36,240 nt of DNA from positions 1,193 through 37,432 of the forward strand of contig PKYW01000036.1 in NCBI GenBank assembly GCA_003132805.1, written 5' to 3'. Position numbers and translations under genes: made by a program. Under the pieces are notes generated by a model that saw only the letters and a program-made list of their open reading frames with translations, was not told where the DNA came from and did no database searches. This document shows, piece after piece, positions 1-36,240 of the stretch; position 1 is the stretch's first letter, and every line of letters begins with the position of its first letter. The DNA comes from Candidatus Dormiibacterota bacterium. GTDB lineage: Bacteria; Chloroflexota; Dormibacteria; Aeolococcales; Aeolococcaceae.

Positions 1-1382
1 GCGGCCTCCTCCGGTCCCCAGCTCCCCGCCGGATAGAACGTGATCGGCGGCGGCGCCTCGATGACCGGCTCGACCGCCCGCCAGCCCCACTCGACCTCGT
101 CTTCGCGGATGAACAGCGTGTGATCGCCGTTGAGCGCATCGTGCAGCAGGCGTTCGTACGCCTCGGGAGGCGACGTCTTGAACGAGTCGCCGTAGTTGAA
201 GTTCATGTCGACGGACTGCGCGGTGACGTCCGGGCCTGGTTGCTTGGCCACGAACGACAGCGCGATGCCCTCGTCGGGCTGGATACGCACCACCAGGCGG
301 TTGCGGTTCAGCGCGTGCACGCCCGCAGTCTTGAAGAGGTGCAGTGGCACGTCGTGAAACGTGATCACCACACGCGTATCGCGCTTGCCGAGTCGTTTGC
401 CGGTGCGCAGCAGGAACGGGACCCCGGACCAACGCCATGACTCCAGATGCAGGCGCAGCGCCGCATACGTTTCGGTGGTCGACTTCGGCGAGACTCCTTC
501 CTCTGCGCGATACCCGACCACCTTCTCGCCATCGATCGTTCCGCCCGTGTACTGCCCGCGGACCACGTCGTGTGGATGGATCGGCTGGATCGATTCGAGC
601 ACCTTCACCTTCTCGTTGCGGATCGCCTCCGCATCAAAGGACAGGGGTGGGTCCATCGCGACCAGCGACAGCACCTGGAACATGTGGTTCTGCACGATGT
701 CCCGGATTGCGCCGATCTCCTCGTACAGCTTGCCGCGCGCCTCGACGCCGATGGACTCCGCAACGGTGATCTCGACTCGTGAGATCGCCTCGCGGTTCCA
801 CACCCGCTCGAACAGCGAATTCCCAAAGCGGAAAACGAGGAGATTCTGGACAGTCTCCTTGCCCATGTAGTGATCGATGCGGAAGATGCGCGGCTCGGGC
901 ACGACGTCATGGAGTGTCTTGTTGAGCTCCATCGCGGATTCCAGGTCGTGTCCGAACGGCTTCTCGATGATGATCGACGTGCCGTCGGCGAGGCCGGCTG
1001 TCTTGATTCCCTCGATGAGTGGTGTGAACGCTGAGGGCGGAACCGCCAGATAGGCAATTCGAGTATCCAGCGTGCTTGCCTCGCGGATCGGTGACAGATC
1101 ATCACTCGCTGTCAGCGGGACGAATTTCAGGCGTTTGGCGAACGCGGCGAAGATCGTCTTCTGCAGCGGCGTGCGCGAGAACTGCTTGACCGCGGATTCG
1201 GCGAGGTCGCGGAAGCGCTGATCGTTCCAGTCGAACGGGGCCGCCCCGATGATCTCTCCCTTTGCCGGCAACAACTTCTGGCGGTGCAGGTTGTAGAGAG
1301 CGGGAATCAGCTTGCGCTGGGCGAGGTCACCAGTGGCGCCAACGATGACGATGTCCTGGTCGGGCGGCGCATGGAGCGGCAT
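1..1382 (-). CDS. zwf: Glucose-6-phosphate 1-dehydrogenase, C-terminus cut by window edge
   Basis: The enzyme oxidises glucose-6-phosphate to 6-phosphogluconolactone with NADP+, the first step of the oxidative pentose phosphate pathway in the cytoplasm. Translating the minus strand from the ATG at 1382 gives MPLHAPPDQDIVIVGATGDL, with the Rossmann GATGDLA motif at residues 15-21. The family's catalytic signature RIDHYMGKE lies near residues 168-176 and includes the active-site histidines' region. About 460 residues are visible; family members run to roughly 490-510, so some 30-50 residues lie beyond position 1. No Shine-Dalgarno is obvious. The upstream membrane-protein gene ends 20 bases away, so co-transcription is likely. 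Identification is firm; only the start is slightly uncertain. Confidence 0.95.
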   Translation of the reverse strand, partial: MPLHAPPDQDIVIVGATGDLAQRKLIPALYNLHRQKLLPAKGEIIGAAPFDWNDQRFRDLAESAVKQFSRTPLQKTIFAAFAKRLKFVPLTASDDLSPIREASTLDTRIAYLAVPPSAFTPLIEGIKTAGLADGTSIIIEKPFGHDLESAMELNKTLHDVVPEPRIFRIDHYMGKETVQNLLVFRFGNSLFERVWNREAISRVEITVAESIGVEARGKLYEEIGAIRDIVQNHMFQVLSLVAMDPPLSFDAEAIRNEKVKVLESIQPIHPHDVVRGQYTGGTIDGEKVVGYRAEEGVSPKSTTETYAALRLHLESWRWSGVPFLLRTGKRLGKRDTRVVITFHDVPLHLFKTAGVHALNRNRLVVRIQPDEGIALSFVAKQPGPDVTAQSVDMNFNYGDSFKTSPPEAYERLLHDALNGDHTLFIREDEVEWGWRAVEPVIEAPPPITFYPAGSWGPEEA

Positions 1383-1402
1383 CGACGCTCGAGCGGGCGC
1401 CG

Positions 1403-2281
1403 CTACCGGCCGCTGAAGTGACGCACGGTCACGTCGATGATCTTGATCACGACGGCGATGATCGCGCACGAGAAGCTGATCAGGATCACCGGCAACTCCG
1501 CACCGGGAGTCGAGTACGTGTACGTCGCGAGCACGGCACTGGCGAACAGCCCCGTCACACACAGCACGAGCAGGAACACCACAGTGCGCGTCGCCCCGTC
1601 CAGTTGCGGTGTGCCGCGCATCGTCTCCGCGACGCTGGGACTGAGCTTCTCAGCGGGAGCGAAGTACCGGATGGCCAGGACTATCAGCCGGAGCAGGAGC
1701 ACGCCGACGAAGATGAAGACGATGGTCAGGACCAGCGGCAACTCGAGGCTCGGCGTGCTGTACGAGAGCGTTGCGAAGAGCCCGGCCAGCAGCAGCCCGA
1801 TGAGGACTGCGGCCATGCCCAGCACCGTGAGCCAGGTGATCGCGTCCCATGCGGGCAGCGTGATCGTTGGGAACTGGAGCGGGCGCACGATCGACTCGCC
1901 GCCGGTGAGCTGATCGATGAATGCGGGTTGCGCGGTGATCCCCGACACTCGTGCCTGCATGCCGTAGTGCACGCGCTCCGGCGCGATCGGCGACGCCTCG
2001 GCGAGCAGCCCCGGCTGCGGTCCGGGGAAGAGGCGCCGCTCCTCGGTGCGGCCGTCCGGGTAGGTCAGGCGGAGCAGCCCGCACTGTTCACAGTGCCAGG
2101 CGCGGATCGGCAGGCCGCCGACGATCGGTCCGTAATACGTGACGGTCCGGCGCAACCCCTCGGGACCGACGGCACCTTCGTAGTGGGCGAACTCGTGCGC
2201 CAGGATCCCTGTGACCGGGGCGGGGTGGTCGCAGGTGTCTGGCGTCGGCGGGGTGACGGAAGGTGCGTCAGCGACAGCCAC
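1403..2281 (-). CDS. Uncharacterised four-helix membrane protein with Cys-rich N-terminus
   Basis: I do not recognise the family of this 292-residue protein. The first ~145 residues are soluble and carry CxH at 17-19, an HEFAH string at 29-33 and a CEQC knuckle at 64-67, so metal binding is possible. Four hydrophobic segments follow at about 148-172, 180-207, 232-256 and 262-288. The two helix pairs look duplicated: YSTPSLELP (174-182) and YSTPGAELP (256-264) sit at equivalent positions between the helices of each pair. The start is GTG. A TACAAT hexamer at 2297-2292 lies ten bases upstream, so the gene may have its own promoter with almost no leader. It sits between ispE (28-base gap) and zwf (20-base gap). 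Confidence 0.75.
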   Translation of the reverse strand: MAVADAPSVTPPTPDTCDHPAPVTGILAHEFAHYEGAVGPEGLRRTVTYYGPIVGGLPIRAWHCEQCGLLRLTYPDGRTEERRLFPGPQPGLLAEASPIAPERVHYGMQARVSGITAQPAFIDQLTGGESIVRPLQFPTITLPAWDAITWLTVLGMAAVLIGLLLAGLFATLSYSTPSLELPLVLTIVFIFVGVLLLRLIVLAIRYFAPAEKLSPSVAETMRGTPQLDGATRTVVFLLVLCVTGLFASAVLATYTYSTPGAELPVILISFSCAIIAVVIKIIDVTVRHFSGR

Positions 2282-2291
2282 TGAGGATCGG

Positions 2292-2297
2292 ATTGTA
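2292..2297 (-). promoter_or_regulatory. Candidate -10 element (TACAAT) for the membrane-protein gene
   Basis: TACAAT on the minus strand matches the TATAAT consensus at five of six positions and ends ten bases before the GTG start, inside the 28-base ispE gap. No -35 match was found. Inference only. Confidence 0.35.
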
Positions 2298-2309
2298 GTG
2301 CGGCGGGCA

Positions 2310-3194
2310 TCAGCCGACGGTCCGGCACGCGCGGGCGTTGAAGCCTGCGGCGCGCATCGCCGCAGCCAGCGCTGCGGCGCGCTCGCGATCAGGGGTGACT
2401 GTGAAGACGGCGCCGCCGCTGCCCGTGAGGTGCCAGCTCACGCCGGGGACGACTTCACGCGCCCGCCGCAGGGCGTCGGCCAGCGCCGGGTTCGCCCTGC
2501 CCGCCGCAGGTTCGAGTGCACTCCCCATGAGGTCGGAGTCCGGGGGCTCGCCGGATGCGAGCAGGCGGGCAAGCCGCTCCGAGCGGCCATCGTCCCGAAT
2601 CTCATCCGGCAGGACGGCCCCGTAGGTATCGGCTGTCGAGCTCGGCGTGGTGGATGCGACGGCGAGATGGAGCGCGGGAGTCGTCAGCGGGTCGAGGCGA
2701 TCGCCGCGGCCGCGAACCCGTTGCGCCGTCTGTGAGAGCAGCGCCGGCACGTCACTCCCGACGCTGAGCGCCGCAGCCGCGACTCGCTCCGGGTTAATCG
2801 CGATGCCCAGGCTCTCGAGCATCGCAACCCCGGAACGAAGCACCGCAGCGGCGTCGGCCGAACCCCCGCCGAGGCCGGCGCCGTGCGGGACGATCTTGGA
2901 CAGCCACACGCGCATCGCCAGGGGCCGGTCCGCGAGCGTGCGCAGCACTCGGGCGGCGCGGATCGTCAGGTTGCTGTCGTCGGTCGGCACGCCAGCGGCC
3001 GCCGGTCCGACAACGGTCAGCGATAATGCGTCCGCGCTCGCGACGTCGAGACTGAGGCCGACCAGGTCGTGCCAGTCGACTGGAACCAGGACACTGTCGA
3101 TGTCATGCCAGCCGTCTGCGCGGCGGGCGACAACCTCAAGCGACAGGTTGAGTTTTGCGTATGCGGGGACGACGCGCGTGGAGAGGCGAGACAC
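2310..3194 (-). CDS. ispE: 4-diphosphocytidyl-2-C-methyl-D-erythritol kinase
   Basis: IspE phosphorylates CDP-methylerythritol with ATP in the methylerythritol phosphate pathway to isoprenoids. The 294-residue length fits the family. The N-terminal substrate-binding segment AYAKLNLSL is at 11-19. The GHMP-kinase ATP loop GLGGGSADAA is at 107-116, and a C-terminal glycine motif (TGSGGAVF) lies near 257. The start is GTG at 3194. There is no Shine-Dalgarno, but a TATATC hexamer ends seven bases upstream, which fits a leaderless message. It is divergent from rpsT, whose -10 element overlaps the same bases. The gene heads a run with the membrane-protein gene and zwf. Confidence 0.95.
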   Translation of the reverse strand: MSRLSTRVVPAYAKLNLSLEVVARRADGWHDIDSVLVPVDWHDLVGLSLDVASADALSLTVVGPAAAGVPTDDSNLTIRAARVLRTLADRPLAMRVWLSKIVPHGAGLGGGSADAAAVLRSGVAMLESLGIAINPERVAAAALSVGSDVPALLSQTAQRVRGRGDRLDPLTTPALHLAVASTTPSSTADTYGAVLPDEIRDDGRSERLARLLASGEPPDSDLMGSALEPAAGRANPALADALRRAREVVPGVSWHLTGSGGAVFTVTPDRERAAALAAAMRAAGFNARACRTVG

Positions 3195-3200
3195 AGTCGC

Positions 3201-3209
3201 TGATATACT
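3201..3209 (+). promoter_or_regulatory. Extended -10 promoter for rpsT, overlapping a minus-strand -10 for ispE
   Basis: TGATATACT is an extended -10 (TGn plus TATACT at 3204-3209); transcription would start near 3216, leaving a leader of about 68 bases before rpsT. Read on the other strand, 3207-3202 is TATATC, seven bases before the ispE GTG. It keeps TATA but lacks the conserved final T, so the minus-strand call is the weaker one. Confidence 0.5.
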
Positions 3210-3283
3210 GCTGGCTTCGTGCGTCCCTGGCTCGTATCTGCCCGGGGGCGCGCCCAGTTATCGAGTGATCTAGAAGAGCGAGC

Positions 3284-3763
3284 ATGGCCAACTCCCGATC
3301 CGCGCGCAAGCGCATCCGTTCCAGCGAGCGGAAACACATCCGCAACCGCGCGGTGAAGTCCGCCGTCCGAACCAAGGTCATCAAGGCGCGTCATGCGCTC
3401 CTTGAAGAGGGCGGCACGGCTGGCGAAACCGAGTTGCACGCGGCCATCCGCGCGCTCGACCGAGCCGCGGAGAAGGGTGTGCTCCACCGGAACAACGTGC
3501 GCCGGCGCAAGTCGAGGCTGGCAACCATGGCCTCTCGCCTGTCGAACGTCGCCGAGGGTGCCGAGGGAGCCGCGCTTCGCTCAGCGGCTGCCGGTGGTGC
3601 CAAGGGACGGAGCGCCAAGCAACCGGCCCGCAGCGCCGCGGCAAAATCGGCGGCCAAGCCCGCCGGCAAGGCACCTGCAGCCAGGGCCACAGCGGCCAAA
3701 GCCGCTGCTCCCAAGGCCGCAGCGCCCGCCGAGCCTGCCACCAAAGCCGCCAAGACCAAATAA
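3284..3763 (+). CDS. rpsT: 30S ribosomal protein bS20 with long Ala/Lys-rich tail
   Basis: bS20 binds 16S rRNA and helps assemble the small ribosomal subunit. The first ~88 residues are a standard bS20 with the opening MANSRSARKRIRSSERKHIR and a basic helical body ending near RLATMASRL. Typical bS20 is about 85-90 residues. This one is 159, because some 70 residues of Ala, Lys, Pro and Gly follow, similar in composition to histone-H1-like or HU tails. The ATG at 3284 has a weak purine-rich site (AGAAGAG) upstream. Converging holA ends 36 bases downstream. The rpsT-holA neighbourhood is common in bacteria. Confidence 0.95.
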   Translation: MANSRSARKRIRSSERKHIRNRAVKSAVRTKVIKARHALLEEGGTAGETELHAAIRALDRAAEKGVLHRNNVRRRKSRLATMASRLSNVAEGAEGAALRSAAAGGAKGRSAKQPARSAAAKSAAKPAGKAPAARATAAKAAAPKAAAPAEPATKAAKTK

Positions 3764-3799
3764 GGTCGGCAACGCGCGAGCCGGGCTGGTGCTTCGGAG

Positions 3800-4810
3800 C
3801 TAGCCGCGACGCGGGCCGCGCTCTGCAGTCAGTTCTGCAGCTGCACGTAGTACGGCCAGCCGGAGCCCGTCGGTCTCGGCGATCTCGCCTGTCTTGAGCT
3901 TTCGATCGACGTCGTGCAGCGCCGCGAGCCAGCCGGCCGCGAGCGCCGGAGAGACGCTGCGGGCCTGGCGGCTGAGCCGGTCTGCCTGCCAGTCGGGCTT
4001 GCCGAGCGCAGCCGCGAGACCTGCGCCGGAGCCGTGTCGCTGCATGTAGGCCTGGGTCAGCACGAGGTCGCGAATCTGCCCAGCAAGGATGGCGAGCAGA
4101 TACTGGCCGGCACGTCCGTCGGAGATCAGTCGATCGATCGACTCGGCACCCTTGGCCGGGGTCGGCCCGAGGAGCTCCCCGAGCGTGTCGTAGAGGCCCT
4201 CTGCTTCGTCGCCGGCGACGGCCATCCGGACCTCGGCGATCGACAGCGGCCGTCCGGTAGCGAGCGCCACCAGCTTGTCGAGCTCCGACGCGATGCTCCC
4301 CAGGTCGGGACCGGCGACGCGGATCAGGTGGTCGACCGACCCGCCACCGAGGCGGAGGCCGCGCGCTCCGATCTCACGCTCGACCCAGGTGCGCAGGTCG
4401 CGACCCTTGACCGCGGCGTGGAAGACGATCGACCCGCCGCTGGATTTGACCGCGGCCAGCACCGGGTTGCGATCGGGCACCTTCGCGTGCGCAACCAGAC
4501 ACAAGACGGTGGTCGGCGCCAGCTCGCCGAGAATCGCCACCAGCCGGTCCGGCGGATCGATGCCGCCTCGCTTGGCCGACCCCGTGAGCTGCGGTGGATC
4601 GCGAAGGAGCAGCGCTCGCTCGGGGTCGAAAAGGGGCATCTCGGCGACCGCCTGGCGAAACTCATTCAGCCGTCCAGGGCTGTCGAACACCTCGATGTCG
4701 AGCTGCGGTGGTCTCGCGCGGTCGCGCCACGCGCTCACCGATCGATCCACGAGGAAACGATCCTCGCCGTGGATCAGCGTCAGTTGATTCAACGGAGGTG
4801 TGGACGCCAT
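3800..4810 (-). CDS. holA: DNA polymerase III subunit delta
   Basis: HolA is the delta subunit of the clamp loader, which opens the beta sliding clamp on primed DNA. The start chosen is ATG 4810 (MASTPPLNQLTLIHGEDRFL), giving 336 residues, the usual family length. The frame stays open further upstream, but that extension is Arg/Pro-rich and overlaps the preceding gene. The N-terminus shows the HGEDRFLVDRSV strand-loop typical of delta subunits, and the C-terminus carries the helical collar domain (LKTGEIAETDGLRLAVLRAA). It follows the beta-lactamase-fold protein by 22 bases, at the end of the comEA operon. A GATACT hexamer six bases before the ATG could also give a local leaderless start. Confidence 0.9.
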   Translation of the reverse strand: MASTPPLNQLTLIHGEDRFLVDRSVSAWRDRARPPQLDIEVFDSPGRLNEFRQAVAEMPLFDPERALLLRDPPQLTGSAKRGGIDPPDRLVAILGELAPTTVLCLVAHAKVPDRNPVLAAVKSSGGSIVFHAAVKGRDLRTWVEREIGARGLRLGGGSVDHLIRVAGPDLGSIASELDKLVALATGRPLSIAEVRMAVAGDEAEGLYDTLGELLGPTPAKGAESIDRLISDGRAGQYLLAILAGQIRDLVLTQAYMQRHGSGAGLAAALGKPDWQADRLSRQARSVSPALAAGWLAALHDVDRKLKTGEIAETDGLRLAVLRAAAELTAERGPRRG

Positions 4811-4832
4811 TACTGCAGTATCGCAAGCGAGC

Positions 4833-5621
4833 TCACGGGCTCTCCTGGAGCCCGGCCGGACCTCCGGTGTACTCCAGGTCGCCATCGGTGCTGGTCCGAT
4901 CCACCGGGTAACCCTGTGGTGCCGGCACCGCCGGGACACCCTGAGCGATCGGGACGGCGAGTTCCAGAGGCCTGGCGGTGGCAAGCATCACCGCCGAGAT
5001 CGCACCACCCGGCGGGGTCACCACGAGGTCGGCGCCCAGCGCACTCCCGTAGACCGCGCAGAGATCCTCCTGGTCAGCCGTCCCGGTATCGCCCAGGATG
5101 AGGACCCGGCCGGTCGGATCGTCCACCGTCAGCGCGCACATCTGGCGAGCAGTGGCGAGGGCGATGAATCCGAGACAACGCCACGTGGCGCCTCCGAACG
5201 TCCACTCCCGGCCGTCCGCCTCGAGCACGTTGGCGCCGGCGCTCTCGAGAGCGGCGACGACGTCGTTGCCGCCGGCGTTCAGGCCACCGGGGGTCACCAC
5301 GGTGCCGACGGTGTAGTGGCCTGGGAGGCCGGCGAGCCCGTTCACCGCCGCCTCCTCGCCGCCGGTGACGACCACCATGTCGAGATGGGCGGTGGCAGGC
5401 GGCAACACCCGTCCCAGTGCGACAAGCAGCGCCGTCTGTGACGACCCGCCGTCGACCAGGATGCGGCTCCCGTCGCCGGTCTGAACCAACACCGCCGGTG
5501 ATGACCCCGTGTTGAGCACGGAGACATGCAGGCGGCCGTCGGGTCGCGACGCGATCACCCACGCGGCTGCAGCAACGACGGCGCCCGCGAGCAGGGAGAC
5601 GAGGACGGCGCGCCGGTTCAA
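4833..5621 (-). CDS. ComEC-type metallo-beta-lactamase domain protein with degenerate metal site
   Basis: This 262-residue protein corresponds to the C-terminal hydrolase domain that is fused to ComEC in most bacteria; here it is a separate gene. It opens with one hydrophobic segment (residues 5-24), then HVSVLNTG and ILVDGGSS (54-61), which match the family's first strands. The metal-binding loop, normally T-H-x-D-x-D-H, reads TGGEEAA at about 86-92, so the histidine/aspartate ligands are missing. GDTG near 170 matches a later family motif. The TTG at 5621 is chosen because it overlaps the comEC stop as TTGA and no ATG is nearby; a large in-frame upstream extension exists but lies over comEC. 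Nuclease activity is doubtful. Confidence 0.75.
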   Translation of the reverse strand: MNRRAVLVSLLAGAVVAAAAWVIASRPDGRLHVSVLNTGSSPAVLVQTGDGSRILVDGGSSQTALLVALGRVLPPATAHLDMVVVTGGEEAAVNGLAGLPGHYTVGTVVTPGGLNAGGNDVVAALESAGANVLEADGREWTFGGATWRCLGFIALATARQMCALTVDDPTGRVLILGDTGTADQEDLCAVYGSALGADLVVTPPGGAISAVMLATARPLELAVPIAQGVPAVPAPQGYPVDRTSTDGDLEYTGGPAGLQESP

Positions 5622-7114
5622 TGCAGCGGTGCTGTCCGGCGCGTCATGAACGCGAGCGTCCCCAGCATCGCCGCGACTCCGGCCGCTTCGGCAACCGTCC
5701 AGGCGGTGGGCCAGTTGCCGACCTGGATCGCCGCGCCGGGTATCGCCGACAGCGCCCGGGCAACCAACGTGATCGCCGACGTCCCGAGGCCGGTGACCTG
5801 AAGCAGAGCCCATCCGAGCGCAGGATTGAGCGCGCTCAGGGCGGCACCCGTTCCACCGATCACGATCATCGCGGGGAGCAAAGGAAGGACCAGTGCGTTG
5901 GCAACCGGGCCGGCGACCGAGATCACCCCGAACGTCCCCGCCATGATCGGCATCGTCGCCAATTGCGCGGCGACCGTCACGGCGAACGGCTCGGCGAGCA
6001 CCCGGGGTCCTGGGAGCCGCGTGGCGATGGGCCTGGCAAGCAGAAGGATTCCGGCGGTGCCGAGAAAGGAGAGCTGGAAGCCGGGGTCCTCGACCAGCTG
6101 CGGATCGAGTCCGAGCATGAGCGCCGCCGCGAGCGCCAGCATCGGTATGGGGTCGGTCCGTCTCGCGCCCGTAGACGCGAGCATCGCCGCGCCGGCCATC
6201 AGCGCGCTCCGGACGGCTGCAGGCCCAGCTCCGCTGACGAGCACGTATGCCGCAACCACCGGCAGCGCCACCAGCAGGGTTCGCCGTCTCGACCACTCGA
6301 AGCTTCGCCCCACTGCGCCGACCAGGCCGATGATCAGCACGACCTTCAGGCCGGAAACCACCACCACGTGGATCAGCCCGGCATCCTGGAGCGGCGCGCG
6401 CACGTCGGCAGACAGCGGTTCGTGGATGCCGAAGGCGATGCCCAGGACCAGCGCCGCAGCCGGCTCGGGAAGGGCGCCGTTGACTGCGGTGAGGAGTTGC
6501 TGCTGAGCCCAGGCGATCGCGCGAGCCGGCGAGGGACCACCGGCGGCGAGCACGAAGACCTGAGGGGACGTCGCCAGCGCCTCGACATCCTCGCGTTCGA
6601 GCGTGTCGGCCGAATCAGCACCCCGGCGCCTGTTCAGCGGTCGAAGACCTGCCGCGTCGACCTCGACCTGGTCCCCTGGCGAAAGCGCCGGAATCAGTGG
6701 CCCGCTCACCAGGATCCCTCCGGAGACCACCGCGTCGGTCTCGGCGTCCGACAGATGACGAGCGTCGATGATCGCCGTGGATCCATTCCCCGGATCCGCG
6801 CTTCGAACGGTCCCGACGATGACCAGCGGCCGCGCTCCGAAATGACCGCTTACCGAGCCGGGTCCTGGCACGACGACAACCGAGGCCCCACGCAGGACCC
6901 CGGCTGTCACTGCAGCGCCAACGAGGCCAACTGGTAAGAGGACCTGCGGGGCGACCGCGGCACAGATCACCAGGCACGCGGCCGCCCCGCACAGCAACGG
7001 GACCACGACATCGTCGGACAGCGAAGCGGCAAAGGCGACACCGCAGCTGACCGCGAACACTGCCCAGATGCATGATGCCCAGCGGCCTGCTCGGGAGCCC
7101 GCAAGGCGGTTCAC
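5618..7114 (-). CDS. comEC: ComEC/Rec2 competence membrane channel protein, hydrolase domain split off
   Basis: ComEC carries incoming single-stranded DNA across the cytoplasmic membrane during natural transformation. The 498-residue protein has two to three N-terminal membrane segments (about 10-75) and a soluble OB-like stretch (about 95-160). The multi-helix Competence domain fills the rest (LVLGIAFGIHEPLSADVRAP, then HVVVVSGLKVV at 249-259). The conserved SGLHV signature is SGLKV here. The protein ends right after the last helices; the hydrolase domain is encoded by the next gene through a TTGA overlap. The GTG at 7114 overlaps the comEA stop as GTGA, which settles the start against an upstream extension. 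Confidence 0.9.
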   Translation of the reverse strand: MNRLAGSRAGRWASCIWAVFAVSCGVAFAASLSDDVVVPLLCGAAACLVICAAVAPQVLLPVGLVGAAVTAGVLRGASVVVVPGPGSVSGHFGARPLVIVGTVRSADPGNGSTAIIDARHLSDAETDAVVSGGILVSGPLIPALSPGDQVEVDAAGLRPLNRRRGADSADTLEREDVEALATSPQVFVLAAGGPSPARAIAWAQQQLLTAVNGALPEPAAALVLGIAFGIHEPLSADVRAPLQDAGLIHVVVVSGLKVVLIIGLVGAVGRSFEWSRRRTLLVALPVVAAYVLVSGAGPAAVRSALMAGAAMLASTGARRTDPIPMLALAAALMLGLDPQLVEDPGFQLSFLGTAGILLLARPIATRLPGPRVLAEPFAVTVAAQLATMPIMAGTFGVISVAGPVANALVLPLLPAMIVIGGTGAALSALNPALGWALLQVTGLGTSAITLVARALSAIPGAAIQVGNWPTAWTVAEAAGVAAMLGTLAFMTRRTAPLH

Positions 7115-7686
7115 TGCTGAGGGAGCACGACCCGGAGGTAGTGCTCGAGGCCGGTGACCGTCGCCGAGTCGACGCCGAGGTCGGAGTGGAGCTGGCTCAT
7201 CGACGTGAACGGACCCCACTCGTCGCGATACTGGACGATCTCCTCGCCGAGTCCGGGCGGCATGCCCTGTACGGCATCGAGGTCTGCCTCCGCGGCCGTG
7301 TTGATATCCAGCTTCGCCGCGGTGGTCCCGGCCTTCAGGAATGGGACGTTGACCTGGCGGCCGTCATTCACCCGCTCGGCCATGTTGGGGAGATGACCAG
7401 GATCCGCGAGCGTGGTCACCCCGCCCGCGGCGGCGATCGCGTCGGCGACCCGCGCGTCGGGGCTCAGCTCGTACAGGCCGGGATGAGCGACAGCGCCGCT
7501 GACGAACACCAGGACCGTGGGCGGTGCGGGTGGATCGACCGTCTCGCCGGCGGGGACCGGTGCGGCGACCGCGGTCTGGTGCAAGACGGACCACCCCGCG
7601 GCCGCGGCGAGGACCAAGGCCACCGCGGCAGCGATCGCAATCCTCTGTGGACTTAGCCGTGGCGGTTTATTTGCATTAGACAACAT
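7111..7686 (-). CDS. comEA: ComEA-family DNA-binding protein (SLBB plus helix-hairpin-helix)
   Basis: ComEA is the membrane-anchored receptor that binds double-stranded DNA outside the cell and feeds it to ComEC. The 191 residues show a cytoplasmic N-terminus and one membrane anchor at about 15-33. An SLBB domain spans about 56-116 (VFVSGAVAHPGLYEL), and a C-terminal helix-hairpin-helix spans about 126-190, opening with LDINTAAEADLDAVQGMPPG. The second hairpin is degenerate compared with GIGPKK-type motifs. The ATG at 7686 has no Shine-Dalgarno but has TACACT exactly seven bases upstream, pointing to a leaderless transcript. It is the first gene of the comEA-comEC-hydrolase-holA unit. Confidence 0.92.
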   Translation of the reverse strand: MLSNANKPPRLSPQRIAIAAAVALVLAAAAGWSVLHQTAVAAPVPAGETVDPPAPPTVLVFVSGAVAHPGLYELSPDARVADAIAAAGGVTTLADPGHLPNMAERVNDGRQVNVPFLKAGTTAAKLDINTAAEADLDAVQGMPPGLGEEIVQYRDEWGPFTSMSQLHSDLGVDSATVTGLEHYLRVVLPQQ

Positions 7687-7693
7687 TCACGGA

Positions 7694-7722
7694 AGTGTAA
7701 CTACCGAACGTGCATCGATGCA
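7694..7722 (-). promoter_or_regulatory. Promoter of the comEA operon with a 12-bp palindrome
   Basis: TACACT (7699-7694, minus) is a good -10, seven bases before the comEA ATG. A perfect 12-bp palindrome, TGCATCGATGCA, occupies 7711-7722, where the -35 region would be (TTGCAT at 18-base spacing is a poor -35). It could be an operator or activator site. Role inferred. Confidence 0.4.
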
Positions 7723-7766
7723 AGGCGGTGGGGAGAATCAGCGAGCGAGGTCTGCGAACTTGTCGC

Positions 7767-8270
7767 TCAGAGCGAGCGAGGCGGCGTGGAGGGCAGGCGG
7801 TATCTGAGCTGTCCGTCGTCGCCGACCACCGTCGCCGCGCCGGCCCGCTCGGCAAGCCAGCGGACCGCGCGCCCGGACACCTGGTCACCGAGGACGCTCA
7901 ATTCCTTCGCGATCTCCGATGCCGACGCGGACCCGAGCTTGCCGATGGTCGCCAGCACGATATCGGGCGTCACCGATGCGGGTGTCGCCCTCCCCTTGGG
8001 GCCTTTCCCGCGCCGGCGGCTCTTGGCGTGCCGCGTGGCCGGCGCGGCAGTCCGTCGAGTCGTTCTCACCGGAGCCGCCGCGTCTCCCGCGCGATCGAAC
8101 AATGCGAGCGCTTCGCGGACCTCGCGACGGAGTGCGGCGTTGTCGGCCTTGAGCTCGGCGACCTGGCTCACGAGTGCCTCGATCCGCACCACCAGCCGTT
8201 CTGCCGCCTGCACGATTGGCGAACTCGTACCCGAGGCCGGGTCTCTGTCGAGGGCGGCTGCGTCGGGCAT
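7767..8270 (-). CDS. Small coiled-coil plus winged-helix-like protein, function unknown
   Basis: I do not recognise a named family in this 167-residue protein. Residues ~17-62 form a probable coiled coil (ERLVVRIEALVSQVAELKAD). A low-complexity basic linker (about 68-97, rich in Arg, Lys and Ala) follows. The C-terminal ~65 residues look like a winged helix: SASEIAKELSVLG, GRAVRWLAERAG, then the beta-wing DDGQLRYRL. A DNA-binding regulator or nucleoid-associated role is plausible. The start at 8270 is well supported by TAGGAGATTTC before the ATG; the frame extends further upstream, but that part runs into the tRNA gene region and is not needed. It lies upstream of comEA in the same direction with an 80-base gap. 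Confidence 0.7.
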   Translation of the reverse strand: MPDAAALDRDPASGTSSPIVQAAERLVVRIEALVSQVAELKADNAALRREVREALALFDRAGDAAAPVRTTRRTAAPATRHAKSRRRGKGPKGRATPASVTPDIVLATIGKLGSASASEIAKELSVLGDQVSGRAVRWLAERAGAATVVGDDGQLRYRLPSTPPRSL

Positions 8271-8448
8271 GAAATCTCCTATAGCCACGAGGTCTGCTGC
8301 AGTCGGCGCGATCAAATGTCGCACTGCTCCTGCGCAGTCATTGTCCGATACGGCGCGTCGAAGCCGCATTCGAGCTCGCTCAATCGACTGCAATCCTCCG
8401 AGGTCCGGCGCGCTCGCGGCGGCCGGCGTGCGCCCGGTACCATGACGC

Positions 8449-8521
8449 GGGGCCATAGCTCAGCTGGAAGAGCGCTTGCATGGCATGCAAGAGGTCGGGG
8501 GTTCGAGCCCCCCTGGCTCCA
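8449..8521 (+). tRNA. tRNA-Ala (anticodon GGC)
   Basis: A 73-base cloverleaf. The acceptor stem GGGGCCA pairs with TGGCTCC and includes one G-U pair. The D-arm is AGCTCAGCTGGAAGAGC. The anticodon stem CTTGC/GCAAG encloses loop ATGGCAT with anticodon GGC, and the T-arm is GGGGGTTCGAGCCCCC. The discriminator is A; CCA is not encoded. Confidence 0.97.
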
Positions 8522-8669
8522 CGGGGCTGCCCACATTGCGCCGATCCAGTCGATCGCGTCGTCTGAGCATCCCCCAGAAGGACGAATTCGTGGGTCGTTA
8601 GTCCCCCAACGGGGTGAAATCCGGGGCCGCGCGCAGCAGGGCCTGTTGCGAGCCGATATGATCCGGACG

Positions 8670-8731
8670 CCTCATCCAGAGTGAGGCTGGTCCAGGAGCA
8701 AGGCTAAACCTGGGCCGGGAGGCCTTCAGCC
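8670..8731 (+). promoter_or_regulatory. Possible structured leader of the ABC importer mRNA
   Basis: The 226-base gap 8522-8747 holds no gene. Its last part can fold: CCTCA (8670-8674) pairs with TGAGG (8682-8686), and GGTCCAGG (8689-8696) pairs over eight bases with CCTGGGCC (8709-8716), loop AGCAAGGCTAAA. GGCTG (8685-8689) could alternatively pair with CAGCC (8727-8731). TATGAT at 8657-8662 is a candidate -10 without a clear -35. No known riboswitch class fits. Confidence 0.3.
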
Positions 8732-8747
8732 ATTACGGGAGGACCGC

Positions 8748-10541
8748 GTGTTGCGCGTTAACAAATTCACCATTGGTGGCATCGGGTTGGGCATGCTTGG
8801 GCTGCTCACGGCCGCTGCCTGCGGGAGCACCAGCACCACCTCGACGTCCGGTACGCTGGCGGCGTCCCAGGTGCTCCACTTCCCCGTCTTCCAGGATCCC
8901 GGGACCTGGGATCCAGGCGAGATGGACGCCGAGGTCGACACCGAGCTCATGCAGAACGTGTTCGACAACCTCTGGCGGTTCGATGACAAGCTGAACATCG
9001 TTCCTGACATCTCGACCGTGGTGCCGACTCAAGCCAACGGTGGCATCTCCGCCGACGGGCTGACCTACACCATCCACCTGAACCCGGCGGCGAAGTTCTC
9101 CAACGGAGATCCCGTCACCTCCAAGGACGTTCTGTACTCCTGGAACCGCGGTGTCGCGCTCCACGGCGCGTACTCCTCGATCCTGAGCGCAATCCAGGGC
9201 TATGCGGCTGTGCAAACCGCGGCCGGAGCCCCGCCGTCCTCGGGTACGCCGACGACGTTCCAGGCCAACATCGAGAAGAACCTTGCCGCCGGCAACAGCG
9301 CCTTCGAGATGAGCGGGCTGACCGCCCCGGATCCCGAAACTGTCGTGGTCAAGCTGGGTACCGCCTGCGGCTGGTGCCTCACCGCCTGGACGCTTGAAGG
9401 CACCGTCGGCGCGATCGTCGATGAGAAGGTCATCGATGCCCCTGGCGTCGACCCCGTGAACTGGTGGCAGACCCCCGCCGACCTGGTCGGTACGGGCGCC
9501 TACAAGCTCACCGCCTACACCCCCTCGCAGTCGATGGTTTTCTCGGCAGTCCCGAACTGGTGGGGTTCTCCGAAGCCCACCGTGAAGACGATCAACATCG
9601 ACATCAAGGATCCATCGACCGCTCCGACAACGGTTGACGCCTTCTTCCAGAAGGGCTACGACATCATCGGCTACGGTGGTGACAGCGCCCTCATCCCGCT
9701 GGCGAACGTCCTGGCGATCCAGGCGAACTCGCGTGAGAAGCCGGACCTGCTGGTCCAGCCCAAGGGGCGCACCACCTGGGTGAGCTTCAGTGAGGGGTAC
9801 TCGACCGGCGGACCGTTCGAGGGCACCAGTGCCAAGGCGACCAATCTACGCCTGGCATTCGCTCTCGCCGTCGACAAGCAGGGCCTCGCCACAACCGTGT
9901 GCCACAACGTCATCTGCTCGGCGGCAACCGGTGGCCTCATCACGACCGGGTTGATCGGCAACGGCGGGCCCAACACTGACCCGCTCGCGAAGTTCGACCC
10001 GACCCAGGCGAAGGCACTCATCGCGCAGTACGACCCGAGTGGAGCAGACCTCAAGAACCTGACCTACTCGTACAACTCCGGCAGCCTCAACGAGAGCGTC
10101 GCGGACTACCTGCAGAATGAGTGGCAGACCAACCTCGGCATCCATGTCAACCTCAACGCGGTGTCGGATGCCTCGATCTTCATCAGCGACCGTCTCTCGG
10201 GCAAGTACCAGATGGACCGCGACGGATGGCAGTTCGACTACAACCATCCGCAGGACTGGTACGACAACCTCTGGGGCGTCTACGCCACATCCGCGGGCGC
10301 GAACACCAGCGGATTCGACAACGCGCAGTACGACAGCATCCTCAAGCAGGCTGACACGGAGCCCCTCTCGCAGGCGCTTCCGCTCTACAACCAGCTCGCC
10401 GGAATCCTTCAGGCCAACGCTGTCTACATCCCCCTCTACTACTCGGTCGGTAACTTCCTCATCCAGCCGTACGTGCAAGGAGCCGGCTCGAACACCGCCT
10501 TCGACCACTACTGGAACGAGATCAAGATCCTCGCTCACTAA
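8748..10541 (+). CDS. ABC transporter substrate-binding lipoprotein, family 5 (peptide/nickel type)
   Basis: This is the extracytoplasmic binding protein that delivers oligopeptides or similar solutes to the permeases encoded downstream. The 597 residues open with a hydrophobic signal and a lipobox ending at Cys25 (LLTAAAC), so it should be a lipoprotein anchored outside the membrane. The mature part follows the SBP_bac_5 pattern: PGTWDPGEMDAE near the N-terminus, then the LTYTIHLNPAAKFSNGDPVT and SKDVLYSWNR stretch around 105-135. The start is GTG at 8748, placed by GGGAGGA five bases upstream. A strong hairpin follows the stop, before the permease genes. The true ligand cannot be read from sequence. 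Confidence 0.93.
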   Translation: MLRVNKFTIGGIGLGMLGLLTAAACGSTSTTSTSGTLAASQVLHFPVFQDPGTWDPGEMDAEVDTELMQNVFDNLWRFDDKLNIVPDISTVVPTQANGGISADGLTYTIHLNPAAKFSNGDPVTSKDVLYSWNRGVALHGAYSSILSAIQGYAAVQTAAGAPPSSGTPTTFQANIEKNLAAGNSAFEMSGLTAPDPETVVVKLGTACGWCLTAWTLEGTVGAIVDEKVIDAPGVDPVNWWQTPADLVGTGAYKLTAYTPSQSMVFSAVPNWWGSPKPTVKTINIDIKDPSTAPTTVDAFFQKGYDIIGYGGDSALIPLANVLAIQANSREKPDLLVQPKGRTTWVSFSEGYSTGGPFEGTSAKATNLRLAFALAVDKQGLATTVCHNVICSAATGGLITTGLIGNGGPNTDPLAKFDPTQAKALIAQYDPSGADLKNLTYSYNSGSLNESVADYLQNEWQTNLGIHVNLNAVSDASIFISDRLSGKYQMDRDGWQFDYNHPQDWYDNLWGVYATSAGANTSGFDNAQYDSILKQADTEPLSQALPLYNQLAGILQANAVYIPLYYSVGNFLIQPYVQGAGSNTAFDHYWNEIKILAH

Positions 10542-10564
10542 CGGGCGAACACCACAACTGAATC

Positions 10565-10595
10565 AAAGGCGCCCGGCACCGAGCCGGGCGCCTTT
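10565..10595 (+). terminator. Intra-operon hairpin after the binding-protein gene
   Basis: A perfect 13-bp stem, AAAGGCGCCCGGC (10565-10577) with GCCGGGCGCCTTT (10583-10595), has a five-base loop. The stem ends in TTT but lacks a long T-run. It is probably a partial terminator or 3'-end stabiliser that makes binding protein more abundant than permeases. Confidence 0.75.
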
Positions 10596-10624
10596 CGCCT
10601 TTCCCATCGAGGGAGGACCAGCAG

Positions 10625-11581
10625 ATGCTGACCCGGGGAACCCTGATCTACATCGCGCAGCGGTTGGCGCTGATCGTGTTCACGCTGATCGCGGTGTCAT
10701 TCCTTGTTTTCGTCACGGTGCACAGCCTTCCCGGGGATGCGTTCGAGAGTGAGCGAGTCCACGGGAAGGCTCTGCAACTGCTGCTGCACGAGTACGGGCT
10801 TGACCGGCCGATCCTGGTGCAGTACTGGAGCTTCCTCACCAACGCCGTCCAGGGCAACCTGGGCGTCTCCTTCCAGATTCGCGGGTTGCCGATCACCCCG
10901 CTGGTGACGCGCGAGCTGAGTGTGAGCGCCGAGCTCGGTGGCACCGCGCTGTTGATCACCATCGGCGTCGGAACCACCTTCGGCGTTCTTGCCGCATTGC
11001 GCCAGAACACCTGGGTCGATTACACGCTCACCTCGATCGCCGTCGTCGGCTACAGCGTTCCGAGCTTCGTGCTCGCCGGCCTCGGCGTGCTGATCTTCAG
11101 CTACTGGCTCCCCACCATCACCAACGGGGTCATCTCGTACCCGGCCATCTGGACCGGGACGTACGGGACGCTCGTCGAACTGTCCTTGCCTGCGATCATC
11201 CTGGGCTTCTACACCTCAGGGCAGGTGACCAGAATCACTCGAGCGGCGATGCTCGAGGTGCTCCAGCAGGACTACGTTCGAACGGCACGAGCGAAAGGGC
11301 TGAAGAGCCGCGTCGTCACAGTGCGCCACGCGCTGCGCAATGCGTTGATCCCGCTGATCAGCATCCTGGGCCCGCTGGTCATCAGCATCATCACCGGCAG
11401 CGTGATCATCGAGAACATCTTCGGCATACCGGGACTGGGCAAGCGTTTCGTGGAGAGCATCCTCAGCGCGGACTACAACATCACCGTTGCGGTGTTCACG
11501 GTCTACGCCCTGCTCATCGGCATCGCCAACCTCATCGTCGATTTGCTGTACACCGTCGTTGATCCAAGGATTCGATACTGA
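10625..11581 (+). CDS. ABC transporter permease, DppB/OppB type
   Basis: This is the first of two inner-membrane permease subunits forming the translocation pore of the importer. The 318 residues start with the family's typical N-terminal helix (YIAQRLALIVFTLIAVSFLV), followed by a large outer loop and five further helices. The EAA loop that docks on the ATPases (RTARAKGLKSRVV) lies near 219-231. The ATG at 10625 is preceded by GGGAGGA. The stop overlaps the next gene's start by one base (TGATG). There is nothing unusual in length or motifs. Confidence 0.94.
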   Translation: MLTRGTLIYIAQRLALIVFTLIAVSFLVFVTVHSLPGDAFESERVHGKALQLLLHEYGLDRPILVQYWSFLTNAVQGNLGVSFQIRGLPITPLVTRELSVSAELGGTALLITIGVGTTFGVLAALRQNTWVDYTLTSIAVVGYSVPSFVLAGLGVLIFSYWLPTITNGVISYPAIWTGTYGTLVELSLPAIILGFYTSGQVTRITRAAMLEVLQQDYVRTARAKGLKSRVVTVRHALRNALIPLISILGPLVISIITGSVIIENIFGIPGLGKRFVESILSADYNITVAVFTVYALLIGIANLIVDLLYTVVDPRIRY

Positions 11582-12486
11582 TGGCTGTAGTCACCACTCC
11601 GATCTTCGAAGAATATGCGGGCGGCACGATCGCCCGGGAACAGGTGGGACTCTGGCGTGACGGATTCCGCCGCCTGCGACGAAACCGTCTCGCACTGGCG
11701 GCCCTGGTGTACCTCTCGATCCTGCTGCTCATCGCGATCATCGCGATCTTCTGGACGCCGTACAACCCCGCGACCATCCTGCCGAACACGTTGACCTACC
11801 TTCCCCCGTCGGGTCAGCACATCCTCGGCACGGACGAGCTGGGGCGCGATCTGCTGAGTCGCATGATGCAGGGGGCGCAGATCTCGCTGATCGTCGGCGT
11901 GGGCACCTCGGCAATCGTGTTGACCGTGGGAGTCGTCGTCGGACTCATCGCCGGTTACTTCCGGGGCTGGGTCGATACCGTCATCAGCGTCTTCATCAAC
12001 ATCTTCTACGGCATCCCCGGCATCCTGGTCGCGATCGTCCTGTACCTCGTGCTGGGACGGGGCCTCGCGAACATCATGATCGCCATCTCCGCAACCGCCT
12101 GGATGGACATGGCCCGACTGGTGCGCGGCCAGGCGTTCAGCATCCGTGAGCGCGAGTACATCGAGGCGGCCAAGGCGAGCGGCGCGAAGTCCGGCAAGAT
12201 CCTGTTCGGCCACATCCTGCCAAACGCCTTGGGGCCGATCATCGTGCAGGCGACGTTCGTCATCCCAATCGCGATCCTGACCGAGGCGTTCCTCAGCTAT
12301 CTCGGCCTGGGCATCCCGAGTCCGCTGGCGTCGTGGGGGTCCATCGCATCCGAAGGGTATGCTGCTCTCCCCTTGGAGCCGTACATGATGCTCTGGCCGG
12401 CAGTCGCGCTTTCGCTCACGCTGCTGGCGTTCAACTTCTTCGGCGATGGCTTGCGCGACGCTTTCGACCCGCGTCAGCGCCGATGA
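11581..12486 (+). CDS. ABC transporter permease, DppC/OppC type
   Basis: This is the second pore subunit of the importer, 301 residues. It has the OppC N-terminal signature: a short cytoplasmic arm (GFRRLRRNRLALAALVYL), then helix 1. The characteristic HILGTDELGRDLLSRMMQG block lies at about 80-98. The EAA loop EYIEAAKASGAKSGKI is near 192-207. The start ATG overlaps the previous stop by one base, and its own stop overlaps the next gene as ATGA. Tight coupling to both neighbours indicates one translation unit for the membrane and ATPase parts. Confidence 0.94.
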   Translation: MAVVTTPIFEEYAGGTIAREQVGLWRDGFRRLRRNRLALAALVYLSILLLIAIIAIFWTPYNPATILPNTLTYLPPSGQHILGTDELGRDLLSRMMQGAQISLIVGVGTSAIVLTVGVVVGLIAGYFRGWVDTVISVFINIFYGIPGILVAIVLYLVLGRGLANIMIAISATAWMDMARLVRGQAFSIREREYIEAAKASGAKSGKILFGHILPNALGPIIVQATFVIPIAILTEAFLSYLGLGIPSPLASWGSIASEGYAALPLEPYMMLWPAVALSLTLLAFNFFGDGLRDAFDPRQRR

Positions 12487-13586
12487 CGGACGCCATCCTG
12501 GAGGTCCGCAACCTCAGCACCCACTTCTTCACCGACGACGGCGAGGTCAAGGCTGTCCGCGACGTCAGCTTCAGCATCGCCCCGGGTGAAACAGTTGGGA
12601 TCGTTGGCGAGTCCGGGTGCGGCAAGAGTGTGACTGCCATGTCGGTCATGGGGCTGGTCGGGCGACCGGGCAAGGTGGTCGGTGGCGAGATCATGTTCCG
12701 GGGACGCGACCTGCTGAAGCTGAGCAAGGAAGAGTTTCGCAACATCCGCGGGCGCGACATCGCGATGATCTTTCAGGACCCGCTCAGCTCCATGAATCCG
12801 GTGCTCCGGGTGGGGTACCAGATCGACGAGGCGATGTATGCCCACGACAAGATCCCCAGGGACCAGGTGGAGCGTCGCGCCATCGATCTGCTCGCGCAGG
12901 TTCGAGTCTCTGATGCGGCGCGCCGGATCCGGCAGTTTCCTCACCAGTTCAGCGGCGGCATGCGCCAGCGGGCCATGATCGCCATGGGGCTCTCGAACAA
13001 GCCGGATCTCCTGATCGCCGACGAACCCACGACGGCGCTCGACGTCACGGTCCAGGCCCAGATCCTCGAGCTGCTGCGCGACCTCAATGAGCAGACCGGC
13101 GCGGCGATCATCCTGATCACGCACAACCTCGGTGTCGTGGCGGGTCTCTGCAAGCGCGTGCTCGTCATGTACGCAGGTGAGATCGTCGAAGAGGGAACGG
13201 TCGAGCAGATCTTCGAGTCGCCGCAGCATCCGTACACGTGGTCGCTGCTGCGATCCGTCCCACGCATCGACGCCAGACGCGGACACCGCCTGCTCTCCAT
13301 CGAGGGTCTGCCACCCGACCTCATCGACCTGCCCCAGGGGTGCAAGTTCAACCCGCGCTGCCCCTTCCGGGTGGAGCGCTGCTTCAACGAGTCGCCACCC
13401 ATTGAGCAGGTCGCGCCTGCGCAGTACGCCGCGTGCTGGGTGACGATGGAGCGGGCCTATGCCGAAATGGGCGCAGGAGACATCATCGATACGAGCCCTG
13501 GTGCCGCCAGTGGCGTGCATCCGGCGGGACGTACGCTGCCGGCTGCCGAAGTGCCGGCAGCGCTTGCGGAGCCGGTCGGTGACTGA
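12483..13586 (+). CDS. ABC transporter ATPase, DppD/OppD type
   Basis: This is one of two ATPases that power the importer from the cytoplasmic side. The start is ATG 12483 (MTDAILEVRNLSTHFFTDDG), which overlaps the permease stop as ATGA; the frame is open further upstream only as a shadow of the permease gene. Of 367 residues, Walker A GESGCGKS is at 42-49, the Q-loop FQDP at 97-100, signature FSGGMRQR at 156-163 and Walker B LLIADEP at 176-182. The oligopeptide-ABC C-terminal domain with GCKFNPRCPF is near 285. The ~50 residues after that domain are longer than usual and Ala/Pro/Gly-rich. The stop overlaps the next gene by eight bases. Confidence 0.94.
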   Translation: MTDAILEVRNLSTHFFTDDGEVKAVRDVSFSIAPGETVGIVGESGCGKSVTAMSVMGLVGRPGKVVGGEIMFRGRDLLKLSKEEFRNIRGRDIAMIFQDPLSSMNPVLRVGYQIDEAMYAHDKIPRDQVERRAIDLLAQVRVSDAARRIRQFPHQFSGGMRQRAMIAMGLSNKPDLLIADEPTTALDVTVQAQILELLRDLNEQTGAAIILITHNLGVVAGLCKRVLVMYAGEIVEEGTVEQIFESPQHPYTWSLLRSVPRIDARRGHRLLSIEGLPPDLIDLPQGCKFNPRCPFRVERCFNESPPIEQVAPAQYAACWVTMERAYAEMGAGDIIDTSPGAASGVHPAGRTLPAAEVPAALAEPVGD

Positions 13587-14613
13587 CACGATCGTCGCGC
13601 CCACCGCACAGGTCACCCCGACCGTGGAGCCGTTGCTCCGCGTCGTCAACGTCGTGAAGCATTTCGGCGCCGGCGGGGGCGCGTCGGTGAAGGCAGTCGA
13701 CGGCGTCAGCTTCGCGATCATGCCCGGTGAAACCGTTGGCCTGGTTGGCGAATCGGGATGCGGCAAGTCGACGCTCGGCAGGTTGATCACGCAGCTGATC
13801 CCGGTGTCCTCGGGGGAGGTCTACCTCGACGGCGTCGACATCACCAAGCTGCGCGGCGAAAAGTTGCGCCAGCAGCGCAAGCAGCTGCAGATGATCTTTC
13901 AGGATCCGTATGCGTCACTCGACCCGCGCATGACTGTCGGCGACATCATCGCCGAGCCGCTCGTCAACTTCGCCATGATCAAGGGGCGGGCGAAGGACGT
14001 GCGCGTGCAGGAGTTGCTGCGCACCGTGGGACTGAATCCGTACTTCAACAACCGCTACCCGCATGAGTTCAGCGGCGGCCAGCGACAGCGCATCGGCATT
14101 GCACGCGCGCTCGCCCTCAACCCAAAGCTGATCATCTGCGACGAACCGGTGTCGGCGCTCGACGTGTCCATCCAGGCTCAGATCATCAACCTGCTGGAGG
14201 ATCTGCAGCGCGAGTTCGAGCTCACGTATCTCTTTATCGCACATGATCTTTCCGTGGTCCGGCACATCAGCAACCGGGTCATGGTGATGTACCTGGGAAG
14301 GATCTGCGAGATCGCGCCGAGCGAGGACCTGTACACCTCGCAGGAGCATCCATACACGCGAGCACTCCTCTCCTCCATCCCGGTCCCCGATCCGCGCATC
14401 GAGTCGAAGCGCAGGCTCGTCGAGCTGTCAGGCGAGATCCCATCGCCGCTGAACCCGCCGTCGGGATGCCGGTTCCACACTCGCTGTCCGATCGCGCAGG
14501 TTCCCGGTGTGTGCGCCGACGTCGAACCGCAGCTCGAGCTCAAGGGTGACGGCCACCTTGCCGCGTGCCACTTCTCCGAGCAGGTTCGAACCAAGATCGC
14601 CATCGTCAACTGA
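13579..14613 (+). CDS. ABC transporter ATPase, DppF/OppF type
   Basis: This is the second ATPase of the importer, 344 residues. The GTG at 13579 (VTDTIVAPTAQVTPTVEP) is chosen because it leaves a short overlap with the previous gene; the open frame before it is a shadow. Walker A GESGCGKST is at 58-66, FQDPYASLDPR near 109-119, signature FSGGQRQR and Walker B LIICDEP follow, and the C-terminal oligopeptide-ABC domain with GCRFHTRCPI is near residue 297. It completes a binding protein-B-C-D-F set, so the importer can be functional without genes elsewhere. Confidence 0.94.
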   Translation: MTDTIVAPTAQVTPTVEPLLRVVNVVKHFGAGGGASVKAVDGVSFAIMPGETVGLVGESGCGKSTLGRLITQLIPVSSGEVYLDGVDITKLRGEKLRQQRKQLQMIFQDPYASLDPRMTVGDIIAEPLVNFAMIKGRAKDVRVQELLRTVGLNPYFNNRYPHEFSGGQRQRIGIARALALNPKLIICDEPVSALDVSIQAQIINLLEDLQREFELTYLFIAHDLSVVRHISNRVMVMYLGRICEIAPSEDLYTSQEHPYTRALLSSIPVPDPRIESKRRLVELSGEIPSPLNPPSGCRFHTRCPIAQVPGVCADVEPQLELKGDGHLAACHFSEQVRTKIAIVN

Positions 14614-14623
14614 CGATTCGCCG

Positions 14624-14640
14624 GCTCCGCCGTCCGGAGC
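14624..14640 (+). terminator. Weak hairpin after the importer operon
   Basis: GCTCCG (14624-14629) pairs with CGGAGC (14635-14640) around a five-base loop, ten bases after the last ATPase stop. There is no T-run, so termination strength is uncertain. Confidence 0.4.
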
Positions 14641-14691
14641 GTCGCTCATAAGATTGGTGCTGCAACCTGCCGTGCGGCCTTCGGAGGAGAC

Positions 14692-15132
14692 ATGAGCGAA
14701 ATCGATCAGCGTCCACGGATTCTGTACACGGCTGAGGCAACGGTCACCGGCGGACGGCGCGGCCATGGCGCCACATCCGACGGCGTTGTGGAAGTCGACT
14801 TCACGTCGCCCAAGGAGTTGGGCGGCGACGGCGCACGGGGCACCAACCCCGAGCAACTGTTCGCCCTCGGATTCGGCGCGTGCTGGGAGAACGCCATGCT
14901 CGGCATCGCGCGCCGCAAGGGCCTCGATGTCGAAGATGCGGTCGTGACCGCCCGCGTTGGGATCGGCCGGATCGAATCCGGACGCCTCGGGCTGGCCGTC
15001 GAGCTGCTCATCAAGCTGCCGTCGCTTCCGGACCGCGACGCAGCCGAGGCACTGATCGCCGAAGCCGACCAGCGGTGCCCGTATTCGAACGCAGTGCGCG
15101 GCAACGTCGAGGTAACCCTGACGCTGCTCTGA
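14692..15132 (+). CDS. ohr: Organic hydroperoxide resistance protein (Ohr, OsmC superfamily)
   Basis: Ohr is a cytoplasmic thiol peroxidase that reduces organic hydroperoxides, usually with lipoylated partners. The 146 residues show the Ohr pattern: ATVTGGRRGHG, then TNPEQLFALGFGACW with peroxidatic Cys64, and CPYSNAVRGNVEVTL with resolving Cys129. Subfamily membership (Ohr rather than OsmC) rests on the GTNPEQLFA and CPYSNAVRGN blocks. The ATG at 14692 follows GGAGGAGAC, a strong ribosome site. The 78-base gap after the importer contains a hairpin and TAAGAT (14649-14654), a possible -10, so it is probably its own unit. No OhrR-like MarR gene lies next to it. Confidence 0.93.
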   Translation: MSEIDQRPRILYTAEATVTGGRRGHGATSDGVVEVDFTSPKELGGDGARGTNPEQLFALGFGACWENAMLGIARRKGLDVEDAVVTARVGIGRIESGRLGLAVELLIKLPSLPDRDAAEALIAEADQRCPYSNAVRGNVEVTLTLL

Positions 15133-15178
15133 TCACCGAGGCCGCCACGAGACCAGAGCGGTCCGCTACCGTCGTCGC

Positions 15179-15670
15179 GTGAAACATCTCTGGGCGCCAT
15201 GGCGGATGTCGTACGTCTCTGGTGCGCCGTCGGGAACACGGGATGCGTGCTTTCTTTGTGCGGCGGCCAGCGGCGACGACGAGTCTCTGGTCGTGGATAG
15301 GGGCAAGCTCGCCTTCATCCTCATGAATCGCTTTCCGTACACGAGTGGCCACGTGATGGCGGTACCGGTGCGCCACACACCCGATGTGCTCGCGATGACC
15401 GCTGATGAGGGATCCGCCCTCTTTGCCGCCACCCAGCGGGCGATTCGCGCGCTGAGCGAGGTGATGCATCCAGACGGTTTCAATATCGGCATCAACCAGG
15501 GAGGTGCCGCCGGCGCGAGCACCGAGCACGTGCATCAACATGTGGTGCCACGCTGGGCCGGGGACACCAATTTCATGCCGGTGATCGGCGACGTGAAGGT
15601 GCTGCCCCAGGATCTCGAGACCACCGCGGCCACGTTACGCGAGGCCTTCGCGCGTCTCGGACCGCTATAG
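15179..15670 (+). CDS. HIT-domain nucleotide hydrolase, Ap4A phosphorylase-like
   Basis: HIT proteins cleave nucleotide phosphoanhydride or phosphoramide bonds. The start MKHLWAPWRMSYV and internal CFLCAAASGD resemble the actinobacterial Ap4A phosphorylase/FHIT-like group, which degrades diadenosine tetraphosphate. The histidine triad H-V-H-Q-H is at 117-121 (EHVHQHVVPRW), preceded by FNIGINQGGAAGAS. Cys24 and Cys27 may bind a metal. The length of 163 residues is slightly short for the group. The GTG start has no Shine-Dalgarno but has TACCGT six bases upstream, consistent with a leaderless start. The exact substrate is inferred. Confidence 0.88.
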   Translation: MKHLWAPWRMSYVSGAPSGTRDACFLCAAASGDDESLVVDRGKLAFILMNRFPYTSGHVMAVPVRHTPDVLAMTADEGSALFAATQRAIRALSEVMHPDGFNIGINQGGAAGASTEHVHQHVVPRWAGDTNFMPVIGDVKVLPQDLETTAATLREAFARLGPL

Positions 15671-15680
15671 TCCTTGACAG

Positions 15681-15773
15681 ATGGGTTCCGTTATCAAGAA
15701 GCGGCGCAAGAAAATGCGCAAGCACAAGCATAAGAAGATGCTCAAGAAGACGAGGTGGGCGCGCCGCGGTTAG
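15681..15773 (+). CDS. 30-residue bS22-like ribosomal protein (AURKAIP1/COX24 domain)
   Basis: This tiny, strongly basic protein reads MGSVIKKRRKKMRKHKHKKM, followed by ten more residues ending in TRWARRG. The opening MGSVIKKRRK and the K/R/H-only body are the hallmark of the AURKAIP1/COX24-domain proteins. In mycobacteria these were seen as ribosomal protein bS22 bound near the decoding centre. It begins 11 bases after the HIT gene stop. A TATAGT hexamer (15666-15671) overlapping that stop could be its own -10, with a leader of only a few bases. It is too short for ordinary gene callers and may be missed in annotation. Confidence 0.85.
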   Translation: MGSVIKKRRKKMRKHKHKKMLKKTRWARRG

Positions 15774-15938
15774 CCGCGACGCAGTCTCCTCCGATTCGCC
15801 GCGCGCTGCGCCTCCATGGTGGAACGTGCAAGCACGCCGATCATTCGGGCAGGCTCAGCTCGCGTAGCGGCACGCCTTCGCGCGCGTTGGAGAGCAACGA
15901 GAAAACCCTGTGCCGGCGCCTAGCGGCAGTCGCGACCC
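15774..15938. other. 165-base gap between bS22 gene and ccsB
   Basis: The two neighbouring genes converge here. I see no gene, clear hairpin with T-run or RNA motif. A minus-strand open frame continues through it from across ccsB, but it is an out-of-frame shadow there. Confidence 0.5.
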
Positions 15939-16898
15939 TCAGGCGCGAGCGTACGAATGCAGCCCCGCGATCCAGAGGTTGACCGCGTAGAGGGTGAACA
16001 GGATGGCGGCGAATCCGAACGCGGTGATGATCGCCGCTCGCTTCTCCTTCCACCCGTAGGTCACGCGGGCGTGCAGGTAGATGGCGAAGATGACCCAGGT
16101 GATGAAGGCGAAGGTCTCCTTGGGATCCCATCCCCAGTACCGGCCCCAGGCGTGTTCGCCCCAGATGGCGCCGCAGATGACCCCGAACGTCCAGATCGGG
16201 AAACCGATCATCACGAAGCGGTAGCTCCAGCCGTCCAGCAGGCCCGCCTTGGGGAGTGCTCGCTGCAGCCATATCGCCAGGGAGCTCCGGGCGCCACTGC
16301 CGCCGAAGCCGCCGCCGCCTGATCCGCCGCCGCCGCCCATGGTCATGGTGGCCACGCCACCGCTGCTGACGCTCGCCGGCACCGCTGCCGGGGCCACGGC
16401 AAGCAACCGGTTGTCGGCCCAGCGCCGCCCCAGGTAGGCCATCCCGAAGAAGAACGCGAAGCTGAGGATCGCGGACGAGGTGGCCATCGAGGTCACGTGG
16501 ATCGTCAGCCAGTAGCTGTGCAGCGCCGGGACCAGCTGTCCGGGAGGCACGTAGAGCATGTAGGCGACGCCCATGAGCGCGACCGTGACGATCATCGCTG
16601 GGAGTCCGATCAGGCGCATCCGGGCCCTGACCATGAGGATCACGCACACGGTGACGATCACGAATGCGATCCCCGTGGAGTACTCGTACATGTTGCCGAG
16701 CGGCCAGTGGCCCGCCTCCAGCGCTCGGGTGAAGATCGAGGCGAAGTGAATCGGCCAGCCGATCAGTACGAGGGCCATCCCGATGTCGCCGAGAATCCGC
16801 TTGCGGAAGGCCAGGTGGAGGACAAATGCGACCACGGCGAGTGTGTACGCGGCGACCGCTATCCCAAAAAGAACCAGGGACGCCGGGGTACTCGACAT
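15939..16898 (-). CDS. ccsB: c-type cytochrome biogenesis protein CcsB/CcsA
   Basis: This membrane protein of the system II cytochrome c maturation pathway exports haem and helps attach it to apocytochromes. Of 319 residues, about eight are membrane helices. The haem-handling WWD-type signature WGRYWGWDPKET is at 251-262. Candidate haem-ligand histidines include His127 and His134 (LHSYWLTIH). Between helices there is an unusual Gly-rich linker at about 179-204 (GGGGGSGGGGFGGSG). The partner ResB/Ccs1 is not in this window. TATACT (16915-16910) lies 11 bases before the ATG as a likely -10. The gene is divergent from the response regulator. Confidence 0.92.
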   Translation of the reverse strand: MSSTPASLVLFGIAVAAYTLAVVAFVLHLAFRKRILGDIGMALVLIGWPIHFASIFTRALEAGHWPLGNMYEYSTGIAFVIVTVCVILMVRARMRLIGLPAMIVTVALMGVAYMLYVPPGQLVPALHSYWLTIHVTSMATSSAILSFAFFFGMAYLGRRWADNRLLAVAPAAVPASVSSGGVATMTMGGGGGSGGGGFGGSGARSSLAIWLQRALPKAGLLDGWSYRFVMIGFPIWTFGVICGAIWGEHAWGRYWGWDPKETFAFITWVIFAIYLHARVTYGWKEKRAAIITAFGFAAILFTLYAVNLWIAGLHSYARA

Positions 16899-16909
16899 GC
16901 CTGCGGGCG

Positions 16910-16915
16910 AGTATA
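16910..16915 (-). promoter_or_regulatory. Candidate -10 (TATACT) for ccsB
   Basis: TATACT on the minus strand ends 11 bases before the ccsB ATG, in the 130-base divergent gap. No clear -35. Confidence 0.4.
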
Positions 16916-17029
16916 GCCATCAGCCACATCGCAGGCGCCTCCGCAGCCTCTCGCATCCATCGGAGTCCGGTCTGTAAAGGAATGGACGCAAGCCGCCCCT
17001 TTTTACGGCGCCTGCTTACCATGAAGGCG

Positions 17030-17407
17030 ATGTCCCGGCCGCGCGTTCTGCTCGCCGACGATGACCCGCGCGTCCTGTCTGTGGTCTCTCGTTACCTCGA
17101 CCTCGAGGGCTACGAGATGTCGACCGTCTCCGATGGCAACGAGGCGGTGCGGATCGCCGAAGAAGAGGTCCCCGACCTGATCATCCTCGACATCATGATG
17201 CCGGGCATCGACGGCATCGAGGCCTGCCGGCGGATCAGGGCGAACGCCGCCACCGCCCAGACGCCCGTGCTCATGTTCAGCGCCCTCTCCGAGGAGGCCG
17301 AGGCCGCCCGGCTCGCCGGCGCTGACGGCATGCTCCCCAAGCCCTTCAACCTGCCCGCGCTCGCCGAGGCGGTGAAAACCTTCTTCGCGACGCGGACGGC
17401 TTCATAG
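17030..17407 (+). CDS. Stand-alone response regulator receiver domain
   Basis: This CheY-like receiver takes a phosphoryl group from a histidine kinase and signals through protein contacts, because no output domain follows. It starts MSRPRVLLADDDPRVLSVV. The acidic triad is at 10-12, the phospho-acceptor Asp54 (LIILDIMMPG), the switch Ser85 (FSALS) and Lys104 (PKPF); all key residues are present in 125 residues. ATG 17030 is preferred because TACCAT (17017-17022) lies seven bases upstream, the leaderless pattern seen elsewhere here. ATG 17021, in frame, would add MKA. No kinase gene is nearby, so the partner is unknown. Confidence 0.88.
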   Translation: MSRPRVLLADDDPRVLSVVSRYLDLEGYEMSTVSDGNEAVRIAEEEVPDLIILDIMMPGIDGIEACRRIRANAATAQTPVLMFSALSEEAEAARLAGADGMLPKPFNLPALAEAVKTFFATRTAS

Positions 17408-17432
17408 GCGCTTCGAGCGCCCGCCCTATACT
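17407..17432 (+). promoter_or_regulatory. Small hairpin after the receiver gene and -10 (TATACT) for tRNA-Ala
   Basis: GGCGCT/AGCGCC (17407-17412 and 17416-17421) forms a short stem right at the receiver stop. TATACT at 17427-17432 precedes the tRNA by about 30 bases and is a plausible -10, without a good -35. Confidence 0.4.
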
Positions 17433-17461
17433 GCAAAACGCCTCGGCGTGATTCGCATCTC

Positions 17462-17534
17462 GGGGCGGTAGCTCAGCTGGGAGAGCGCTGCCCTCGCACG
17501 GCAGAGGTCAGGGGTTCGAATCCCCTCCGCTCCA
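17462..17534 (+). tRNA. tRNA-Ala (anticodon CGC)
   Basis: A 73-base cloverleaf. The acceptor GGGGCGG pairs with CCGCTCC and includes a G-U pair. The D-arm is AGCTCAGCTGGGAGAGC. The anticodon stem CTGCC/GGCAG has loop CTCGCAC and anticodon CGC. The T-arm is AGGGGTTCGAATCCCCT and the discriminator is A, without encoded CCA. It reads GCG codons, common in this GC-rich genome. Confidence 0.97.
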
Positions 17535-17560
17535 CCGCCGGACGTGCCACATGAGAACAG

Positions 17561-19003
17561 CTAGTCAGCCTGTTCTGCTCGCGGGTGCATGGGTAGCCGG
17601 AACACGAGGAGAAAGGCGACCGCCAGTGGTGCCAGGCAGGCCCAGGCGGTGACGCGCAGTGCGTCGGTCGGCAGGTGGTCGGCGAAGGTTGCGAAGAAGA
17701 CGGACCCGAGGACGGCGACCCCGAGCGCGGTCGAGAGTTGCTGGACGGCTTCCAGGACACCGGAGGCGGATCCGACCTCCTCCATGCTCACGCTGGTCAG
17801 GATGAGCTGGAAGAGTTGCCCGATGCTGGCGCCGGCGCCGGCGCCGATGAACAAGAGGCTCGGGACGAGATCCCAGCTTGTGGCGGTGCGCGCCCCCGTG
17901 AGCATCAGGGCAAGCCCGGCCGCGCCGGCGATGATGAGCAGGATGCCGATGTGCAGCAGGTGACGCCCGAGCCGGCTGGCGACCGCGGATGAGCCGACCA
18001 TGCCGAGGATCATTCCCACGACCATCGGCGTCACCGTCAGGCCGGCCTGGATCGGTGACCAGCCTTCGCCGAGCTGACCGTAGAGCGAGACGCAGAGCAG
18101 CAGGCCACCGAAGGCGCCGAAGAGGGCCAGGGCGACAGCCGTGCCGCTGAGATAGGTGCGGTTGGTGAGCAGTGACGGCTCGATCAGTGGGTTGCTGCTG
18201 TGTCGCTCGTGGAGCAGAAAGGCGATGAGCAGGACCGCGCCGGCCGCGAGCATCGCGAACGACCACGCGGGCCAGCCCTCGGTCCGTCCCTGGATGAGGG
18301 GGTAGATGATCGCCACCAGGGCCAGGCCGACGAGCCAGACGCCACCGAAATCGAGCTTGACGCCGGGGTGAGTGGCACCACGAGGCAGCGAACGGAGCGC
18401 GAGCGCGAGCGCCAGTGCCCCGATCGGAACGTTGATGAGGAACACCAGGCGCCACCCGGTGCCAAAGAGGTTGGCGTCGATGAGCGCGCCGGCGACGATC
18501 GGCGCGAGGAGCATCGGTACACCCGTCGCCGGACCGAACAGACCCATCGCCTTACCGATCTCGGCGTCATCGGTGAAAACCTGCTTCATCAAGCCGAACC
18601 CCTGGGGGATCATGAGGGCGCCGAAGGCGCCTTGGAGCACCCGCAACGCGATGAGCACGCCGATGGTCGGCGCCGCGGCGCAGGCGGCCGAGAAGAGGGT
18701 GAACCCGAGCGACCCCACGAGAAACAGCCGGCGGCGGCCGAAGATGTCGCCAAGCCGCGCGCCGGTGATCAGCAGCACGGCAAAGGCCAGGGTGTAGCCG
18801 GCGCTCAGCCACTGGATGGTGCTGGCGCCGCCGCCGAGGTCACGATGGATGGAGGGGCCGGCGACGTTGACGATAGTCGCGTCGAGCAGATCCATGATGT
18901 TGGCGGCCAGCACGATGGCCGCCACCACCCAGCGCAGGCGGTAGGACTGAGTGATCCTGGTGCCGATGGCCGGCGACGGAGCGGGGATGGTGGCCGTCTC
19001 CAT
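17561..19003 (-). CDS. MFS multidrug exporter, DHA2 (EmrB/QacA) type
   Basis: This is a proton-driven drug or toxicant exporter with 14 predicted helices and 480 residues. The N-terminal half has the DHA2 pattern: NIMDLLDATIVNVAGPSI in helix 1, WLSAGYTLAFAVLLITGARL, then the loop 2-3 motif GARLGDIFGRRR. LRVLQGAFGALMIPQ and a helix-5 motif of the antiporter type follow. The ATG at 19003 is fixed by GAGGACCTC just before it; a longer open frame upstream would cover the promoter. It is transcribed away from tetR, with operator-like repeats between the -10 and the start, so the regulator next door very probably represses it. The substrate is unknown. Confidence 0.92.
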   Translation of the reverse strand: METATIPAPSPAIGTRITQSYRLRWVVAAIVLAANIMDLLDATIVNVAGPSIHRDLGGGASTIQWLSAGYTLAFAVLLITGARLGDIFGRRRLFLVGSLGFTLFSAACAAAPTIGVLIALRVLQGAFGALMIPQGFGLMKQVFTDDAEIGKAMGLFGPATGVPMLLAPIVAGALIDANLFGTGWRLVFLINVPIGALALALALRSLPRGATHPGVKLDFGGVWLVGLALVAIIYPLIQGRTEGWPAWSFAMLAAGAVLLIAFLLHERHSSNPLIEPSLLTNRTYLSGTAVALALFGAFGGLLLCVSLYGQLGEGWSPIQAGLTVTPMVVGMILGMVGSSAVASRLGRHLLHIGILLIIAGAAGLALMLTGARTATSWDLVPSLLFIGAGAGASIGQLFQLILTSVSMEEVGSASGVLEAVQQLSTALGVAVLGSVFFATFADHLPTDALRVTAWACLAPLAVAFLLVFRLPMHPRAEQAD

Positions 19004-19021
19004 GAGGTCCTCGTGAGTGGA

Positions 19022-19079
19022 CGAACGTAGTTCGATACGAACATCGTACGTGACGGACAGCGTTCCTGTCAAGTAGAGT
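19022..19079. promoter_or_regulatory. Divergent tetR/MFS promoters with TetR operator half-sites
   Basis: Minus strand: TTGACA (19072-19067), an 18-base spacer and TACGAT (19048-19043) form a strong promoter for the exporter. Plus strand: GTGACG (19050-19055), 18 bases and TAGAGT (19074-19079) may serve tetR. Three half-sites, CGAAC (19022-19026), GTTCG (19030-19034) and CGAAC (19038-19042), are spaced by three bases, giving two overlapping palindromes just downstream of the exporter -10. Confidence 0.65.
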
Positions 19080-19089
19080 TCGCTCCGTC

Positions 19090-19815
19090 ATGTCTCTCGC
19101 AGGCGGTCCCCCGCCGATGCATCCGCCGGCCCGTCATCGCTCGACTCGTGACCGGCCGGCAAAGGCGCCGCTCAGCGAGGACGCCATCGTGGACGCGGCC
19201 CTGGCGATCCTGCAGTCGGATGGTCTGGAGGCAGTCACGATGCGCCGGGTGGCAGCCGCCCTCGACACGGGAGCTGCATCGCTCTACGTCTACGTTTCCG
19301 GACGCGAGGGCCTGCTCCAGGCGATGCTGGACCGGGTCACCGCCGCGATCGAGCTCGAGGCCCCGGATCCTTCACGGTGGCGCGCTCAGCTGCACTCGCT
19401 CCTGGAGCGCATGCACCAGGCACTGGTCACTCATCCTGGAATCGCCGCCCTGACCCTGGAGGATCCACCCACGACCGAGGTGGTGCTGCGTCTGACCGAG
19501 AACCTGCTGGGAATCCTGCTCGCCGGCGGGCTTGACCCCCAGGACGCCGTCTGGGCTTGCGACATCTTCGTGTTGCTGGTGACGGCCGTCGCCAGCGAGG
19601 ACGATGTGCGGCGCGCTCGCGGCCGCAGCGACGACGACCACCGCCGCGAGCAGGTCGACGAGATCTACAAAACCTTCGCCGGGTTACCGCCCGACCGGTT
19701 CCCGCTTATCTCCGCCTACGCCGCGCAGATGGTCGCCGGCGATCACGACGAACGGTTTCGCTTCGCGATCGACGTGGTTGTCGACGGCGTGCTCGCCCGA
19801 GCAGCCCGGCGGTAA
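19090..19815 (+). CDS. TetR-family transcriptional repressor
   Basis: This is a ligand-responsive DNA-binding regulator of 241 residues. An extended N-terminal arm of ~27 residues rich in Pro and Arg precedes the helix-turn-helix (SEDAIVDAALAILQSDGLEA, then RRVAAALDTGAASLYVYVSG). The C-terminal part is helical and of the TetR_C type (LVTHPGIAALTLEDPP). It is divergent from the MFS exporter across an 86-base region carrying matching palindromes, the classic layout for a repressor of its neighbour. The ATG at 19090 lies about ten bases after TAGAGT, so the message would have almost no leader; an internal ATG nine codons later is an alternative start. Confidence 0.9.
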   Translation: MSLAGGPPPMHPPARHRSTRDRPAKAPLSEDAIVDAALAILQSDGLEAVTMRRVAAALDTGAASLYVYVSGREGLLQAMLDRVTAAIELEAPDPSRWRAQLHSLLERMHQALVTHPGIAALTLEDPPTTEVVLRLTENLLGILLAGGLDPQDAVWACDIFVLLVTAVASEDDVRRARGRSDDDHRREQVDEIYKTFAGLPPDRFPLISAYAAQMVAGDHDERFRFAIDVVVDGVLARAARR

Positions 19816-19838
19816 CCCACGCCTGGCTGAGCTCGCTC

Positions 19839-20330
19839 TCAGCTGACAGGAGACGTGTCGATGCGCGACATGATCCGTTCTGCGTCGCGTCCAAGCCGTC
19901 GTAGTTGCTCGGACGACAGGGCATCGACGACGAGCGAGCGGACGTGTGCGACGTGGGCCGGAGCGGCGTCGACGATCGTTTGCAAACCCTCGTCGGTAAG
20001 GATCGCGAGGGTGAATCTCCCATCGGAGGGATCAGGCTCGCGGTGGACCAATCCGCGATCCTCGAGCCGCTTCACGACCCGCGAGAGCCGCGACAGTGAG
20101 GCGTTGGTGACCTCGGCCAAGGAGCTCATCCGCATCGTGCGTCGCGGGCTCTCCGAAAGCATCGCGAGCACCTGGTACTCGACCATCGCCAGCTTGGAAT
20201 CGCGCTGGAGCTGCTGATCGATCGCCCAGGGAAGCCAGGTCATCAGTCGCACGACTGACAACCAGGAGTCGAGTTCTTCGGCCGTCAGCCACTTGATGGT
20301 CCCCTGCTTGGCGTCGGCGGATTCGGTCAC
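19839..20330 (-). CDS. MarR-family transcriptional regulator
   Basis: This is a winged-helix dimer that binds palindromic operators and is released by small phenolic or oxidant ligands. Its 163 residues carry helices for the dimer interface at both ends. The DNA-reading part MSSLAEVTNASLSRLSRVVK lies at about 58-77, followed by the wing DPSDGRFTLAILTDEG. The GTG at 20330 (VTESADAKQ) is chosen because TATCAT lies six bases upstream, giving a leaderless message; a TTG 11 codons earlier would run through that -10. It is divergent from the SDR gene, and three copies of the same ACTTG-N6-CAAGT-like site lie between them. Confidence 0.9.
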   Translation of the reverse strand: MTESADAKQGTIKWLTAEELDSWLSVVRLMTWLPWAIDQQLQRDSKLAMVEYQVLAMLSESPRRTMRMSSLAEVTNASLSRLSRVVKRLEDRGLVHREPDPSDGRFTLAILTDEGLQTIVDAAPAHVAHVRSLVVDALSSEQLRRLGRDAERIMSRIDTSPVS

Positions 20331-20336
20331 ACTGCA

Positions 20337-20365
20337 ATGATAGCTGCTTACTTGCCGGATCAAGC
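20337..20365 (-). promoter_or_regulatory. marR promoter with its own operator copy
   Basis: The -10 TATCAT (20342-20337, minus) ends six bases before the GTG. ACTTG-CCGGAT-CAAGC at 20350-20365 sits just upstream, over the spacer and -35 position. It matches the ACTTG-N6-CAAGT sites in front of the SDR gene, suggesting autoregulation. Confidence 0.55.
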
Positions 20366-20450
20366 GTTCCTCGCCAGCCGCGAGGCACCCATGGCCCCGT
20401 CATGACGTCTCGATAGCGCCTCGAGCCGCTCGTTGTCGCCTGACGAGGTG

Positions 20451-20500
20451 ACTTGACACGGCAAGTGGGGTCGACTTACTATTCACTTGACACGGAAAGT
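20451..20500 (+). promoter_or_regulatory. SDR-gene promoter flanked by two MarR operator copies
   Basis: TTGACA (20453-20458), an 18-base spacer and TACTAT (20477-20482) form a near-consensus promoter. ACTTGACACGGCAAGT (20451-20466) covers the -35 box, and ACTTGACACGGAAAGT (20485-20500) covers the expected start of transcription. A bound repressor would block both ends. Confidence 0.7.
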
Positions 20501-20523
20501 CATCACGCACGGAGGTCGCAGTC

Positions 20524-21405
20524 ATGAAGATCGCACTCACAGGAGCAACGGGATTCGTCGGATCGCACATCCTTGCCGAGTTGCAATCCAACGGACATGA
20601 CGTGACAGCGCTCGTTCGCGACGATGCGCAGGCCGCCATCGTCAGCGCGCGCGGCGCCACACCCGCCATCGTCGACCTCTACGATCATCGGGCCGTTGTG
20701 AAAGTGTTCGGCGAAGCGGATGGTGCGGTCCACACCGCCACTCCCGGCGATGCCACGAGCGCGAACCTGGACTCCGCCGTCGCGGACGCCGCCATCGAGG
20801 CATTCGATGGGTCGGGGAAGCCATACGTGCCCATCAGCGGTGCGTGGGTCTTCGGATCCAACCCCTCCATCACCGAGGAGTCGCCCTTCAATGCTCCCGT
20901 GCTGGTGGCCTGGAAGGAACCGATCGAACGCCGGGTGCTCGGCGCGACGGGGATGCGCGGCATCGTGATCACATCCAGCACCGCCTACGGCGACGGCGGT
21001 GGCGGTGTCCCCGGGATCCTGCTCGGATCTCCCCGGGACGCCGACGGCAACTTGATCATGCTCGGCGACGGCCGGCAGCACTGGCCCGAAGTCCACGTCG
21101 CCGACCTCGCGGTGGCGTTCCGGCTCGTGCTGGAAAACCCGGCCGCTCGTGGGGACTACGTCATCGGAAACGGTCTGAATCCCACCGTCGCGGAACTGAC
21201 CGAAGCTGCTGCCGTCGCCGTCGGTGCTTCTGGAGCGGTCCCCGGGACCGACGAAGAGGCGCGCACCCGTCTCGGTGATTACTTCGCGGAGGTGCTGCTG
21301 CTCGACCAGACCGTCACAGCGACCAGGGCGCGCGCCGAGCTCGGCTGGCAGCCCTCGCACCCGGGACTCGTCGATGAGTTCCGAAACGGCAGCTACCGCA
21401 AGTAA
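20524..21405 (+). CDS. NAD(P)-dependent epimerase/dehydratase-like SDR, atypical active site
   Basis: This extended short-chain dehydrogenase-like protein has 293 residues. The dinucleotide-binding motif GATGFVGSH is at 7-15. The usual YxxxK catalytic pair aligns to LVAWK, with Lys131 kept but Leu127 where Tyr is expected, so classical epimerase chemistry is questionable. SSTAYGDGGGGVPG and HVADLAVAF, typical later family stretches, are present. The ATG at 20524 follows GGAGGT. The gene has its own strong promoter, apparently controlled by the divergent MarR protein, as for many detoxification or stress oxidoreductases. The substrate is unknown. Confidence 0.82.
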   Translation: MKIALTGATGFVGSHILAELQSNGHDVTALVRDDAQAAIVSARGATPAIVDLYDHRAVVKVFGEADGAVHTATPGDATSANLDSAVADAAIEAFDGSGKPYVPISGAWVFGSNPSITEESPFNAPVLVAWKEPIERRVLGATGMRGIVITSSTAYGDGGGGVPGILLGSPRDADGNLIMLGDGRQHWPEVHVADLAVAFRLVLENPAARGDYVIGNGLNPTVAELTEAAAVAVGASGAVPGTDEEARTRLGDYFAEVLLLDQTVTATRARAELGWQPSHPGLVDEFRNGSYRK

Positions 21406-21428
21406 CCGCCACTCACTGCTTCGACGGA

Positions 21429-21468
21429 GGACAGCCGGGGGAGGACAGCCTCGTCCTCGGCTGTCCTT
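21429..21468 (+). terminator. Long two-part hairpin after the SDR gene
   Basis: GGACAGCC (21429-21436) pairs with GGCTGTCC (21459-21466). Inside it, GAGGAC (21441-21446) pairs with GTCCTC (21453-21458) around a six-base loop, leaving a small one-sided bulge. Only TT follows, so this is a strong structure with a weak U-tract. Confidence 0.6.
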
Positions 21469-21492
21469 GCGAGTGGGGGTATCGTCCGCACC

Positions 21493-23145
21493 ATGGCAGA
21501 TGACGACGAGGCCACTCCGACACTGGACGCGGCCGACATGGCGTTGGTCACCGAGCTGGGGGTTCGGCGCCAGGTCCAGGAGGGCGAGTACCTCTACAAG
21601 GCGGGCGACATCACCTACGACTTCTTCGTCCTGGTGAGCGCTGAGGTCGACATCGTGGTCGGGGTCGACGATGGCGAGCGGGTCATCATCAATCACGGAC
21701 CCGGCCGGTTCCTCGGCGAGCTGAACATGTTGAGCGGGATGCGGGTCTTGGTCTCCGCTCGGGTTGTCAAACCCGGCGAGGTGGTCGCCGTCTCCCGAGA
21801 CCGGCTGCGGCAGCTGATGGCGACGAACCCTCGGCTGGGGAACACCATCCTGGCCGCGTTCGTGGCCCGGCGACGGATGCTCATGACGGGCGCCGCGCCT
21901 GCGATCCGGGTCATCGGGTCACAGTTCTCGCCGGAATCCCTTGCCATCAGGGAGTTCCTGACCCGGACCCGCATCCCCCACGAGTGGCTGGATTCAGACC
22001 GCGACCCCCACGCCGAGGGGCTGCTGGAGCATTTCGGCATCGCCGCGACGGAGTTGCCCATCGTTATCGCCTCAGGAACGGTGCTGCGCCGGGCCACCCC
22101 GGGTGATGTCGCCGGTTACCTCGGACTCACGGTCGACAGCCTGCCGAACCGCTGCTTCGACCTGGTCGTGGTCGGGGGCGGCCCGGCCGGCCTGGCTGCG
22201 GCCGTCTATGGGGCGTCCGAGGGGCTCAACACGCTCGGCGTCGAGATGACCGCGCCCGGCGGGCAGGCAGGGATGAGCTCACGGATCGAGAACTACCTGG
22301 GGTTTCCCATGGGCATCTCCGGCGCGGATCTGACCACCCGGGCGATCATCCAAGCGGAGAAGTTCGGAGCCAGCCTCACCACGCCGTGCACCGTCGTCTC
22401 GCTCGGAACCCGAGCCGGGCATCTCGTGGCGCGACTGAGCGACGGCACCGAGGTCGCGGGACGGGCCGTCATCGCTGCAACCGGGGCCTCCTACCGCCGG
22501 CTGGAAGCCTCACGGCTGAGCGACTTCGAAGGCAACGGCGTGTACTACGCCGCCACCGAGGTGGAGGCGCGCATGTGCGGCCTCTCGCCGGTCGTCGTCG
22601 TGGGGGGTGGCAACTCGGCCGGCCAGGCGGCCATCTTCCTGAGCCAGGGCGGGTGCCCGGTCACGCTCGTCATCCGAGGCACCGATCTCGCCAAGGACAT
22701 GTCGCGCTACCTGGCCGACCGGATCGAGGCCGACTCGCGCATCACTCTGCGGACACGCACGACCGTCGAGGCTGTGGACGGGGACGAGACCCTGCGAACC
22801 GTGACTCTCAATGACCCCGACGGCACGGCCGTCATCCCATGCGCCGGACTGTTCTCCTTCATCGGCGCGGATCCGTCGTCGGGTTGGCTCACCGGCTGCG
22901 CGGCACTTGATGACCGGGGCTTTGTGCTCACCGACCTCTCGCTCAGCGCCAACCAGCTCGGTGAAACCTGGCAGACACTGGCCCGGTCGCCGCTGCCGTT
23001 CGAGACCAGCCATCCCGGCCTCTTCGCCGTCGGCGACCTGCGCTCGGGATCAACGAAGCGAGTGGCCGCTGCCGTGGGTGAGGGCTCGGCCTCAGTGCGA
23101 TCCGTCCACCAGTACCTCGCGTTCGGCGCACACACCGCGAGTTGA
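21493..23145 (+). CDS. cNMP-binding/thioredoxin-like/thioredoxin-reductase-like fusion flavoprotein
   Basis: This 550-residue fusion begins with a cyclic-nucleotide-binding fold (about 10-130), followed by a thioredoxin-fold segment (about 137-212). A thioredoxin-reductase-like module then carries the FAD motif GGGPAGLAAAVYGASEG near 228-244 and GGQAGMSSRIENYLGFP near 256-272. The NADPH motif VVVVGGGNSAGQAA lies near 367-380. The redox CxxC of true thioredoxin reductase is absent: the equivalent stretch reads YYAATEVEARMC. The phosphate cassette of the cNMP domain (GELNMLSGMRVLVSAR) is also altered, so nucleotide sensing is uncertain. ATG 21493 has TATCGT seven bases upstream, fitting a leaderless start. 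The likely role is flavin-dependent redox chemistry. Confidence 0.88.
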   Translation: MADDDEATPTLDAADMALVTELGVRRQVQEGEYLYKAGDITYDFFVLVSAEVDIVVGVDDGERVIINHGPGRFLGELNMLSGMRVLVSARVVKPGEVVAVSRDRLRQLMATNPRLGNTILAAFVARRRMLMTGAAPAIRVIGSQFSPESLAIREFLTRTRIPHEWLDSDRDPHAEGLLEHFGIAATELPIVIASGTVLRRATPGDVAGYLGLTVDSLPNRCFDLVVVGGGPAGLAAAVYGASEGLNTLGVEMTAPGGQAGMSSRIENYLGFPMGISGADLTTRAIIQAEKFGASLTTPCTVVSLGTRAGHLVARLSDGTEVAGRAVIAATGASYRRLEASRLSDFEGNGVYYAATEVEARMCGLSPVVVVGGGNSAGQAAIFLSQGGCPVTLVIRGTDLAKDMSRYLADRIEADSRITLRTRTTVEAVDGDETLRTVTLNDPDGTAVIPCAGLFSFIGADPSSGWLTGCAALDDRGFVLTDLSLSANQLGETWQTLARSPLPFETSHPGLFAVGDLRSGSTKRVAAAVGEGSASVRSVHQYLAFGAHTAS

Positions 23146-23182
23146 ACGCCGTCGGGCACCAGGTGCAACGCGGCTCGGCATA

Positions 23183-23196
23183 GTGGTGATCACCAC
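23183..23196. repeat. 14-bp perfect palindrome between converging genes
   Basis: GTGGTGATCACCAC is fully self-complementary and overlaps the stop codon of the minus-strand HTH gene, 38 bases past the converging flavoprotein stop. It could be a protein-binding site; without a loop or T-run it is a poor terminator. Confidence 0.4.
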
Positions 23197-23726
23197 GTCG
23201 CCGCGTAGACGAAGTGGGCGGCCGGCTGGCCGAGCCATTGGACGATTCGCATGGCGAGGTCCATCCCGGTGGCGAACTTCGCAGTGCGCAGGCCGGTGAG
23301 CTGGTTCGGGCTGCATCCCAGGACTGTGGCGAGATCAGACCAGGTCAGGCCGTCCTGTCGTCGCCTCTCGTCCATCGCGGCGTAGAGGATCTTCAGCGCC
23401 CAGCGCAGCCGGCGGTCTGGACCGGCCGCCGGGAGCGTGACGCTGTCGTCGTCACCGGTGGCTCCGACGAGGAAGCTCTCTGGAGCCCGCCCGAGCCACC
23501 GAAGCATGAACAGGGCGTGCTGGCACGACGTCCTCGGGTTCCTGGCCATGTTCGTCAACGTAGCTGGGCTGATCGGATGGTCCTTGCGGCGGTCGTTCAA
23601 CTCAGAGGACAACTCCCACAGCTGGCCGGCAACCCCGTTCCAGCTGAGACCCAGCTCGGTTCGCTTGTTGTCCAGGGCCGCATAGAGAGCAGCGACATCG
23701 AACGGCCGGATGCGCCGGTCTTCCAC
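23190..23726 (-). CDS. Tandem helix-turn-helix protein, function unknown
   Basis: The 178-residue protein consists of two similar XRE-like helical repeats. Repeat 1 (about 9-85) reads DVAALYAALDNKRTELGLSW and ends with FMLRWLGRAPESFLV. Repeat 2 (about 106-177) reads ALKILYAAMDERRRQDGLTW and ends with RIVQWLGQPAAHFVY. Each contains a helix-turn-helix-like core (SPATLTNMARNPRTS; SPNQLTGLRTAKFAT). A single chain could therefore bind DNA like a head-to-tail dimer. The GTG at 23726 follows TAGGAG, and the gene starts six bases after the F420-type oxidoreductase, so the two are almost certainly co-translated. No family name is recognised. Confidence 0.8.
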   Translation of the reverse strand: MEDRRIRPFDVAALYAALDNKRTELGLSWNGVAGQLWELSSELNDRRKDHPISPATLTNMARNPRTSCQHALFMLRWLGRAPESFLVGATGDDDSVTLPAAGPDRRLRWALKILYAAMDERRRQDGLTWSDLATVLGCSPNQLTGLRTAKFATGMDLAMRIVQWLGQPAAHFVYAATW

Positions 23727-23732
23727 CGTCTC

Positions 23733-24608
23733 CTACGACGGCCCGAGCTGAGCGAGACGGGGGGCGAGTTCCGCGAGCGCCCTGGCGGTCGCCACCGGAT
23801 CGGGCGACGTGTTGCGGACTCCGACCATGGCGATGCCCAGCTTCGCGTACGCCTCCATCTCGCGCAGGAATCCGTCGACGTCCTTGGTGGGGTCAGCCGG
23901 ACCCTGGATGGTCTTCTTGATCGTGGCCATGTCACGGCCCTCATCCTCGCAATGCTGGGCGAGGATGTCGAGCTTGCGCTGCACCTCCGGCGGCCCAAGC
24001 GCGAAGAGGTTGCATGCATCCGCATACCGGGCCACGAGTTTCAGGGTCTTGCGTTCGCCGCCGCCGCCGATGAGGATCTTCGGACGCGGCTGCTGAACGG
24101 GCGCCGGATGGCAGAGGGTTTCCGCGAGGTGGTAGTGCTTGCCGTCGTACGGGCCGTCGTTGTCACTCCACATCTGATTGCAGATCTGGATCGTCTCCTC
24201 GAGCCGTTCGAAGCGCTCGGCGATGGGCGGGAAGGGCACGCCCAGGGCCAGGTGCTCACGCTCGTACCATGCCGCCCCGATCCCGAGCATCGCCCTGCCG
24301 CCGGACACGACGTCCAGGGTGGTCACGATCTTGGCGAGCAGGCCCGGGTGCCGGTAGGTCACCCCGGTGACCATCAGCGACAGGGTGATCCGCTCGGTCT
24401 TTCCGGCGACGAAGCCGAGCGACGTGTAGCCCTCGAGCATCGGGTCCTGGGCGGAGGCGAACTGCTCCATCTGGAACCAGTGATCCATCATCGTGAAGGT
24501 CGAGCAGCCTGATTCCTCGGCGGCCTGGGCGGTGGCCGCGAGGGTCGGGCCGAGGGCTTTGCTCCCACCCGGAAGCGTGAAGTTCATGAAGTGAAGAGCG
24601 AGTTCCAT
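23733..24608 (-). CDS. LLM-class F420-dependent oxidoreductase
   Basis: This luciferase-like TIM-barrel oxidoreductase of 291 residues probably uses the deazaflavin F420. Family features are visible in order: AAEESGCSTFTMMDHWFQME near 30-49, LMVTGVTYRHPGLLAKIVTTLD at about 78-99, SGGRAMLGIGAAWYEREH near 102-119, and RPKILIGGGGERKTLKLVARYAD around 175-197. The ATG at 24608 follows CAGGAGCCACCTG. It is directly upstream of the tandem-HTH gene. F420 rather than FMN use is inferred from the subfamily pattern, and the substrate is unknown. Confidence 0.88.
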   Translation of the reverse strand: MELALHFMNFTLPGGSKALGPTLAATAQAAEESGCSTFTMMDHWFQMEQFASAQDPMLEGYTSLGFVAGKTERITLSLMVTGVTYRHPGLLAKIVTTLDVVSGGRAMLGIGAAWYEREHLALGVPFPPIAERFERLEETIQICNQMWSDNDGPYDGKHYHLAETLCHPAPVQQPRPKILIGGGGERKTLKLVARYADACNLFALGPPEVQRKLDILAQHCEDEGRDMATIKKTIQGPADPTKDVDGFLREMEAYAKLGIAMVGVRNTSPDPVATARALAELAPRLAQLGPS

Positions 24609-24776
24609 CAGGTGGCTCCTGCAGGTGGCGAGTTTGGGCTTCGGCGGCTGGCGCGGCGGGCTCAGCGGGGCAGGTATGAAAGGCTAGTGGACTGAAGCAG
24701 AAAGGCGTTCTGCGCATTCCGGCTGGCGTCCCTTAGGCTACCCGGGAGGCATGCGGGCGCTAAAAGAGGATCGACT
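24609..24776. other. 168-base divergent gap before the sugar locus
   Basis: It separates the oxidoreductase (minus) from pseB (plus). I find no gene. TAGGCT (24734-24739) is a weak candidate -10 for pseB without a -35, and GAGGA precedes the pseB GTG. No repeats stand out. Confidence 0.4.
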
Positions 24777-25793
24777 GTGAATCATTTCGAGGGCCGGACC
24801 ATCCTGCTGACGGGGGGCACCGGCTCCTTCGGCCAGCATTTCACGCGCACCGCGCTCGCGAAGTGGAATCCGGCGGCCATTCGCATCTTCAGCCGCGACG
24901 AGCTCAAGCAGACCGACATGGAGCGGAAGTTCGACGACCCTAGGCTCCGCTTCTTCATCGGTGACGTGCGCGATCGCGACCGGCTGCGCCGCGCCATCGA
25001 GGGCGCCGACGTGGTCATCCACGCCGCCGCGCTGAAACACGTGCCGGTCTGCGAGTACAACCCGTTCGAGGCGATCAAGACCAACATCCTCGGCACGCAG
25101 AACGTCGCCGAGGTGTGCCTCGATGCGGGCGTGCCTCGAGCCCTCGCCCTGAGCACGGACAAGGCGGTGAGCCCCGTGAACCTCTACGGCGCGACCAAGC
25201 TGTGCGCGGAGAAGCTCTTCGTCCAGGCGAACGTGTATGCGGGCAAGCACGCCACCCGCCTGTCGTGCGTCCGCTATGGCAACGTCGTCGGCTCCCGCGG
25301 GAGCGTCGTCCCGCTCTTCCGTGACCAGTCAGCCTCCGGCGCCGGTGAGCTCACCGTCACCGATGAGCGGATGACCCGATTCTGGATCACGCTCGACCAG
25401 GCGGTGCAGTTCGTCGCCGACTGCTTCATCGCCATGTCCGGCGGTGAGGTGTTCGTGCCGAAGATCCCTAGCACCAAGGTGCTGGATCTCGCAGAGGCGA
25501 TCGCTCCGGGACTGCCGATTCGCTACACGGGAATCCGTCCCGGCGAGAAGTTGCACGAATCGCTGATCACGCCCGAAGAGGCGCGCCACACGGTGGACAA
25601 GGGCTGGTGTTACGTCGTTGAGCCGGAACACGCCTTCTGGAGCCCGCTTGACACGAATGACGGCACGCCGGTTGCGGAGGACTTCGTCTACAGCAGCGAC
25701 CGCAACACGCAATGGCTTGACATCACCGAGCTCCGCGGGTTGCTCGCCACCGTGCCGCAAGCGGCCACGACGGTGCCGGCACCGGTCGGATGA
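24777..25793 (+). CDS. pseB: UDP-N-acetylglucosamine 4,6-dehydratase (inverting), PseB
   Basis: PseB starts pseudaminic acid synthesis by converting UDP-GlcNAc to the 4-keto-6-deoxy-L-arabino sugar, inverting C5. It has 338 residues: the NAD(P) motif GGTGSFGQ at 13-20, the PseB-specific IFSRDELKQTDM at 37-48, HAAALKHVPVCEYNP at 82-96 and STDKAVSPVNLYGATK at 126-141. Asp128, Lys129 and Tyr137 have the same spacing as the catalytic Asp-Lys-Tyr known in the Helicobacter enzyme. The GTG at 24777 is preceded by GAGGATCGACT. The stop overlaps pseC as ATGA. It is first in a six-gene operon. Confidence 0.95.
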   Translation: MNHFEGRTILLTGGTGSFGQHFTRTALAKWNPAAIRIFSRDELKQTDMERKFDDPRLRFFIGDVRDRDRLRRAIEGADVVIHAAALKHVPVCEYNPFEAIKTNILGTQNVAEVCLDAGVPRALALSTDKAVSPVNLYGATKLCAEKLFVQANVYAGKHATRLSCVRYGNVVGSRGSVVPLFRDQSASGAGELTVTDERMTRFWITLDQAVQFVADCFIAMSGGEVFVPKIPSTKVLDLAEAIAPGLPIRYTGIRPGEKLHESLITPEEARHTVDKGWCYVVEPEHAFWSPLDTNDGTPVAEDFVYSSDRNTQWLDITELRGLLATVPQAATTVPAPVG

Positions 25794-26992
25794 GCGTCAC
25801 CAGTCCGCCGGCGATCGCCGGCGGCACGCCGATACGAGTCCAGCCGCTCCCCTACGGCCGCCACCAGATTGATGAAGCCGACATCGCGGCGGTGGTCGCC
25901 GCGCTGCGCTCGGGGACGCTCACCGGTGGAGCGCTGATCGCCGACTTCGAGCACGCGCTCGCCGCCCGGTGCAAGGTCGAGCACGCCGTTGCTGTCGCCA
26001 ACGGCAGCGTTGCCCTCGATCTCGCGGTCCTTGCGCTCGGCATCGGACCCGGCGACGAGGTGATCACGACGCCGCTGACGTTTGTCGCGACCGCGAACGC
26101 GGTGCTGCGCACCGGTGCCGTCCCGGTGTTCGCGGATGTCGGCGAGGATCGCTGCCTCGACCCCGACTCGGTCGCGCGCGCGGTCACGCCGCGCACCAAG
26201 GCGGTGATCACGGTCGACTACTCAGGACTCCCGTCGGATGTTGCGGCGCTGAAAGCGGCGCTGCCACGGCCGCTTCCAGTGATCGCGGACAGCGCTCACT
26301 CGCTCGGCGCGTCGCTGGACGGCCGTCCGGTGGGAAGCCTGGCCGACATCACCACGCTCAGCTTTCACCCCGTGAAACAGATCACCACCGGTGAGGGCGG
26401 CGCGTGCCTGACCAGCGACGCCGATATCGCGGATCGCATTCGCAAGCTGCGCAACCACGGGATGACCAGCACCGCCGACGAGCGCACCGGCGGGCTCTGG
26501 AAATACGACGTCACCATGCTCGGCGACAACCACCGCATGACCGCCATTCAGGCCGCGCTCGGTATTTCGCAGCTGCGCCGCCTGGAGGGCGTTGTCGCCG
26601 AACGGAGCGAGATCGCCGACCGCTACGACGCGATCCTCATCGACCTTCCCGGCATTGGTCTTCCGCCTCGCCCGGCCGGCCGTCGCAGCGCCTGGCACAT
26701 CTATCCCATCGAGATCGACCCCGGTGCGTTCGGATGCGAGCGAGACTCGGTGATCGACGCGCTGCGAGCGGAGGGGATCGAGGCAACGCTGCATTACCCC
26801 GCGGTGCACCTCCTCACGCTGTACCGCGAGCGAGGCGGTGTCCCTCGGACGGTCCCGCAGGCCGAGCAGCTGTGCGATCGCCTGGTGACGCTGCCCCTCT
26901 ACCCCGCCATGACCGTCTCCGATCAGGACGACGTCGTGCTCGCCCTGCAGCGGATTCACGTGTGGGCGGCGGGCGGCGCGGTCAGGTCGTGA
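25790..26992 (+). CDS. pseC: UDP-4-amino-4,6-dideoxy-N-acetyl-beta-L-altrosamine transaminase, PseC
   Basis: PseC is a PLP-dependent aminotransferase (DegT/DnrJ/EryC1 family) that adds the 4-amino group to the PseB product using glutamate. Of 400 residues, the opening YGRHQIDEADIAAVVAALRS is typical. The PLP-binding Asp167-Ser-Ala-His170 stretch is present. The Schiff-base lysine is Lys196 in SFHPVKQITTGEGG, the PseC signature. KYDVTMLGDNHRMTAIQAAL and the C-terminal YPAVHLLTLYRERGG follow. Both ends overlap neighbours by four bases (ATGA, GTGA). It shares the family fold with other sugar aminotransferases; the PseC assignment relies on motif plus neighbours. Confidence 0.94.
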   Translation: MSVTSPPAIAGGTPIRVQPLPYGRHQIDEADIAAVVAALRSGTLTGGALIADFEHALAARCKVEHAVAVANGSVALDLAVLALGIGPGDEVITTPLTFVATANAVLRTGAVPVFADVGEDRCLDPDSVARAVTPRTKAVITVDYSGLPSDVAALKAALPRPLPVIADSAHSLGASLDGRPVGSLADITTLSFHPVKQITTGEGGACLTSDADIADRIRKLRNHGMTSTADERTGGLWKYDVTMLGDNHRMTAIQAALGISQLRRLEGVVAERSEIADRYDAILIDLPGIGLPPRPAGRRSAWHIYPIEIDPGAFGCERDSVIDALRAEGIEATLHYPAVHLLTLYRERGGVPRTVPQAEQLCDRLVTLPLYPAMTVSDQDDVVLALQRIHVWAAGGAVRS

Positions 26993-27975
26993 CCCCGCGG
27001 GCGTTGCTCGCCGCTGATTGCGGCCGGGGCGTCGGGCTGGGGCACCTCGAGCGGATGCTCGCGCTTGCCGATGCGCTCGATCCTGATGTGGATGTCTCGA
27101 TGCTGGTCCCGCAGGGGGACGTGGCGATCCGGCAGCGCGTCGTCGATCGAGGCCACGCGCCACTCGAGGCTTCGGGTGACACGCCGGCACGCGTGGCGGC
27201 GGTTGCAGGCGATTCGACGCCCTTCGATGTGGTCGTGCTTGACGGATACGTCTTCGATGTCGCCCTGCAGCACCGTCTTCGCGACCGCGCACCGTTGTCG
27301 GTTGTCGACGACCTCCGTCTCCCGACAGACTGCGACCTGGCGGTGAACCCGTCACCCGGCGGCGAAACGCTGCGACCCGAGGGCGCCGGCGGCTTTCTCG
27401 GCGGCGCGGACTACGCGCTCATCCGAGCGTCCGTTGTACAAGCGCGCGAGCTGGGACTGCGACGCGACCGCGACCCGAGGACTGTCCTGGTGTCGACTGG
27501 CGCAACCGATCCCGCCGGTCTCGGTCGCTCGGTGAGCCACTCCCTGCTGGAACGCGACCCCGACGTCAAGGTGACCCGGGTCGTCGGCCCTGACTCGCTC
27601 GACATCGCCGAGCGGGCGTGGGCGCGCGAGCAGCTGCTGCAAGCGCCGCCTGACCTCGCCGACGGTCTCGCGACGGCAACGGTCTACGTCGGCGCCGCGG
27701 GGACCACGGCGGTGCAGGCTGCATGCGTCGGGTGCCCCGCGGTGATCACGCCTGCGGTAAGCAACCAGGCAGCGCAAGCTGCGGCCCTCGAGGCCGCGGG
27801 CTGTGCCGTTGTGGTGGATGCGACGTACCTCGCAGACACGTGCCTTGCGCTCCTCGATGATCTGGCGCGGCGTGCGGAGATGGCGGTGCGCGGCCGCGCA
27901 CTCGTCGATGGATGCGGGGCTGCGAGAGTCGCTGATGCGATCCGGCACCTCGTCGCCGCTCGAGCTGCCTCATGA
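26989..27975 (+). CDS. pseG: UDP-2,4-diacetamido-2,4,6-trideoxy-beta-L-altropyranose hydrolase, PseG
   Basis: PseG removes UDP from the nucleotide sugar to free the six-carbon precursor that PseI condenses with phosphoenolpyruvate. The 328 residues have a GT-B-like fold. The N-terminal signature GRGVGLGHLERMLALADAL includes the catalytic His19 position. FDVVVLDGYVFD, LRLPTDCDLAVNPSP and the late AVSNQAAQAAALEAAGC are family features. The GTG at 26989 overlaps the pseC stop as GTGA; the longer open frame upstream is a shadow of pseC. The next gene overlaps as ATGA. Confidence 0.92.
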   Translation: MTPRALLAADCGRGVGLGHLERMLALADALDPDVDVSMLVPQGDVAIRQRVVDRGHAPLEASGDTPARVAAVAGDSTPFDVVVLDGYVFDVALQHRLRDRAPLSVVDDLRLPTDCDLAVNPSPGGETLRPEGAGGFLGGADYALIRASVVQARELGLRRDRDPRTVLVSTGATDPAGLGRSVSHSLLERDPDVKVTRVVGPDSLDIAERAWAREQLLQAPPDLADGLATATVYVGAAGTTAVQAACVGCPAVITPAVSNQAAQAAALEAAGCAVVVDATYLADTCLALLDDLARRAEMAVRGRALVDGCGAARVADAIRHLVAARAAS

Positions 27976-28727
27976 CCACGGTTGCCGTCATCCAGGCGCG
28001 GTGTGGATCGACACGCTTTCCTCGCAAGGTGCTGGCGCCACTCCAGGGCCGGCCGATGCTCGCTCACATCATTGAGCGGGTCTCGCGCGCAACCCTCGTC
28101 GACCGGGTCGTCGTCGCCACCACCGACGGCAGCATCGATGACGAGGTCGCGACCCTCGCGCGCGCGTTGGGTGCCGGCGTTACCCGGGGACCTGAGGACG
28201 ACGTGTTGACTCGCTATGTCTTGGCGGCACGCGAGCACGGCGCCGACGTCATCGTGCGCATCACCGCCGACTGTCCGCTGACCGATCCCGCAGTCGTCGA
28301 TTCCATCGTTCGTGCCCGCAGCGACCACGATTCAGACTATGCGAGCAACGTCGAGCCCCCAACATTTCCCGAGGGTTACGACTGTGAGGTGTTCACGTCC
28401 GCGTGTCTCGGACGTGTTGATCGTGAGGCGACACTTGCGTACGAGCGCGAGCATGTCACCGTGCGGGTCCGCGAGCACATGGATGACTTTCGCACCACCG
28501 GTGTCGCGCACGATCCGGATCTCTCGGGGATACGACTCACCGTCGACGTCCCGGCTGACCTCGACCGTGTGAGACGCCTGCTCGACACACTGCCGCTCTC
28601 GCCACCGCCCGATCTCGGCGCAGTCGTGGCGGCCTTCGAGGGCGACCCGCTCCTGCAGGATCAGAGCGGGCTGCCCTTGCGCAACGAGCGCTATCGCGCG
28701 CAACGCGAGGCCGCCCACCGCACATGA
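27972..28727 (+). CDS. pseF: Nonulosonic acid cytidylyltransferase, SpsF/PseF-type
   Basis: This protein should activate pseudaminic acid with CTP to CMP-pseudaminic acid. The 251 residues have the nucleotidyltransferase start AVIQARCGSTRFPRKVLAPL and VRITADCPLTDPAVVDSIV. PFPEGYDCEVF-like FPEGYDCEVFT and RLTVDVPADLDRVRR follow. The opening is closer to the SpsF (COG1861) branch found in Bacillus spore-coat sugar operons than to the classical PseF/NeuA opening (IPARGGSK). The symbol therefore describes the expected role rather than strict orthology. Its coupling to pseG (ATGA overlap) and to the flippase supports the role. Confidence 0.8.
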   Translation: MTTVAVIQARCGSTRFPRKVLAPLQGRPMLAHIIERVSRATLVDRVVVATTDGSIDDEVATLARALGAGVTRGPEDDVLTRYVLAAREHGADVIVRITADCPLTDPAVVDSIVRARSDHDSDYASNVEPPTFPEGYDCEVFTSACLGRVDREATLAYEREHVTVRVREHMDDFRTTGVAHDPDLSGIRLTVDVPADLDRVRRLLDTLPLSPPPDLGAVVAAFEGDPLLQDQSGLPLRNERYRAQREAAHRT

Positions 28728-30277
28728 GCGTTCCGGCCGCGCCGGTCGCGCACGGACGTCGCGTCTTCCGCAACACGCTGTTCACCGGCGTCGTCGGTGT
28801 GCTCTCACTGCTCGCCAACTTCTTCGTCATCGGCGAAGCGGTTCGCCGCCTGCACATGGGGCCGTACGGCGTGCTCACTCTGGCTCTGGCGTTCTCGTTG
28901 TCGGCGGGCTTTCTGAGTATCTCCGATCTCGGACTCCAGTCAGGCGTCACGCGTTTCATCGCGGACGCCGACGGGCGTGGTCAGCGCGGGCGGATCGGGG
29001 AAACCGTGAGCTCCGCGCTGGCGATCCTCTCTGGCGCGGGAGTGGTTGCTGCCGGCATCCTCCTCACACTCTCGGTGATCGCGAGTCACGTCTTCACGAA
29101 CGTCCACGGAGCCACCCTTCAGAACGATCTGCACCTGCTCTTCGTCCTGTTCGCTGCCGAGGCGTTGTTCGGGCTTCCAGCACTCGCTTTTCTCGGCGTC
29201 CTTCAGGGCCTGCAGCACTACGGCTGGATCAAGGTGATAGACCTGTCGCGACAGATCCTGTATACGGCGCTGGCGCTCTTCGTCCTGTTCACCGGACAGG
29301 GTGTTGTGGCCTTTGGTGCAGCCATGATCTCCGGGACGCTGTTCGCCGCCGTTGGCTACGCTGTCGCAGCACGAGTGCTCTGCCCTGATCTGCGCATCTC
29401 GCCGAAACTGATCAACCGCGCAGCGCTGCGGCCGCTCGCCGGTTTCAGTGCCTGGGTCTTCGTCACGCGGATCCTCGGCGTCATCTGGGCACAGATGGAC
29501 ACGCTGATCCTGTCGGTGCTCGTGGGGATCAACGTTCTCGCCGGCTACAGCGTCATCGCACGCCTCGAGTCGGCTGCATCGTATCCGCTGTCGTTGACGG
29601 CGGCTGCCGTCGTGCCCGCAGCTGCAAATCTCCTTGCGCTGGAATCGCGGGTCCGGCTCCGCGAGCTGCTGATTCGTGGCACGCGGTACACGCTCGCACT
29701 GTCGATGCCCGTGACGATCGCGGCGTTGGTCCTGGCTCGCCCATTGATCGTCGCCTGGGTCGGCCCGCAGTACGTCAGCTTCGCAGGACCGGCACAGCTG
29801 TTTCTCACCTACCAGCTGCTCTCCTGCACCGCCAATATTGCGCTGACCATCCTCATCGGGGTCGGGCGCATCCGCGCCGTAACCGCCATCGTCTCACTCG
29901 CCGTCGCCGTGAACCTCGTGGTCTCGATCGCGCTCGCGAAACCACTCGGGGTGACCGGCGTGATCATCGGGACCCTGATCGGGTATGGCATCACGGCGCC
30001 GCTCTACATCCGGCTTGTACTGGATGTGCTGTCGATGCGAATCGCAGAGTTCCTCAGTGGTGCGATCGCACCCATCCTTCCCTGGGCAGTGGTGTTCGGT
30101 GGTTGCGTCGCCCTCACCGCGCTGCTCGTCAACCCGGTGAGCCTTATCGCGGTGGCGCTCTGCTGCGTCCCTGCGAGCCTCATCTACATCGCCTGCGTGG
30201 TCCGCTTCTCGATGACCAGCGAGGAACGCACGGCATTGATCGGTTTCGTTCTTCCGGCGCGAAGGCAACACTCGTGA
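28724..30277 (+). CDS. Polysaccharide flippase (Wzx/PST, MATE-like superfamily)
   Basis: This multi-spanning membrane protein of 517 residues has about 14 hydrophobic helices. It would flip lipid-linked sugars across the cytoplasmic membrane. It shows the Wzx-type layout: an N-terminal amphipathic stretch (RRVFRNTLFTGVVGVLSLLA), then YGVLTLALAFSLSAGFLSI and DLGLQSGVTRFIAD at about 46-80. The central region contains MDTLILSVLVGINVLAGYSV. It begins by ATGA overlap with the cytidylyltransferase and ends by GTGA overlap with the glycosyltransferase-like gene, so export and sugar activation are made together. The substrate is inferred from the operon. Confidence 0.88.
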   Translation: MSVPAAPVAHGRRVFRNTLFTGVVGVLSLLANFFVIGEAVRRLHMGPYGVLTLALAFSLSAGFLSISDLGLQSGVTRFIADADGRGQRGRIGETVSSALAILSGAGVVAAGILLTLSVIASHVFTNVHGATLQNDLHLLFVLFAAEALFGLPALAFLGVLQGLQHYGWIKVIDLSRQILYTALALFVLFTGQGVVAFGAAMISGTLFAAVGYAVAARVLCPDLRISPKLINRAALRPLAGFSAWVFVTRILGVIWAQMDTLILSVLVGINVLAGYSVIARLESAASYPLSLTAAAVVPAAANLLALESRVRLRELLIRGTRYTLALSMPVTIAALVLARPLIVAWVGPQYVSFAGPAQLFLTYQLLSCTANIALTILIGVGRIRAVTAIVSLAVAVNLVVSIALAKPLGVTGVIIGTLIGYGITAPLYIRLVLDVLSMRIAEFLSGAIAPILPWAVVFGGCVALTALLVNPVSLIAVALCCVPASLIYIACVVRFSMTSEERTALIGFVLPARRQHS

Positions 30278-31641
30278 AGCGCGTACGCGTGCTGGCGCTT
30301 GACCACTACTTTGACCAGGACCTCCAGGCCCTCGAGGCGCACCCTCGCCTCGATGTGCGTCGGTTTCCCTACCAACGCCTGCGCGGTCCTGCCATTCGCA
30401 TGATGGGACAGCGCGTTGCCACTGGTGTCCGGGCATACAACGACCCGGCTATCGCCGTGGCACGCGACCGCTACACGGCCTGGCTCGCGCGAGAAATCCA
30501 GCGCCTGTACCTAGAATGGGCCTTCGACGTCCTGGTACTTCCCTCCGACACCTTTTTCTACGTCCGCACGATCCCGGACGCAACGCATCGACTGGGTCTC
30601 CCCGTAGTGGTGGTTCAGAAAGAGACAACCGTCTCACGGTCGACCATGGAGCAGTTCAGCAAGGAGATCGGCACCGAAGCGCCTTTCATCTCTGACTTCA
30701 TGACCGTGTGCAGCGAGCGGCAGCGCGAGTTCTGGATGCGCGCAGGCGCGGATCACGACCGCATTGACGTGACCGGACAGCCGCGGTTCGACATCTACGC
30801 GTCGAGCGCGCGCACACCGCGGTCCGGACGGCCGCGCATCCTGTTTCTCAGCTACGCGCTCGACGCGTACGTCCCCGGCGCCGGCCGGGGTCAGGGCCTG
30901 CTCACCTGGGAGCCGCTTCGCGACGCGACGGAGTCCGCGCTCGTGGAGCTCGCTCGTACGGGAGACTGCGAGGTCATCGTCAAGTGCCATCCTCAGCAGG
31001 ATCGCCGTGGCGTGGCCCAGCAGCTTGCCAACCTCGCGGGCGGCTCATGGCAGCGCAGTGTCAGCATCGCCGGCCAGGACGCGGACACCCGCGAGTTGAT
31101 CATCGCTGCTGATGTCGTCGTGGGATTTCAGACCACCGCACTGTATGAGGCTGTAGCGGCGCGACGGAAGGTGATCTATGCGGCCTGGGGTGAGGCGTAC
31201 GAGCGGTATCGAAGCGGTCTCATTCCCTTCCACGAGGCACCACAAGCGTGTGTCGCACACGCGGAGTCGCCGGAGATGCTCGTGGCGATGGTCACTGACA
31301 ACGCACCACCTCCCGCCGCGGGCTGCGAGTCATGGTATGCGGCGGCGCTCGGGTCCGTCGATGGTCACGCCACCGACCGCGTCGCTGACCGGCTTACCAT
31401 CGTTGCAGCCGAGTGGACCGCCACGGACGAGCGCCGCGCCTTGGACGTGCGCCGTCGCCGCTATGCGCTGGGCCTGCTCGCGCGCTCGCTGGCCGCGGAG
31501 GCCCTGTGGACTGCCGCCATCCCGGTCGCCCACCTCGCCGGCGAGCAGCGCAGGGTGGCGCTCAGAAGGCAGCGGGCGGGCGAGGGCCGGGCGATGGCGT
31601 CATCGACGCTCCGCCGCCAGGCGAGCCGCGACAGGGGCTGA
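30274..31641 (+). CDS. GT-B-like glycosyl/glycerophosphotransferase, putative
   Basis: The 455-residue protein has a GT-B-like two-domain pattern. The N-terminal half includes VVVVQKETTVSRSTM and SDFMTVCSERQREFWMRAG. The C-terminal half has VIVKCHPQQDRRG, recalling the KPHP stretch of CDP-glycerol glycerophosphotransferases. ELIIAADVVVGFQTTALYEA and RRKVIYAAWGEAYERY follow, as in surface-polysaccharide transferases. The last ~60 residues are Arg-rich and helical. The GTG at 30274 overlaps the flippase stop as GTGA; a 57-codon upstream extension is a shadow. As the only transferase in the operon, it may move the CMP-activated sugar to its acceptor; that is inference. Confidence 0.7.
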   Translation: MKRVRVLALDHYFDQDLQALEAHPRLDVRRFPYQRLRGPAIRMMGQRVATGVRAYNDPAIAVARDRYTAWLAREIQRLYLEWAFDVLVLPSDTFFYVRTIPDATHRLGLPVVVVQKETTVSRSTMEQFSKEIGTEAPFISDFMTVCSERQREFWMRAGADHDRIDVTGQPRFDIYASSARTPRSGRPRILFLSYALDAYVPGAGRGQGLLTWEPLRDATESALVELARTGDCEVIVKCHPQQDRRGVAQQLANLAGGSWQRSVSIAGQDADTRELIIAADVVVGFQTTALYEAVAARRKVIYAAWGEAYERYRSGLIPFHEAPQACVAHAESPEMLVAMVTDNAPPPAAGCESWYAAALGSVDGHATDRVADRLTIVAAEWTATDERRALDVRRRRYALGLLARSLAAEALWTAAIPVAHLAGEQRRVALRRQRAGEGRAMASSTLRRQASRDRG

Positions 31642-31658
31642 CCCGCTCCTGCAAACGA

Positions 31659-32744
31659 TCACTGATTGGGCCACTTCCGCCGCGTCCAGAAGACCTCGTG
31701 GTCGTCGTGGCCGATCGCCCACAGGAATCGTCGCGTGACATCTCCCACGACACCCGCGCGCTGCGAGAGCGCGGGGCGTGGTGCTCCTTTCGCGATGTCT
31801 CGAGCGATGTCCCGCGCGTCACTCGCGCTGACCGCGCCCTCGCGCACCGCCTGTTCAGTCAACCAGAACGCGAGGTCATAGAAGCAGTACATGCGCAGCA
31901 GGCACAGGTACGCCATCAGTTGGCGCTTCGACTGCAGTGCTGCCTGAACCAACGCCTCACGAACGTACAGCGCATCGCCGGCCACCAGTTCCGCGCTGAG
32001 CGCGGACGTCCCCGCAGCCGTGTGGAGGTACCTGCGCAGGAAGTGCATCGGCTGGTTGTTTGCGTTGCGATATGACCGGTGCGTACGGAGGTCAAGCAGG
32101 CGAAACCCCTGGTCTCGCATGAAGGCGTGCACGTCCCCGAACGTCGGCTGGCTCTTGTACAGCTCGAGGAATTCCACCTCGAGCTCGACGCACAACAGCC
32201 CTTCGAGCTGCGCCCGGCTGAGCGACGAGAGGATCTCGAGCTCGGTTCCCTGAGTGTCAAGTTTCATGAGATTCGGCATGGGCCTGCGATGCTCGGCAAG
32301 GAAGTCCGCGAATGACAGGCAGTCGACTTCGATGACCCGGCGCACGCCCGCATACGAACGCCCGCTGTACTCCAGGATCACCGGGTCATTGGGCGGATAG
32401 AGCGATGATCCGGTGGCCCGATTCAGCACGTAGAAGGTGCGCCGCCCCGTCGCACCCGCAAGCGCGACGGGAAACCAATGAAGGTTCGGCGGCGACTCGC
32501 GTTGCCGTCGCGCGCATTCCTCCGCATCCGGCTCGAAGCAGTCGACTTCGAGCACCGCCAGGTAGTCCCGCCAGTGTGGCGCGACGCCCCCGGCAGCGCC
32601 GACATCCATCGCGTGGATCGGTTCGTCCGCGAGTGTGGTCGCCAGGATACCGGACGGGTCGAGTGGATTCGGCCGGCGGCGAGCCCGATGCCGAGACTCT
32701 GAGAAGGCGCGCGCGAGTTTACGTGTGGAACTGCCCCTCGGCAC
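31659..32744 (-). CDS. FkbM-family SAM-dependent methyltransferase
   Basis: This protein probably O-methylates a sugar hydroxyl of the surface glycan. In the 361-residue chain, the SAM-binding motif I MDVGAAGGVAPHW is at about 46-58, followed by acidic motif II (VDCFEPD, 67-73). The FkbM signature LMKLDTQGTELEIL lies near 158-171. The C-terminal third (after ~220) is helical and longer than the core domain; its role is unclear. The GTG at 32744 lies 18 bases after the 662-residue gene, so it is the last gene of the minus-strand operon. It converges on the glycosyltransferase gene with only 17 bases between stops. Confidence 0.88.
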   Translation of the reverse strand: MPRGSSTRKLARAFSESRHRARRRPNPLDPSGILATTLADEPIHAMDVGAAGGVAPHWRDYLAVLEVDCFEPDAEECARRQRESPPNLHWFPVALAGATGRRTFYVLNRATGSSLYPPNDPVILEYSGRSYAGVRRVIEVDCLSFADFLAEHRRPMPNLMKLDTQGTELEILSSLSRAQLEGLLCVELEVEFLELYKSQPTFGDVHAFMRDQGFRLLDLRTHRSYRNANNQPMHFLRRYLHTAAGTSALSAELVAGDALYVREALVQAALQSKRQLMAYLCLLRMYCFYDLAFWLTEQAVREGAVSASDARDIARDIAKGAPRPALSQRAGVVGDVTRRFLWAIGHDDHEVFWTRRKWPNQ

Positions 32745-32762
32745 GCGGCTGTCGCTCCTGCC

Positions 32763-34751
32763 TCAGTATCCCCACATGTGCTGCAGCGAGACGCTGCCTG
32801 CCGTCGAGCATGTGAGGATCTGACAGTTCACGTCTGCATCGGCGCAGGTGACCAGGATGGTGCCGTAGCCGCCCGGACTGAGGAACGTCTCCATCCCATC
32901 GAAGAGCTCGTCGAGCCACACCACCTTGCCGGTGAAGGGCGCGAGCTCCACCTCGCCCGTCCGTGACTCGCCCGATGGTGCGTGCAGCTTGACCTTGACG
33001 GTCGCCTGTGCGGAGTGGTTGAGATTCCCCGCACCGTTCACAGCCAGGATCCCGGTGCGCAGCCCTCGAGCGGAACGTACGTGGCCGATGATGTTCGTCC
33101 GACCCACCACGCCCTTGGACGGGTGCAGCCAGTGCGGGAATCCGTCGATGGTGGCGTTGAGATTCCGCCAGCAACTCTGGAACTCAGTCACGTCGCGATC
33201 GCCGGTGCGCTTGTTGCGCACGACGAGGTTGCCGAACGCGTTCATGCGCTGGGGGTCGACGTTCATCGTCTTCCAGTCGGCGCTGATCAGAGCGAGCTTG
33301 GGGATGCGGCCGTCAGTGACCTCGTAGCCCGCAAGCAGCTCGTCCTTGTAGTGATATCCCTGTCTGCCAAGGCTGAGCTTGCGACGGTCGAGGAGCTTGC
33401 CATCAGCGTCGAAGAGAACGGCGACGAAATCGGCGATCTGTGGGTTCGCAGATTCGAAGGAGAATCCGAACTCGATCTCCGACGAGTCGTCGAGCAGCGG
33501 CAGGCCATGCGGCCAGAACAGGAACCCCTGCTGCTCCATAGCCTCGAGGAATTCCTTCTTGTCGTCAGCGAGCGGCGGACGGTGCTCGACCTGCGCGATG
33601 GTGACCTCATGGTTGCCGCGCAGCGACGGGCGGTTCTGCTGACCCGACCCGTCGTCAAATGCGAACCAGTACGAGGTGCCGTGTCCCTGGTAGCGGTAGC
33701 TCCAGAAGCCCGACTTTTCGCCATTGTCTGTGCTCTTGGGAACGCTGAGCTGCTCGATGGAGCGCGTGTCGTCGCGCTCGAACGATCCTTTCTGGTCGCC
33801 TCGGGTCCAGCGCAGCTCACTGTCAGACCCGCTGAGGCGGTGATCGTAGTTCGGCAGCGTGAGCACCACGCTCGCCGTGCTGAGGTCGCTCAGCGGAAGG
33901 CGCGATTCGCAGATGTGGTCGGGTCCGTAGTCATGCGCACCGTGCAGGCTGGTGAGTGAGTCCTTCCAGAACAGGTCGGCCCACACCCGCCATCGAGGGT
34001 GGCGGTTTCCGGTGAGCGCCGGGTGAGTCGTTCGTATCTCGATGACTGCGGTCCCTTCGCGCTCCGGCAGGAGGTCGTCGAGGGTGAAGTGCTCGGTCTG
34101 CTGGGGCAGCATGAGCAGGAAACGCTCGTGATGGCTGCGGCTATCGGTGCTGGTGACTCGAACGAGCAGGGGATCCTTGATCGGGAAGAAGTCGGCGAAA
34201 TGGTTGAACAGGTAGATGTCGCCCGCATCGACTTCGGCCGGGATCGGGATGGTCGAGCCGCAATATTCCCAACCCTGGCCAACCCAGAAGACCGGGGTCA
34301 CCGAACCACTGCGCTCCACCCACCGCAGCGCGTTCAGGTAGGCGGTCTTGACATCAGCACCGCCAACCACGACCGCATCGAAGCCCGCGATGTCGATGGC
34401 CGCGGGAAGCGCCGCACCGGCGAGGATGTCGCTGTCGCGGTGCGAGACCCACTCCCACTTGATGTCCGGCGTCGCGTCCCGCAGGGCATCGCGAAACTCC
34501 GTGTCGCTGTACACGATCCCGGTGCGGACAGCGCGTTCGCGAAGCTGTTTGACGACGTCGTTCAGATCCTGGTCGATCGACGCGATCTTTGGACGGGGAG
34601 CGCCTGACGGTGCCGCCGGAGCCTGCTGGGTGCGCTGCCGCCAGCGCTGCTTCAACTTCATCCCGAGGAGCCCGGGATCGGTGCGCAGGGTCGCGACGGC
34701 CTTGGCAACCTCGCTGCGAAGCGGTCTGGCAGACGACGATCGGGTACTCAT
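32763..34751 (-). CDS. Large unknown protein of the nonulosonic acid locus
   Basis: I do not recognise this 662-residue protein. There is no signal peptide or membrane helix. After a basic N-terminal arm (1-55), residues ~70-210 look alpha/beta and Rossmann- or GT-like (GFDAVVVGGADVKTAYLNAL; PVFWVGQGWEYCGSTIPIPA; NHFADFFPIKDPLLVRV). The remainder is rich in beta-strand, Trp, Tyr, His and Asp: HPRWRVWADLFWKDSLTSLH, GFWSYRYQGHGTSYWFAFDD and FEFGFSF-like EFGFSFES. A C-terminal domain is again beta-rich (LVTCADADVNCQILTCS). It lies between the pseH-like gene (61-base gap) and fkbM (18 bases). Roles as a sugar transferase, carbohydrate-binding protein or glycan-chain regulator are all open. ATG 34751 has GGGGG upstream. 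Confidence 0.75.
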   Translation of the reverse strand: MSTRSSSARPLRSEVAKAVATLRTDPGLLGMKLKQRWRQRTQQAPAAPSGAPRPKIASIDQDLNDVVKQLRERAVRTGIVYSDTEFRDALRDATPDIKWEWVSHRDSDILAGAALPAAIDIAGFDAVVVGGADVKTAYLNALRWVERSGSVTPVFWVGQGWEYCGSTIPIPAEVDAGDIYLFNHFADFFPIKDPLLVRVTSTDSRSHHERFLLMLPQQTEHFTLDDLLPEREGTAVIEIRTTHPALTGNRHPRWRVWADLFWKDSLTSLHGAHDYGPDHICESRLPLSDLSTASVVLTLPNYDHRLSGSDSELRWTRGDQKGSFERDDTRSIEQLSVPKSTDNGEKSGFWSYRYQGHGTSYWFAFDDGSGQQNRPSLRGNHEVTIAQVEHRPPLADDKKEFLEAMEQQGFLFWPHGLPLLDDSSEIEFGFSFESANPQIADFVAVLFDADGKLLDRRKLSLGRQGYHYKDELLAGYEVTDGRIPKLALISADWKTMNVDPQRMNAFGNLVVRNKRTGDRDVTEFQSCWRNLNATIDGFPHWLHPSKGVVGRTNIIGHVRSARGLRTGILAVNGAGNLNHSAQATVKVKLHAPSGESRTGEVELAPFTGKVVWLDELFDGMETFLSPGGYGTILVTCADADVNCQILTCSTAGSVSLQHMWGY

Positions 34752-34812
34752 GATGTGCCCCCAGGATGACGTGTCAGTCGAAGCTCGATACCTGCCTGAT
34801 TATGCCCCCGTG

Positions 34813-35319
34813 TCACCGTTCTGCCCTGATCGTGCATTCGAGGACGGCGAATTCGCCCTCGTGGCGCGCCAGGCGATGGAACCCGGCTCGCTCGAACGCA
34901 CGAATCGAAGCGGTGTTCTCCGCGTGCGCCAGGGCTCGCAGGGTGGGGGCGTCGCCCAGGCGATTCATCTCAACGACCATGGCCACGAGGACCGCTGAGC
35001 CGAAGCCGCGCCCGCGCTGCGACGGAGCGATTGCGACCGACACCGTGCCAGTACCGTCGAGGACATCCACTCGTACCTGCCCCACGGCGTCGCCCGCCTG
35101 TTCTGCGATCCAGAGATGGGTGCTTGGATCCGCGAGGCGAGCTGAGAGCCACTCCCGATGCTCGCCCGGGGTGACCTGACGACCGCTGACGCTGAAGCGG
35201 ACGGCTTCGGGATCGTTCCGCCAGTCGAGCAGCCGGCCCGCGTCATCGGTCGTCGCCGGCCGCAGGGTGACCTCCGTCCTCTGGTGGCCGCCGGCGGTCA
35301 GCGAACCAGGTCGTCCCAT
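34813..35319 (-). CDS. pseH: GNAT acetyltransferase, PseH-like
   Basis: PseH acetylates the 4-amino group of UDP-4-amino-4,6-dideoxy-L-AltNAc with acetyl-CoA, the step between PseC and PseG. The 168-residue GNAT has LRPATTDDAGRLLDWRNDPE at 19-38, the WRNDPE element typical of PseH-like enzymes. The acetyl-CoA loop QRGRGFGSAV is at 101-110, and the closing ENTASIRAFERAGF is also present. The ATG at 35319 lies inside the end of pseI (22-base overlap). The first ~16 residues look non-conserved, so a later start is possible, but no good alternative codon was found. Related GNATs act on other amino sugars; position next to pseI supports PseH. Confidence 0.82.
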   Translation of the reverse strand: MGRPGSLTAGGHQRTEVTLRPATTDDAGRLLDWRNDPEAVRFSVSGRQVTPGEHREWLSARLADPSTHLWIAEQAGDAVGQVRVDVLDGTGTVSVAIAPSQRGRGFGSAVLVAMVVEMNRLGDAPTLRALAHAENTASIRAFERAGFHRLARHEGEFAVLECTIRAER

Positions 35320-36240
35320 TCGAGCACCTGGTCGGCAACCACGTCCACCGCAACATGCCGGCCCACCACCTGCTCGAGCGCATCCACTGGGATGCCGAAG
35401 CCCGGCCGCTTGACGGCCAGGTCCTCGCGGGTCAACACGCCCCCCGCGGGAACGTCACGCGCCGCAACGATGCTTCGCCGACCGAGCCGAAAGAGATTGG
35501 CTTCGGCGTCGGTGACGCGCTTCACGCTTGATCCCAAGGCCTCCTCGGTCTCGCGGATCGCCGTCACCATCTCGCGGAGCTCGCCAGGCTCGAGCGCGAA
35601 TGGATGGTCCGGCCCGATCTGATCCCGGCTGAGGGTGAAATGCTTCTCCACTGCGCAGGCGCCGAGCGTCACGGCAACCACGTCAGCCGTGTGACCGGGA
35701 GTGTGGTCCGACCACCCGATCGGGATCTGGAAGGCGCTGCGCAGCGTGGTGATCGCCCGAAGATTCAGGTCCTCGAAGCGCGGCGGATAGTTGACGGCAC
35801 AGTGCATGACCATCAGGTCGTGTGCCCCGGCCGCCGCCGCCGTGTCGAGGGCGCGTTCGATGTCGCCCAGCGACGCCATGCCGGTCGAGATGAGCAGTGG
35901 CTTGCCCGTGCGGGCCGCGTGCTCGATGAGCGGAAGGTGATTCACCTCATATGAGGCGATCTTGTACGCGGGCACTCCAACTGCTTCGAGCGCGTCAACA
36001 GCCGCCTCTTCGAACGGCGTCGAGAAGAACGCGATACCGCAGGACGCGGCATGCCGGGCGAGGTCCGCGTGCCATTCCCACGGGATCTCAACGCGCTTGA
36101 TCAAGTCCCAGACCGACTCGCGGTCGGAGACGAGTCCTTTTTCTTTCAGGTAGGAGATATCCGGGGTGCGACGCGAATACAGTCCTTCGGCGGTATATGT
36201 CTGGAACTTCACCGCGTCGGCGCCCGCCTCGGCGGCGACC
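35298..36240 (-). CDS. pseI: Pseudaminic acid synthase (NeuB family), N-terminus beyond window
   Basis: PseI condenses the 2,4-diacetamido sugar with phosphoenolpyruvate to make the nine-carbon acid. About 313 residues are visible, with the reading frame entering from the right edge as VAAEAGADAVKFQTYTAE; roughly 30-40 N-terminal residues are missing. The TIM barrel shows CGIAFFSTPFEEAAVDAL, AYKIASYEVNHLPLI, LISTGMASLGDIERAL, MHCAVNYPPRFEDLNL and GACAVEKHFTLSRDQIGPDH. The C-terminal SAF domain (RRSIVAARDVPAGGVLTRED through VVGRHVAVDVVAD) is complete. Family membership is certain. Pse rather than sialic or legionaminic specificity is taken from pseB, pseC and pseG nearby. Confidence 0.9.
   Translation of the reverse strand, partial: VAAEAGADAVKFQTYTAEGLYSRRTPDISYLKEKGLVSDRESVWDLIKRVEIPWEWHADLARHAASCGIAFFSTPFEEAAVDALEAVGVPAYKIASYEVNHLPLIEHAARTGKPLLISTGMASLGDIERALDTAAAAGAHDLMVMHCAVNYPPRFEDLNLRAITTLRSAFQIPIGWSDHTPGHTADVVAVTLGACAVEKHFTLSRDQIGPDHPFALEPGELREMVTAIRETEEALGSSVKRVTDAEANLFRLGRRSIVAARDVPAGGVLTREDLAVKRPGFGIPVDALEQVVGRHVAVDVVADQVLEWDDLVR

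Follow-up and report, generated by a model that had tools for sequence, protein, structure and literature searches.

Gene organization of the locus

The gene studied here lies at 32763-34751 on the minus strand of the window, the 36,240-nucleotide stretch of DNA analysed. It has 662 codons and encodes an uncharacterised protein of 662 aa from a soil bacterium, Candidatus Dormiibacterota, hereafter called the orphan. On the plus strand, a rightward gene series starts with PseB, an inverting UDP-GlcNAc 4,6-dehydratase (24777-25793; TIGR03589, 477.8 bits against a cut-off of 407.75). It continues with a PseC-like aminotransferase (25790-26992; 384 bits, cut-off 423.5), a PseG-like hydrolase (26983-27975; 108 bits, cut-off 153.55), a cytidylyltransferase in the PseF position (27972-28727; CTP_transf_3, E 7.8e-29), and a Wzx-type flippase (28724-30277; Pfam Polysacc_synt, E 6.2e-15). 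The last gene of the series encodes a glycosyltransferase-like (GT-like) protein (30274-31641), with weak similarity to BFO_1060-family glycosyltransferases, surface carbohydrate biosynthesis proteins, and Glyphos_transf.

This series converges on a leftward four-gene operon, PseI-GNAT-orphan-FkbM, in which the orphan is the third gene. The operon begins with a PseI/NeuB-type nonulosonic acid synthase (35298-36239, minus; NeuB E 8.2e-84, SAF; PseI 288 bits, cut-off 340), whose 5' end is missing because the window ends at the contig end. The second gene encodes a PseH-like GNAT N-acetyltransferase (34813-35319, minus; 41 bits against a PseH cut-off of 93). The fourth gene encodes an FkbM-family SAM methyltransferase of 361 aa (31659-32744, minus; Methyltransf_21 E 6.5e-16; TIGR01444 47.9 bits, above the cut-off). 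The GNAT and PseI genes overlap by 22 bp, the orphan begins 61 bp past the GNAT gene, and the FkbM gene follows 18 bp past the orphan. The placement of the orphan between pseH-like and fkbM genes of one operon, as described in the initial annotation, is thus correct. In the sister-species locus L002, the orphan start overlaps the preceding gene by ATGA. Two tRNA genes, tRNA-Ala (GGC) at 8449-8522 and tRNA-Ala (CGC) at 17462-17536, are also present in the window, and other RNA families are absent from it.

Homologues of PseB, PseC, PseF, PseG, PseH, and PseI occur together, as in a Pse-type locus. The sugar is assigned only as a pseudaminic-acid type, because PseC, PseG, PseI, the PseH-like GNAT, and the cytidylyltransferase score below the equivalog cut-offs. 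Neither this genome (G000) nor seven relatives yielded a flagellin gene; therefore, the glycan is probably a non-flagellar surface glycan, with the Wzx-type flippase as its exporter. Wzt and ABC-transporter genes were not seen in the locus.

Sequence features of the orphan

The open reading frame spans exactly 32763-34751, and the plus-strand translation of the same interval contains stops. The codon-position GC contents (0.64/0.46/0.82) are like those of the neighbouring genes. The L002 ortholog is identical at 560 of 662 residues (85%) over the full length, with a single 1-aa gap. Differences between the two genes fall mostly on third codon positions (73/47/252), with dN 0.099 and dS 0.78. 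The neighbour-like GC pattern and the third-position bias indicate a genuine gene, and, judged against this 85% identical ortholog, the orphan is under purifying selection. The 662-residue protein proposed in the initial annotation is therefore real.

The hydropathy scan of all 662 residues showed no transmembrane-like or hydrophobic stretch; the peak 19-residue value is 1.65, as for a soluble protein. Aromatic residues make up 9.1%. The description of a large, soluble, and aromatic-rich protein was borne out; "acidic-rich" applies beyond residue 50 (pI 5.5), but not to the first 50 residues, which are very basic (pI 12). The absence of a hydrophobic segment and the basic N-terminus suggest that the orphan may be cytosolic and able to dock on the membrane.

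Conservation peaks over the N-terminal 262 or so residues, and again in the C-terminal blocks 522-581 and 633-662. Residues 99-131, 154-175, 177-210, 238-262, 522-581, and 633-662 are unchanged between the two orthologs. Per 40-residue block, the identity is 90-97% at residues 81-280, versus 55-88% at 281-480. DxD triplets, which are common by chance, are kept in both orthologs at residues 60, 106, 518, and 638. The motif scan of the orphan found no GxSxG, GDS, or GxGxxG.

Family searches and distribution

The initial annotation had recognised no domain family, and the searches gave the same picture. Pfam was searched with the whole protein and with five fragments from both orthologs (E up to 10), and no meaningful match was obtained. 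No match was found in NCBIfam (E up to 0.1), and no significant match among the sequences of solved structures in the PDB (whole protein and two fragments). One PHROG match, to a family of unknown function, had a chance-level E of 0.04. By sequence, the orphan matches neither the glycosyltransferases (Pfam with whole protein and fragments, NCBIfam) nor the CBM or Wzt_C families (Pfam, whole and fragments). Membership of Asp2 or of the α/β-hydrolase acyltransferases was likewise not seen, with GxSxG, GDS, TIGR03712, and PF16929 all missing. Thus, a confident match to an unrelated family, which would have spoken against a glycan role, was looked for and none was found.

A pattern scan across 84,980 species genomes, sensitive to close relatives only, gave one relative. 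Among 110 genomes of the class, the HMM search detected the family in two, and in about 800 genomes sampled from the phylum no relative was found beyond the sister species. The orphan status of the protein thus applies to the class and phylum samples at the HMM level, and to other phyla at the level of the close-relative scan. The only relative found is L002, from the MAG palsa_851 of a sister species of Candidatus Dormiibacterota. It sits in the same locus, so that the sole homologue is not placed away from sugar genes. No relative was found by tblastn in the phage and plasmid collections, or in viral contigs. Other HMM matches in the class and phylum samples were dropped as partial and chance-level; the similarity of the best of them, L004, ends after a 34-residue stretch.

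Predicted structure

AlphaFold2 models were built from two near-identical sequences, and reached a pLDDT of 38 for the whole protein and 50 for residues 50-215. Both models have alternating helices and strands at about residues 55-160, and the whole-length model has many strands from residue 349 on, all at low confidence. The N-terminal part had been described as Rossmann/GT-like, followed by a β-rich remainder. This description holds as a low-confidence secondary structure only; the models are too poor for a fold assignment, which leaves "Rossmann/GT-like" unproven. Structure prediction followed by Foldseek, the check suggested for a glycan-related fold, gave the predicted α/β and strand-rich parts and no reliable fold match. 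The Foldseek matches (CBM22, neuropilin, oxalate decarboxylase, TrpA, and others) were dismissed, since the model confidence is too low; the query-normalised TM-scores of the CBM22 matches are near 0.1.

The variable slot between the GT-like and GNAT genes

The class was searched for PseI, and the loci of the genomes found were read. Between the GT-like and GNAT genes, G000 and G321 carry the orphan and FkbM, and FkbM occurs in the slot only alongside the orphan, in these two genomes. In G319 and G320, the slot is filled by the gene of an AAC(3)-like acetyltransferase together with that of a DUF4910/DUF2172 protein. The slot of G323 is empty. In G301, which belongs to another genus, the slot contains two strand-rich proteins without family and a weak Asp2/XcbB-CpsF-like protein. 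The orphan therefore occupies a variable slot of a Pse-type locus.

The cassette of G320 (L037:6982-9085) and G319 (L038:10977-13098), which encodes an AAC(3)-like N-acetyltransferase and a DUF4910/DUF2172/HTH_47 protein, is shared against the housekeeping-gene tree. The G301 slot pair (L041:6043-6897 and L041:6894-7820, both minus) encodes proteins of 284 and 308 aa, which are strand-rich by eye; neither matches Pfam, and convincing relatives were not found in the class. The two show a weak mutual similarity (z about 3.3), and the Asp2/XcbB-CpsF-like neighbour lies at L041 7863-8834. Homology between the C-terminal units of the orphan and the G301 slot proteins was not supported, as BLAST, hhalign, and shuffled local alignments stayed at background level. 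The supposed L041_4-like proteins of other Chloroflexota (L051-L056) are encoded among ordinary genes unrelated to glycans, and are probably chance matches.

Phylogenetic analysis of the probably exchanged block

In the trees of the housekeeping gene comEC and of PseB, PseC, and PseG, G000 pairs with G320. The support for this pairing is only 77/82 in the ComEC tree, where the genes of G321 and G319 are fragmented in their MAGs; the pairing is starred for PseB, PseC, and PseG. The alternative G000+G321 is rejected by AU tests for ComEC, PseB, PseC, and PseG (p 1e-6, 0.008, 0.0004, and 0.0007, respectively). The Wzx and PseI trees join G000 with G321, and AU tests for these two proteins speak against G000+G320, which they reject at p 1e-9 and 1e-35. 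These two-clade tests were picked after the identities had been seen, and the conflict concerns five species. The GT-like and GNAT proteins of G000 are 73% and 79% identical to those of G321, versus 62% and 56% to those of G320. A second pair behaves in the same manner: G319 and G320 share 92% (Wzx), 85% (GT), and 96% (PseI) identity, unlike ComEC and PseB/C/G, which join G319 with G323.

The sliding DNA identity between G000 and G320 shows a sharp, recombination-like break within the cytidylyltransferase gene, where it goes from 87% down to 61% near 28.3 kb; across 28000-28600, the identity to G321 holds at 71-81%. The right-hand break falls past the contig end. Within the exchanged block, type specificity is clearest for Wzx. 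In both pairs (G000/G321 and G319/G320), the slot content follows the Wzx/GT type, against the housekeeping-gene tree. The Wzx-GT-slot-GNAT-PseI block thus has a history distinct from that of the left half of the locus and of the housekeeping gene.

O-antigen-like type switching by recombination is established for polysaccharide loci in general. The trees argue for such a serotype-like exchange of cassettes between species at this locus, as recombinational type switching predicts.

Proposed role of the orphan

The strongest argument for an action of the orphan on, or together with, the glycan whose type the block determines is that the slot genes move with the Wzx/GT type of this exchanged block. 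The link to a nonulosonic-acid glycan proposed in the initial annotation is well supported in this respect, and the orphan very probably helps to modify or recognise an acidic, pseudaminic-acid-like surface sugar. The best explanation, with a probability of about one half, is that the orphan is a cytosolic accessory factor of a pseudaminic-type surface-glycan pathway, partnered with FkbM.

The mechanism might be as follows. An exchangeable, type-determining block (Wzx, glycosyltransferase, slot genes, GNAT, and NulO synthase) would include the orphan. The orphan and FkbM would work on the lipid-linked glycan at the inner membrane face, before Wzx flips it. The basic N-terminus may dock the orphan on the membrane, and the β-rich part may bind the glycan; the N-terminal α/β part might itself modify the glycan further, or hold the substrate in place for methylation. 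We infer the cytosolic location solely from the absence of a hydrophobic stretch, and the cooperation with FkbM from a pairing in two genomes. Membrane docking and glycan binding are putative as well; the sequence and structure searches yielded no fold, motif, or family that points to glycan binding or catalysis. A bolder reading is put forward tentatively, as less probable than not. In it, the orphan would represent a new family with an α/β domain and tandem β-sandwich modules, and with FkbM would be a type-defining modifier of a nonulosonic-acid glycan, spreading between Dormibacterota species by the serotype-like Wzx-GT-slot-GNAT-PseI exchange.

The orphan might instead be a transferase of a new family (glycosyl-, acyl-, or other), whose catalytic N-terminal α/β part adds a residue to the NulO glycan. 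The strong conservation of residues 81-280 relative to 281-480, the α/β secondary structure in both models, and the conserved DxD triplets, for all their frequency by chance, are consistent with such an enzyme. However, neither sequence nor Foldseek searches gave a GT-A or GT-B match, and the GxSxG, GDS, and GxGxxG motifs are missing. A GT-like protein is encoded next door, albeit with a weak BFO_1060-family match, so that the transfer of sugar does not have to fall to the orphan. This explanation is considered rather unlikely.

A non-catalytic cytosolic reader is less likely still. Its β-sandwich modules would recognise an end that FkbM has methyl-capped or modified in some other way, by analogy with the cap-recognising Wzt module of the WbdD system (PMC3482155). 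The accompanying FkbM methyltransferase in both genomes and the strand-rich prediction for the C-terminal half would fit this role. However, the locus has a Wzx-type flippase in place of Wzt or ABC-transporter genes, Wzt_C and carbohydrate-binding modules are not matched, and CBM22 matches to a model of such low confidence are no evidence. It is very improbable that the orphan is a passenger or recent acquisition with no glycan role, carried by exchange of the flanking genes: its distribution is extremely restricted, but it keeps the same operon position and is under purifying selection across two species at a dS of 0.78.

Comparison with known systems

In E. coli O9a, Wzt uses its carbohydrate-binding module to recognise chains that the kinase/methyltransferase WbdD has terminated (PMC3482155). 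The accessory-factor reading resembles this system as an idea only, in pairing a methyltransferase with a cytosolic, glycan-recognising β module; the orphan has no sequence match to it, and export is of the Wzx type here versus ABC export genes there. Enterobacterial flagellin glycosylation islands have common backbone genes, and modification enzymes that differ between strains, FkbM methyltransferases included (PMC4875605). The similarity lies in a shared sugar backbone whose modification genes, FkbM among them, can be interchanged. However, the present locus belongs to Dormibacterota, has no flagellin gene, varies across species, and has a large orphan as a cassette gene. The accessory Sec system includes Asp2, which O-acetylates glycans inside the cell (PMC5578698). 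A protein weakly similar to Asp2 and XcbB/CpsF fills the equivalent slot in G301, beside the two β-rich proteins, but the orphan matches neither family and lacks the GxSxG nucleophile motif. The G301 slot proteins, which look strand-rich by eye, share with the orphan the slot, the kind of locus, and the lack of a Pfam match, although a sequence relation is undetectable.

The cell surface of the uncultured Dormibacterota is poorly known. On the present evidence, species of one genus seem to switch the type of a pseudaminic-type glycan in an O-antigen-like manner, and the orphan family would be among the cassettes exchanged. Should the orphan prove to be a transferase or a glycan reader, it would represent a new family. 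The cassette pattern also offers a natural experiment for finding the functions of the slot genes.

Two further proteins, which are found again in the loci of several relatives, are encoded beside PseI there; in L002, their genes lie at 6520-8322 and 4253-6550 (minus). One, of 600 aa, has weak Capsule_synth similarity and is possibly another transferase. The other, of about 765 aa, has no family matches and looks as if it spans the membrane several times.
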